Positions 1 through 46,605 of a stretch of 46,605 bases of DNA are shown here, one piece after another. The DNA is from an uncultured Alistipes sp. GTDB taxonomy: Bacteria; Bacteroidota; Bacteroidia; Bacteroidales; Rikenellaceae. The stretch lies in the NCBI GenBank assembly GCA_944321185.1, contig CALUKH010000013.1, positions 1 to 46,605 on the forward strand, written 5' to 3'. Each line of letters opens with the position of its first letter. Positions within the stretch are counted from its first letter, which is position 1. Below the pieces are notes generated by a model. It saw nothing but the letters and a program-made list of their open reading frames with translations. It searched no databases and was not told the DNA's origin. Both the position numbers and the translations under genes were made by a program.

Positions 1-983
1 CCGAAGATCTGCTCCAGCACATCCTCCAGCGAGATGATGCCCGCCGTACCGCCGAATTCGTCGATCACCACGGCGATGTTCGACCGGTGTTTGATGAAGT
101 TCTCCAGCACCAGCTGCAGCGGCATGGTCTCCGGCACGAAATTGACCTGCATCATCACGTCCGAAATCCGCGCCGGACGCGTGAAGAGGCTTTTCGAATT
201 GACATAGCCGATGATGTTGTCGATGGACTTCTGCCAGACGAAGATGCGCGAATATTTCGTCTCGACAAACCGCGACGTCAACTGTTCGATCGTCGTGTCG
301 TCCAGATCCACCGCCTCGACATCCACACGCGGGACCATGCAGTCACGCACCCGCAGATCGGCGAAATCCAGCGCATTCTGGAAGAGTTTGAGTTCGTTGT
401 CGGGTTCGGCGCTCGGCTCGGCGGCGTTCGAATCGATCAGTGAGGCCAGGTCTTCGCGGTCGAAGCGCGGCGTGATGCTCTTCTCCTCGACCCGGCGTCC
501 GACCAGCCGCAGAATCCCGTGCGAAAGCAGCGTCGTGAAACGCGCGATCGGATAGAGAATGATGTAGAAGAAGTAGATCACCGGTGCCAGCGCCCGGTAG
601 TAGAAGTTCGGATCGTTGCGGAAGACCGATTTGGGCAGGAACTCCGCGAAGAAGATGATGATGAGCGTCGAAACGGCCGTATCGATGGCCACCGACCCGT
701 TGCGGGCCAGTTCGTCCCAGCCCAGCCCCGCATAGATCTCGCGCAGCAGCATCGACATGGCCAGCGAATAGACCACCAGTGCGATGTTGTTGCCCACGAG
801 AATCGTCGTGATGTACTGTCCCGGGTGCCGCGCGAAGACATCGGCAATGCGGTCGAACATGCGGTTCTGCTTGCGGTCGATCTCCAGCTTGAGGCGGTTC
901 TTGCTCGTGAAGGCGATCTCCATGCCCGAGAAGAAGGCCGACAGCAACAGCATGACGACGATCAGAATCAACGAGTTCACCAT
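1..983 (-). CDS. CNNM/CorC-family membrane protein (DUF21 plus CBS domains), 3' end outside the window
   Basis: This is a membrane transporter-like protein of the CNNM/CorC (HlyC, formerly 'hemolysin') family, linked to divalent cation handling; some Bacteroidetes relatives are named GldE. The ATG lies 5 bp after the lptC stop, and about 327 codons are visible before the window edge. The N-terminal part (about residues 1-185) is a DUF21 domain with hydrophobic helices beginning MVNSLILIVVMLLLSAFFSG and the family-typical GMEIAF segment. A CBS-type pair follows from about residue 200 (DCMVPRVDVEAVDL; later IAVVIDEFGGTAGIISLEDV). The rest of the second CBS domain and the expected C-terminal CorC_HlyC domain are cut off. 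It is the last visible gene of the rng-to-CNNM run. Family identity is clear; the ion specificity and any GldE role are inference. Confidence 0.9.
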   Translation of the reverse strand, partial: MVNSLILIVVMLLLSAFFSGMEIAFTSKNRLKLEIDRKQNRMFDRIADVFARHPGQYITTILVGNNIALVVYSLAMSMLLREIYAGLGWDELARNGSVAIDTAVSTLIIIFFAEFLPKSVFRNDPNFYYRALAPVIYFFYIILYPIARFTTLLSHGILRLVGRRVEEKSITPRFDREDLASLIDSNAAEPSAEPDNELKLFQNALDFADLRVRDCMVPRVDVEAVDLDDTTIEQLTSRFVETKYSRIFVWQKSIDNIIGYVNSKSLFTRPARISDVMMQVNFVPETMPLQLVLENFIKHRSNIAVVIDEFGGTAGIISLEDVLEQIF

Positions 984-988
984 ATCCG

Positions 989-1687
989 TCAATTTTCAGG
1001 TTGCGATGATATTTTGCGCACGGGGGCCGGCTCCAGGACTGCGGGACCTGCCACAGCGGAATCCTTTGCCGGAGCATTCATCGCCGTGGAATCCGTTGCC
1101 GTGGAATCGGCCCGCTGTTTCATCTCGACCTCCATGCGGCCTTTCATGCGGCGGAAGCGCCAGTCCTTGAACTCCTCGTCCGACTCGAAGCCTTCACCGA
1201 TGAAGACGTCACGACCGTTGTTCTGCACGATCTTCGAGTCGACGTTCGAATAGATCTTGCCCGTGCGGGCGTTCCAGAACAGCTGCTGCGTATAGAGGGT
1301 CTTGCCGTCGGACTTTTCGACCACGACGTTGCCCTTGGCCTCCCACAGCTCGCGGTTCTGGTAGTAGATGGCGTAGTTGGCCGTCAGCACCGCATCCACC
1401 GACGAGAGCGAATCGTCCTGATAGGTCGTGATCTTGATGCCCTTGCGGAATTCGCGGTAGGGCTCGCGCGCCAGCGTATAGCCCTCGAGCAGCGGGGTGA
1501 CAAAGTGGTACGAACGGCGGCCGTTCTGCGAATTGATGATCGACAGATCTTCGCTGTATTCGGTCATCATCGCCTCTTCGGCCGTCGACGGCGCCTGCTC
1601 CTTCGGCCCCGAACACGAGAATAGCAAGATAGCACTCCCCGCAACGGAGAGTGCTACCTGTGCATATCGGATCAAGCGTTTCCTCAT
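989..1687 (-). CDS. lptC: LPS export ABC transporter periplasmic component LptC-like lipoprotein
   Basis: 232 residues. The N-terminus is a lipoprotein signal ending in a lipobox (AILLFSC, Cys25), so the protein is probably membrane-anchored in the periplasm. The body matches LptC/OstA-like beta-jellyroll proteins that pass lipopolysaccharide from the LptBFG transporter to LptA: short alternating beta-strands, a YHFVTPLLEGYTLA segment near the start of the domain and an ANYAIYYQNRELWEAKGNV segment in the middle. The last 40 residues are charged and of low complexity. The gene sits 21 bp downstream of the TPR gene and 5 bp upstream of the CNNM gene, an order known in Bacteroidetes, which suggests translational linkage. 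The ATG start follows from the signal peptide. LptC sequences diverge strongly, so the call rests on context plus the domain pattern. Confidence 0.8.
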   Translation of the reverse strand: MRKRLIRYAQVALSVAGSAILLFSCSGPKEQAPSTAEEAMMTEYSEDLSIINSQNGRRSYHFVTPLLEGYTLAREPYREFRKGIKITTYQDDSLSSVDAVLTANYAIYYQNRELWEAKGNVVVEKSDGKTLYTQQLFWNARTGKIYSNVDSKIVQNNGRDVFIGEGFESDEEFKDWRFRRMKGRMEVEMKQRADSTATDSTAMNAPAKDSAVAGPAVLEPAPVRKISSQPEN

Positions 1688-1708
1688 GGAAAAGCGTTTG
1701 GTGGAGGC

Positions 1709-3043
1709 TTAGCGAGGACGTACCGTCGTCGAGACGCCGGCCGCCGTACCGCAGGTCACCGTATAACGGGCACCCTCCTGCAGCTCGTTGAAGAAGCACT
1801 CCTCCGAGCTCGGGAAATGGTTGCGGAACGTATTGAGCGACGTCTTGGCATGCTCGAGATACTCCGAATCGCTCGGCAGCAGCTCGACGGCCTTGGCCAT
1901 CGTGTCGTAGGCGGCCCAGAAGGTAGCCTGGCCGGCGAATCCGCCGCACGAGGCGGCCGACGAAGCGTAGCACTGTGCCAGCACGAAGTAGGGAACACCG
2001 TCTTCGGGGTTCAGATCGCGGGCCTGGCGGGCGGCCGAAGCGGCATCCGCAATATCATTGGCCACCAGACCTACCAGGGCGATGCGCACGAGCAGCTGCT
2101 GACGCTCGGCCGGATCCTGTTCAACGGCCAGAGCCTCATTCAGATAGGTCTTGGCCTTGGTGTAGTCGCCCTTGTTCTGGAAGGCCTGGGCCAGGAACAT
2201 GGCCGTCTCCGACGAGGGTTTGAGCTGATAGTACTTCTCGGCGATCGAGAAATAGAAGTCGCCGTCACACTTGGCGCGCGACATCATGCCCACGGCCTGG
2301 GCAAGCAGGGCTTCGTCGTCGGGAGCAGCCTCGATCTTCGCACGATAGAGCTTTTCGAGGTTCTCGCAGCTGGCGGCACCGCTCAGTCCGAAGGCGGCAT
2401 CGAACTGGCTCTTGTACTCCGCGGCTTCGGGATGCTTGGCGAAGAAGGGCTCCAGACGCTCGTACTCCGAGAGTACCTCGTCGGGCATCACCTCGTCCGT
2501 ATTCTTGTAGTCGTCGCAGAGGTTCGAGAAGTAGACCGCAACGGTCTCGGGATCGGTGTTGTCACCGCCGGCGGCGATCGCCTCGCGGAACGCCTCGCGG
2601 ATACCGGCCCGGTCGTTGGGTCTGTAGGTCAGATATTCACGGGCCTTGCGGTCGAGGATGTAGGCCGTGCCGCGTTTGGGATGGCTGCCGAAATACTGGT
2701 TGCGCAGATCATAGAGCAGCATCAGCGAATCGACATACATGTTCTTCTCGTCGAGCGACTTGGCGCGGTTGATCTTGTTCTTGTAGAGCGTGATGCCGCG
2801 CACGAAGGTATTCTCCGAGGCTTTCGGACACTTGTCCAGCAGCTCCTTGAGGTAATGTGCGGCGGCATCGTAATCCTTGTTGTCGCACGACTCCTTGAGG
2901 AAGTTGCTGTTCAGGATGTTCTGCTGACGCTCCTCGGGCGTATCACCCCAGATCGCGTACTTCGGATCACTGAAGTCTTGGGCCAGCGCCGTGAACGCCA
3001 GGAGCGAACATGCGGCGGTAAGCAGGGAATAGATCTTTTTCAT
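1709..3043 (-). CDS. Secreted tetratricopeptide-repeat protein
   Basis: 444 residues starting MKKIYSLLTAACSLLAFTALA, a type I signal peptide, so periplasmic or envelope-associated. An in-frame codon further upstream would add 70 residues with no signal sequence and would run into the preceding gene; I reject it. The mature protein is helical and contains several TPR-like units, recognisable as A-x-x-Y-x-x-A-L-x patterns, for example around ETAMFLAQAFQNKGDYTKAK and the following EALAVEQDPAERQQL segment, then DIADAASAARQARDLNPEDG. Such proteins act as scaffolds. It lies between an outer-membrane protein gene (58 bp upstream) and lptC (21 bp downstream), suggesting an envelope-assembly role, but no partner can be read from the sequence. 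The function is unknown beyond the fold. Confidence 0.85.
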   Translation of the reverse strand: MKKIYSLLTAACSLLAFTALAQDFSDPKYAIWGDTPEERQQNILNSNFLKESCDNKDYDAAAHYLKELLDKCPKASENTFVRGITLYKNKINRAKSLDEKNMYVDSLMLLYDLRNQYFGSHPKRGTAYILDRKAREYLTYRPNDRAGIREAFREAIAAGGDNTDPETVAVYFSNLCDDYKNTDEVMPDEVLSEYERLEPFFAKHPEAAEYKSQFDAAFGLSGAASCENLEKLYRAKIEAAPDDEALLAQAVGMMSRAKCDGDFYFSIAEKYYQLKPSSETAMFLAQAFQNKGDYTKAKTYLNEALAVEQDPAERQQLLVRIALVGLVANDIADAASAARQARDLNPEDGVPYFVLAQCYASSAASCGGFAGQATFWAAYDTMAKAVELLPSDSEYLEHAKTSLNTFRNHFPSSEECFFNELQEGARYTVTCGTAAGVSTTVRPR

Positions 3044-3101
3044 TTTGGTCAGATTAATTTTTGTGTATTGTCGTTTGCCTGTAAGCTGTGTTGTTGACGG
3101 A

Positions 3102-4481
3102 TCAATCGTACTTGGGTCGCATGAACCAGTACTCGCCGTTTTCCTGACCGGCGAAGAGCGTGAAGCCCACCGCGATCTTGAAATACTGCTGGCGCACCAG
3201 CCCCAGCCGTTCGGCGATATTGTATCCACGACGTCCGTATTCGACTCCCACATCGACCGACGATACGGCCCACAACTTCACCGGAATTCCGAAACCGGCC
3301 GTCACGGCCCATTGTCCGAGGCGTTCGCCGTTGAACGACTGGTTGTAGTCGCCGTAGCGGAAACCCGCCCGGTAGGACCAGCGCTTGAAGAAGTTTCGAA
3401 TATCGTACCGGTTGGGCGTGTACTCGACACCCACCTTGATCGTGCTCGTATTGACATATTCGACGCGATAGGCCGTACGGTCGGCGCCCGTGCCGGTCGT
3501 ACCGGTCATTTCGTAACCCGTGTTGCGTCCGCCCCAGTTCTGGTAGACGTAATCCAGGCCCATCGACCATTTGGCCGTCTGGTAGTAGACGCCCACGGCC
3601 AGCTGATGGGGCAGAACCAGTTTCAGACGGGTCGTATCGCCCTTGACCGTCGTGTTGTAGAGGTCGCCGACGTAGAGGTTCTTGGTCACCTTGGGGTTCA
3701 GGTCTCCGCCGAAGTCGAACGCGGCGCCCACCGTCAGGATCCGGCGCTGGTTCAGGATCGGGCTCCACTGCACGCCCACCTGGCCCTTGATGCTCGAGAT
3801 GTCGTAGACGTCGCTGCCCACCGACGAGACATAGGTTCCATCGCCCGTAATGGCCGTCGGGGTCATCACGAACGAACGGTTGATCGAGCCCCAGTAGTAC
3901 TGGGCGGCCACGCCGACCGAGAAGTTCTTGAAGACCTCCCATCCCAGGCCGAGCTTGACCTCCGTCACGTCGCCTTCGCCCTGGTAGTTGTACTGGATAT
4001 TGCCGACGTTGCCGTAGACGGGATCCGTCGGGTCGTATTCGTGGTAGTACTTCGTGCGGTAGCCCACCGAGCTGTAGGGCGTGAGGCTGAAGCCCAGCCC
4101 CAGACGCTTGGCCACCGGCATCTGGAAGGCGATGTCGTGGAAGTTGAACGTATTGTAGACCGTGCTTTTCGCTTCGCCGGCCACCTTCTGCGAATTGTAA
4201 TAGTTCTGCCCCTCGAGACCGAAGTTGAAGAGGAAGGTCTTCTGCGGAGCGGCGCTGAATCCGGCGGGATTGAGCAGATTCACCACGCCCGTCGAACGCA
4301 TGGCCACGCCCACACCGCCCATCGAACGCATCGGCAGCGTTCCGGGGGTATTGACCTCACCGATTCCGTACATCGTATAGGGCGAGAAGGCGTTGATACT
4401 GCTTGTCTGGGCCGAAACGGCGACAGGGAACAGCGCCGCCACGGCGACAAGAAGCTTAATCAAGGTGTTCTTCACTGGCAT
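3102..4481 (-). CDS. Outer-membrane beta-barrel protein of the coaX-lptC cluster
   Basis: 459 residues with a type I signal peptide (MPVKNTLIKLLVAVAALFPVAVSAQ, cleavage near residue 24). The mature part opens SSINAFSPYTMYGIGEVNTPG, then alternates short aromatic, amphipathic beta-strands to the C-terminus (for example YRAGFRYGDYNQSF and FKIAVGFTLFAG), as expected of an outer-membrane barrel. The early glycine-rich region followed by the strands recalls FadL/OMPP1-type channels of Bacteroidetes. The ATG lies inside the 3' end of coaX (26-nt overlap), so translation is probably coupled. No substrate is evident. Orthologues in this position are common in Bacteroidetes and are usually left as hypothetical outer-membrane proteins. 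Confidence 0.8.
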   Translation of the reverse strand: MPVKNTLIKLLVAVAALFPVAVSAQTSSINAFSPYTMYGIGEVNTPGTLPMRSMGGVGVAMRSTGVVNLLNPAGFSAAPQKTFLFNFGLEGQNYYNSQKVAGEAKSTVYNTFNFHDIAFQMPVAKRLGLGFSLTPYSSVGYRTKYYHEYDPTDPVYGNVGNIQYNYQGEGDVTEVKLGLGWEVFKNFSVGVAAQYYWGSINRSFVMTPTAITGDGTYVSSVGSDVYDISSIKGQVGVQWSPILNQRRILTVGAAFDFGGDLNPKVTKNLYVGDLYNTTVKGDTTRLKLVLPHQLAVGVYYQTAKWSMGLDYVYQNWGGRNTGYEMTGTTGTGADRTAYRVEYVNTSTIKVGVEYTPNRYDIRNFFKRWSYRAGFRYGDYNQSFNGERLGQWAVTAGFGIPVKLWAVSSVDVGVEYGRRGYNIAERLGLVRQQYFKIAVGFTLFAGQENGEYWFMRPKYD

Positions 4482-5196
4482 TGTACTCTAAAATTCGATC
4501 CAATCCGCAAAAGACCAGATTACAATTTGCAAATATCGTGTTTTTAATTCTTTTCACAAAGTATTTCGCGTCCCCACCGGTGAAAATTACACACAAATCG
4601 TCGATTTTTTCACGCATCCGGTTGATGTAGCCCTCGATTTCGAAGCTGATCGAGTTCATGACACCGAGCCGGATGGCCTCTTCGGTGGAGAGACCCTGCA
4701 GGGCTTCGCTCTCGGTGGCCGAGCACAGCGGCAACTTGGCCGTATAGTCGTGCAGGGCCCTGAAGCGGGTCCGCATGCCGGGCGAGATGCACCCGCCGCG
4801 GAAGGTGGCGTCGGCCGTCACCAGATCGATCGTCACGGCCGTACCGAAATCGACGATCAGCACGTTGCGTCCCGGATAGAGGACCGTGGCACCGACGGCT
4901 GCCGCCATCCGGTCGCGGCCCAGCGTCTCGGGCGTCCGGTAGGCGTTGGCGATCGGAACGGGGGTCCGGGGCGTGAATTCCAGTACGTAGTCGGCATGGT
5001 CGCGCACCTGGGCGAGGATTTCGTCGGCATCGCCGCGTGTCGACTCGACGATGGCGCGTTCGGCCCGGCGGCCCTTCAGGATTTCGTCAAACGTCGACGG
5101 CTGGAGATACTTCGTACTCGTCTGGGCAAGCAGCTGCCCGCCGTCGAACACGGCAAGCTTCACCAGCGAATTGCCTATGTCCACAAGCAGATTCAC
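4456..5196 (-). CDS. coaX: Type III pantothenate kinase
   Basis: 246 residues, the usual CoaX length. It phosphorylates pantothenate in the first step of coenzyme A synthesis, in the cytosol. Visible ASKHA-fold signatures are the N-terminal phosphate-binding VDIGNSLVKLAVF, DFGTAVTIDLV near residue 115 and GGCISPGM near residue 133. The start codon is GTG: it overlaps the TGA stop of mfd (GTGA), so no upstream ATG is available and translation is likely coupled to mfd. The 3' end overlaps the following outer-membrane protein gene by 26 nt. Type III kinases do not need to resemble CoaA and are known for lack of feedback inhibition by CoA. Confidence 0.95.
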   Translation of the reverse strand: MNLLVDIGNSLVKLAVFDGGQLLAQTSTKYLQPSTFDEILKGRRAERAIVESTRGDADEILAQVRDHADYVLEFTPRTPVPIANAYRTPETLGRDRMAAAVGATVLYPGRNVLIVDFGTAVTIDLVTADATFRGGCISPGMRTRFRALHDYTAKLPLCSATESEALQGLSTEEAIRLGVMNSISFEIEGYINRMREKIDDLCVIFTGGDAKYFVKRIKNTIFANCNLVFCGLDRILEYNASEEHLD

Positions 5197-8100
5197 AACT
5201 GTTGCAAGGTTTTGTAGGCGTCCTCCACGTCTTTGATATTTCTAACGGTCATCGCCAACCGATTATTGTGCTGTTTGAGGACAAATCGATCGGGATGCTG
5301 CGTAACCCGCTGCAGCAGGGTCATGAAGGTATCGCTTTTGTAATAGGGTGAATTCTCTTCGCCGACGAACTGGACGATCATCAGACCGTTCTTGACCTTG
5401 ACGCGCTCCATGCCCAGGCGGATGGCCTCCCAGCGCAGGCGCACGACGTTCAACAGCTCGCGGGCGGCACGCGGCAGCGGTCCGAAACGGTCCACCAGCC
5501 GGCTTTCGAAGGCTTCGAGGGCGGCTTCGTCCTTCGTCGAGTCGAGCTCGCGGTAGAGCTTCAGACGCTCGGCCTGCTGCGAGACGTAGTCGTCGGGCAG
5601 CGACGCCTCGACCTCGATGTCGATATGGGCGTCGTCGATGAAGCCCATGCGCCCCACGACCTGCTGCTCCTCCTCTCCGAGATCCGGGACCTGGAGCCCC
5701 TCGGCGCGCAGTTCGGCAATCGCCTCGTTCATGATCTTCTGGTAGGTTTCGAAGCCAATGTCGGCGATGAAGCCGCTCTGCTCGGCACCCAGCAGATTGC
5801 CCGCGCCGCGGATATCGAGATCCTGCATGGCGATGTTGAAGCCCGAACCCAGGTCCGAGAACTCCTCGATGGCCCGCAGACGGCGCCGTGCATCGGGCGT
5901 CAGCAGCTCGTCCGGAGGCGTCAACAGATAACAGTAGGCCTTCTGGTTCGAGCGTCCGACGCGGCCGCGCAACTGGTGCAGGTCGCTCAGTCCGAAATGC
6001 TGGGCGTTGTTGACGATGATCGTATTGGCATTCGGGATGTCGATGCCGTTCTCGACGATGGTCGTCGACAGCAGCACGTCGAACTCCCCGTAGATGAAGT
6101 CCATGACGAGTTTTTCGAGCTGTTCGGCCGGCATCTTGCCATGGCCCACCCCGACGCGGGCCTTCGGGCAGAGGCGCGTGATCATCCCCTGCAGCGTCGG
6201 CAGATCCTCCACGCGGTTGTGGACGAAGTAGACCTGGCCGCCGCGTGCGAGTTCCGCCTCGATGGCGTCGCGGATGACCTCCTCCGAGAAGACGTGCGAT
6301 TCGGTGATGATCGGCTGCCGGTTGGGCGGCGGCGTCGAGATGACCGACAGGTCGCGCGAACCCATGAGCGAGAACTGCAGCGTCCGCGGGATGGGTGTCG
6401 CCGTCAGCGTCAGCGTATCGACCGAGACGCTCATCTGCGTCAGCTTCTCCTTGGCCGCCACGCCGAACTTCTGCTCCTCGTCGATGATCAGCAGCCCCAG
6501 GTCGTGGAAGACCACCTGTTTGCCCAGTATTTTGTGCGTGCCGATCAGGATATCGATCTTCCCGGCGGCCAGATCGGCGCAGATCTGCCGCACTTCCTTC
6601 GTGGACTTCGTGCGGTTGAGATACTCCACCCGCACCGGGAAATCGCGCAGCCGTTCGCTGAACGACCGGTAGTGCTGCAGCGCCAGGATCGTCGTCGGAA
6701 CCAGCACGGCCACCTGTTTGCCGTCGCACGCCGCCTTGAACGCCGCACGGATCGCCACCTCGGTCTTTCCGAAGCCCACGTCGCCGCACACCAGCCGGTC
6801 CATCGGCTGGTCCGACTCCATGTCCTTCTTCACGGCCGCCGTGGCTGCCTGCTGGTCGGGCGTATCCTCCCAGCGGAACGACGCCTCCAGTTCGTGCTGC
6901 AGGTAGCTGTCCGGCGAGAAGGCAAACCCCTTCGAGGCCTTGCGCTTGGCGTAGAGGGCGATCAACTCGCGCGAAATGTCCTTGACGGCCTTCTTCGTGG
7001 CATTCTTCAGCTTCTGCCAGGCCCCCGTACCCAGTTTGTAGATCTTCGGCGGCTCGCCGTCGCCGGACTTGTAGCGCGAGATGCGGTGCAGCGAGTGAAC
7101 GTTGACGAACAGCACGTCGCCATCCTTGTAGACCAGCTTGATCGCCTCGTGGGTCTTGCCCCCCTCGTTGATCTTCACCAGTCCGTCGAAACGCCCCACG
7201 CCGTGGTCGATATGGACCACATAGTCGCCCGGACGCAGCTGGTTGAGCTCCGCCACGGTCATCTGCTCGTCGCGCCGGATCTCGCCGTTGATACGGTAGC
7301 GCTGGTAGCGGTCGAAAATCTGGTGATCGGTATAGAGACACAGCTTCAGATCGTTGTCCACGAAGCCCTCGTGCAGCGTCACGGCCAGCGACCGCACGAC
7401 GGCCTGTCCGCGGCCGATCTGGTGGAAGATGTTTTCGAGACGTTCGACCTGCGCCCGGTTTTCCGAAAGGATCCACGTCTCGTAGCCCCGCAGCGCATTG
7501 CGGATCATGTCGTCGGCCAGCAGCTCGAAATTCTTGTTGAACTTCGGCTGGGGCGAGGTCGAGAACTTCACGCTCGACGTGGCCGGACGTTCGGGCAGGT
7601 TGTCGCGCAGCACGAAGAGCCGCATCCCGGCCAGGTCCTCCAGCAGGCCGTTGCGGCTCGTCAGCAGCTGGTCGATCTCGTCGGGATGCTCCAGGTCGCC
7701 CAGGGCCTTGCGGCGCACGTCGTTGACCCGCCGCAGCACGAAATCCGCATCATAGAACCACCACGCCGCCTCCGGCCCGGCAAAACGCGCCAGCGAGACC
7801 TTCGCCGAGGCCGCCACACCCGTATTGAGGTCGGGGATGATCTCCACGCGGTCCAGTTTGTCGGCCGACAGCTGGCTCGAGATGTTGAACCGCCGGATCG
7901 AATCGACCTCGTCGCCGAAAAAGTCCAGACGATAGGGCTTGCTCTCCGAATAGGAGAAGACGTCGACAATACCGCCGCGCACCGAATACTGTCCGGGTTC
8001 ATAGACGAAATCCACGCGCGTGAAGGCCGCATCGACAAGCTCCTGCTCCAGCACCTCGATCGAGATGTGGTCGCCGACCCGCACGGCAATGGTCTTGCGC

Positions 8101-8528
8101 TGCAGCGCCTCGACGTCGGCCACCCGTTCGGCCAGCGCCTCGGGACAGGTGCAGACCACCAGATAGCCCTTGCCGTCGAATGCCCGCAGGGCATTCATCG
8201 TGGCCGTGCGCTGCACGACGCCCTGGGCATCCTCGGCACCGTACGCAACCGACCGCTTGTAGGACGACGGGAAGAAGCAGACCCGCTCTTCGTCGAGCAG
8301 GTTGTAGAAATCGTTGAGCAGATAGGCCGCCGCATCGCGGTCCTCGGCCACGAAAACGTGCACGCCGCCGCACTTTGCCACGGTCTGGGCCGCATAAAAC
8401 GACAAAGCCCCGCCGACCAGCTCCTGGAGATGGACGGTGGCGCTTCGCTTCCGGTATTCGCGACACAGGGCGCCGAGCTGCTTCGAGCCGGCAGCGAACT
8501 GTGACAGTTGCTCGCGAGGGGTTGCCAT
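5193..8528 (-). CDS. mfd: Transcription-repair coupling factor Mfd
   Basis: 1,111 residues, close to the usual length. Mfd releases RNA polymerase stalled at DNA damage and recruits UvrA. Domains in order: a UvrB-like N-terminal region (about 1-350), the CarD-like RNA-polymerase-interacting domain (LRPGDYVVHIDHGVGRF near residue 434), a superfamily 2 translocase with Walker A GDVGFGKTEVA (near 580), a DEEQ box LLIIDEEQKFGV (near 683), TATPIPRTLQFSLMG and the QLRGRVGRS motif, then the C-terminal TRCF domain. The ATG lies 3 bp after the rng stop and the gene ends inside the coaX start codon, so all three are probably co-transcribed. No truncation or missing motif was seen. Confidence 0.97.
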   Translation of the reverse strand: MATPREQLSQFAAGSKQLGALCREYRKRSATVHLQELVGGALSFYAAQTVAKCGGVHVFVAEDRDAAAYLLNDFYNLLDEERVCFFPSSYKRSVAYGAEDAQGVVQRTATMNALRAFDGKGYLVVCTCPEALAERVADVEALQRKTIAVRVGDHISIEVLEQELVDAAFTRVDFVYEPGQYSVRGGIVDVFSYSESKPYRLDFFGDEVDSIRRFNISSQLSADKLDRVEIIPDLNTGVAASAKVSLARFAGPEAAWWFYDADFVLRRVNDVRRKALGDLEHPDEIDQLLTSRNGLLEDLAGMRLFVLRDNLPERPATSSVKFSTSPQPKFNKNFELLADDMIRNALRGYETWILSENRAQVERLENIFHQIGRGQAVVRSLAVTLHEGFVDNDLKLCLYTDHQIFDRYQRYRINGEIRRDEQMTVAELNQLRPGDYVVHIDHGVGRFDGLVKINEGGKTHEAIKLVYKDGDVLFVNVHSLHRISRYKSGDGEPPKIYKLGTGAWQKLKNATKKAVKDISRELIALYAKRKASKGFAFSPDSYLQHELEASFRWEDTPDQQAATAAVKKDMESDQPMDRLVCGDVGFGKTEVAIRAAFKAACDGKQVAVLVPTTILALQHYRSFSERLRDFPVRVEYLNRTKSTKEVRQICADLAAGKIDILIGTHKILGKQVVFHDLGLLIIDEEQKFGVAAKEKLTQMSVSVDTLTLTATPIPRTLQFSLMGSRDLSVISTPPPNRQPIITESHVFSEEVIRDAIEAELARGGQVYFVHNRVEDLPTLQGMITRLCPKARVGVGHGKMPAEQLEKLVMDFIYGEFDVLLSTTIVENGIDIPNANTIIVNNAQHFGLSDLHQLRGRVGRSNQKAYCYLLTPPDELLTPDARRRLRAIEEFSDLGSGFNIAMQDLDIRGAGNLLGAEQSGFIADIGFETYQKIMNEAIAELRAEGLQVPDLGEEEQQVVGRMGFIDDAHIDIEVEASLPDDYVSQQAERLKLYRELDSTKDEAALEAFESRLVDRFGPLPRAARELLNVVRLRWEAIRLGMERVKVKNGLMIVQFVGEENSPYYKSDTFMTLLQRVTQHPDRFVLKQHNNRLAMTVRNIKDVEDAYKTLQQL

Positions 8529-8531
8529 GGG

Positions 8532-10088
8532 TTATTTCTCGATCAGATCGTTGTCCTTGCGGTCGTGATAGTGGACCTCGACGATGCCCGTACTCTGGTC
8601 CTCGACGATCTTCAGCCGCACCTTGTACTTCCACTCCCAGCGGCGGCGCAGCGACCAGAAGCCCTTCTTGAGATACGACGCCACGTAGGGGCTGACGACC
8701 AGCTTGATGAACTTGCAGCCGCGGTCCTCCGTGAGGTACGAGATCTGGTTCTCGATCTTCTTGTCCAGCAGCACCGTAGGTTCGATCTTGCCGGTTCCGT
8801 TGCACGTCGGGCAGACGTCCGAGACACTCTCCACGGCCACCGGACGGACCCGCTGGCGCGTGATCTGCATCAGTCCGAACTTCGTCAGCGGCAGCACCGT
8901 ATGCTTGGCCTTGTCCGTGGCCATGAGCCGGACCATCTCGTCGTAGAGCGCCTGTTTGTTCTGGGCCTTGTGCAGGTCGATGAAGTCGATGATGACGATG
9001 CCGCCCAGGTCGCGCAGACGCAGCTGGCGGGCAATCTCCTTTGCCGCCGCCAGGTTCACGTCCATGGCCGTCTGCTCCTGATCGTCCTCGGCCTTGGTGC
9101 GGTTGCCCGAGTTGACGTCAATGACGTTCATCGCCTCGGTGTGTTCGATGATCAGGTAGGCGCCGCGTTTGAGTGATACGTACTTGGCAAACAGCGACTT
9201 GATCTGCTTCGAGATGTCGAAGTTGTCGAAGATCGGCACCGTACCCCGATAGAGTTTGACGATCTTCTCCTTTTCGGGATCGATCTGACGGATGTAGTTG
9301 CGGATGTCGTTGAACATCGCCTCGTCGTTGACGGCGATCTGCGAGAAGGAGCCGTTGAGCGAATCGCGGATGATCGTGTTGGCGCGGTTCATTTCGCTCA
9401 TCAACTGGGCCGGAGCCTGCGCCCCGCACTTCTTGATGGCCCCGCAGGTCTTGCGCCAACGGTCGATCTGGGTCTGAATATCGTGTTCGATGTCCTCGTC
9501 CTTGGCCTCCATGGCGGCCGTGCGGATGATCACGCCGAAGTTTTTCGGCAGCACCTCGGTAGCGATGCGTTTCAGACGGCGCTTCTCCTCGGCCGAGCGG
9601 ATCTTCTGCGACAGGTAGACCTTCGACGAGAAGGGAACCAGCACCACGTTGCGGCCGGCCAGCGAGATGTCCGACGTCAGACGCGGTCCCTTGGTCGAGA
9701 TGGCCTCCTTGGCCACCTGGACCATGATCTGCTGTCCGACCTGGAGATAGTCGCCGATCTTGCCCGTCTTTTCGACCGGGGGTTCGAGCTTCATGGTTTC
9801 GACACGCATGCCGCGTTTGCCGGGCTGCTGCGAGGCGACGAGCTTCTGCAGCGACGGGAACTGCTGCCCCAGGTCGAGGTAGTGGATGAAGGCATCCTTT
9901 TCGTGGCCGATGTTGACGAAAGCCGCATTCAGACCCGGCATGATCTTGCGCACCTTTCCGAGGTAAATGTCCCCCACGGCGAAACCCGTCTGACACTGCT
10001 CCTTGTTCAACTCGACAAGGACCTTGTCCTCGCACAGGGCAATGGTGATCTCGGTGGGGTTGACGTTTACGATTAACTCTCTGTTCAT
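8532..10088 (-). CDS. rng: Ribonuclease E/G family endoribonuclease
   Basis: 518 residues, RNase G size, lacking the long disordered C-terminus of enterobacterial RNase E. It cleaves single-stranded AU-rich RNA in rRNA maturation and mRNA decay. An S1-type RNA-binding domain lies around residues 37-125 (VGDIYLGKVRKIMPGLNAAFVNIG). The DNase I-like catalytic domain has the Mg-binding aspartates in VIDVNSGNRT (near 322) and VIIDFIDLH (near 367), and the zinc-link CPTCNGTG lies near 426. The GINGFIH-like S1 surface is recognisable. It is the first gene of the minus-strand run and has a structured leader of about 200 nt upstream (see 10089-10290). Confidence 0.95.
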   Translation of the reverse strand: MNRELIVNVNPTEITIALCEDKVLVELNKEQCQTGFAVGDIYLGKVRKIMPGLNAAFVNIGHEKDAFIHYLDLGQQFPSLQKLVASQQPGKRGMRVETMKLEPPVEKTGKIGDYLQVGQQIMVQVAKEAISTKGPRLTSDISLAGRNVVLVPFSSKVYLSQKIRSAEEKRRLKRIATEVLPKNFGVIIRTAAMEAKDEDIEHDIQTQIDRWRKTCGAIKKCGAQAPAQLMSEMNRANTIIRDSLNGSFSQIAVNDEAMFNDIRNYIRQIDPEKEKIVKLYRGTVPIFDNFDISKQIKSLFAKYVSLKRGAYLIIEHTEAMNVIDVNSGNRTKAEDDQEQTAMDVNLAAAKEIARQLRLRDLGGIVIIDFIDLHKAQNKQALYDEMVRLMATDKAKHTVLPLTKFGLMQITRQRVRPVAVESVSDVCPTCNGTGKIEPTVLLDKKIENQISYLTEDRGCKFIKLVVSPYVASYLKKGFWSLRRRWEWKYKVRLKIVEDQSTGIVEVHYHDRKDNDLIEK

Positions 10089-10290
10089 TTATATGTGTTC
10101 CGCAGTCCGGTGAAGCCGGCCGCGGTTTGGGCTGAAATTAGTAACTGGCGCCGCATTTTGGGATGAAGTGGCGGCAAACTCCAATGGAAAAGTCCGGCGC
10201 CCGGTCGCGGGGCGGGACCCGAAGGCGGTTTGCGGCTGATCAGCAAACCAATTGCAGGGCCTTGCGACGGCCCCGGAAGATGGTTTTCAG
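10089..10290 (-). promoter_or_regulatory. Leader region of rng with two adjacent hairpins
   Basis: This is a gene-free stretch between the terminator of the HU operon and the rng start codon. Two stem-loops lie close together: 10227-10233 (GGTTTGC) pairs with 10243-10249 (GCAAACC), and 10257-10261 (GGGCC) pairs with 10269-10273 (GGCCC). A GGCGCCGC/GCGGC pairing nearby adds further structure. I could not find a convincing TTTG/TAnnTTTG promoter for rng here. E. coli rne is autoregulated through a structured 5' leader; a similar role here is only an analogy. Confidence 0.35.
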
Positions 10291-10340
10291 AAAAATAGGT
10301 AAAGCTAAAAGAACCCGGGGGCCCCTTTAGCTTTATCTAT
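10291..10340 (-). terminator. Intrinsic terminator of the HU / 29-aa protein operon
   Basis: An A/T-rich stem of about 15 bp pairs 10295-10309 with 10326-10340 (one G-T wobble), with a GC-rich loop. On the minus strand it is followed by five T residues (AAAAA at 10291-10295 on the plus strand). It lies 24 bp after the stop of the 29-residue gene, in the right orientation. Confidence 0.75.
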
Positions 10341-10363
10341 TCGTTAGCACGAAGGTGCTACCC

Positions 10364-10453
10364 TTACTTTTTCTTGTGACGGTTCTTGCGCAGACGTTTT
10401 TTGCGCTTGTGGGTAGCCATCTTGTGACGCTTATGCTTCTTTCCGTTTGGCAT
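10364..10453 (-). CDS. 29-residue, highly basic AURKAIP1/COX24-domain (bS22/mS38-like) putative ribosomal protein
   Basis: The 90-nt frame encodes a 29-residue peptide starting MPNGKKHKRHKMATHKRKK and ending RLRKNRHKKK; about two thirds of the residues are Lys, Arg or His. It matches the tiny Bacteroidetes proteins annotated as AURKAIP1/COX24-domain proteins. That domain is related to mitochondrial small-subunit protein mS38 and mycobacterial bS22, which are buried in rRNA. A role as a small ribosomal-subunit protein is therefore likely by family, but not shown for this group here. It lies 35 bp downstream of HU on the same strand and is followed by an intrinsic terminator, so both form a short operon. 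An internal Met at residue 12 is an alternative start; the full form fits relatives that I recall. Confidence 0.8.
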   Translation of the reverse strand: MPNGKKHKRHKMATHKRKKRLRKNRHKKK

Positions 10454-10488
10454 AGTGGTTAAGATTTTAGAGGTTCTTTGTTTATCGA

Positions 10489-10761
10489 TTATTTCACCTT
10501 CGCCGCAAAGCTCTTGGCGGGCTTGAATGCGGGGATATTGTGTTCGGGGATGGTGATCGTCGTATTCTTCGAGATGTTGCGGGCCACCTTCTTGGCACGC
10601 TTCTTCACGATGAAACTTCCGAAGCCGCGAAGATACACATTATTCTTCTGGGTGAGCGACGTCTTGATGCTTTCCATGAAAGCCTCGACGATAGCCTGCA
10701 CCTGCACTTTCTCCACGCCGGTGCTCTTAGCGATTTCGCTTACGATATCAGCCTTTGTCAT
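10489..10761 (-). CDS. HU/IHF-family nucleoid DNA-binding protein
   Basis: 90 residues, the standard HU length. It opens MTKADIVSEIAKSTGV (dimerisation helices), has the GFGSFIVKKRA beta-strand and NTTITIPEHNIPAFKPAKSF at the end, corresponding to the DNA-intercalating arm and the C-terminal helix. The arm has the order T-I-P-x-x-x-x-P-A-F-K-P; the proline inserted between DNA bases in HU/IHF is present. It acts as an architectural DNA-bending dimer. It is transcribed from its own divergent promoter (10807-10841), co-oriented with the downstream 29-residue protein. HU versus IHF subunit cannot be separated by eye. Confidence 0.95.
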   Translation of the reverse strand: MTKADIVSEIAKSTGVEKVQVQAIVEAFMESIKTSLTQKNNVYLRGFGSFIVKKRAKKVARNISKNTTITIPEHNIPAFKPAKSFAAKVK

Positions 10762-10806
10762 GTCTTATGGTATTTAAAATTAAGTTCATCCGAATGATTC
10801 GGAGTG

Positions 10807-10841
10807 CAAATATACGCTTTATTTGAATTTCCGCCAACAAA
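10807..10841 (-). promoter_or_regulatory. Bacteroidetes-type promoter for HU
   Basis: On the minus strand the -7 element TATATTTG (plus 10807-10814) fits TAnnTTTG exactly. A -33-like GTTG (10835-10838) lies 20 bp upstream, and a TTTG (10838-10841) lies 23 bp upstream. The start codon follows about 46 nt after the -7 element. Confidence 0.7.
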
Positions 10842-11065
10842 CCGCAATTTTTTTTCACCTTTTTTCAGCGGAAGCGTACGGTTCACGCTTCCAGCACGAT
10901 ACCGGAACGAACGCAAATCCCGGGCCAAAAGGCGAAGCGTGCGGAATCGGCGCCTCCGCGCACGACCGTCCGGCGGATCAATCCGCCCGGTCCGGCAGCC
11001 GCGCGGGAAAACGAGGCTCCCCCGGCCGAAGAAATCCCGCCGGTCACCCAATAAAGCGCATGTTT

Positions 11066-11096
11066 TTTGCGTTTGATGGTAAAATCACTATTTTTG
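11066..11096 (+). promoter_or_regulatory. Bacteroidetes-type promoter for porX
   Basis: A perfect -33 TTTG (11066-11069), 19 bp, and a perfect -7 TATTTTTG (11089-11096), ending 21 nt before the porX ATG. The 5' untranslated region must be very short. Confidence 0.8.
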
Positions 11097-11117
11097 TAAT
11101 CCCAAAACCGATTAGGT

Positions 11118-12668
11118 ATGGTCAAAATACTCTGGGTCGACGACGAAGTCGAACTGCTCAAACCCCACGTCCTGTTCCTCCAACAGAAGGGATACGAGGT
11201 CGACACCTGCAACAACGGGTACGACGCCATCGACATGGCCTCGGAAGGCTCCTACGATCTGATTATCCTCGACGAGATGATGCCCGGCATGACGGGGCTC
11301 GAAACCCTCCCCAAAATCAAGGAGGTGCGCCCCACGACACCCGTCATCATGGTCACCAAAAGCGAGGAGGAGAACATCATGGACAAGGCCGTCGGTTCGA
11401 AGATCGCCGACTACCTGATCAAGCCCGTCAACCCCAACCAGGTGCTCCTCTCCATCAAGAAGAACGTCCACCAGCAGCAGCTCGTCACCGAACAGACCAC
11501 GGCCGACTACCGCTCGGAATTCGGACGCATCTCCGCCTCGTTGCAGATGGCCGAGACCTTCGCCGACTGGTGCTCGCTCTACCGCAGGCTCACGGCCTGG
11601 GAGATCGAGCTCGGCGAGTCGACCGACGAGAGCATCAAGGAGGTGCTCACCTACCAGAAGACCGAAGCCAATCAGGAGTTCTGCAAGTTCGTGCGCCGCA
11701 ACTACTACAACTGGATCAACCGCCGCTCGGACGACACGCCGGTGATGTCGCACACGCTCATGCGCACGAAGATCTTCCCCGTGGCGGACGAGAACCCGAA
11801 GACCACGCTGCTGCTGATCGACAACTTCCGCTACGACCAGTGGCGGGCCATCTCGTCGCTCCTGCGCGGCTACTACGACGTCCAGCAGGACGACTTCTAC
11901 TGCGCGATCCTGCCCACGGCCACACAGTACGCCCGCAATGCGATCTTCGCCGGGCTGATGCCGCTGGCCATCGACAAGCTGATGCCCAACAAGTGGCTCA
12001 ACGACAACGAGGAGGGCGGCAAGAACCAGTACGAGGAGGAGTTCCTGCGGCGGCTCATGAGCCGCAACGGCAAGACATGGAAATTCACCTTCGACAAGCT
12101 CGTGCGCCCGGAGCAGGGCCGCAAGCTGGTGGACAACATCCAGAAGATCTACGACGCCGACTTCTCGGTGATCGTCTACAACTTCCTCGACATCCTCTCG
12201 CACGCCCGCACCGAAACGGACATCATCCGCGAACTGACCGAGGACGAGGCGGCCTTCCGTTCGCTGACCCGCTCGTGGTTCGAGCATTCGGACCTCTACA
12301 CCATCCTGCGACTGCTCTCGGAGCGCGGACACACGGTCGTGATCACCTCGGACCACGGCACCATCCGCGTCGACAACCCCGTCAAGGTGACCGGCGACCG
12401 CGAAACCTCGACCAACCTGCGCTACAAGACGGGCCGCAACCTGGCCTACAACTCGCGCGAAGTCTACGAGGTGCTGCGCCCCGAGGACATCCAGCTGCCG
12501 TCGAGCAACCTCACCTCGAGCTACATCTTCGCCTACAATTCGGATTTCCTGGTCTACAACAACGACGCCAACCGCCACATCCGTTACTACCGCAATACGT
12601 TCCAGCACGGCGGCATCTCGATGGAGGAGATGATCGTTCCGTACCTCGTACTCAAACCGAAACAATAA
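11118..12668 (+). CDS. porX: PorX-like response regulator with PglZ phosphodiesterase domain
   Basis: 516 residues. An N-terminal receiver domain (about 1-120) shows the acidic pair in WVDDE, the phosphoacceptor Asp52 in LIILDEMMPGMTG, and the conserved Thr and Lys (VTKSEEE; YLIKPVNP). After a helical linker comes a PglZ/alkaline-phosphatase-superfamily domain with metal-site segments LLLIDNFRYDQW, VIVYNFLDILSH and VVITSDHGTI. In Porphyromonas, PorX with PorY controls type IX secretion genes through SigP, and the PglZ domain has been reported to cleave oligonucleotides. Here the gene has its own consensus promoter and is followed by tsaE 8 bp later, a known Bacteroidetes order. No PorY, SigP or T9SS structural gene is in the window, so the regulated process is inference. 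Confidence 0.9.
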   Translation: MVKILWVDDEVELLKPHVLFLQQKGYEVDTCNNGYDAIDMASEGSYDLIILDEMMPGMTGLETLPKIKEVRPTTPVIMVTKSEEENIMDKAVGSKIADYLIKPVNPNQVLLSIKKNVHQQQLVTEQTTADYRSEFGRISASLQMAETFADWCSLYRRLTAWEIELGESTDESIKEVLTYQKTEANQEFCKFVRRNYYNWINRRSDDTPVMSHTLMRTKIFPVADENPKTTLLLIDNFRYDQWRAISSLLRGYYDVQQDDFYCAILPTATQYARNAIFAGLMPLAIDKLMPNKWLNDNEEGGKNQYEEEFLRRLMSRNGKTWKFTFDKLVRPEQGRKLVDNIQKIYDADFSVIVYNFLDILSHARTETDIIRELTEDEAAFRSLTRSWFEHSDLYTILRLLSERGHTVVITSDHGTIRVDNPVKVTGDRETSTNLRYKTGRNLAYNSREVYEVLRPEDIQLPSSNLTSSYIFAYNSDFLVYNNDANRHIRYYRNTFQHGGISMEEMIVPYLVLKPKQ

Positions 12669-12676
12669 CACACGCC

Positions 12677-13093
12677 ATGAGAACCATCCATATCACCTGT
12701 CAGGAGGAGCTGCCGCAGGTGGCCCGCGCGATCATCGAGTCGCTGGGCCGCCGCACGGTGGTGGCCTTCCGCGGCGAGATGGGCGCCGGAAAGACGACGC
12801 TCATCCGCGAAATCGCAGCCCAGCTCGGCGCCACGGATACCGTGACCAGCCCCACATTCGCCATCGTCAACCAGTACAAGGGCCAGGGCAACCGCCGCAT
12901 CTTCCATTTCGACTTCTACCGCATCGACGACGTGCGCGAAGCCTTCGACTTCGGCTACGAGGAGTACTTCTACTCGGGCGATCTGTGTCTGGTGGAGTGG
13001 CCCGAGAAGATCGAGGCGCTGCTGCCCGACAACGTCATGACGGTGCGCATCACCGTCGACAGCGACACGGCCCGCACCTTCGAGATCGACTGA
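12677..13093 (+). CDS. tsaE: tRNA threonylcarbamoyladenosine biosynthesis ATPase TsaE
   Basis: 138 residues, typical for TsaE. It works with TsaB and TsaD to transfer the threonylcarbamoyl group to A37 of ANN-decoding tRNAs. Visible motifs are Walker A GEMGAGKTTLIRE (about 34-46), the switch-like TSPTFAIVNQY, a HFDFYRI segment and the Walker-B-like CLVEWPEKIE. The ATG was chosen because it begins the family-typical N-terminus (MRTIHITCQEELP) 8 bp after the porX stop. A longer frame upstream overlaps porX antisense-like sequence and is not credible. Confidence 0.95.
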   Translation: MRTIHITCQEELPQVARAIIESLGRRTVVAFRGEMGAGKTTLIREIAAQLGATDTVTSPTFAIVNQYKGQGNRRIFHFDFYRIDDVREAFDFGYEEYFYSGDLCLVEWPEKIEALLPDNVMTVRITVDSDTARTFEID

Positions 13094-13174
13094 TCGCACG
13101 TGCACCGCTCCGCCCCATCCACTTACCCCCCCTCAAGAAGATTCACCCGAAATCCACACCCGTCAAGACAACCC

Positions 13175-13597
13175 ATGAAAATGCAGGAATACATCTCGAA
13201 ACAACACCAGATTCTGCGCCCGGCAGAACAGATCTACGCCCTGATCAGCCGCTTCGACAACCTCACGCCGGCCCTGGCCGACCGCGTCGAGGAGTGGCAG
13301 GCCACCGAAGACCGCTGCTCGTTCAAGGCCAAGGGCTTCACCGTGAAGCTGCGCATGGACGAGCGCGTCGAACCCAAACACGTCAAGATCGTCGGTGACG
13401 AGGGCGGCGTGCCGATGGACTTCGCCTTCTGGATCCAGCTGCACAAGGTCTCCGACACGGACACCCGCATGCGGCTCGTGCTGCACATCGAGCTGAACAT
13501 GATGATGAAGATGATGCTGGGCTCGAAGCTCCAGGGGGCCATCGACCAGATTGCCGAGGGCATCGCCACGGCCATGAACCAGGCCCCGGCATACTGA
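13175..13597 (+). CDS. START/SRPBCC-like conserved protein
   Basis: 140 residues with no signal peptide, so cytosolic. The pattern of an N-terminal strand, short helices (EQIYALISRFDNL), a curved beta-sheet (CSFKAKGFTVKLRMDERV; AFWIQLHKVSD; RMRLVLHIELNMMMKMML) and a long C-terminal helix (KLQGAIDQIAEGIATAMNQ) fits a START-like (SRPBCC/polyketide-cyclase) hydrophobic-ligand cavity. The ligand is not known. It lies 81 bp after tsaE in the same direction and is probably in the same transcription unit. An upstream in-frame start would add a Pro/Arg-rich tail unlike the family. Confidence 0.75.
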   Translation: MKMQEYISKQHQILRPAEQIYALISRFDNLTPALADRVEEWQATEDRCSFKAKGFTVKLRMDERVEPKHVKIVGDEGGVPMDFAFWIQLHKVSDTDTRMRLVLHIELNMMMKMMLGSKLQGAIDQIAEGIATAMNQAPAY

Positions 13598-13626
13598 CGG
13601 CAGCAGCAAAAGCTACAAAACGGCAG

Positions 13627-13658
13627 AAGCGGTCTCTGAATGGTTTCAGAGACCGCTT
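13627..13658. terminator. Perfect 14-bp hairpin between convergent genes
   Basis: 13627-13640 pairs perfectly with 13645-13658 around a 4-nt loop. There is no long T run on either side, so its strength as an intrinsic terminator is uncertain, but it sits where transcription from both directions should stop. Confidence 0.55.
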
Positions 13659-13683
13659 GCTGATGTCCGGCACACGCCCGAGG

Positions 13684-13995
13684 TCAGATCCGCGGCTTCA
13701 GAGCCATGCGGATCACCAGCGACAGGGCATAGATCAGCAACCCGTAGAGGATCGGGATGCAGGCGACGCGCAGACCTCCGGCCAACAGCGCGAGAGCCAC
13801 TTCACCAGCCCCACGCACGTAACCGAGCATCTGCGAGATGCCCAACAGCGTAAAGACCGCCCCCGAAGTGAGGGCCAGCAGTCCGATTTCGCGAATCCAG
13901 GCGGGAGCCTTCCAGGCCGCAAAGAGCAGTCCGACGAGTTCGAGGGTCAGCAGGGTCATGCCCCACAGACCGCCTTCGATAAAGAGTTGGAACAT
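13684..13995 (-). CDS. Small MotA/TolQ/ExbB-like inner-membrane protein
   Basis: 103 residues with about three membrane helices. The start MFQLFIEGGLWGMTLLTLE and the C-terminal VALALLAGGLRVACIPILYGLLIYALSL resemble the helix pair of MotA/TolQ/ExbB proton-channel subunits, especially the LAGGLxV-LYGL pattern of short Bacteroidetes members. It lacks the long cytoplasmic loop of full-size ExbB. I start at the ATG at 13995; a TTG two codons earlier is less likely. It is divergent from the LytTR gene. A motor or energy-coupling role is inference, as no TolR/ExbD partner lies next to it. Confidence 0.55.
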   Translation of the reverse strand: MFQLFIEGGLWGMTLLTLELVGLLFAAWKAPAWIREIGLLALTSGAVFTLLGISQMLGYVRGAGEVALALLAGGLRVACIPILYGLLIYALSLVIRMALKPRI

Positions 13996-14037
13996 ACGCA
14001 AACGTTTTAAGAGATTTTACGGGACCATTCCCGAAGA

Positions 14038-14045
14038 CAAAGGTA
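14038..14045 (-). promoter_or_regulatory. Candidate -7 element for the ExbB-like gene
   Basis: TACCTTTG on the minus strand fits TAnnTTTG exactly and lies 42 nt before the ATG. The best -33 candidate is TTCG 21 bp further upstream (plus 14067-14070). Confidence 0.5.
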
Positions 14046-14151
14046 GAAACCGAGCCCGCAAAAAATCGAAAAACAGCGTCGTCGAAACCCTGCACGGCCC
14101 GGTAGAAACCCCTCGAAGAGCCTATCGGCCCCCGGATGCGGTCCCGACACG

Positions 14152-14183
14152 ATTGGCGGTCGCGGAGAATTCACCTATATTTG
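14152..14183 (+). promoter_or_regulatory. Bacteroidetes-type promoter for the LytTR gene
   Basis: ATTG (14152-14155), 20 bp, then a perfect -7 TATATTTG (14176-14183), 23 nt before the chosen ATG. The promoter lies inside any longer reading of this gene and so supports the ATG at 14207. Confidence 0.7.
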
Positions 14184-14206
14184 CCGGCGTCAAAAACCGT
14201 CTCGCT

Positions 14207-14926
14207 ATGAAACAGAATCTGCCCTTTCTCTGGTGGCTTGTCTCGACTGCAGCTATTGCCGGACTCTTCGCGGCGATGGGTTACCAGGCCGATCAGGCCG
14301 TGCTGTTGGCCGTCGTCTTCCTGCCCGGAATGATTGTGCTGCGCTACTTCGTGCCGCAACTGTCGTTTGCCGATCGTCGCAAAGGGCTGGCCCATGCGCT
14401 CTGTCTGCTCTGTGCGGTCGTGACGATCGAATGCCTTGCGCTGGTGTTCGGCCACCGGGCTGCCTTCGACACGCTGCCCGACACACTGCCCGGCATGGCA
14501 TTCAATCCACTCTTCATTGCGCTGCTGCTCGTGGCGTTTATCGTTCCGGAGCAGTTGCTCGAACACTACACGGCCCGGCAGCATTTCCGCGATACGAAAC
14601 TGACATTCACCTCCGAGCGTCGGAAAATCACGCTCGATCCCGCCGTGATACTCTACCTCGAATCGAACGACGACGAGGTCTGGATCCGCACCGTCCCGGG
14701 TGAATCCTTCCGCACGAAAACACGCATTTCGCAATGGGAGGCACTGCTCGACCAGCGCTTCCTGCGCGTCCACCGCTCCTACATTGTCAACACGGAACAC
14801 ATCGATGAATGGCATCCGACCCGCATCCGTATCGGCGACCGACAGATCGAAATCTCCAGAAAATACAAGGATCTGGTGCGCGACCGTCTCGGACGTGAAC
14901 TCCGAGCGGACACCTCTCAAGAGTAA
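14207..14926 (+). CDS. Membrane-anchored LytTR-family transcription regulator
   Basis: 239 residues. The N-terminal 125 or so residues form four hydrophobic helices (FLWWLVSTAAIAGLFAAMGY; AVLLAVVFLPGMIVL; LCLLCAVVTIECLALVFG; LFIALLLVAFIVP). A short linker leads to a LytTR DNA-binding domain (about 136-235), with the strands TFTSERRKITLDPAVILYLE, the typical TRISQWEALL helix and FLRVHRSYIVNTEHI. There is no receiver domain, so this is a one-component, membrane-bound regulator rather than a LytR/AgrA-type partner of a kinase. A much longer in-frame reading begins upstream of the promoter and is rejected. Target genes are unknown. Confidence 0.85.
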   Translation: MKQNLPFLWWLVSTAAIAGLFAAMGYQADQAVLLAVVFLPGMIVLRYFVPQLSFADRRKGLAHALCLLCAVVTIECLALVFGHRAAFDTLPDTLPGMAFNPLFIALLLVAFIVPEQLLEHYTARQHFRDTKLTFTSERRKITLDPAVILYLESNDDEVWIRTVPGESFRTKTRISQWEALLDQRFLRVHRSYIVNTEHIDEWHPTRIRIGDRQIEISRKYKDLVRDRLGRELRADTSQE

Positions 14927-15023
14927 AAGGATTCTGCGCTCCGGGCAGCATCGGAACAACCACCCGACATCATTCGGCAGGCGGAGCGGGTGTAAAAATC
15001 GACGGTTTCGGACCGGCAGGCGG

Positions 15024-15626
15024 CTACCGGAGCATTGCCTCGGCCACGCGGCGGATCGTCGGGAAAGCTTCGCGCACGTGTTGCGCGGCCTCGGCCGGCG
15101 TACACCACACGACGCTTTCGATTCCCTCCTCGGTCTGAGGCTGCAGGGCCGAGGCCCCGACGGTCCGCAGTTCGAACCAGCGGGTCTGCTTCAACTCCCA
15201 GCGCGAGGTCTTCGGGAACCAGTAGGCGTGCAGCGTCGCACAGAGCGGCCGCACCACCTCGCTCCGCACGCCGGTCTCCTCCTCGACCTCGCGCACGGCA
15301 CACGTCTCGATGCTTTCGCCCGCTTCGAGATGCCCCTTCGGCAGATCCCAACGGCCGTTGCGGTGGATCAGCAGCCAGCGGCCCCGGTCGTCGACCACCA
15401 CACCGCCGCCCGCCTCAACCCACGCAAACTGCGCGGCAAAGGCGGCGAACGTCGTTTCGGGCGTGGCCGAAACCACCGCCACGAAGTTGTGCGATTCGAG
15501 AAAATTCAGTATCTTGGCGCGTGATATGCCGCCGTCGGGATCCGCCGGCACGGAGTACCACTCGCCACTGGGCGCCGAAGCGGTGAAAATCACCGCCTTG
15601 TCGGCGAAATAGACGGTACGGTCCAT
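15024..15626 (-). CDS. NUDIX hydrolase
   Basis: 200 residues. A complete Nudix box starts GHLEAGES and ends AVREVEEETGV, with the Gly, Glu, Arg-Glu and Glu-Glu spacing of GX5EX7REUXEEXGU. It hydrolyses nucleoside diphosphates linked to another group; the exact substrate cannot be read. About 85 residues precede the Nudix fold (strand GGGVVVDDRGRWLLIHR), an N-terminal extension that appears in Bacteroidetes relatives. I start at MDRTVYFADK, directly after a consensus promoter; upstream in-frame codons fall within that promoter. It is divergent from the S9 peptidase gene by 59 bp. Confidence 0.88.
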   Translation of the reverse strand: MDRTVYFADKAVIFTASAPSGEWYSVPADPDGGISRAKILNFLESHNFVAVVSATPETTFAAFAAQFAWVEAGGGVVVDDRGRWLLIHRNGRWDLPKGHLEAGESIETCAVREVEEETGVRSEVVRPLCATLHAYWFPKTSRWELKQTRWFELRTVGASALQPQTEEGIESVVWCTPAEAAQHVREAFPTIRRVAEAMLR

Positions 15627-15650
15627 GTCATGAAACATTTTTTCGAACTC

Positions 15651-15681
15651 CAAAAATACGAATAAATAGGACAACCTCAAC
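15651..15681 (-). promoter_or_regulatory. Bacteroidetes-type promoter for the Nudix gene
   Basis: Minus-strand -7 TATTTTTG (plus 15651-15658), 19 bp spacer, and GTTG at 15678-15681. The divergent S9 peptidase ATG is only 5 bp beyond this element. Confidence 0.65.
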
Positions 15682-15685
15682 GAAA

Positions 15686-17830
15686 ATGAAAAAAATCATC
15701 CTGATGATGGCCCTTGCAGCAGTGGGGCTGGGCGCCTGCGACCGGCAGCGGCCCGAAGCCCTGAAGATCGACAACGCGCTGACGGCCGAGGAGATCGCCG
15801 CCGGACGCTTCACCCCCGAGGTGATGTGGAAGATGAGCCGTGCGGCCGCCTCGTCGCTCTCGCCCGACGGACGAACGCTCCTCTACCAGCAAACCGATTA
15901 CAACGTGGCGGAAAATCGCGGCGTTACGACTCTTTGGGTCGAAGACCTTGAGTCGAAACAGGCTACGCGTCTGACCGACTTCACGTCGAACAGCCTCGCG
16001 CCGCGCTGGAGTGCCGACGGCGGGAAGATCTACTTCCTCTCGGACCGCAGCGGCTCGATGCAGGTGTGGGAGATGACCCCCACGGGCGGCAACGTACGCC
16101 AGCTCTCCGACCTGGAGGGCGGCATCGAGGGCTTCGGCATCTCGCCCCGCGGCGACAAGGCCTGGTACGTACAGCGCGTACAGGTGGCCGACCGCCGTTC
16201 GGCCGACATCCACAAGGACATGGACAAGTCGCAGGCCCGCATCTACGACGACCTGATGGCCCGTCACTGGGACTACTGGGACGAGGGCGAGTACCTGCAC
16301 CTGTTCGTCGGTGACTTCGGAGCGGAGGGGATGAAGAAGGGCACCGACATTCTCGGCCCCGAAGCCGCCTGGGACACCCCGCTGGCCCCCTACTTCGACA
16401 TGGCCGAGATCGCCTGGAACAACTCGGGCACGATGCTGGCCTACACCTGCAAGCCTCTGACGGGTACGGCCTACGCCGTCTCGACCGATTCGGACATCTT
16501 CGTCTACGACCTCGCCTCGGGCCGCACGCAGAACATCTGCAAACCCATGAATGTCAACACCGAGGAGCCCGTTGAAGGGTCGTGCGACAACCTCCCGGGC
16601 TATGACAAATACCCGGTCTGGTCGCCCGACGATTCGAAAATCGCCTTCCTCTCGCAGCGCCGTGCCGGCAACGAGTCGGACAAGTCGCGGCTGTTCCTCT
16701 ACGACTGCGCGACGGCCGAGATACGCGATCTGACGGCGGATTTCGACTACAACGCCCAGAACGTCGTCTGGGAGGGCAACGACCGCGTATGGTTCATCGC
16801 TCCGATCGAGGGCACCTACCAGATCTGCCGCGTAGCCGCGACCGACGGCGAAGTGGAGGTCCTCACCCGCGGCGACCACAGCCTGACGGCCTTCACCACG
16901 GGCGGCGGCCGCATGGTGGCCGAACGCTCGACCATCTCGTCAGCCACGGAGTTCTTCGAGGTGAATACGGAGGACGGTACCCTGACGCAGATCTCGGCCA
17001 TCAACGACGCCATCTACAAGAACATCCGCATGGGCGAGGTCCAGAAACGCTGGGTGCGCACCACCGACGGCAAGCAGATGCTCACATGGGTGATCCTGCC
17101 GCCCGACTTCGACCCGGCCCGGAAATACCCGACGCTGCTCTACTGCGAGGGCGGTCCGCAAAGCGTGGTGGCCAACGGATGGAGCTACCGCTGGAACTTC
17201 CAGCTGATGGCCGCCCAGGGCTACGTGGTGGTGGCTCCCAACCGCCGCGGCGTGCCGTCGTTCGGCCAGGAGTGGCTCGACCAGATCTCGGGCGACTACT
17301 CGGGTCAAAATATCCGCGACTACCTCTCGGCCATCGACGACGTGGCCCGTGAACCGTGGGCCGACGAAGAACGCATGGGATGCGTCGGCGCCTCGTACGG
17401 CGGCTACTCGGTCTACTTCCTGGCCGGATGCCACGAAAAGCGCTTCAAGGCCTTCATCGCCCACTGCGGCATCTTCGACTTCGATTCGATGTACGGCGAG
17501 ACCGAGGAGCTGTGGTTCGTCAACAACGACTACGGCGGCCCGTACTGGGACCCCACGAACGCCACGGCTCAACGCTCGTATGCCAATTCGCCCCACAAGT
17601 TCGTCGAGAAGTGGGACACGCCGATCCTGATCTTCACCGGCGAGAAGGATTTCCGCATCCCCTACACGCAGTCGCTCGAGGCCTTCACGGCAGCCCGCGT
17701 ACGCGGCATCCCGGCCCGTCTGGTCGAGTTCCGCGACGAGGCACACCAGGTCTTCAAGCCTCAGAACTCGATGGTCTGGAACCGCGAATTCTTCGGCTGG
17801 CTCGACCGCTACGTCAAGCAGGCCGAATAG
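15686..17830 (+). CDS. Lipoprotein S9-family (prolyl-oligopeptidase-like) serine peptidase
   Basis: 714 residues. The N-terminus MKKIILMMALAAVGLGAC is a lipoprotein signal (Cys18), so the enzyme is anchored in the envelope. Residues about 50-420 carry WD40/TolB-like repeats of a beta-propeller (SLSPDGRTLLYQ; SADGGKIYFLSDRSG; SPDDSKIAFLSQRRAG). The C-terminal alpha/beta-hydrolase domain has the nucleophile Ser570 in GASYGGYS, Asp655 in GEKDFRIPYTQ and His687 in DEAHQVF, a complete triad. Family S9 enzymes release dipeptides or cleave short peptides. A C-terminal HQVF-x-x-Q-N motif is like acyl-aminoacyl/DPP5-type members. It ends in a strong terminator, so it is probably monocistronic. Confidence 0.93.
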   Translation: MKKIILMMALAAVGLGACDRQRPEALKIDNALTAEEIAAGRFTPEVMWKMSRAAASSLSPDGRTLLYQQTDYNVAENRGVTTLWVEDLESKQATRLTDFTSNSLAPRWSADGGKIYFLSDRSGSMQVWEMTPTGGNVRQLSDLEGGIEGFGISPRGDKAWYVQRVQVADRRSADIHKDMDKSQARIYDDLMARHWDYWDEGEYLHLFVGDFGAEGMKKGTDILGPEAAWDTPLAPYFDMAEIAWNNSGTMLAYTCKPLTGTAYAVSTDSDIFVYDLASGRTQNICKPMNVNTEEPVEGSCDNLPGYDKYPVWSPDDSKIAFLSQRRAGNESDKSRLFLYDCATAEIRDLTADFDYNAQNVVWEGNDRVWFIAPIEGTYQICRVAATDGEVEVLTRGDHSLTAFTTGGGRMVAERSTISSATEFFEVNTEDGTLTQISAINDAIYKNIRMGEVQKRWVRTTDGKQMLTWVILPPDFDPARKYPTLLYCEGGPQSVVANGWSYRWNFQLMAAQGYVVVAPNRRGVPSFGQEWLDQISGDYSGQNIRDYLSAIDDVAREPWADEERMGCVGASYGGYSVYFLAGCHEKRFKAFIAHCGIFDFDSMYGETEELWFVNNDYGGPYWDPTNATAQRSYANSPHKFVEKWDTPILIFTGEKDFRIPYTQSLEAFTAARVRGIPARLVEFRDEAHQVFKPQNSMVWNREFFGWLDRYVKQAE

Positions 17831-17851
17831 GCCGTCGGGCCATTCGGAAAA

Positions 17852-17884
17852 GGCTCTTCGTCCCGCAGGACGAAGAGCCTTTTT
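17852..17884 (+). terminator. Strong intrinsic terminator of the S9 peptidase gene
   Basis: A perfect 12-bp stem (17852-17863 with 17868-17879), CGCA loop, five T residues after it and four A residues before it. It separates the peptidase gene from the next operon. Confidence 0.95.
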
Positions 17885-17960
17885 CTGTTCGAATAGTCGC
17901 AGAAAAGCACCGAAAAAGAGACGGTTTCGTGATGAAAAACGCCTCGTTCGTTGAATTTAT

Positions 17961-17992
17961 TTCCGAAAACGGATGCCCGCATCTATTTTTGC
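17961..17992 (+). promoter_or_regulatory. Promoter of the fimbrillin/PCMD/OMP operon
   Basis: A perfect -7 TATTTTTG (17985-17992) with TTTC (17961-17964) 20 bp upstream. It lies 27 nt before the first ATG and excludes a start codon at 17951. It is the only good promoter I see before the seven-gene operon. Confidence 0.7.
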
Positions 17993-18019
17993 AGATATTC
18001 AGATAAAAGAATTTCGTAC

Positions 18020-19915
18020 ATGATGAAACGTTGGACCCCCCTGCTGCTTCTGCCCGTTCTGCTGGCAGCCTGCTCGAAGGCTCCCGAAAACGGCATGGAT
18101 CCGGCAGCGCAAACCATCGAGGTCGCCATCGGCTCGGGCCCCCGGGTCGACATGCTCCCCCAAACCGCCACACGTACCACACTGGACGAGGATGGCGTGA
18201 GCGTCAAATGGCAAACCAACGACCGGCTCGCTCTCTGGGCCGTCAACTCCGCCGCTCAGACCACTCTCGAAGCCGCGACCTTCAGCCTCTATCACTACAA
18301 CGAAGCCTACAACACGGCCAGCTTCCGCGGTACGGTCCCGGCCATGCCCGAAGATACCTATACTTATTATGCCGTGTCGCCCGTTCCGGCCGCGACCGAC
18401 GGTCTCAAGGCCAGTTACGACATCCCGGCCGTACAGGACGGAGCGTTCCACGGCGAGTGGGACGTGATGGTGGCCACGCCGATCGCAGACGCAGCCCCCC
18501 TGCGCGAACACGACCGCAAGGATGACAGCGGAATCAGCGACAACACGGACATCGTCAACCTGCGATTCGCCCACAAAACCCACGTGCTGAAGATCACCCT
18601 GCCGAAAAACGATCTCGGCGAACCGATCACGGAGATCGTGCTGACCTTCCCCGCGCCGGTAGTGGGCCGCCTGACGGTGGATGCGACGGATCCCGCGGCC
18701 GAGGGTACGTTGAGCAACGCCGGCGAGCAGGTGACGCTGCGTTTCGCCGAGCCGAAGGATGCCGGCGACGTGGTCTACGCCATGATCGCCCCCGTGACGC
18801 TCGACGAGGGGCAGCAGATCTCGATCGTGGCCTCGAGCGAGAGCCGCGAATCCGAGACGCGTACGTTCGCCCCGCAAAGCGCCGACCGCACCTTCGCCGC
18901 AGGCCACACCACGCCGATCAACTACAACGTTCCGGTCATGGCCGTCGAGCTTACCCGACTGACCTTCCACCTGGCCGAAACGGGCGTCAATACGCTGGGC
19001 GAGGCAATCGACACCTTCACGGTGACGGCTCCCGAAGGGTGGGTCTTCGAGGACGGCAACTCGAGCCGTACGTTCGACGTCACCGGCACGGGCGACTACA
19101 CGATCCGTTACCGCGGCTACCCGAACCCGACGAACGAAATGAGCGGATTCCGGGTCACCTACGACTCGGAACATGCCCTGCTGAGCGAGGATTTCACGAT
19201 GCCGGCCCTGAGCGAAGGCGGTCAGGCCCGCGTGGAATTCAGCGTACCCTGGCTGCTGTATGAAGATTTCAACGCCATTACAACCAATAGCAATTACGAC
19301 AACGAAGAGGTCGGAGGTACAAAAGTTGCCGATGGTGATGGCACTGGCATTGACTTAAGTCAATGGGGACTTCAAACCGGAGGCTGGACGGCGGCTCGCG
19401 TCGGTTCCGAAGAAGGCAAAGCCGTTCGCATCTGCGCCCGGGTCGAAAACCAGTCTTTTGCATCAAACACCTATAATGCCCGACTCGATTCGGCACCTTT
19501 CAGCGGGTTGAAAACAGATAAAAGTCCTCAGGTAAAAGTCTCGTTCAACTACAAGGGTGGACGGTGGTCCATACAACGTAAGAATATCTTCGGAGGCGAT
19601 GCAGGTCCGGGAGATGGCGATGCGACCTACAGTTGTGGCTATACCAACGAACAGGGTTGGCAACCCGGATCAACGACAATACCCTTTTTGCTCAAGACGA
19701 ATGTCGTGATTCCCGGCACATCAGGGGCTGATCGCAATCAGAATCAAAACTACGACAACATCTCTTACGAAGATTCGTTCATCATTCCCGCAGCCTCCAA
19801 TACGACTCGCGCTTCATGGATGGTCTCTTCGACTACGACGACAGCCCCATTCTCCGGCTTCAACGGAAACTATTGGCTCTATCTCGACAACATCAAAGTA
19901 CAAATCGTCCAATAA
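18020..19915 (+). CDS. Fimbrillin-like surface lipoprotein with a compositionally distinct C-terminal module
   Basis: 631 residues, lipobox LLAACSK (Cys18). Residues about 30-310 match fimbrillin-family (FimA/Mfa-type) proteins: an ATRTTLDEDGVSVKWQTNDRL segment near the N-terminus, then beta-rich sequence with NLRFAHKTHVLKITL and the AGHTTPINYNVPV end. A linking Ig-like stretch (about 315-412) follows. From about residue 415 (nt 19265) the DNA becomes visibly AT-richer and codon choice changes (AAA, ACA, TTT appear). This final module ends GNYWLYLDNIKVQIVQ, like the ends of the PCMD proteins in this operon, and is probably a jelly-roll carbohydrate- or ligand-binding domain. It heads the operon; two adjacent ATGs (18020, 18023) can serve as start. 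Adhesin or pilus-tip function is inference. Confidence 0.8.
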   Translation: MMKRWTPLLLLPVLLAACSKAPENGMDPAAQTIEVAIGSGPRVDMLPQTATRTTLDEDGVSVKWQTNDRLALWAVNSAAQTTLEAATFSLYHYNEAYNTASFRGTVPAMPEDTYTYYAVSPVPAATDGLKASYDIPAVQDGAFHGEWDVMVATPIADAAPLREHDRKDDSGISDNTDIVNLRFAHKTHVLKITLPKNDLGEPITEIVLTFPAPVVGRLTVDATDPAAEGTLSNAGEQVTLRFAEPKDAGDVVYAMIAPVTLDEGQQISIVASSESRESETRTFAPQSADRTFAAGHTTPINYNVPVMAVELTRLTFHLAETGVNTLGEAIDTFTVTAPEGWVFEDGNSSRTFDVTGTGDYTIRYRGYPNPTNEMSGFRVTYDSEHALLSEDFTMPALSEGGQARVEFSVPWLLYEDFNAITTNSNYDNEEVGGTKVADGDGTGIDLSQWGLQTGGWTAARVGSEEGKAVRICARVENQSFASNTYNARLDSAPFSGLKTDKSPQVKVSFNYKGGRWSIQRKNIFGGDAGPGDGDATYSCGYTNEQGWQPGSTTIPFLLKTNVVIPGTSGADRNQNQNYDNISYEDSFIIPAASNTTRASWMVSSTTTTAPFSGFNGNYWLYLDNIKVQIVQ

Positions 19916-19923
19916 CGACCGCC

Positions 19924-20721
19924 ATGAAACATACGCTGATTCTTCTGCTGGCATCGGCGGCCGTCGTGGCCGGAGGATGCTCCAAGAACGAAACCTCGCC
20001 CGAAAGCAATGGATACGGAACGCTGCGCATCGCCGTGGCATCCGACCCACAGGTCTCGACCCGCTCAGAGATCGAGGCCACAACGCAGGTTCCGTCAGGC
20101 GATGAGTTCGCACTCACGATGACGGGAACGGATTACGAACAAGGCTGGTCGACCCTTGCCGAGTTCAATGCCTCGCAGACACTCTTCGCATCGGGCAGCT
20201 ACACCGCTACGGTCACCTTCGGCGACCCGAAGGCCGAAGGGGTCGACAAACCCTTCTACAGCGGTTCGAAAACCGTCGGGATCATCGCCCGCCAAAGCGT
20301 CGAGGAGAGCATCCCGGCCCGGATCGCCAACTCACAGGTGCTGGTAACCTCGACGGAGGCATTCCGGCAATACTTCCACGATGCGACGTTCATCGTAACG
20401 ACCTCGGCCGGCAACCGCTTCACCTTCACACCCGGTGACGAGACGCCCGACGAAGCGGTCTTCGTCGAGGCCGGCACGCGGCTGACCCTGACCGGTGAGG
20501 CCATGCTCCAGAGCCAGACCGGTACGGCCTTCGACCGTCCGTACACCTTCCCCGGGCAGACGCTCGAGCAGACCGTCGCACGCACGCGTCACACCTTCTG
20601 CTTCGACGCCCGCGACAACGGCAGCGCCACGGTCACGGTCAACCTCTACGACGAATATCTCGACGAACGCACGTTCGATGTCGAACTGAACGAAAACGCC
20701 CAAAAAGATCCCAACGCATGA
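19924..20721 (+). CDS. DUF4493-like lipoprotein
   Basis: 265 residues with lipobox VVAGGCSK (Cys19) and acidic residues soon after the Cys (NETSPES), compatible with surface export of lipoproteins in Bacteroidetes. The mature part begins GYGTLRIAVASDPQVSTRSE, typical of DUF4493 domains, then YTATVTFGDPKAEGVDKPFYSGSK, a motif shared in outline with the next two genes (a short 'FY-G-x-x-x-F/V' after an acidic loop). It lies 8 bp after the fimbrillin-like gene and overlaps the next gene by 4 nt (ATGA), so translation is probably coupled. The molecular function is unknown. Confidence 0.75.
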   Translation: MKHTLILLLASAAVVAGGCSKNETSPESNGYGTLRIAVASDPQVSTRSEIEATTQVPSGDEFALTMTGTDYEQGWSTLAEFNASQTLFASGSYTATVTFGDPKAEGVDKPFYSGSKTVGIIARQSVEESIPARIANSQVLVTSTEAFRQYFHDATFIVTTSAGNRFTFTPGDETPDEAVFVEAGTRLTLTGEAMLQSQTGTAFDRPYTFPGQTLEQTVARTRHTFCFDARDNGSATVTVNLYDEYLDERTFDVELNENAQKDPNA

Positions 20722-22535
20722 AAACGAGACAAGATATGAAAACCACCTTTACCGGATTACTGACGGCCCTGACGCTGGGCGCCCTGACTCTGACGGGTTG
20801 CGTGAACGAGGAACCGCCCTACAAGCAGACGGGCACGGGCTCCACCACCTCCGGCTCGACCGGTTACCTGAGCGGCGAGATGAATCTGCGCGTGATCTAC
20901 GACGCACAGACCGATACGCAGACCGATGACACGGAGGATGCCACGCAAACTCCCCCCACGCAGCAATCCACGACCCGTGCCGAGCTGGCCACGGATGACT
21001 ACCGCGTACGGATCGTCAGCGCCGACGGGCTGAATACCCCCTTCGAGGGCAGCTACGCCGAACTGAAGGCCCGCCTGGCCGAAGGCCCCATGGAGCTTCC
21101 GATCGGATCGTACGATCTGACGGTCCGCTCGCATGCCGACACGGAGCTGCAGGCCGCAGCCTGGAACATGCCGGTCTACGGAACCAGCTACGCGTTCTCG
21201 ATCCGCAAGGATGAGACGACACCCGTCGACGATATCGTCTGCACGCTGCAGAACATCAAGGTGACGCTGCTCTGCTCGGCCGATCTGGCCGACCAGCTGG
21301 CCGACGACACCAAGGCTTCGGTCTCGCTGGGCGATGCCGTGCTGGAGTTTGACAAGGCGAAGTGGGACGGCCAGCAGGCGGCTTTCTTCATGCCGGCCGG
21401 CGAGACGAACGATCTCGAATTCCTGCTCACGGGCACGTTCGTCGAGGGTGGCGACGTCAGCTTCAGCCGCACGATCTCGGGCGTCAAGGCCGGTCAGTGG
21501 CGCAAGATCGAACTGGTGATCGCCTATGCCGATCAGGGCGGCATCAAGTTCGACATCCAGGTCGACAACTTCGTCCTCGACGAGACGATCACGATCAACG
21601 GTTCCGAAGGGGTCTGGGAGCCCGGCTACGAGGAGACGCCGCTCGTCGAAGCCCCTACGCTCGCCTGGACCGGTCACGACTTCAGCGAAACCTTCCAGCT
21701 GAAGGCCTCGATGTTCGACGAGGAGAGCCTCTGTTCGGAGCCCTTCGAGATCGTCGCCACGGTTCCCGGCAAGGTGGCCCGCTTCGATATTGCCATCTCG
21801 TCGACCAACGAGCAGTTCATGGCCTCGCTCCGCGAGCTGAAGATCGAGCAGTTTGACCTCTGCACGATCTCCGGCACGGAAGCCACCATGCTTCAGGGAT
21901 TCGGATTCCCGGTCGGCGACCAGGTCAAGGGCCAGACCGACAAGACCTTCTACATCGGCGGACAGCTGCCTTCGATGCTCTACGCCTTCGAGGGGACCCA
22001 CACGTTTGCCTTCACGGTGACCGACGAGGAGGGTCAGCAGGCCCGGGCCACGCTGACGCTGCTGGTCGACAAGGCCCACGAGGAGGGCACGGCCAATGCC
22101 CCGACGATCGTCATGGTCACCGACAACCACGACATCGCCGAGCCCTACGTGATGAACGAGATCAAGGATATCGAGATCGCGATCTCGGCTCCGAACGGCG
22201 GCATCAAGGAGCTGCTCGTCACGGTCGATGCTCCGGCACTGGAGCCCCTGCTTGAGGAAATCGGCCTCACGACGCTCGTCACGCCGGGCGTCGACCTCTG
22301 CTACCCCGACCAGACGGCTGCCGAAGTACTGGGTTCGGTCGTCGGATTCCCCGTCGGCGAACAGGTTCTCAACCAGACTTCGATCCCCTTCAAGGTGGGA
22401 GCCGACTTCGTCCAGATCCTCGCCGGTCTCGAATCCGCCGAGAGCCCCTGCACCTTCAAGTTCAACCTCCGTGTGACCGACAATGCGGGCGGCTCGACCT
22501 CGGCCACGCTGACCCTCGTTCAACCCGCCAAATAG
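20718..22535 (+). CDS. DUF4493-like lipoprotein with two homologous C-terminal Ig-like modules
   Basis: 605 residues. The ATG overlaps the previous stop codon; a second ATG at 20736 begins an even more typical lipoprotein signal (lipobox LTLTGC, Cys28 by the first start). After an acidic Thr/Gln-rich spacer (about 48-85) comes a DUF4493-like domain (about 90-300) with PIGSYDLTVRSHAD and CTLQNIKVTLLCS. The rest is two related modules, about 309-456 and 457-605, each with GFPVG(D/E)QVxxQT and ending in an FxVTD strand. These look like tandem Ig-type stalk domains of a surface protein. The ligand is unknown. Confidence 0.75.
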   Translation: MKTRQDMKTTFTGLLTALTLGALTLTGCVNEEPPYKQTGTGSTTSGSTGYLSGEMNLRVIYDAQTDTQTDDTEDATQTPPTQQSTTRAELATDDYRVRIVSADGLNTPFEGSYAELKARLAEGPMELPIGSYDLTVRSHADTELQAAAWNMPVYGTSYAFSIRKDETTPVDDIVCTLQNIKVTLLCSADLADQLADDTKASVSLGDAVLEFDKAKWDGQQAAFFMPAGETNDLEFLLTGTFVEGGDVSFSRTISGVKAGQWRKIELVIAYADQGGIKFDIQVDNFVLDETITINGSEGVWEPGYEETPLVEAPTLAWTGHDFSETFQLKASMFDEESLCSEPFEIVATVPGKVARFDIAISSTNEQFMASLRELKIEQFDLCTISGTEATMLQGFGFPVGDQVKGQTDKTFYIGGQLPSMLYAFEGTHTFAFTVTDEEGQQARATLTLLVDKAHEEGTANAPTIVMVTDNHDIAEPYVMNEIKDIEIAISAPNGGIKELLVTVDAPALEPLLEEIGLTTLVTPGVDLCYPDQTAAEVLGSVVGFPVGEQVLNQTSIPFKVGADFVQILAGLESAESPCTFKFNLRVTDNAGGSTSATLTLVQPAK

Positions 22536-22541
22536 AGAAGC

Positions 22542-24677
22542 ATGAAACAACTCCTGACATACCTGATTCCGGTGGTGGCGCTGACGCTGGGTGCCTGCTC
22601 GAAGCAGGCCGGAGCGATCGATCCCGACGCTGCGACGGGGAGCCTCTCGATCCACGTCTCGACCCGCGCCGAGGGTGCCGACGGCGACTACGACCCGACG
22701 GACCACCTCACCGTGCGCATCTACAACGAAAGCGACGAACTGATCCGCAAATACGCCTCGAAGGAGGAGCTGCCCGAACGGCTGGAACTCATTGCCGGAC
22801 AGTATCGTGCGGCGGTAGAGGCCGGCGAGGCGGTGGAAGCCTCCTTCTCGCAGCGCTTCTACAAGGGCGAGCAGAGCTTTGAGGTGACCCCCGGCGCAAA
22901 CACCCCCGTCGAGGTGAAATGCACGCTGCAGAATACGGCCGTGGCCACCCTCTTCGAGGAGAGTGTCGCCGCAAACTTCGGCTCGGCATTCGAGGTGCGG
23001 GTGATGGCCGGAACGTCGTATGACGACTCGCGCGCCGACGCGGCCTCGACCCTCCGCTACACCTCCAGCACGACGGGCTACTTCACGCTCCCCGAAGGGG
23101 TCGAGTCGCTCGCCTGGAAGTTCAGCGGCGAACACCCGTCGCGCGGCACAATCGAACAGAGCGGCACGATCTCCGACGTAAAGGCCGCAAGCCGCTATAC
23201 GCTCACGTTCCGCTTCTCGCCCGATCTGCCGGGCTTCATCGAGGCCGTGGCCATCCGCGTCGACGATTCGACCGACGACTTCGACGACACGATCATCTGG
23301 AGCCCCGATCCCACGATCGAGGGCGACGGCTTCGATCTCGCCGAACCGCAGCAGTACACGGGCGGCGAGAAACGCTTCCTGATCTCGACCGTCAAACCGA
23401 CCACCTCGGCCACCCTGATCTTCGGGGAACAGCGTTACGACCTGCTGGCCGAGGCCTCGACGCGCGCAACGAACGGTCTTACGGTCGTCAAGACGGCCGA
23501 AAACGCCCTGACGGTCACCCTCGCGGAGGAATTCTTTGCCGGATGTGCGGGCGGTGACCACTCGCTTCGCTTCGAGGTGACCGACAATGGCGGCGGGCAG
23601 GGCGATGCCGAGTGCATCATCTCGCTGCAGGGCCTCGCAACCCCCACGGCCGCCGATTACGATCTGTGGCAAAACACCGTCACGCTGCGGGCCCGGGTAT
23701 TCGACCCGGCCGCAGAGGTCCGCTTCGGACTGCGCACCCAAGACGGCGAGTGGCTGGAGATGACCGGTGAAGAGACCGGCGACGGCTTCCGCAGAGCCAC
23801 GTTCGGCGTCGAATGGGAGCAGTCGACCAACGAAAACGGCCAAACGGTCTACACGCCGAAAGCCGGAACGGGCATCTGGGCCGGCTGCCAATACGAGTGC
23901 CGTGCGGTGATCAACGGTAGCGAAAGCCTCGCAACGCTGACCACGGCCGCCGGACAGACCGTCCCGGGCGGCGACATGGAGGACGGCTCGATGAGCTGCT
24001 TCAACAACAACCACGGTTCGTTCTGGGACAGCGGCAACAACTCGATGAGTGACCCGCTCTGCGTTCAGAGCTCCTACAACGGCATGACGGGCAGCGCCTG
24101 TGCCCGACTGCAGGCCAACAAACCGCTCGCTTTTGTCGATCTGGCGGCCGGCAACCTCTTCACGGGAAGTTTCAACCAGTCGGGACTCGGCGGCACGGTC
24201 TCCTTCGGACAACCCTACGACTGGCAGGCCCGTCCGCGCATGATGCGCGTGCGCTACTACGCCGAATCGCTCGGGCTGGTCAACCAAAACCAGCACACGG
24301 GACCGCTTGCCGTCGGATCGCAGGACCAGGCCCGCATCTACGCCGCCATCGTCGACTGGAATGCCACACACAACGTCACCTCGGGATCGTCCAGCCCCTC
24401 GGGCGTCTGGGATCCCGCCAAGGGCATCTACGGCGGAGACAACACAACCGAAGCCTCCGGACGGATCATCGCCTACGCCTCGCTGCTGATCGACCAGCAG
24501 TCGTCGGGCGAGGAGATGATCACGGTCGAACTGCCGTTCCATTACTACGACACCTCGGCCAAGCCGTCGGGCAAATACACGCTGGTCATCTCATGCGCCA
24601 CGAGCGCCTACGGTGACTTCATGAACGGCTGCACGTCCAACGTGCTCTACGTCGACGACTTCCAATGGGTTTACTAA
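22542..24677 (+). CDS. DUF4493-PCMD surface lipoprotein
   Basis: 711 residues, lipobox LTLGACSK (Cys19). Residues about 30-260 form a DUF4493-like domain (SLSIHVSTRAEGADGDY; LELIAGQYRAAVEAGEAVEASF; CTLQNTAVATLFEE). An Ig-like stretch follows, with one copy of the module duplicated in the preceding gene (HSLRFEVTDNGGGQG near residue 350). The last 240 residues are a PCMD (putative carbohydrate metabolism domain) beta-jelly-roll, with PGGDMEDGSMSCF at its start, AAGNLFTG in the middle and LYVDDFQWVY at the end. PCMD proteins are usually encoded with surface glycan or adhesin systems. It lies 6 bp after the previous gene. Glycan binding is inference. Confidence 0.8.
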   Translation: MKQLLTYLIPVVALTLGACSKQAGAIDPDAATGSLSIHVSTRAEGADGDYDPTDHLTVRIYNESDELIRKYASKEELPERLELIAGQYRAAVEAGEAVEASFSQRFYKGEQSFEVTPGANTPVEVKCTLQNTAVATLFEESVAANFGSAFEVRVMAGTSYDDSRADAASTLRYTSSTTGYFTLPEGVESLAWKFSGEHPSRGTIEQSGTISDVKAASRYTLTFRFSPDLPGFIEAVAIRVDDSTDDFDDTIIWSPDPTIEGDGFDLAEPQQYTGGEKRFLISTVKPTTSATLIFGEQRYDLLAEASTRATNGLTVVKTAENALTVTLAEEFFAGCAGGDHSLRFEVTDNGGGQGDAECIISLQGLATPTAADYDLWQNTVTLRARVFDPAAEVRFGLRTQDGEWLEMTGEETGDGFRRATFGVEWEQSTNENGQTVYTPKAGTGIWAGCQYECRAVINGSESLATLTTAAGQTVPGGDMEDGSMSCFNNNHGSFWDSGNNSMSDPLCVQSSYNGMTGSACARLQANKPLAFVDLAAGNLFTGSFNQSGLGGTVSFGQPYDWQARPRMMRVRYYAESLGLVNQNQHTGPLAVGSQDQARIYAAIVDWNATHNVTSGSSSPSGVWDPAKGIYGGDNTTEASGRIIAYASLLIDQQSSGEEMITVELPFHYYDTSAKPSGKYTLVISCATSAYGDFMNGCTSNVLYVDDFQWVY

Positions 24678-24694
24678 CGATTAAACGCCTGAAC

Positions 24695-25717
24695 ATGCGC
24701 CATATACTTACCCTGCTGCTGTTTGCGGCATTCGCACTCCCGACTCCGGCACTCCTTGCCCGGGAGCTGCCCGCCGCCGACAGCACCAAGATCCTCCCGC
24801 CCCGGAAACCGATTCCCGCGGACAGCGCCAAGGTCCTCGCGGCCTCGAAACTGATTCCCGCCGACAGCACCCGGAAGTTGCCCGCCACGGACAGCGCCAA
24901 GGCCCTCCCGGCCCGGAAAACGGTTTCCGAGAACAGCACAGCCACCACCTCCACGCGGGAACGGCTCGCTGTCGAGAACTCCGACTCGCTCGGCAACAGA
25001 CACGCAAATGTTGAAAACCGGCCGCTGACGATCAACGAGATGCGCAGCCAGCGCGGCCTGACCGATACGCACAACCTCTTTGTTCCGAAGGGTCAGTGGG
25101 TCTTCGGCGGCACGGCTTCGTACTCGACCCACACCAACACGGGCTACCAGTTCCTGGTTGTCGAGGGCATCGACTCGAAGGGTTATACCTTCAAGATCAG
25201 CCCGATGATCGCCTATGCCTTCCACAACAACATGGCGCTGGGCGGACGCTTCATCTACTCGCGCACGCTGCTCAAACTCGACAAGGCCTCGATCAACTTC
25301 GGCGACGAGGATTCGAACGTCAACCTCAACGTGCAGGACTACTACGCCCTGCAGCACTCCTACCAGGTGGCCGCCATCTGGCGTCAGTACATTCCGCTGG
25401 GCCGCAACAAGCGCTTCGCCCTCTTCAACGAAATGTCACTGGCCGGCGGCGGTACCGAGGCCCGTTTCGCCAACGGATCGCCCGTCAAGGGCACCTATCA
25501 GACCGGCTACACCTTCTCGCTGGGTATCTCGCCCGGAATCATCGCCTTCGCCACGAACAACATGGCCGTCGAGGTGAACGTCGGCGTGATGGGTATTACG
25601 TTCGAACACACCGAACAGGTCCACAACCAGGTCAGTGTCGGCGAACGCAACCTGAGCCAGATGAACTTCAAGGTCAATATCTTCTCGATCGGCCTCGGCG
25701 TGGCCTTCTACCTCTAA
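24695..25717 (+). CDS. Outer-membrane beta-barrel protein with a repeated, sequon-rich N-terminal linker
   Basis: 340 residues. The start MRHILTLLLFAAFALPTPALLA is a signal peptide; an ATG at 24665 lies inside the previous gene. Residues about 27-75 form a linker with a 14-residue period (A-D-S-x-K repeated), followed by SENSTATTSTRERL. From about residue 105 (ENRPLTINEMRSQRG) the protein becomes an amphipathic beta-barrel: WVFGGTASYSTH, FKISPMIAYAF, MALGGRFIYSR, ending MNFKVNIFSIGLGVAFYL with a terminal hydrophobic residue as in barrels inserted by BamA. It is paralogous to the next gene. The barrel probably anchors or exports the neighbouring lipoproteins, but that is inference. Confidence 0.75.
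   Translation: MRHILTLLLFAAFALPTPALLARELPAADSTKILPPRKPIPADSAKVLAASKLIPADSTRKLPATDSAKALPARKTVSENSTATTSTRERLAVENSDSLGNRHANVENRPLTINEMRSQRGLTDTHNLFVPKGQWVFGGTASYSTHTNTGYQFLVVEGIDSKGYTFKISPMIAYAFHNNMALGGRFIYSRTLLKLDKASINFGDEDSNVNLNVQDYYALQHSYQVAAIWRQYIPLGRNKRFALFNEMSLAGGGTEARFANGSPVKGTYQTGYTFSLGISPGIIAFATNNMAVEVNVGVMGITFEHTEQVHNQVSVGERNLSQMNFKVNIFSIGLGVAFYL
24773..24898 (+). repeat. 42-bp (14-residue) tandem repeat in the linker of the first barrel gene
   Basis: Three units start at 24773, 24815 and 24857. Units 1 and 2 have the frame x-A-D-S-x-K-x-L-x-x-x-K-x-I; the third starts the same way (PADSTRKL) and continues into another DSAK. The nucleotide repeats are degenerate but clearly in phase. 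Each unit carries a D-S-(T/A) triplet. Confidence 0.75.
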
Positions 25718-25729
25718 ACCCGGAATGAC

Positions 25730-26617
25730 ATGAAACGTATCTTCCACATACTCGCCGCTCTCTGCATCGCGCTCCCGGCCCTGGGCCAGAGCCGCGCCGA
25801 AGCGCCCTTCACGCCGGCTGAAGCCCCCGCGGCCGACAGTCTGTCGTCGCCACGTGCCGAAACCCTGACCGACCCCTCGGTCATCACGCCGAAACAGCAC
25901 TTCCTGCCTACGCGCCGTCGTATCGACCGCGAAATCGACAAGATCAAGTTCGCCTACAAGGGCGAGGTGATCATGGGTCTGACGGCCTCCTACGGCACGC
26001 TCACCAGCGACGACACGGACGTATTGCTCATCCTGGACAACATCAATGCCGACGGTTCGGTGGCCACCATCAAACCCTTCGTCGGATACTTCTACCGCGA
26101 CAACCGCTGTCTGGGTGCCCGATTCGGATACAACTACATGAGCGGTACGATCGACAAGGGCGGAATCTTCGACCTGGGCGAAGCCAACGACATATCGCTC
26201 AACATCCCCTACCTCGATTTCAAGAGCAACAACTACTCGTTCGGAATCTTCCACCGCTCCTATGCCGGTCTCGATCCGAAGGGCCGCTTCGGTCTCTTCG
26301 CCGAGTTCGAACTCTCGGTCTCGACCGGTACGTCGCGCTTCTCCTACGAGTCCGAAGGCAAAATCAAACAAACCTACAGTGACAATACGCAGCTCAAACT
26401 GGCGTTTAATCCGGGAGCGGCGGTCTACATCTTCCCGAATGTCTGCGCGACGCTGTCGTTCGGACTGGGCGGTATCCAGTACACCTCCGTCAACCAGCGG
26501 GACGAACTGGGCAACAAACTCGGCACCCGTGAGGCCTCGAACATGAAGTTCAAACTCAACATCCTGGCCATCAACATCGGTATGACGATCCACATGTGGG
26601 ACAAGAAAAAGCAATAA
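25730..26617 (+). CDS. Outer-membrane beta-barrel protein, paralogue of the preceding gene
   Basis: 295 residues with a signal peptide (MKRIFHILAALCIALPALGQ). A short Pro/Ala linker (APAADSLSSPRAETLTDP) leads to a barrel with EVIMGLTASYGTL, IKPFVGYFYRDNRCLGARFGYNYM and a last strand in MKFKLNILAINIGMTIHMW. The strand order, the GLTASY/GGTASY opening and the (N/K)FK(V/L)NI ending match the gene 12 bp upstream, so this is a tandem duplication. Unlike its neighbour, it has five charged residues (DKKKQ) after the final aromatic strand, which is unusual for the barrel C-terminal signal. Its role is unknown. Confidence 0.72.
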   Translation: MKRIFHILAALCIALPALGQSRAEAPFTPAEAPAADSLSSPRAETLTDPSVITPKQHFLPTRRRIDREIDKIKFAYKGEVIMGLTASYGTLTSDDTDVLLILDNINADGSVATIKPFVGYFYRDNRCLGARFGYNYMSGTIDKGGIFDLGEANDISLNIPYLDFKSNNYSFGIFHRSYAGLDPKGRFGLFAEFELSVSTGTSRFSYESEGKIKQTYSDNTQLKLAFNPGAAVYIFPNVCATLSFGLGGIQYTSVNQRDELGNKLGTREASNMKFKLNILAINIGMTIHMWDKKKQ

Positions 26618-26620
26618 CGC

Positions 26621-28375
26621 ATGAAACGACTTCTCTGCTATCTGCTCGCCGGAGCCATGCTCGCGGGCACGTCGTGCATCACCAACGATATCCCCTACCC
26701 GACGGTCGAGGTGGCCATCAATGACATCAGCGGCGAGGGTTTCTCGCTGACGAACGTCGATCTGACCACCCGTACGGTAAACATCGCGCTGGACGAGGCC
26801 ACCGACATCCGCAACGTCCGCATCGACAAGGTGACCTACGCCGTCACGCCCCACAACACGAACATCGACCGGCAGACGTTCCTCGACAACATCCGCACGT
26901 CGCAGCCCCTGACCGGGACGTTCGACCTGCGCACGCCGCTCTACGTCACCCTGAGCCTCTATCAGGACTACGACTGGCAGATCGTCGCCACGCAGAACAT
27001 CCCGATGAGCTTCCGCGTCGAGGGGCAGATCGGCTCGCCGGAGTTCGACACCGCAAACCGCATCGCCACGGCCTACGTCGCCAAGGATGCCGATCGCAGC
27101 CGGGTGACGATCACCGAACTCAAACTCGGCCCCGCATCGACCGAAAGCGTCACCACGACCTACTCCCCGTCGATCGAGGAGCTGTCGGCACTCGACTACA
27201 GCTCGCCCGATGCCGGCGATCCGACACTCGGCACGCCCCACTTCGTCGACGTAAGCTGCCACGGACGCACCGAACGCTGGTTGCTCTACGTGCTGCCGAC
27301 GGACCGGAGCGTTTCGACGGAGGCCGTCGATGCATGGTCGGGCGTGGTATGGCTCCGCGGATCGGGCATCGCCGGACAGCCCATGGGCTTCCGCTACCGC
27401 GTCGGAACCGAGGGCGAATGGAGCGAAGTGCCCGACGTGAAGATCGTCGACGGCACCTTCTCGGCCGCCTTTGCCGCCGAACCGCTGACCACCTATCAGT
27501 TCAAGTCCTACTGCGGCAGCGACGAGAGCGAACCCACGACCGTCACCACCGAAGGGGTCGAACAGATGCCCAACAGCGGACTGGAGGAGTGGTCCAAACC
27601 GGGCAGTCCGTGGCTGCCGTTCCTCTCCGACGAGGCGGGCAAACCCATCTCCCCGTTCTGGGCCACGGGCAACAACGGCTCGACCACGCTCAGCGACAAG
27701 GACAACGTCACCACCCCCGACGAATCGACAATCCGCCCCGGAACAACGGGTACGAAATCGGCTCGTCTGGCCAGCAAGAAGGTCATCATCAAACTGGCTG
27801 CCGGCAACCTCTTCACGGGTGAATTTGCCACCACGAAGGGTACCAACGGCGTAGTGAACTTCGGACGCCCCTTCACGCTGCGGCCCACGGCCCTGCGCGT
27901 CTGGATGAAATACACGCCCGGCAAGATCAACATGATGGGATCGAATCTCCCGGCCGGCGAGTCGATCCAGACCGGTGATCCAGACAACGGCTCGATCTAC
28001 ATCGCCCTCGGAACCTGGACCAAGGAGAAGTACGGCATGGGGGCCAACGGGGCCGGTGATGATGCGAAAGGCGGCCAGCCGTTCGGTACGGACGACAGTC
28101 CGGTGAGCATCGACACGCGCGACATGAAGACCTTCTTCAACCCCAAGGGCGAGGATGTGGTCGGCTACGGAGCCCGCTTCTTCACGGAGAGTGTCGACGA
28201 CTGGACCCAGATCACCATCCCGATCGAGTACACCTCGACCGACCGCAAACCGACCCATCTGATCGTTGTCTGCTCGGCCTCGCGCTGGGGCGACTACTTC
28301 ATCGGCAGCAGCGAAAGCGTCATGTGGGTCGACGATTTCGAGTTGATCTACACCCCGGTGGCCGACAGCGAATAG
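26621..28375 (+). CDS. PCMD-domain surface lipoprotein
   Basis: 584 residues, lipobox AGTSCIT (Cys19) with acidic Asp soon after. Residues about 25-310 are beta-rich Ig-like modules (VEVAINDISGEGFSLTNVDL; FRVEGQIGSPEFDTAN), which correspond to those often found before PCMD. The PCMD jelly roll fills about residues 314-584: PNSGLEEWSKPGSPW at the start, IKLAAGNLFTG in the middle, MWVDDFELIY at the end. The LAAGNLFTG and VDDF motifs are shared with the DUF4493-PCMD protein. It starts 3 bp after the second barrel gene and ends the operon. Confidence 0.82.
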   Translation: MKRLLCYLLAGAMLAGTSCITNDIPYPTVEVAINDISGEGFSLTNVDLTTRTVNIALDEATDIRNVRIDKVTYAVTPHNTNIDRQTFLDNIRTSQPLTGTFDLRTPLYVTLSLYQDYDWQIVATQNIPMSFRVEGQIGSPEFDTANRIATAYVAKDADRSRVTITELKLGPASTESVTTTYSPSIEELSALDYSSPDAGDPTLGTPHFVDVSCHGRTERWLLYVLPTDRSVSTEAVDAWSGVVWLRGSGIAGQPMGFRYRVGTEGEWSEVPDVKIVDGTFSAAFAAEPLTTYQFKSYCGSDESEPTTVTTEGVEQMPNSGLEEWSKPGSPWLPFLSDEAGKPISPFWATGNNGSTTLSDKDNVTTPDESTIRPGTTGTKSARLASKKVIIKLAAGNLFTGEFATTKGTNGVVNFGRPFTLRPTALRVWMKYTPGKINMMGSNLPAGESIQTGDPDNGSIYIALGTWTKEKYGMGANGAGDDAKGGQPFGTDDSPVSIDTRDMKTFFNPKGEDVVGYGARFFTESVDDWTQITIPIEYTSTDRKPTHLIVVCSASRWGDYFIGSSESVMWVDDFELIYTPVADSE

Positions 28376-28546
28376 CCTGTCGGCCGAGGGGGGGGTGGAA
28401 ACAAGCCGGAAACCGGAGGCCCAACCCGGCCGGCCCATCGGGCATCGCGATGCGCGGCCCGAAAAGCCGAAAACCCGGTCCAGTCCGGATAGACGGAGGC
28501 TGCGAAACAACCCCGACAAAGACTCAAAGCCTCGCTTACACGAAAA
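28376..28546. other. GC-rich gene-free spacer after the surface operon
   Basis: Contains a G8 run (28388-28395), a perfect 12-bp palindrome GCATCGCGATGC (28442-28453) and short CCGG-rich repeats. No gene is visible. The terminator follows directly. Confidence 0.5.
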
Positions 28547-28581
28547 AGAGCGGCGCTTCGGAAATCCGAAGCGCCGCTCTT
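28547..28581. terminator. Bidirectional terminator between the surface operon and the transglycosylase gene
   Basis: A 16-bp perfect stem (28547-28562 with 28565-28580), extendable by one A-T pair, around a 2-nt loop. On the minus strand it is followed by TTTTTCG, a good T tract; on the plus strand by TTCAATTTA. The minus-strand stop codon is 19 bp away. Confidence 0.88.
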
Positions 28582-28599
28582 CAATTTATCTGTCGAGGA

Positions 28600-29292
28600 T
28601 TACCTCCCGGCAATACGACAGTACTTGTCGTAGCGTCCTATCACATCGTTCACATAGGCCAGCGTCTGACGGCTGCCGGTGAAACGTCCGCACTTGACCA
28701 CCTCGTTCTCGTAGTACTCGGGCTGCGACTTGAGGGTCAGATAGCGGGACACCACCTCCCACGAATTGGGATTTTCGCCGTTGAGACGGGCCAGGCGCCG
28801 CGCATCGCTCACATGGCCGATACCTCCGTTGTAGGAGGCCAGCACGATGCTCATGCGGTCCTTCTCAGGGGTCCCCTCCGGAAGGCGGAGGGTCGACTGA
28901 ATCTCCGTCATCAGCTTGTTGGCCAGCCAGACATTGGTTGCGGGGTCCGCGATCCGATCGGTCGGAACCTCGAACTGCCGGGCTACCGAGGGCATGATCT
29001 GCATCAGTCCGCAGGCCCCGCTGCGCGAGGTCAGATCGGGCATGAAGCGCGATTCATGGTAGGCGATGGCGCTCATCAGACGCCAGTCGTGGCCCTCCTC
29101 CTCGCTGATGCGGCGAATCAGGTTGTCATAGGCCGAAATGACATACTTCCCTTCGGCAAGAGGGAGGTAGTCGCTTTCGACCGCTTCGTTCAGCACGTCG
29201 TCCGTCACGGAGGTGCCGAAATGGGCGTTAAAGCCGTAAAATGTCGTAAAAACAGTTAAGAACGCAAACGTTAAAACAGTCTTTTTCAGCAT
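28600..29292 (-). CDS. Lytic transglycosylase (SLT domain, MltF-like)
   Basis: 230 residues. A hydrophobic N-terminus (MLKKTVLTFAFLTVFTTF) suggests export. The SLT domain shows the catalytic Glu80 in AYHESRF, the GLMQIMPSVARQF motif, and the ASYNGGIGHV signature. It cleaves the glycan strands of peptidoglycan to anhydromuropeptides. The domain ends with ENEVVKCGRFTGSRQT, as in the MltF-type C-terminal domain of Bacteroidetes, but the solute-binding domain of E. coli MltF is absent. It follows the porin gene by 44 bp. Confidence 0.9.
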   Translation of the reverse strand: MLKKTVLTFAFLTVFTTFYGFNAHFGTSVTDDVLNEAVESDYLPLAEGKYVISAYDNLIRRISEEEGHDWRLMSAIAYHESRFMPDLTSRSGACGLMQIMPSVARQFEVPTDRIADPATNVWLANKLMTEIQSTLRLPEGTPEKDRMSIVLASYNGGIGHVSDARRLARLNGENPNSWEVVSRYLTLKSQPEYYENEVVKCGRFTGSRQTLAYVNDVIGRYDKYCRIAGR

Positions 29293-29336
29293 AAAAGGTT
29301 GTTTTGCGGGCAGTTCATACCGCGCAGAACAGCACG

Positions 29337-31475
29337 CTAATCATAGAATCCCCACGAGATGCCGATCTTGAACATACCCGGATTGAGCGGGTAGCGGGCT
29401 GCCGAGAAATATTCGCCGTTTCCGAACAGGCCCTTGTTCACATGCTGATACTTCAGAAAGATCCGCATTCTCTTCCACTTGGCCATCACGAAGGCATCCA
29501 CGTAGGGATAATTCCCCACCTCCTCTTCGCGCTGGTTGTAGTACACCGACAGTGCCGGATTGTAGCCCGGAGCATAATAACGCGTATTGTAGCGTCCGTC
29601 CAGTCCGATCTGCAGGCGCAGCACATTGCGCACCACCCAGAACTCGTAGTAATACGAGAGGAAGGCGCTCAAAAGCGGCACGGGTACAACTTCTTGATTC
29701 GTACTCCACTGCAACAATACCCTGTGGTCCAAATGAAGTCCGCCGAGGCGGAAATCCTTGCGGGCATACACGCTCGTGAGGCTTACGCTTCCGTCATGCT
29801 GGGCGACGTTGCTGTCCGACGCATAGTAGATCTTGTCGGTAACGACTCCCTGCCAGGCTCCCGCTTCGAATGCGTAGTCGGGAACCGAAAACTTTACCTC
29901 CAACCGAGTCTCATTCTCCTTGTTCAAAGGAGTGTTCCATATATAATGGTTCGAGAATAGATTCTCCTGCCAGTAGTTCGGCGAGCGCCGCTCCATCGAG
30001 AAGCGGCCTTCGAGAATCAGGGGGTGTCCGCGGAGATAGCCCGTCAGTGCGAGGTGCGCACCGATCGAGAGGTCTCCGCCTCTGTATCCCGACGGGTAGA
30101 ACTTCACGTTCCCGTCCCAGTCGACATACTTCTTTATCTTTCCGCTGACGGATCCGTAGGCGAACCAGCTGGTTTTATTCACCTTCGTATACTTCCCCGT
30201 CAGATAGTTGTTCAGTTCGAACTGCGAGTAGGTGTGCAGGTCGAGGCCGACTCCTGCATCGAGCGTTCCCACCACCCCGTTCCGGTCCCAGGGCTGCGCC
30301 TGCACGAAGACCCGGTTCGAGACGACCCGTTCGTAGATCGAGTCGCGGGTTTCCAGCGGATTGATGTACCAGTTCTTGTAGTAGTTGTACTCCGCCGACA
30401 CGAAATTGCCGTTCTCGTCCCGATGGTCGCGTTCGTTCGTGTAGGGTTCGTTCTTGTCGGTGTAGACCTTGCTCCACGAACTGTACTCGAACGAGTGCCC
30501 GACATAGACGGCCGAAAGCCCCGCCATCGAAAAGTCGCTCTCGGTCAGACGCTGCAACGGAATGCCGTAGGACTGCGTGATGAAGAAGGCGTTGTTGCGG
30601 TAGGTGTTCTGGGCTTCGGCTTCGGCCAGGCGCATCGGCACGCCCGAGGCCATACTGAACGTCGTGTCGGCGATGGCCCACTTTCCGACCACGCCGCCGT
30701 TCTCCTGCTGTTCGATGTGGTTGTTGTAGAAACCCGCATGCACCGAATAGCGGCGCCCCGTATGGCTGACGGCCAGCGAGAGGTTGTGGTTCTTGGTCCG
30801 CGACCAGATGTACTGCCCGCGGGTGCCGCGCGACTTGTAGTCGACGTTGAAGCCGGTCGTCGGGGAGATGTTCTGCGCGACCATGATGCCGAAATTCTCC
30901 TCCCGGTAACGCTTCTGGCCCGACTCCGCGTAGTTCATCCGGATCATCGGCCGCTTCGTGTTGTAGAAGGGCACGTTCTCCATGTTGTAGGTGTACGCGT
31001 AGTAGGGACTCGCAAAACTGAAATCAAAGAACTGCGGTCGCCGGAAATAGTTCAGCGGCAGCGACGTCTGTCCGAGGGCACCCTGGGCGATGTCGCCCAC
31101 ATCCTCCCGATAGAACGGATAGTCGATCCGGTAATCGGTGAGCATCGTGTCCAGAGGAGCGATCTCCACGCGGTTGTAGTCACGTTTGACGTGCCACTTG
31201 AAGTTGTTCAACGCGCGGATCGAGTCGCTGAAAAAGTAGGATTCCAGCGGTTTTCGGATTTTCCGTTCCTTTTTGGTGGTGTCCTGCGGCTGTTGCTGCC
31301 CTTCCTCTTCGGTCTGCTCGTAGGGGTTCGAGCCGTAGAGGTTTCCTCCCTGACCGTTCTGCATGGCCCGTTGCAGGGTGCTCGCATCGAAACTCTGGGC
31401 CCGCAGCACGATCGGTGCGACGGAGAGCATTCCCAGCAGGAGCGTCAGCAGTATCCGGTTCGAAAATCTCGCCAT
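29337..31475 (-). CDS. Putative porin (Porin_10 family)
   Basis: 712 residues. The signal peptide (MARFSNRILLTLLLGMLSVAPIVLRAQ) is followed by a low-complexity Gln/Glu/Lys stretch (about 50-75) and then a large beta-barrel with many aromatic strands (SFASPYYAYTYNMENVPFYN; YEFWVVRNVLRLQIGLDGRY), ending in FKIGISWGFYD. This fits the Bacteroidetes Porin_10 family (PF14121). I start at ATG 31475; a TTG two codons earlier lacks support. It has its own consensus promoter (31499-31530), so it does not depend on pssA. The permeant is unknown. Confidence 0.88.
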   Translation of the reverse strand: MARFSNRILLTLLLGMLSVAPIVLRAQSFDASTLQRAMQNGQGGNLYGSNPYEQTEEEGQQQPQDTTKKERKIRKPLESYFFSDSIRALNNFKWHVKRDYNRVEIAPLDTMLTDYRIDYPFYREDVGDIAQGALGQTSLPLNYFRRPQFFDFSFASPYYAYTYNMENVPFYNTKRPMIRMNYAESGQKRYREENFGIMVAQNISPTTGFNVDYKSRGTRGQYIWSRTKNHNLSLAVSHTGRRYSVHAGFYNNHIEQQENGGVVGKWAIADTTFSMASGVPMRLAEAEAQNTYRNNAFFITQSYGIPLQRLTESDFSMAGLSAVYVGHSFEYSSWSKVYTDKNEPYTNERDHRDENGNFVSAEYNYYKNWYINPLETRDSIYERVVSNRVFVQAQPWDRNGVVGTLDAGVGLDLHTYSQFELNNYLTGKYTKVNKTSWFAYGSVSGKIKKYVDWDGNVKFYPSGYRGGDLSIGAHLALTGYLRGHPLILEGRFSMERRSPNYWQENLFSNHYIWNTPLNKENETRLEVKFSVPDYAFEAGAWQGVVTDKIYYASDSNVAQHDGSVSLTSVYARKDFRLGGLHLDHRVLLQWSTNQEVVPVPLLSAFLSYYYEFWVVRNVLRLQIGLDGRYNTRYYAPGYNPALSVYYNQREEEVGNYPYVDAFVMAKWKRMRIFLKYQHVNKGLFGNGEYFSAARYPLNPGMFKIGISWGFYD

Positions 31476-31498
31476 AGCCAAAGAGCGGAAATCCGCGG

Positions 31499-31530
31499 CA
31501 AAGGTAATTAAAATTTTTTAATTATGCAAA
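31499..31530 (-). promoter_or_regulatory. Consensus promoter for the Porin_10 gene
   Basis: Minus strand: -33 TTTG (plus 31527-31530), 20 bp A/T-rich spacer, -7 TACCTTTG (plus 31499-31506), 23 nt before the ATG. Both elements fit perfectly. Confidence 0.85.
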
Positions 31531-31542
31531 TCCGGCTTTCTT

Positions 31543-32256
31543 TCAGTCGTTTGAATTCCGGCGGAGGCCCCAGCGGATCGCCGAAATGAGGATGTAAAGG
31601 ATGACGATGGCCGGAATGGAGTAGAGCCGAAGCACGGCGATCATCACCACGCACAAGGTCAGAAAGAGGTAGCGGATGGCGTTTCCGCGCCAGCCGAAGC
31701 CGCGGAATTTGAGCGAGAACATCCGCACGGGGGAGATCAGCAGCCAGGCCATGGCCGGCACGATCCAGATGAGCATCTGCCCGCCGAAATCGAAGCCCGT
31801 CCGTGCGGAGATCATACCCAGCGAGACGAAGAAGAGCGCATTGGCCGGGGTGGGCAGTCCGCAAAACTCCTCGTGCTGCGACTCGTCGATGTTGAACTTC
31901 GCCAGACGCAGCGCCGAGAAGGCCGCCATGGCGAAGCTGACGAAGGCATAGACGCAGTGCAGCAGGAACTGCTCCTCACCCATCGAACGGGTGGTCATGA
32001 CGTAGACCACCGCCGCGGGAACGAACCCGAAGGAGATCATGTCGGCCAACGAATCGAGCTGCACGCCGATGGGTGAACTCTGGCGGAGCAGGCGCGCCGC
32101 AAAACCGTCGAAAAAGTCGAAGACGGCAGCCAGCACCACGAACCAGAAGGCCCATTCGAGGTTGCCGTAGACCAGCGCCGAAAGCGCCGCGAAGGTGCCG
32201 CACAGCAGGTTCGAGAGCGTCAACAGATTGGGAATGGTGAAGAATCTGATTTTCAT
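31543..32256 (-). CDS. pssA: CDP-diacylglycerol-serine O-phosphatidyltransferase
   Basis: 237 residues, six or more membrane helices. The CDP-alcohol phosphatidyltransferase signature DGx2ARx8Gx3Dx3D is complete, from FFDGFAARLLRQ to GVQLDSLAD (about residues 48-70). It makes phosphatidylserine, the precursor of phosphatidylethanolamine, in the inner membrane. The start MKIRFFTIPNLLTLSNLLCG is typical of the type II enzyme; an in-frame start 17 codons upstream is possible but gives an uncharacteristic tail. It is divergent from manC, with facing promoter elements between them. A decarboxylase gene (psd), often adjacent, is not present. Confidence 0.92.
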   Translation of the reverse strand: MKIRFFTIPNLLTLSNLLCGTFAALSALVYGNLEWAFWFVVLAAVFDFFDGFAARLLRQSSPIGVQLDSLADMISFGFVPAAVVYVMTTRSMGEEQFLLHCVYAFVSFAMAAFSALRLAKFNIDESQHEEFCGLPTPANALFFVSLGMISARTGFDFGGQMLIWIVPAMAWLLISPVRMFSLKFRGFGWRGNAIRYLFLTLCVVMIAVLRLYSIPAIVILYILISAIRWGLRRNSND

Positions 32257-32357
32257 GGCCCGTATGGTTTTCATCATCCCGGCAGACGTCACGAAGGGTG
32301 CGCGCACGAACCCCCGGATTTTCGATGCCCGGACGAAATTTAACTTCCGACAGGCGG

Positions 32358-32365
32358 CAAAGTTA
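32358..32365 (-). promoter_or_regulatory. Candidate -7 element for pssA
   Basis: TAACTTTG on the minus strand fits TAnnTTTG. The best -33 match is TTCG 21 bp further upstream (32387-32390). The 5' untranslated region would be about 95 nt. Confidence 0.45.
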
Positions 32366-32377
32366 CTAAAATATTTT

Positions 32378-32385
32378 TATCTTTG
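32378..32385 (+). promoter_or_regulatory. Candidate -7 element for manC
   Basis: TATCTTTG fits TAnnTTTG exactly and lies 26 nt before the manC ATG. No TTTG-like -33 element is visible at 19-21 bp. Confidence 0.5.
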
Positions 32386-32411
32386 TCGAAGTTAACTCCA
32401 TATAATAACTT

Positions 32412-33485
32412 ATGGCGAGCAATAAATATTGTGTCATCATGGCGGGCGGCATCGGGACCCGTTTCTGGCCCAAGAGCCGGCAGTCGATGCCCAAACAGTT
32501 CCTCGACATCCTCGGAACGGGAAAATCCTTCATCCGCCACACCTACGAACGCTTTGCAAAGATCGTCCCGGCGGAGAATTTCCTCGTGGTGACGAACGAC
32601 AAATACCGGCAGCTCGTGCTGGAACACCTCCCGGAGCTCGACGAACGGCAGGTGCTGTGCGAACCCGTCGGACGCAACACGGCCCCGTGCATCGCCTATG
32701 CAGCCTACACGCTGATGAAGGCCAATCCCGACGCCGAGATGATCGTCACCCCGTCGGACCACCTGATCCTCAACGAAGAGGACTTCCGCTCGATCATCGC
32801 CGAATGCCTCGACTTCGCCGCCGAGCACGACGCGCTGATGACCGTGGGCATCAAGCCCACCCGCCCCGACACGGGCTACGGATACATCCAGGTCTCGGAC
32901 TCGCAGCCCATCAGCAAGGTGAAGTGCTTCACCGAGAAACCCGACCTCGAACTGGCCCAGGTATTCCTCCAATCGGGCGAATTCTTCTGGAATTCGGGCA
33001 TCTTCATCTGGAAGGTGCGCTCGATCATCGAGGCCTTCGAGAAGTACCTCCCCGAGCACCATGCGCTGTTCAGCGGCGTGATGCGCGCCGAGGGCACCGC
33101 GGCCGAACGCAACGTCGTGGAGATCGCCTTCTCGGAGTGCCGCGCCATCTCGATCGACTACGGCATCATGGAGAAGGCCGACAACGTCTACGTACGCTGC
33201 GGCGAGTTCGGCTGGAGCGACGTCGGGACCTGGGGCTCGGTCTACCAGCATTCGCGCAAGGACCGCTACGCCAATGCCATCCCCGACGAGGGGTGCTACC
33301 TCTACGACACGCGATCGTCGATCGTCTCGCTGCCCAAGGGCAAGATCGCCGTCATCAGCGGCCTGAGGGAGTACATCGTCGTCGATACGGACGACGTGCT
33401 GATGATCTGCCCCCGTGCCGAGGAGCAGAACATCAAGAAATTCATCGACGAAGTCAAGTTCCACAATGGTGACAAGCATATCTGA
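32412..33485 (+). CDS. manC: Mannose-1-phosphate guanylyltransferase
   Basis: 357 residues. The pyrophosphorylase signature MAGGIGTRFWPKSRQSMPKQ is near the N-terminus, with VTPSDHLI, FTEKPDLELA and GWSDVGTWGS further on. It makes GDP-mannose from mannose-1-phosphate and GTP, feeding GDP-fucose and surface glycan synthesis. It is the short monofunctional form, without the C-terminal phosphomannose-isomerase cupin of the 470-residue enzymes. It overlaps murF by 20 nt, and so links nucleotide-sugar and peptidoglycan precursor supply in one transcript. Confidence 0.95.
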   Translation: MASNKYCVIMAGGIGTRFWPKSRQSMPKQFLDILGTGKSFIRHTYERFAKIVPAENFLVVTNDKYRQLVLEHLPELDERQVLCEPVGRNTAPCIAYAAYTLMKANPDAEMIVTPSDHLILNEEDFRSIIAECLDFAAEHDALMTVGIKPTRPDTGYGYIQVSDSQPISKVKCFTEKPDLELAQVFLQSGEFFWNSGIFIWKVRSIIEAFEKYLPEHHALFSGVMRAEGTAAERNVVEIAFSECRAISIDYGIMEKADNVYVRCGEFGWSDVGTWGSVYQHSRKDRYANAIPDEGCYLYDTRSSIVSLPKGKIAVISGLREYIVVDTDDVLMICPRAEEQNIKKFIDEVKFHNGDKHI

Positions 33486-34722
33486 TCTGTACGATCTCTA
33501 CCGTTCGCACCCCCGCGTTTCGACCGACACCCGGCACATCGAGCCGGGTTCGATCTTCTTTGCGCTGCGGGGTGCCAACTTCGACGGCAACCGTTTCGCC
33601 CGCGAGGCCCTCGAGAAGGGGGCCGCTGCGGCCGTCATCGACGATCCGGCGGCGCTCACCGACCCGCGCATGCGACTGGTCGACAACACGCTGACGGCGC
33701 TTCAGGAGCTGGCCCGGCTGCACCGGCGCACGCTCCGTATCCCGATCCTGGCCATCTCGGGCAGCAGCGGCAAGACGACGACCAAGGAGCTCGTCAGCCG
33801 CGTGCTGGCCGCCCGTTTTGCGGTCTACGCCACGCACGGCAATCTGAACAACCACATCGGCGTGCCGCTGACGCTGCTCGCCATGGACGACACGACGCAG
33901 TTCGGCATCGTCGAGATGGGGGCCAGCGCCTGCGGCGAGATCGCCCGTCTGGCCGAGATCGCCGAGCCGGACTACGGCCTGCTGACCAACATCGGACGGG
34001 CCCATCTGGGCGGATTCGGAGGTCCCGAAGGGGTGCGCCGCGGCAAGGGCGAACTGTTCGACTACCTGGCCGCTCACGGCGGACGGGCCTTCGTCCGCGC
34101 GGACGACGAGACGCTCCATGCGATGGCCGCCGAACGTACAACGCTGGCCGTGGAGTACTACCCGGCATCGGTGGCCGACGGATTCGAAAGCCATCTCGAG
34201 GGGCGTTACAACCGCTTCAACGTGGCGGCAGCCGTGGCCGTCGGGCGCTGGTTCGGCGTTCCCGACGCGGAGATCCGCCGCGCCGTGGCCGATTACGTGC
34301 CGGACAACCACCGCTCGCAGCGCATCGAAACCCCGCACAATACGGTCATCGCCGACTGCTACAACGCCAATCCGGGCAGCATGCGCGCCGCCGTGGAGAA
34401 TCTGCTCGACGAACCGCTGGGCAACCGCAAACGGCGGGTGCTGATTCTGGGCGACATGCTCGAACTGGGCGAATGGTCACTCGCGGAACACGAGACGGTC
34501 ATCCGTCAGGCGGCACTCGATCCGCAGGCCCAACTGATGCTCGTCGGCGGGGAGTTTGCCCGGGCCTACGCCGCACTGCCCGACAAACCCACACGGGTGA
34601 CGCTCTTCGCCTCGTGCGGGGAGTTGCGCCAGCATCTTCAGGCAACGCCCGTCACCGATGCCCGGGTGCTGGTCAAAGGCTCGCACGGCATCGGTCTGGA
34701 GAAGATTCTCGACCTGCTGTAA
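33466..34722 (+). CDS. murF: UDP-N-acetylmuramoyl-tripeptide-D-alanyl-D-alanine ligase
   Basis: 418 residues. MurF adds D-Ala-D-Ala to UDP-MurNAc-tripeptide in the cytosol. The N-terminal domain (TDTRHIEPGSIFFALRG) is followed by the ATP-binding ISGSSGKTTTKE (near residue 98), GNLNNHIGVPLTLL, VEMGASACGEI, TNIGRAHLGGFGG, then YNANPGSMRAAVENL and GDMLELGEWSLAEH in the C-terminal domain. The stretch between ADDETLHAMAAERTT and LEGRYNRFNVAAA looks about 20 residues shorter than in the relatives I recall; all ligand motifs seen elsewhere are present. The ATG at 33466 lies inside the manC 3' end. Confidence 0.93.
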   Translation: MVTSISDLYDLYRSHPRVSTDTRHIEPGSIFFALRGANFDGNRFAREALEKGAAAAVIDDPAALTDPRMRLVDNTLTALQELARLHRRTLRIPILAISGSSGKTTTKELVSRVLAARFAVYATHGNLNNHIGVPLTLLAMDDTTQFGIVEMGASACGEIARLAEIAEPDYGLLTNIGRAHLGGFGGPEGVRRGKGELFDYLAAHGGRAFVRADDETLHAMAAERTTLAVEYYPASVADGFESHLEGRYNRFNVAAAVAVGRWFGVPDAEIRRAVADYVPDNHRSQRIETPHNTVIADCYNANPGSMRAAVENLLDEPLGNRKRRVLILGDMLELGEWSLAEHETVIRQAALDPQAQLMLVGGEFARAYAALPDKPTRVTLFASCGELRQHLQATPVTDARVLVKGSHGIGLEKILDLL

Positions 34723-34733
34723 CGATTTTTTTG

Positions 34734-34741
34734 TATTTTTG
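34734..34741 (+). promoter_or_regulatory. Candidate -7 element for the MazG-like gene
   Basis: TATTTTTG fits TAnnTTTG and lies 27 nt before the ATG, inside the gap after murF. No clear -33 element is visible. Confidence 0.45.
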
Positions 34742-34768
34742 TTCCCGATAATCCAAAACGCATTTTCC

Positions 34769-35095
34769 ATGACACTGAACGAATACCAGCAACACGCCCT
34801 CGAAACGGCCATCTATCCCGAAGACAGCCGCATCGTCTACCCCACGCTCGGTCTGACGGGCGAGGCCGGCGAAGTGGCCGACAAGGTCAAGAAGGTGATC
34901 CGCGACGGGCACAAGGAGTTCACCCCCGAGAAACGGCTCGAAATCGTCAAGGAGATCGGCGACGTGCTGTGGTACTGCGCCACGTTGTCGCGCGATCTGG
35001 GCTACGAACTGGACGAAGTGGCCCGCATGAACGTCGAAAAGCTCCGTTCGCGCATGCAGCGTCACCAGATCTCGGGCAGCGGTGACAACCGCTGA
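34769..35095 (+). CDS. MazG-like nucleotide pyrophosphohydrolase
   Basis: 108 residues, a single all-alpha NTP-PPase domain. The metal-binding ExxE...ExxD pattern is visible as GLTGEAGEVADKVKKV and IVKEIGDVLWYCATL. Such enzymes hydrolyse (d)NTPs or modified nucleotides to monophosphates for housekeeping. It is half the size of E. coli MazG, matching the short MazG-like family. It starts 46 bp after murF, with a possible promoter of its own. Confidence 0.88.
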   Translation: MTLNEYQQHALETAIYPEDSRIVYPTLGLTGEAGEVADKVKKVIRDGHKEFTPEKRLEIVKEIGDVLWYCATLSRDLGYELDEVARMNVEKLRSRMQRHQISGSGDNR

Positions 35096-35402
35096 CCCGC
35101 CCCGGACCGCCCGGCCGATAACCCGGAAGCAAACGGTCCTACCGCCGAATCCGATTCAGCCCGGATGCAAACGGGCCAACCACCGGATTCGATTCAACCC
35201 GACGCAGCCGACTGACAGCCGAAGCCGCCCCGCAGACTTACCGCCCGGCCCGGTCAGAGCCGGCACTCGCTCCGGATGACCCTCAAAACGACGGGCGGGA
35301 ATCCGACCGGTCTCGCTGCGGATCGCACCGTCCGGCCGAAGTCCGCCCGGCTCCACCCGATCAACAGGAATCAAACCGACTAATCCTCGTAAAGCACCCC
35401 AC
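35096..35402 (+). other. Gene-free 307-bp spacer with degenerate GC-rich tandem repeats
   Basis: No gene, tRNA or promoter was recognised. The left part carries the 38-bp tandem repeat described at 35122-35197; the rest is CCG/GGC-rich sequence with looser copies of the same words (CCGGATG, ACCCGAT, GCCCGGC). Confidence 0.6.
35122..35197 (+). repeat. Degenerate 38-bp direct tandem repeat
   Basis: Unit 1 (35122-35159) and unit 2 (35160-35197) are head to tail and match at 31 of 38 positions by eye. Both start CCCGGA-GCAAACGG and end CGATTCA. A third, partial unit begins at 35198 (CCCGACGCAGCC). Confidence 0.75.
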
Positions 35403-37409
35403 ATGAAACAGGAAGAAACACCCCGCACGTCACTGCCCGAAAACGCCTACCGCGAACTCAAACCCGGCGAAAGCTATCAGCCTGTCATGCCGGCCTCGTC
35501 GACCCCCAGGGAGGTTACGCCCTACTCGGTGACGATGGGCGTGGTGATGGCCATCATCTTCTCGGCCGCCGCAGCCTACCTCGGACTGCGCGTCGGACAG
35601 GTCTTCGAAGCCGCCATCCCGATCGCCATCATCGCCGTCGGAATGGGCTCCGTCCTGGGCAAGAAAAACATGCTCGGACAGAATGTCATCATTCAGTCGA
35701 TCGGCGCCTCGTCGGGCGTCATCGTCGCCGGCGCCATCTTCACCCTCCCGGCCCTCTACATCCTCGGGTTGGATGCCGCCTTCTGGCAGGTCTTCCTCTC
35801 GTCGCTCTTCGGCGGGCTGCTGGGCATCGTGCTGCTGATCCCCTTCCGCAAGTACTTCGTCAAGGAGATGCACGGCAAGTACCCCTTCCCCGAAGCTACG
35901 GCCACCACCGAAGTACTCGTCTCGGGCGAAAAGGGCGGCAATCAGGCCAAACTGCTCGCCGTGGCCGGTCTGGTGGGCGGCGTGTACGACTTCATCGTCG
36001 GAACGTTCGGCCTGTGGACCGACGCCGTCTCGACCCGCATCTGCGCGTGGGGGCAGATTGCCGCCGACAAGTTCAAGGTCGTCTTCGGCCTGAACACCTC
36101 GGCCGCCGTGCTGGGTCTGGGCTACATCATCGGTCTGAAATATGCACTGATCATCACCGCCGGTTCGTGCCTCGTATGGTTCGTCATCGTGCCGGTGGTC
36201 GGCTCGCTGGCCGGGGCCATGGACCCCGCGGCGCTGGCCTCGCTGCTGGGCGTGACGAATGAAAAGCTGCTGGCCGACCCCTCGGCCCTCTTCTCGGCCG
36301 AAAACCTCTACACGTTCATCGGCAAACCGATCGGCATCGGCGGCATCGCCATGGCCGGCATCATCGGCATCGTACGCCAGTCGAAGATCATCCGTCAGGC
36401 CGTGGGGCTGGCCGTCTCGGAGTTCGGGGGCGGCAAAACCGCCGTCGCCGCCACGGAACGCACCCAGCGCGACATCCCGATGAAACGCATCCTCTCGATT
36501 CTGATCGCCACGCTGATCTGCGTCTTCGTCTTCTTCCACTTCGGGCTGCTCGACAACTGGCTGCAGTCCGTCACGGCGATCCTGATCGTCTTCATCATCG
36601 CGTTCCTCTTCACGACGGTGGCCGCCAACGCCATCGCCATCGTGGGTTCGAACCCCGTCTCGGGCATGACGCTCATGACGCTGATCCTCTCGTCGCTGGT
36701 GCTGGTTTCGGTGGGGCTGAGCGGCACGACGGGCATGACCGCCGCGCTGATCATCGGCGGCGTGGTCTGCACGGCCCTCTCGATGGCCGGTGGATTCATC
36801 ACCGACCTGAAGATCGGCTACTGGCTCGGAACCACCCCCAAAAAGCAGGAGGCCTGGAAGTTCCTCGGTACGTTCGTCTCGGCAGCCACGGTTGCCGGCG
36901 TGATGATCGTGCTGAACAAGTCCTACGGCTTCGTGGGCGAAGGGGCGCTGGTCGCTCCGCAGGCCAACGCCATGGCGGCTGTGATCCAGCCGCTGATGAC
37001 CGGCGGGCAGACCCCCTGGATGCTCTACTTCTGCGGCGCGGCACTGGCCCTGGTGCTGACGGCCATCGGCGTACCGGCGCTGGCCTTCGCGCTGGGTATG
37101 TTCATCCCGATGGATCTGAACGCTCCGCTGGTGGTGGGCGGACTGATCGCCTGGTTCGTCTCGACGCGTTCGAAGGATGCCGCACTCAACAAGGCGCGTC
37201 TGGACCGCGGTACGCTGATCGCCTCGGGATTCATCGCCGGCGGCGCGCTGATGGGCGTGGTGAGCGCCATCCTGAAGTTCGCCAACGTCGACTGGTTCAT
37301 CGAGGATTGGGCCTCGTCGAACGCCGCCGAGTGGCTGGGGCTGGTGATGTATCTGGTGCTGATCGGCTACTTCTCGTGGCATACGCTCCGCGCCAAAAAG
37401 GAGGAATAA
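35403..37409 (+). CDS. OPT-family oligopeptide transporter
   Basis: 668 residues with about 14-16 hydrophobic helices. It opens with a 45-residue cytosolic tail and then TPYSVTMGVVMAIIFSAAAAYLGLRVGQVFEAAIPIA, the conserved start of OPT proteins. Other typical segments are GKYPFPEATATTEVLVSGEKGG and ANAIAIVGSNPVSGMTLMTL. Bacterial OPT members import oligopeptides or metal chelates with protons. The neighbour 44 bp downstream is peptidase T, which supports peptide uptake here. No close promoter was found. Confidence 0.93.
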   Translation: MKQEETPRTSLPENAYRELKPGESYQPVMPASSTPREVTPYSVTMGVVMAIIFSAAAAYLGLRVGQVFEAAIPIAIIAVGMGSVLGKKNMLGQNVIIQSIGASSGVIVAGAIFTLPALYILGLDAAFWQVFLSSLFGGLLGIVLLIPFRKYFVKEMHGKYPFPEATATTEVLVSGEKGGNQAKLLAVAGLVGGVYDFIVGTFGLWTDAVSTRICAWGQIAADKFKVVFGLNTSAAVLGLGYIIGLKYALIITAGSCLVWFVIVPVVGSLAGAMDPAALASLLGVTNEKLLADPSALFSAENLYTFIGKPIGIGGIAMAGIIGIVRQSKIIRQAVGLAVSEFGGGKTAVAATERTQRDIPMKRILSILIATLICVFVFFHFGLLDNWLQSVTAILIVFIIAFLFTTVAANAIAIVGSNPVSGMTLMTLILSSLVLVSVGLSGTTGMTAALIIGGVVCTALSMAGGFITDLKIGYWLGTTPKKQEAWKFLGTFVSAATVAGVMIVLNKSYGFVGEGALVAPQANAMAAVIQPLMTGGQTPWMLYFCGAALALVLTAIGVPALAFALGMFIPMDLNAPLVVGGLIAWFVSTRSKDAALNKARLDRGTLIASGFIAGGALMGVVSAILKFANVDWFIEDWASSNAAEWLGLVMYLVLIGYFSWHTLRAKKEE

Positions 37410-37453
37410 CCCCATAAACGGACAAACAAATCTGTAACAAAACACACAATACC

Positions 37454-38671
37454 ATGGATCTCAAGGACCGATTTCTGAAATATGTCTCCTACGACACCCA
37501 GTCGTCGGAGGAGAGCACGACCTTCCCCTCGACCGAGAAGCAGAAGGTGCTGCTCGAAGCGCTGCGCGACGAAATGCTGATGCTCGGAATGACCGACGTG
37601 GTGATGGACCAGTACGGCTACGTCATGGGCACCGTGCCCGCCACACCGGGATGCGAGAATGCGCCGGTCATCGGCTTCATCGCCCACGTCGACACGTCGC
37701 CCGACATGAGCGGCAAGGATGTCAAGCCCCGCGTGGTGGAGGATTACGACGGCGGCGACCTGGTGCTGAACGGCCATCTGACGATGCGCGTCGAGGATTT
37801 CCCGGAGCTCAAGTTCTTCAAGGGCCACACGCTGATCCACACCGACGGCACGACGCTGCTGGGCGCCGACGATAAGGCCGGTGTGGCCGAAATCATGACC
37901 GCCGCCGAGTATCTGATGGCGCACCCCGAAGTCAAGCACGGCAAGATCCGCATCGGCTTTACGCCCGACGAGGAGGTGGGACGCGGTGTCGACTTCTTCG
38001 ACGTGCGGGCCTTCGGCGCCGACTTCGCCTACACGGTCGACGGCGGCATGGAGGGCGAACTTGAATATGAAAACTTCAACGCCGCCAGCGCCAAGATCGA
38101 AATCCAGGGCCGCAACGTCCACCCGGGCTATGCCAAGGCGAAGATGATCAACGCCATCGACGTAGCCTGCGAACTGCAGACGCTGTTGCCGCCGGCCGAA
38201 CGCCCGCAGTTCACCGAGGGTTACGAGGGCTTCTACCACTGCGTCGGCGTAAACGGCACGGTCGAGAAGGCCTCGCTGAGCTACATCATCCGCGACCACG
38301 ACGCCGACCGCTTCGAACAGAAGAAGGTCTTCCTGTGGGCGTGCGTCGACCTGCTGAAGAAAAAGTACGGCGACGAGGTGCTGACCCTCACGATGAAGGA
38401 CCAGTACTTCAACATGCGCAAGATGGTCGAACCTCATCCGCAACTGATCGACCGCGCGCTGAAGGCCATGGAGATGGCCGGCGTGAAGCCGCTGGTACGG
38501 CCCATCCGCGGCGGTACGGACGGCGCCCGGCTCTCGTTCATGGGGCTGCCCTGCCCGAACCTCTTCACCGGCGGCATGAACTTCCACGGCAAGTTCGAAT
38601 ACTGCTCGCTGACGACGATGCGCAAGGCCCAGCAGGTGATTCTGAATCTGGCACAGCTCTGGGCCGAATAA
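37454..38671 (+). CDS. pepT: Peptidase T (tripeptide aminopeptidase)
   Basis: 405 residues, the normal PepT length. It is an M20 dizinc peptidase releasing the N-terminal residue of tripeptides in the cytosol. Zinc ligands and catalytic residues are visible: His78 in IAHVDTSPDM, the bridging Asp in LLGADDKAG, the Glu pair in FTPDEEVGRG, Asp in TVDGG, and the final His in MNFHGKFEY. NVHPGYAKAKM belongs to the dimerisation domain. It follows the OPT transporter by 44 bp, forming a peptide import and breakdown pair. Confidence 0.96.
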   Translation: MDLKDRFLKYVSYDTQSSEESTTFPSTEKQKVLLEALRDEMLMLGMTDVVMDQYGYVMGTVPATPGCENAPVIGFIAHVDTSPDMSGKDVKPRVVEDYDGGDLVLNGHLTMRVEDFPELKFFKGHTLIHTDGTTLLGADDKAGVAEIMTAAEYLMAHPEVKHGKIRIGFTPDEEVGRGVDFFDVRAFGADFAYTVDGGMEGELEYENFNAASAKIEIQGRNVHPGYAKAKMINAIDVACELQTLLPPAERPQFTEGYEGFYHCVGVNGTVEKASLSYIIRDHDADRFEQKKVFLWACVDLLKKKYGDEVLTLTMKDQYFNMRKMVEPHPQLIDRALKAMEMAGVKPLVRPIRGGTDGARLSFMGLPCPNLFTGGMNFHGKFEYCSLTTMRKAQQVILNLAQLWAE

Positions 38672-38745
38672 GCGCGTGAACCGGGCTCTCCGGAGCGGGT
38701 GCAACTCCCGAAACGGGTTCCCGGCAACCGGCAACATTGCACAAG

Positions 38746-40671
38746 ATGGACAAATTCGGATTTCTGAAGGTGGCGGCCGCCATCCCCTCGCTGCGGGTCG
38801 GCGACTGCTCCTGGAACATGGAACGCACGGCGGCCCTGGCCGAAGAGGCCGCACGCCGCGGTGTGGAGATCGTGGCCTTCCCCGAACTCGGAATGACGGC
38901 CTATACGTGCGGCGATCTGCTGCTGCAGCCCACGCTGCTCGATGCGGCCGATGAGGCGCTCGTGCGGCTGGCAAAGGCTACCCGCAAACTGCCGCTGGCA
39001 CTCGTCGTCGGAGCGCCGCTGCGCCACGGTTCGACACTCTACAACTGCGCCGTGGTGATAGCCCAAGGCAAGCTGCTCGGCGTCGTGCCGAAGAGCTACA
39101 TCCCCAACTATGCGGAGTTCTACGAGGATCGCTGGTTCGCTTCGGGGGCCGGAATCACCGACGAACAGATTGCCGTCGGAGGCCGGATGGTCGACTTCGG
39201 GGCCGATCTGACGTTCGAGATCAACGGCGCGGAGTTCGGCGTGGAGATCTGCGAGGATCTCTGGGCGCCGATCCCACCCTCGTCGCAACTGGCCCTGAAC
39301 GGCGCCAAGGTGATCTTCAACCTCTCGGCTTCACCCGAACTGGCCGGCAAACACGACTATCTGCGCAGCCTCGTGGCCCAGCAGTCGGCCCGTACACTGG
39401 CGGCCTACGTCTATGTCTCGGCCGGATTCGGCGAATCGTCGACCGATCTGGTCTTCGCCGGGAACGGTCTGATCGCCGAAAACGGCACGATCCTGCGCGA
39501 AGCCGAACGCTTCTCGATCGAAGAACAGCTCGTCGTGGCCGATGTCGACATCCAGCGGCTGGAGTTCGAACGCCGCCGCAACACCTCCTTCCGCCAGAAC
39601 GAGGCCGCCTCGGAAAATACGGTCATCGAGATGGAGATCCCCGAGGGGCTGCGCGCCGCCGTTCCGGACCGCGACATCGATCCGATGCCGTTCGTGCCGA
39701 AGGACGAGGAGCACCGCAGCGAACGTTGCGAGGAGATCTTCCGCATCCAGTCGCACGGCCTGGCCCAGCGGTTGCGCCACACCCGCTGCGAACGGGCCGT
39801 CGTCGGCATCTCAGGCGGGCTGGATTCGACGCTGGCCCTGCTGGTGACGGTCCGCACGTTCGATCTGCTGAAGCTCGACCGGGCCGGCATCATCGGCATC
39901 ACGATGCCCGGCTTCGGCACCACGGACCGCACCTATCACAACGCCCTGGAACTGATGCACGGTCTGGGCGTCACGGTGCGCGAGATTCCGATCCGCGACG
40001 CCTGTCTGCAACACATGCGCGACATCGGTCTCGACCCCGCAGACCGTTCGGCCGCCTACGAAAACGCCCAGGCCCGCGAACGGACCCAGATCCTGATGGA
40101 TGTGGCCAACATGGAGGGCGGACTGGTCGTCGGAACGGGCGACCTCTCGGAACTGGCTCTCGGATGGGCCACCTACAACGGCGACCAGATGTCGATGTAC
40201 GGCGTCAACGCCTCGGTGCCGAAGACCTTGGTGCGCCATCTGGTCAAGTGGGTCGCCGACACGGAGATAGACCCCGCAACGCGCGCTACGCTGCTCGACA
40301 TCATCGATACGCCCGTGAGCCCCGAACTGCTGCCGGCCGATGCCGACGGCAAGATCGCCCAGAAGACCGAAGATCTCGTCGGCCCCTACGAACTCCACGA
40401 CTTCTTCCTCTACAACTTCCTCCGGCTGGGCTACGGTCCGGAGAAGATCCTCCGGCTGGCCGAGGTGGCCTTCGACGGAAGTTACGACCGCGAAACGATC
40501 CTCAAATGGCTGAAGACCTTCTTCCGGCGCTTCTTCTCGCAGCAGTTCAAGCGTTCGGCCATGCCCGACGGCCCGAAGGTCGGTTCGGTCACCCTCTCGC
40601 CGCGCGGCGACTGGCGCATGCCGTCGGATGCCTCGGCCGCGGTCTGGCTGCGTGAAATCGAATCACTCTAA
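38746..40671 (+). CDS. nadE: Glutamine-dependent NAD+ synthetase
   Basis: 641 residues. The N-terminal nitrilase-type glutaminase domain (about 1-270) has the Glu-Lys-Cys triad in FPELGMTAYTC (Glu47), VVPKSYIPNY and GVEICEDLWAP. The C-terminal NAD synthetase domain (about 310-641) has the ATP pyrophosphatase loop ISGGLDSTLALL and the later GTGDLSELALGW. It converts NaAD to NAD+ using glutamine and ATP. A TTG three codons upstream is possible; the ATG is preferred. It lies 74 bp after pepT. Confidence 0.96.
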   Translation: MDKFGFLKVAAAIPSLRVGDCSWNMERTAALAEEAARRGVEIVAFPELGMTAYTCGDLLLQPTLLDAADEALVRLAKATRKLPLALVVGAPLRHGSTLYNCAVVIAQGKLLGVVPKSYIPNYAEFYEDRWFASGAGITDEQIAVGGRMVDFGADLTFEINGAEFGVEICEDLWAPIPPSSQLALNGAKVIFNLSASPELAGKHDYLRSLVAQQSARTLAAYVYVSAGFGESSTDLVFAGNGLIAENGTILREAERFSIEEQLVVADVDIQRLEFERRRNTSFRQNEAASENTVIEMEIPEGLRAAVPDRDIDPMPFVPKDEEHRSERCEEIFRIQSHGLAQRLRHTRCERAVVGISGGLDSTLALLVTVRTFDLLKLDRAGIIGITMPGFGTTDRTYHNALELMHGLGVTVREIPIRDACLQHMRDIGLDPADRSAAYENAQARERTQILMDVANMEGGLVVGTGDLSELALGWATYNGDQMSMYGVNASVPKTLVRHLVKWVADTEIDPATRATLLDIIDTPVSPELLPADADGKIAQKTEDLVGPYELHDFFLYNFLRLGYGPEKILRLAEVAFDGSYDRETILKWLKTFFRRFFSQQFKRSAMPDGPKVGSVTLSPRGDWRMPSDASAAVWLREIESL

Positions 40672-40728
40672 CCCCCAGGGCTGCGTTCCCATACGGGAAC
40701 GGCCGGCCCCAAAAAAAATGATACGAAA

Positions 40729-41328
40729 ATGACGAAAAAACTCCTGATCGCATTTGCCGTTCTGCTGACAGCCGTCCCGGCCGCCGCCCAGAACTGGAAG
40801 GATGCCCTGAAAAAGATCGCCACGACGGCCGTCGATGAGGCCACCGACGGCAAACTGACCCAGTATGCCCTGGCCGGAACGTGGAACTACACGGGTCCCG
40901 GCGTGAAGTTCGAAGGCGAGGATATGGTCTCGGACCTCGGCGCCGCAGCCCTTGAATCGACCATCGTCGAAAAGCTCGAAAAGGCCTATGCGCTGGCCGG
41001 TATCCAGTCCGGTGCCGGGTCGTTCACCTTCGAGAAGGCCGACAGCACCTTCACGGCCGTGCTCGGCAAACACGAACTCTCGGGTACGTACGACTACAAC
41101 GCCGACACCCATGTGGTGACGCTCCACTTCGCCAAGGGCAAATTCAACCTCGGATCGGTCGAGGGGCACGCCTTCATCAGCGGTTCGGATCTGCTGCTCG
41201 TCTTCCCGATAACGAAACTGGTCAATCTGGTCACGACGCTCGGCAGCAAGATCTCCTCGCTCTCGACGGTCGTCGCGCTGCTCGAAAAGTACGAAAACGT
41301 CTACCTCGGTTTCGCCTTCTCGAAATAG
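40729..41328 (+). CDS. DUF4923-family exported protein
   Basis: 199 residues with a type I signal peptide (MTKKLLIAFAVLLTAVPAAAQ). The mature start NWKDALKKIATTAVDEATDGKLTQYALAGTW, the lipocalin-like WNYTGPGVKFEGEDM and the strands FTAVLGKHELSGTYDY and VVTLHFAKGKF match the DUF4923 family of Bacteroidetes. The function is unknown; the fold is likely a small beta-barrel. It is 57 bp after nadE and ends in a terminator, so it could be the last gene of the OPT-pepT-nadE transcript or have its own promoter. Confidence 0.82.
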   Translation: MTKKLLIAFAVLLTAVPAAAQNWKDALKKIATTAVDEATDGKLTQYALAGTWNYTGPGVKFEGEDMVSDLGAAALESTIVEKLEKAYALAGIQSGAGSFTFEKADSTFTAVLGKHELSGTYDYNADTHVVTLHFAKGKFNLGSVEGHAFISGSDLLLVFPITKLVNLVTTLGSKISSLSTVVALLEKYENVYLGFAFSK

Positions 41329-41382
41329 CCCACCCGGGAAAGAGGAGGGGGAAAACCAAAAAATTTTGAAAAAAATTTTCCA

Positions 41383-41412
41383 TGACGGATTCACCGCGAA
41401 TCCGTCATTTTT
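41383..41412 (+). terminator. Intrinsic terminator after the DUF4923 gene
   Basis: A perfect 10-bp stem (41383-41392 with 41398-41407), 5-nt loop and five T residues (41408-41412). Confidence 0.9.
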
Positions 41413-41480
41413 CGTTACGGATTGGCAGGTTACGCCGATCGACATCCCGCAGACCGTAAGCAAATGCGGATTGCAGGTAT

Positions 41481-41494
41481 GTAAAATATTTTAC
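41481..41494. promoter_or_regulatory. Candidate operator: perfect 14-bp palindrome upstream of gdhA
   Basis: GTAAAATATTTTAC reads the same on both strands. Its half-site GTAAAA recurs twice in the gdhA leader as GTAAAACC (41557-41564 and 41566-41573). It lies about 100 bp before the start codon, just upstream of the likely promoter. The binding protein is unknown. Confidence 0.45.
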
Positions 41495-41509
41495 GAAATT
41501 CTTAAAGAA

Positions 41510-41541
41510 CTTGCAAAATAGCGCCGGATTTCTTAATTTTA
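41510..41541 (+). promoter_or_regulatory. Candidate gdhA promoter
   Basis: CTTG (41510-41513), 20 bp, TAATTTTA (41534-41541); each element has one mismatch to TTTG/TAnnTTTG. It lies 40 nt before the ATG in an unusually AT-rich stretch. Confidence 0.4.
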
Positions 41542-41581
41542 TAACCGCAAACGATCGTAAAACCTGTAAAACCGAAACGCT

Positions 41582-42937
41582 ATGAACGAACAAGCCCGAC
41601 AATACGTCGAAGATTTCATGGCCCGGCTCATCGCCCGCAACCCGGGTGAACCGGAGTTCCATCAGGCCGTCCGCGAGGTGGCCGAATCGCTGGCACCACA
41701 CATCGTCGCCAGCCCGATTCTGCAGAAGATGAAGATTCTCGAACGCATCGCCGAACCCGAACGGGTCATCATGTTCCGCGTAGCGTGGCTCAACGACAAG
41801 GGCGAAATCGAAATCAACCGCGGTTACCGCATCCAGATGAACAGCGCCATCGGCCCCTACAAGGGCGGTATCCGCTTCCACCCGTCGGTGAATCTCTCGA
41901 TCCTGAAGTTCCTGGCCTTCGAGCAGACCTTCAAGAACAGCCTTACGACCCTGCCGATGGGCGGCGCCAAGGGAGGCTCGGACTTCAACCCCAAAGGCAA
42001 GTCGGACAACGAAGTGATGAAGTTCTGTCAGTCGTTCATGACCGAGTTGCAGCGTCATATCGGTCAGGATACCGACGTGCCGGCCGGTGACATCGGTGTC
42101 GGAGGCCGCGAAATCGGCTACATGTTCGGTCAGTACAAGCGTCTGCGCGACGAGTTCACCGGCACGCTCACCGGCAAGGGCCGCGACTGGGGCGGCAGTC
42201 CGCTGCGACCGGAAGCCACGGGATACGGCACCTGCTACTTCGCCCAGGAGATGCTCGCCACGCGCGGCGACTCGTTCCAGGGCAAGACGGTCTGCATCTC
42301 CGGATCGGGCAACGTGGCCCAGTATGCCTGCATGAAGGCTACGGAACTGGGTGCCAAGGTGGTAACGCTCTCCGACTCGTCGGGGTACATCTACGATCCC
42401 GAAGGCATCAGCCCCGAAAAACTCGACTACGTCATGGAGCTGAAGAACATCTTCCGCGGACGAATCAAGGAGTATGCCGAGCACTATCCGTCGGCCACCT
42501 ATTATCCGGGCGAGCGTCCGTGGGGTGTGAAGTGCGACATCGCCATGCCGTGCGCCACGCAGAACGAACTGAACGGCGACGAGGCCCAGATGCTCGTGGA
42601 CAACGGCTGCATCTGCGTGGCCGAAGGGGCCAACATGCCCTCGACACCCGAAGCCATCCGCGTCTTCCAGCTTCACAAACTGCTCTATGCCCCGGGCAAG
42701 GCGGCCAATGCGGGCGGTGTGGCGACGTCGGGGCTCGAGATGACCCAGAATTCGATGCGTCTGACGTGGACTCCCGAAGAGGTCGATGCCCGTCTGAAGG
42801 CCATCATGAAGAACATCCACTCGGTTTGCGTCCAGTACGGCACCGAACCCGACGGATACATCAACTATGTCGTAGGCGCCAACATCGGCGGCTTCATGAA
42901 GGTGGCCAACGCCATGCTGGCCCAGGGCTGTGTATAG
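41582..42937 (+). CDS. gdhA: NADP-type glutamate dehydrogenase
   Basis: 451 residues, the size of hexameric NADP-dependent enzymes. Substrate-binding segments are YKGGIRFHPSVN (near residue 95), GGAKGGSDFNPKGKSD (near 127, with the catalytic Lys) and PAGDIGVGGREIGYM; the Rossmann motif is SGSGNVAQYA. It interconverts glutamate and 2-oxoglutarate plus ammonia; Bacteroides-type gut bacteria use it as the main ammonia-assimilation route or for glutamate catabolism. The gene stands alone, with terminators on both sides and an upstream palindrome. NADP preference is taken from family resemblance and not from a cofactor assay. Confidence 0.96.
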   Translation: MNEQARQYVEDFMARLIARNPGEPEFHQAVREVAESLAPHIVASPILQKMKILERIAEPERVIMFRVAWLNDKGEIEINRGYRIQMNSAIGPYKGGIRFHPSVNLSILKFLAFEQTFKNSLTTLPMGGAKGGSDFNPKGKSDNEVMKFCQSFMTELQRHIGQDTDVPAGDIGVGGREIGYMFGQYKRLRDEFTGTLTGKGRDWGGSPLRPEATGYGTCYFAQEMLATRGDSFQGKTVCISGSGNVAQYACMKATELGAKVVTLSDSSGYIYDPEGISPEKLDYVMELKNIFRGRIKEYAEHYPSATYYPGERPWGVKCDIAMPCATQNELNGDEAQMLVDNGCICVAEGANMPSTPEAIRVFQLHKLLYAPGKAANAGGVATSGLEMTQNSMRLTWTPEEVDARLKAIMKNIHSVCVQYGTEPDGYINYVVGANIGGFMKVANAMLAQGCV

Positions 42938-42961
42938 GACAAACAACCCGATCGAAAAAAG

Positions 42962-42992
42962 AACGGCTTCCTCTTGCGGGAAGCCGTTTTTT
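42962..42992. terminator. Bidirectional terminator between gdhA and the PAP2-like gene
   Basis: A 10-bp stem (42962-42971 with 42979-42988) and 7-nt loop. Six T residues on the plus side (42987-42992), and six A residues before the stem, giving a T tract on the minus strand as well. It lies 24 bp after gdhA and 20 bp after the opposing stop codon. Confidence 0.92.
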
Positions 42993-43012
42993 ATGGAACG
43001 AAAAAACGCAGA

Positions 43013-43633
43013 TCAAAGGAACAGTACGGCCAGCAGGGCTACGGCAAATCCGCCGCAGAATCCGGCCAGAACCTGAGCTCCATTGTGGCACCCCAGGTAG
43101 AGCCGAGCCGATGCCAACGCCCCCGCACAGAGGATCGTCACCATCAGCGGGATGAGCATGTTGCCCACCCCGACGATGTTCATCACCACCAGCAGGGCCA
43201 CCAGAGCCCCCATGCCGGTCAGGTGCAGACTGATCTTCCAGCGCAGCGACACCACCAGGCACATCACCTCGCAACAGGCCGCCGCCACCATGAACTTGCG
43301 CAGGAAGATGGCCGAGGGGATCTTCGCAAAGGTGATGGCGCAAAGCACGTAGCAGACCGCTCCGATCAACAGCGGCAGAATCCGTTCGCGGCGGTTGTCG
43401 ACCTTGAAATCGGAGATCCGCCCCAGCGAGCGCAGCACTCCCAGCGCCAGCAGCGGAATGAGAACCGCATAAAGCACCACGACCCACATCAGATAGAGCT
43501 TCACGCCGATGGAATAGTGCGCAAAGGTGGTCATCGTGAGCAGCAGCACCATCAGATAGATCGGCTGCAAAAACGGATGCAACACCCACGAAAGCAGATT
43601 GGCTATTTTTCGATAATTCATCGTCTCGTCCAT
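43013..43633 (-). CDS. PAP2-like membrane protein with variant active-site residues
   Basis: 206 residues, six membrane helices (for example YLMWVVVLYAVLIPLLALGVL and MGALVALLVVMNIVGVGNML). Three segments align with the PAP2 phosphatase motifs: KVDNRRERILP with KX6RP, SLHLTGMG with PSGH, and ARLYLGCHNGAQ with SRX5HX3D. The central His residues are kept, but the Ser before Arg is Ala and the last Asp is Gln, so activity may be altered. Substrates of active relatives are lipid phosphates such as undecaprenyl pyrophosphate. MDETMNYRK has two possible starts (43633 or 43621). Confidence 0.7.
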   Translation of the reverse strand: MDETMNYRKIANLLSWVLHPFLQPIYLMVLLLTMTTFAHYSIGVKLYLMWVVVLYAVLIPLLALGVLRSLGRISDFKVDNRRERILPLLIGAVCYVLCAITFAKIPSAIFLRKFMVAAACCEVMCLVVSLRWKISLHLTGMGALVALLVVMNIVGVGNMLIPLMVTILCAGALASARLYLGCHNGAQVLAGFCGGFAVALLAVLFL

Positions 43634-43703
43634 TAAAAATCCCCGGGCATCTCTTGACAGCTCCGGTCAGCCCCTTGTCAGCCGCAGGTCATCCCGATCA
43701 ACA

Positions 43704-43798
43704 CGTGCCGGTCCGTGGTCTGTCACACCCCGATCCATTCGTGCCAGCTCCCGGTCTGTCGCCCCCGTCGGCCCCCGTCGTTCCCGGGTCGGCCCCCG
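43704..43798 (-). repeat. Degenerate direct repeats directly downstream of rpoN
   Basis: CGTGCC...GGTCTGTC occurs at 43704 and again at 43740 (36-bp period, imperfect). GCCCCCGTCG is then repeated in tandem at 43761 and 43771, with a related copy at 43791 running to the rpoN stop codon. The strand is given relative to rpoN. Confidence 0.5.
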
Positions 43799-45223
43799 TC
43801 AGATCTGTTTGCGCAGACGTGCTACCGGAATGCCCAGCATCTCCCGGTATTTGGCCACCGTGCGCCGCGCAATGCGGTATCCCTTCGAATTGAGGATATC
43901 CATCAGCGTCTCGTCCGTCAGCGGGTGACGCTTGTCCTCGCCGTCGATGCACTGCTGGAGGATATGCTTGATCTCGTAACTCGACACCTCCTCGCCCGAT
44001 TCGGTCTGCATCGCCTCCGAGAAGAGCGACTTGAGCAGGATGATCCCGAACTGCGTCTGCACGTACTTGCTGTTGACCACGCGCGAGATGGTCGAGACGT
44101 CGAGCCCCGTACGGTCGGCAATATCCTTGAGGATCATCGGCCGCAGTTTCGAACGGTCGCCGTCCTTGAAATACTCCTGCTGGTAGTCGAGGATGGTCTG
44201 CATCGTGCGCATCAGCGTATCGTGGCGCTGCTTGATGGCCGAGATGAACCACTTGGCCGAATCGATCTTGTTCTTGACGAACTGCAGCGCCTCCTTGTCC
44301 TGCTCCTTGACCTTGCCGTCCGGTCCGACCATGTCGCGGATCATATCCACGTAGCGACGGTTGATCCGCACCTCGGGAACGTTGTACGAATTCATCGAGA
44401 GGTTGAAGTGTCCGTCCTGATAGTCGAGAATAAAATCCGGAATGATGTAGGGCGTCGTGTCCGTGCCTCCCTCGGCATAGAGATTGCCGGGTTTGGGCGA
44501 AAGACGCTTGATCTCGGCGATGGCCTCGCGGAAATCATCCTCCGAGACCTGCAGCCGCGCGATCAGCTTCTCGTAATGCTTCTTGACAAACTCGTCGAAG
44601 TAGTCGGCCAGGATCTTGCGGGCCAGCTTGCGCGGACGCGTATTGAGCGGCAGCTGGTCGATCTGCAACAGCAGGCATTCGCGCAGGTCGCGTGCCCCGA
44701 TACCAGCCGGCTCCAGTTCATGGATGATGCCCAGAATGCGCTCCAACTCCTCGGCCGAGGTCTCGATACCGGTCGTGAACGCGATGTCGTCGGCCACCGA
44801 CTCCAGGTCGCGGCGCAGATAGCCGTCCTCGTCGAGGCTTCCCACCAGATAGACCGCCAGCCGCATGTCGCGCTCCGAGAGGTTGCGGAAATTCAGCTGC
44901 TCGACCAGATACTCCTGCAGCGAACGCCCCTCGGTCAGATAGACCGGACGCTGCTTGTCATCCTTCGAGAAGTTGTTGATGTGGCTCTTGTAGGAGGGGG
45001 TATCGTCTTCGCGCAGGTATTCGTCGACGGAGATCTCCTGCGGTTGCTGATCCTCGTCCTCGGCCGGGCGTTCCTCCTCTTCGAGGACGATGTTGTCCTC
45101 GATCTCCTGCTTGATGCGCTGTTCGAGCTGCACGGTGGGCAGCTCCAGCAGCTTGATCATCTGAATCTGCTGCGGAGAGAGCTTCTGTTGAAGCGACAGT
45201 ACCTGTTTCTGATTGATTGCCAT
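43799..45223 (-). CDS. rpoN: RNA polymerase sigma-54 factor
   Basis: 474 residues. Region I is Gln/Leu-rich (QKQVLSLQQKLSPQQIQMIKLLELPTVQLEQRI), followed by an acidic spacer (EEEERPAEDEDQQPQE), the core-binding domain (SLQEYLVEQLNFRNL; LEPAGIGARDLRECLLLQ), the HTH (DIADRTGLDVSTISRVVNSKYVQT) and the RpoN box ARRTVAKYRE close to the end. It directs core RNA polymerase to -24/-12 promoters and needs an AAA+ activator. asnS lies upstream in the same direction, a known order in Bacteroidetes, but 327 bp separate them. No activator gene is in the window. Confidence 0.97.
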   Translation of the reverse strand: MAINQKQVLSLQQKLSPQQIQMIKLLELPTVQLEQRIKQEIEDNIVLEEEERPAEDEDQQPQEISVDEYLREDDTPSYKSHINNFSKDDKQRPVYLTEGRSLQEYLVEQLNFRNLSERDMRLAVYLVGSLDEDGYLRRDLESVADDIAFTTGIETSAEELERILGIIHELEPAGIGARDLRECLLLQIDQLPLNTRPRKLARKILADYFDEFVKKHYEKLIARLQVSEDDFREAIAEIKRLSPKPGNLYAEGGTDTTPYIIPDFILDYQDGHFNLSMNSYNVPEVRINRRYVDMIRDMVGPDGKVKEQDKEALQFVKNKIDSAKWFISAIKQRHDTLMRTMQTILDYQQEYFKDGDRSKLRPMILKDIADRTGLDVSTISRVVNSKYVQTQFGIILLKSLFSEAMQTESGEEVSSYEIKHILQQCIDGEDKRHPLTDETLMDILNSKGYRIARRTVAKYREMLGIPVARLRKQI

Positions 45224-45550
45224 ATCGAATCCAAATTAAGAATCACCTTCTCATTTGGTCTCTTCATTACGGGTTTGTTCGGGTTTTCTCACATTCGCGG
45301 GAGGAGACACTCGCCGACGTACCCTTGACCGGCAGCGTCCGCGGAAGTTTTTTTCTCCCCCCCGCTCACACCGGGGCTCACAAAAACCAACCCCCTACCT
45401 CTCAAGGCATTCAATACCGGCTCCGTCCACACGTCACGGGGCCCCGTGCAACGTCCGACAGCCGCCGCATCGACTTGCAGCGACCAAGCTCCGGAGGCTG
45501 CGGGCCATCGTCCAAGGATCCGTCCGCAGGGGTACGGGCTGTCGATCGGT
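45224..45550 (-). other. Gene-free 327-bp spacer between asnS and rpoN
   Basis: The 75 bp next to rpoN are AT-richer and probably hold its promoter; CAAATTAA (TTAATTTG on the minus strand, about 45233-45240) is one base off a -7 element. There is a T8/C7 homopolymer stretch near 45348-45363, then GC-rich sequence. No gene, tRNA or clear terminator was seen. Confidence 0.5.
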
Positions 45551-46605
45551 TTAGAAATCGGCGTGTTGGGGCGTACGCGGGAAGGGCTGTACGTCGCGGA
45601 TGTTGGTCAGGCCGGTTACGAACAGCAGCAGACGGTCGAAGCCCAGGCCGAAGCCCGAGTGGGGAGCCGATCCCCAGCGGCGCGTATCCAGATACCACCA
45701 CAGTTCACGTTCGTTCATGCCGAGCTCCTTAACGCGGCGGTTCAGCTTCTCGTAGTCGGCCTCGCGCTCCGAGCCGCCGATGATCTCGCCGATGCCCGGG
45801 AAGAGGACATCCATGGCGCGTACGGTCTTGCCGTCGTCGTTCTGCTTCATGTAGAAGGCCTTGATGTCCTTCGGGTAGTTGATCAGGATCACCGGGCGTT
45901 TGAAGTGCTCCTCGACCAGGTAGCGCTCGTGCTCCGACTGCAGGTCGCAACCCCAGTCGCACGGGAATTCGAACTTGCGGCCCGATGCCTTGAGAATTTC
46001 GATGCCCTCGGTGTAGTCGAGGCGCTTGAAGTCGTTGTGCAGCACGAACTTGAGCCGATCGAGCAGACCCTTGTCCCACATCTTGTTCATGAACTCGAGG
46101 TCCTCCTTGCAGTTGTCCAGCGCATACTGGATCAGGTATTTGAGGAAGTCCTCGGCCAGTTCCATGTCATCCTCCAGATCGTAGAATGCCGCTTCGGGTT
46201 CGATCATCCAGAACTCCGACGCATGGCGCGGCGTATTGGAATTTTCGGCGCGGAACGTCGGGCCGAAGGTGTAGATGCGGCCCAGCGACAAGGCGCCCAG
46301 CTCGCCTTCGAGCTGACCCGAGACAGTCAGGTTGCACGACTTGCCGAAGAAGTCCTTCGTATAGTCGACCTTGCCCTGCTCGTTGCGGGGCAGATTCTCC
46401 AGGTCGAGCGTCGTCACCTGGAACATGGCGCCGGCCCCTTCGCAGTCCGAAGCGGTGATGATCGGCGTATGGAAGTAGTAGAATCCGTTCTTGTTGAAAT
46501 ACTCGTGGATGGCGTAGGCCATGGCGTGACGGATGCGCAGCACGGCGCCGAACGTATTCGTCCGCGGGCGCAGGTAGGCGATGTCACGCAGGAATTCGAG
46601 CGAGT
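45551..46605 (-). CDS. asnS: Asparaginyl-tRNA synthetase, 5' end outside the window
   Basis: About 351 C-terminal codons are visible; the gene continues past the right edge, and an internal Met at 46543 is not the start. Class II synthetase motif 2 is seen as [15 protein letters not shown] followed by [11 protein letters not shown], and motif 3 as [31 protein letters not shown] and [20 protein letters not shown] are typical of AsnRS rather than AspRS. It charges tRNA-Asn. The N-terminal OB-fold anticodon-binding domain lies outside the window. Sequence up to the edge reads [18 protein letters not shown] in frame. Confidence 0.97.

Follow-up and report, generated by a model that had tools for sequence, protein, structure and literature searches.

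Complexes between outer-membrane barrels and lipoproteins are called a hallmark of the Bacteroidota (PMC12578637), and examples from the literature serve nutrient import, membrane-protein assembly and S-layers. In Bacteroides thetaiotaomicron, BT1926-BT1927 consists of a predicted 8-stranded barrel, regarded as a putative anchor, and an S-layer lipoprotein (PMC12578637; PMC12548429). The levan and dextran utilisomes combine SusC2D2 with GH and SGBP components, and Ig-stalked lipoproteins sit on the lip of the barrel (PMC7618045). Docking has a precedent in the Bacteroidota BAM, in which the conserved N-terminus of BamH is held like a wedge in the barrel of BamG (PMC12578637).

Here, an operon of seven genes (A-G) from an uncultured Alistipes sp. 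was analyzed within a window of 46,605 nucleotides, the whole stretch of DNA under study. In the best reading of our comparison, the operon would be comparable with BT1926-BT1927 and with the utilisomes, but without SusCD. As in BT1926-BT1927, a predicted 8-stranded barrel is paired with an adjoining predicted surface lipoprotein, a likeness of anatomy; the operon differs by its two barrels, its five lipoproteins with DUF4493, PCMD and fimbrillin-like domains, and by having no apparent invertible promoter within 17600-18300. The N-terminal part of lipoprotein G resembles SGBP-lev (levan binding protein 8a9y_T, 2e-6), whereas no SusC, SusD or enzyme was found in the operon and small barrels replace the TonB-dependent transporter of the utilisomes. 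Similar to BamG-BamH, the barrel may act as an attachment platform via the conserved N-terminus of a surface lipoprotein, although BamG is a 14-stranded FadL homologue and barrel E fits OmpA (PMC12578637). The jelly rolls of D and G keep the calcium aspartate and most pocket aromatics of BT2081 (3hbz; PMC2954218), but not its proposed nucleophile. With the type V pili of FimA and Mfa1 (PMC5789003), the operon shares a fimbrillin-like protein (A) and an enrichment of TR[AST] near the N-termini of A-D, while no Mfa2/FimB anchor domain was found and the C-termini are jelly-roll.

Results

Operon structure

The features of the locus, in positions of the window, are the following.

17848..17883, + strand: terminator of the upstream S9 peptidase gene (-31.3 kcal/mol, z -6.2), which parts this gene from the operon
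17984..17991, + strand: Bacteroidota-type -7 promoter box TATTTTTG, 36 nt 5' of gene A
18020..19915, + strand: A, lipoprotein with an Mfa_like_1-related (fimbrillin-like) N-terminal part and a C-terminal domain with an EDF...YLDNI pattern
19924..20721, + strand: B, lipoprotein made up of a single DUF4493 domain (Pfam, 9.9e-35)
20718..22535, + strand: C, lipoprotein with DUF4493 (Pfam, 8.4e-35) and an Ig/PKD-like part (PKD/Ig matches under their cut-offs)
22542..24677, + strand: D, lipoprotein with DUF4493 (Pfam, 8.8e-40), Ig-like part, Fn3 and PCMD jelly roll (3.1e-26)
24695..25717, + strand: E, small beta-barrel of the outer membrane, extended at its N-terminus by a flexible stretch (structure model)
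25730..26617, + strand: F, second barrel and paralogue of E (hhalign 8.9e-57; found by the E profile at 2.2e-46)
26621..28375, + strand: G, lipoprotein with the post-cysteine motif CIxNDIPYP, Ig-like part, Fn3 and PCMD jelly roll (Pfam, profile searches)
28546..28581, + strand: terminator-like stem-loop of 16 pairs, 170 nt 3' of G

All seven genes are co-directional (18020-28375) and, from A to G, separated by 8, -4, 6, 17, 12 and 3 bp. A sigma-70 scan revealed no promoter at A and was replaced by a test for the Bacteroidota -7 box. Within 160 nt upstream, TANNTTTG was present in 28 of 32 orthologues of A, compared to 8/45 for B, 3/70 for C, 14/82 for D, 5/66 for E, 2/50 for F and 5/52 for G, with upstream windows shorter than 160 nt left out of the counts. 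Separate promoters within the run were looked for, and no -7 box was found on the + strand inside the operon (18021-28375). The stem-loop behind G was the sole + strand stem listed by the terminator scan, which did not pick up the 17848-17883 stem. The tight gaps, the box before A and the stem after G support A-G, at the level of sequence, as the one transcription unit claimed in the original prediction. Its composition of five lipoproteins and two barrels was likewise borne out: five of the proteins have a lipoprotein signal, and the two barrels are paralogues.

Conservation of the locus

In the draft genome, all matches to DUF4493 (3) and PCMD (2) fall in this operon. Sixty loci of the family were picked by hand from genomes with PCMD or DUF4493 matches; the order A-B-C-D-E-F-G was found in 32 of them, and E and F were inverted upstream in 4 more, fractions (32/60, 36/60) that do not represent prevalence. 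Among 80 loci from named genomes, the two arrangements occurred 48 and 13 times (at least 23 contigs, judged by their length, are common to both sets). Two Alistipes strains, An66 (L095) and dk3624 (L120), are among the relatives with all seven genes in order. Within the family, orthologues are thus not mostly scattered single genes, and the gene order is beyond chance because it recurs in many genomes. Furthermore, in half of these complete family loci (18 of 36), the fetched stretch contained none of the four window neighbours that were tested; hence, the seven genes stay together as a block.

A survey of 150 family genomes revealed PCMD in 124, DUF4493 in 103 and a match to the E profile in 103. 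DUF4493 and the E profile were both matched in 98 genomes, only one of them in 5 each, and neither in 42. In Alistipes, 61 of 62 sampled genomes contain both DUF4493 and a barrel of the E/F family, and one (G115) has neither match; at another member of the genus (L017), C-G only are seen. Part of the conservation within the genus is due to vertical inheritance.

Across 247 genomes of the order, DUF4493 was found in 26 and E in 33 (21 strong matches), with no E match in 214. Each of the 21 strong E matches is followed by a PCMD protein, either directly or after the second barrel only, and 2 of them were without any DUF4493 found. The 12 weak E relatives had no match to A, B, C, D or G within the fetched 3.6-13 kb. 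Outside the family, A was found in a single locus (L088) of 20 order loci. The median identity to the window copy, calculated for loci L010-L047 with a recognised start only, was 55% for E, 52% for F and 47% for G, compared to 35, 33, 32 and 36% for A, B, C and D. In correction of the original prediction, the constant core consists of E/F and G, with A-D as the variable part.

In most other families with the locus, one long DUF4493-bearing protein replaces A and B. A simple A-B fusion was rejected after 14 such proteins (720-931 aa) were checked, as the A profile matched none and, for 7 of them, the B profile scored best by E-value. All seven of the long proteins scanned against Pfam have DUF4493; a PCMD match was found in 6 and was above the cut-off in 5. 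At one locus (L170), E-F-G follows genes named by eye as xylulokinase, xylose isomerase and sugar transporter.

The barrels and lipoprotein G

E and F carry signal peptides and no lipoprotein cysteine. According to its structure model, E is an OmpA-like, probably 8-stranded barrel: OmpA-type barrels top the matches listed for the model. FadL is not among the VIA matches listed, which does not count against that family. A FapF-type polypeptide transporter was rejected, with weak Foldseek rows only. In E, the extracellular half, at which docking would take place, is less conserved (0.54) than the periplasmic half (0.69), given the topology assigned by inference; this speaks against docking. An 8-stranded OmpA-like barrel has no lumen for transport; since E models as such a barrel, export through it is unlikely. 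The barrels had been proposed to anchor or export the lipoproteins. The linkage of barrel and lipoprotein across genomes was borne out.

In G, the motif C[ILV]xND[ILV]P is kept in 113 of 135 orthologues; a correlation of motif and barrel is confounded by overall divergence. The lipobox of the window copy is atypical (GTS-C), and was missed by the pattern and read by eye, while the boxes of relatives are typical. Acidic residues after the cysteine (15/52, compared to a background of 19%) revealed no clear surface-export bias.

With the Pfam curated cut-off at 28, the PCMD domain (PF13201) scored 93.0 bits in D and 145.9 bits in G, and the ends of both proteins are one homologous domain (hhalign 2.1e-94). 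Profile searches of D against solved structures yielded 3s30 (8.8e-27), 3hbz (1.3e-26) and Fn3 chains. For the C-terminal end of A, no PCMD match was obtained and the hhalign probability of a relation to PCMD was about 1%, but residues E (28/30) and D (28/30) occupy positions resembling calcium ligands. The similar end strands noticed in A, D and G are real, and in D and G reflect homology, whereas A has no detectable profile relation to PCMD.

In the numbering of BT2081, Asn200 is kept in 35/35 G and 35/36 D proteins, and the calcium residue Asp351 in 35/35 and 34/36. Asp338 is present in 32/35 G proteins and at least 90% of D proteins. Phe202 (G 31/35, D 32/36) and Phe206 (G 20/35, D 28/36) are otherwise replaced by tyrosine, and the pocket residue Tyr261 is tyrosine in just 26/35 G and 19/36 D proteins. 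At the column of Asp259, the proposed nucleophile of BT2081, the six commonest residues are S, I, Q, H, A and N in G (26/35 rows) and R, Q, N, H, K and S in D (30/36 rows), with no aspartate among them. As Asp259 is not kept, a hydrolase function of the PCMD copies in D and G was rejected. The role of PCMD given in the literature is a structural inference (PMC2954218).

The lipoproteins A-D

The lipoprotein cysteines of A, B, C and D were detected by pattern. At least two of the six residues following the cysteine were acidic in 18/33 A, 25/45 B, 47/70 C and 57/83 D proteins (long DUF4493 proteins from other families are counted with D), compared to 16-23% of internal 6-mers. This enrichment agrees with the predicted surface-type lipoprotein signals. 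The counts leave out orthologues in which no start or no lipobox was recognised (e.g., 10/43 for A and 17/69 for G). TR[AST] was found 10-90 residues past the cysteine in 15/33 A, 27/45 B, 34/70 C and 22/83 D proteins, where shuffles expect 3.8, 4.0, 4.0 and 6.7, and in 7/52 G proteins (4.6 by shuffle).

Mfa_like_1 was matched by 17 of 30 aligned A proteins (best 3.2e-14), not by the window copy; the term fimbrillin-like thus holds for A only, and by way of its relatives. C and D have a part in common (hhalign 2e-9). The idea that DUF4493 is itself a fimbrillin domain was rejected, as whole-protein profiles were aligned by signal peptides and the TR motif only.

When solved structures were searched with profiles of A, E and DUF4493, only chance-level or signal-peptide matches came up. 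In NCBIfam, the window proteins had no match above the curated cut-off and eight relatives had no match at all; the PHROGs search gave no match. Neither Pfam nor NCBIfam (E up to 1) gave a match to the C-terminal sorting domain of type IX secretion cargo, and among the papers searched none was on DUF4493 or a "PCMD domain".

Discussion

With a probability of about one half, we propose that the products of the operon form a complex of surface lipoproteins that is anchored by the barrels and binds glycan, and that may be an adhesin or a glycan-capture array. Surface exposure, docking, complex assembly, glycan binding and adhesion are what we infer. E and F would form a platform in the outer membrane without a transport lumen, onto which G would dock via the conserved peptide just past its lipidated cysteine, pointing its PCMD jelly roll outward on the Ig/Fn3 stalk. 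A-D would be displayed beside this E/F-G core, diverging faster. Further jelly-roll ends would be provided by D and probably also by A, and DUF4493/Ig modules by B and C. The jelly rolls would hold a glycan without cutting it.

An S-layer-like coat, in which A-D and G polymerise into a lattice anchored by E/F and serve as a shield instead of binding glycans, is the strongest alternative, yet an unlikely one. It shares the anatomy of BT1926-BT1927 with its small barrel and nearby lipoprotein, would account for several large Ig/jelly-roll lipoproteins within one unit, and agrees with the fast divergence of A-D, as expected of exposed coats. However, BT1927 is phase-variable, and the single inverted repeat found around the promoter of the operon within 17600-18300 (15 nt, 87%) lies inside both flanking coding regions. 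Moreover, the PCMD pocket residues are mostly conserved, and there are five different lipoproteins instead of one major coat protein.

Somewhat more doubtful is a type V pilus-like fibre with A as fimbrillin, the DUF4493 proteins as pilin-like subunits processed at an arginine some 26-43 residues past the cysteine, and the PCMD proteins as tip or anchor. The Mfa_like_1 matches of A and the TR[AST] motifs of A-D above shuffle expectation point in this direction, as Mfa1, 3 and 4 mature by Arg cleavage of the beta1-beta2 loop (PMC5789003). Against this, a comparison of the DUF4493 profile with the fimbrillin part of A showed no relation (probability at most about 4% by hhalign); with signal peptides removed, no relation is left, and the idea is kept solely as a rival. 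In addition, a FimB/Mfa2-type anchor domain is absent from the seven proteins (Pfam, E up to 1), PCMD at the C-terminus of D occupies the place expected for a C-terminal donor strand, and of the 20 order loci outside the family, A was found at the one given above only.

Nutrient uptake, in which the lipoproteins capture glycan for import through E/F as a channel in the manner of a utilisome without SusCD, seems improbable. The levan-binding-like N-terminal half of G, the xylose-type genes named by eye in front of E-F-G at L170 and the PCMD proteins reported in PULs (PMC2954218) are in line with it. In contrast, E fits an OmpA-type barrel, and no SusC, SusD or glycoside hydrolase match was found with Pfam in the seven proteins and 20 other proteins of the some 36 window genes. 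Such a barrel does not offer the lumen that import would call for.

An export device, in which E/F flip lipoproteins through the outer membrane, would fit the tight genetic linkage of E to a PCMD lipoprotein and the wording of the BT1926 literature (anchor or secretion partner), but is very improbable given the lumen-less barrel and the 214 of 247 order genomes without an E match. Surface lipoproteins are widespread in Bacteroidota, so that, with these genomes in mind, E cannot be a general requirement for their display.

A broader proposal can be made, at somewhat less than even odds. The locus might be a Bacteroidales-wide, undescribed, modular and non-transporting counterpart of the utilisome, with paired lumen-less 8-stranded barrels as a pure anchor for the constant G and with interchangeable DUF4493 arms, holding glycans or host mucus without import. 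The arms would be B, C and D with the fimbrillin-like A in Alistipes, and the long DUF4493...PCMD protein elsewhere.

With this operon, DUF4493, a domain of unknown function, gains a defined partner set, and a testable minimal pair can be named, made up of lipoprotein G, which carries the CIxNDIPYP peptide, and barrel E. DUF4493 and a barrel of this family occur together in 61 of 62 sampled Alistipes genomes, and the unit is also met with in further families of the order; both findings suggest that its surface function is a basic one in this common gut genus.

Organization of the operon and transcription signals

The operon encodes a fimbrillin-like lipoprotein (A), three DUF4493 lipoproteins (B, C, and D), two outer-membrane barrels (E and F), and a PCMD lipoprotein (G).

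18020–28375, + strand: genes A–G, seven genes with gaps of 8, −4, 6, 17, 12, and 3 bp
17848–17883: strong terminator belonging to the upstream S9 peptidase gene

Lipoprotein signal peptides were identified in A, B, C, and D by pattern search and in G by eye; the box of G (GTS-C) is atypical, and its relatives carry typical boxes. The signal peptides of E and F are of the ordinary kind. A Bacteroidota-type −7 box lies 36 nt upstream of A. The box precedes A in 28 of 32 orthologues and is rarer in front of the other genes (B 8/45, C 3/70, D 14/82, E 5/66, F 2/50, G 5/52), and it does not occur on the + strand within the window's operon. A terminator-like stem follows G. As the box precedes A, is absent inside the operon, and the genes lie between a terminator and a terminator-like stem, these signals support well the original prediction of one promoter and one terminator.

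On the − strand (20757–24542), an open frame of 1261 codons runs antisense to C and D; the codon score calls no gene, and the frame is probably an effect of high G+C. Elsewhere in the window, positions 11118–12668 (+) encode a protein that joins a response-regulator receiver to a PglZ domain, the architecture of the type IX secretion regulator PorX, and a LytTR regulator is located at 13838–14926.

Conservation of the gene order

Two sets of loci were compared: 60 Rikenellaceae regions, hand-chosen from genomes with matches, and 80 loci fetched from named genomes with the E profile (best 80 of 266), assigned to Alistipes, Rikenellaceae, Candidatus Tidjanibacter, or Bacteroidales. Since no fewer than 23 contigs of the second set are equal in length to contigs of the first, the sets are not independent. 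Of the 60 regions, 36 contain all seven families; A-B-C-D-E-F-G is the order in 32 of these, and 48 of the 80 named-genome loci read ABCDEFG. Thus, the order expected to recur in relatives was indeed recovered. In four complete family loci (L019, L020, L024, and L040; 4/36) and 13 of the 80 (<F<EABCDG), F and E lie upstream on the opposite strand with A-B-C-D-G intact, which is an inversion of the barrel pair. Among the other 19 named-genome loci, 15 run into a contig end and are under 17 kb for that reason; the remaining four have the orders DABCDEFG, ABCEDFG, BACDEFG, and CDEGF. Two of the 32 ordered loci carry an extra D-like gene before A (L031:2089–4578 and L039:16865–19288; 807–829 aa, best match D, 132–147 nt upstream of A); the one in L031 has a Pfam match to PCMD and none to DUF4493.

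Half of the complete family loci (18 of 36) have none of the window's S9, NUDIX, SLT, and porin neighbors within the fetched stretches of at most 20 kb; hence, block A–G stays together in differing surroundings. Within the genus, 61 of 62 sampled genomes contained DUF4493, the same 61 an E-profile match (in genome G066 an F-like barrel only), and all 62 PCMD. The exception, G115, has one PCMD gene and neither a DUF4493 nor a barrel match. In another exceptional genome (G099, locus L017), C–G are present and A and B absent.

Domains and conserved residues

In Pfam, B, C, and D each match DUF4493, and D and G end in PCMD; these are the only matches to either family in the draft genome, which is 1.97 Mb long and 79% complete. 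Profile–profile comparison of domain pieces revealed DUF4493 common to B, C, and D (8e-42 to 4.8e-32), an Fn3 domain (7.2e-22) and PCMD (2.1e-94) common to D and G, and an Ig-like part common to C and D (2e-9); the two barrels, E and F, are paralogues (8.9e-57). Mfa_like_1, the fimbrillin-like family, was matched by 17 of 30 A proteins, and the N-terminal part of A showed no profile relation to DUF4493.

Three lipoproteins had been noted to end in a similar strand. In D and G, this strand is the last of the PCMD jelly roll; the end of A showed no profile relation to PCMD in the same comparison and has an Asp at a similar place in 28 of 30 proteins. Residues are numbered by the PCMD structure BT2081 (3hbz), with the offset derived from the printed alignment. 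The end-strand Asp of D and G aligns with Asp351 (35/35 G, 34/36 D), a calcium ligand in BT2081 (PMC2954218). In the pocket, Asn200 is retained by 35/35 G and 35/36 D proteins and Phe202 by 31/35 G and 32/36 D (Tyr in the remainder), and position 206 is always Phe or Tyr. Position 261 is Tyr in 26/35 G and 19/36 D, and Phe in another 5 and 10, respectively. G retains Asp338 in 32/35 and Phe340 in 30/35; D692, at the Asp338 position of D, shows conservation of 90% or more. Neither D nor G keeps Asp259, which was proposed as the nucleophile (PMC2954218). With the pocket largely kept and Asp259 lost, the sequences favor binding rather than hydrolysis by the PCMD domains.

The barrel and G across the order

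The E profile matched in 33 of 247 Bacteroidales genomes, 21 strongly (1e-20 or better) and 12 weakly. A PCMD protein lay downstream of E, immediately or past a second barrel, in all 21 strong cases, and DUF4493 occurred in 19; genomes G321 and G331 keep the pairing and have no DUF4493 match. In G287, two barrels and gene G share one contig and the DUF4493 genes lie on another. The stretches fetched around the 12 weak E relatives, four of which are shorter than 10 kb, contained nothing that matched A–D or G. Most other families of the order with the locus show the same order with a single long first protein (720–931 aa) replacing A and B (DUF4493 in 7/7 scanned, PCMD too in 6/7); locus L088 carries the full A–G set. 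Median identities to the window copy were 55% (E), 52% (F), and 47% (G), and 32–36% for A–D. Given this pairing and the higher conservation of E, F, and G, the barrel and G form the constant unit and A–D the variable part.

Locus L170 (4365–12614) contains E-F-G without a DUF4493 match, directly after xylulokinase-, xylose isomerase-, and sugar transporter-like genes (by eye), possibly a substrate clue or chance. A diverged barrel with a short PCMD protein (361–411 aa) lacking the G motif CIxNDIPYP was seen at L176:9012–10951, L177:10496–12490, L173:8067–10067, and L174:9586–11572. The F orthologue of L074 (G338:C191:3665–4408, draft genome) has one in-frame TAG, from either damage or sequencing error.

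Proposed docking and alternative explanations

CIxNDIPYP, right behind the lipid cysteine of G, is nearly fixed (C[ILV]xND[ILV]P in 113/135). The N-terminal half of G is similar (2e-6) to SGBP-lev, a levan binding protein whose N-terminal domain belongs to a rigid unit with SusC and lies on the barrel lip in the levan utilisome (PMC7618045); by analogy, G may dock on E/F via its post-cysteine peptide. The motif is also missing from the two of the 21 loci with the lowest barrel scores (67 and 100 bits), which fits a barrel–peptide contact but is confounded by general divergence. The predicted extracellular half of E is less conserved than the periplasmic half, which counts against the proposed docking on E/F. 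At least two of the six residues behind the cysteine are acidic in 55–69% of A–D, versus 16–23% of internal 6-mers; G has no such pattern (15/52). Acidic residues there are taken as a sign of surface lipoproteins in a paper on the BAM complex (PMC12578637).

Among four possible alternatives to a barrel-anchored, glycan-binding lipoprotein complex, an S-layer-like coat ranks first and a type V pilus-like fiber second. For the fiber, TR[AST] near the N-terminus of A–D is three- to nine-fold enriched over shuffles (unclear in G), and a looser pattern has its median position 26–29 residues after Cys in A, B, and D and 43 in C; type V pilins are cleaved at an arginine in the first loop (PMC5789003). 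However, Pfam showed no anchor protein among the seven, and no profile link joins DUF4493 to the fimbrillins, which weakens the idea. An uptake complex is a possible third; SusC, SusD, and glycoside hydrolases were absent from the 27 window proteins scanned, and the A–G system is therefore no PUL by content. An export device comes last.

In the literature on DUF4493/PF14900/PF13201/PCMD, the BT2081 structure paper was the only relevant one found in a search that excluded most subscription papers and preprints; elsewhere the letters PCMD stood for other things. Complexes of barrels with surface lipoproteins are already known, and it is the composition of the A–G unit that appears to be new.
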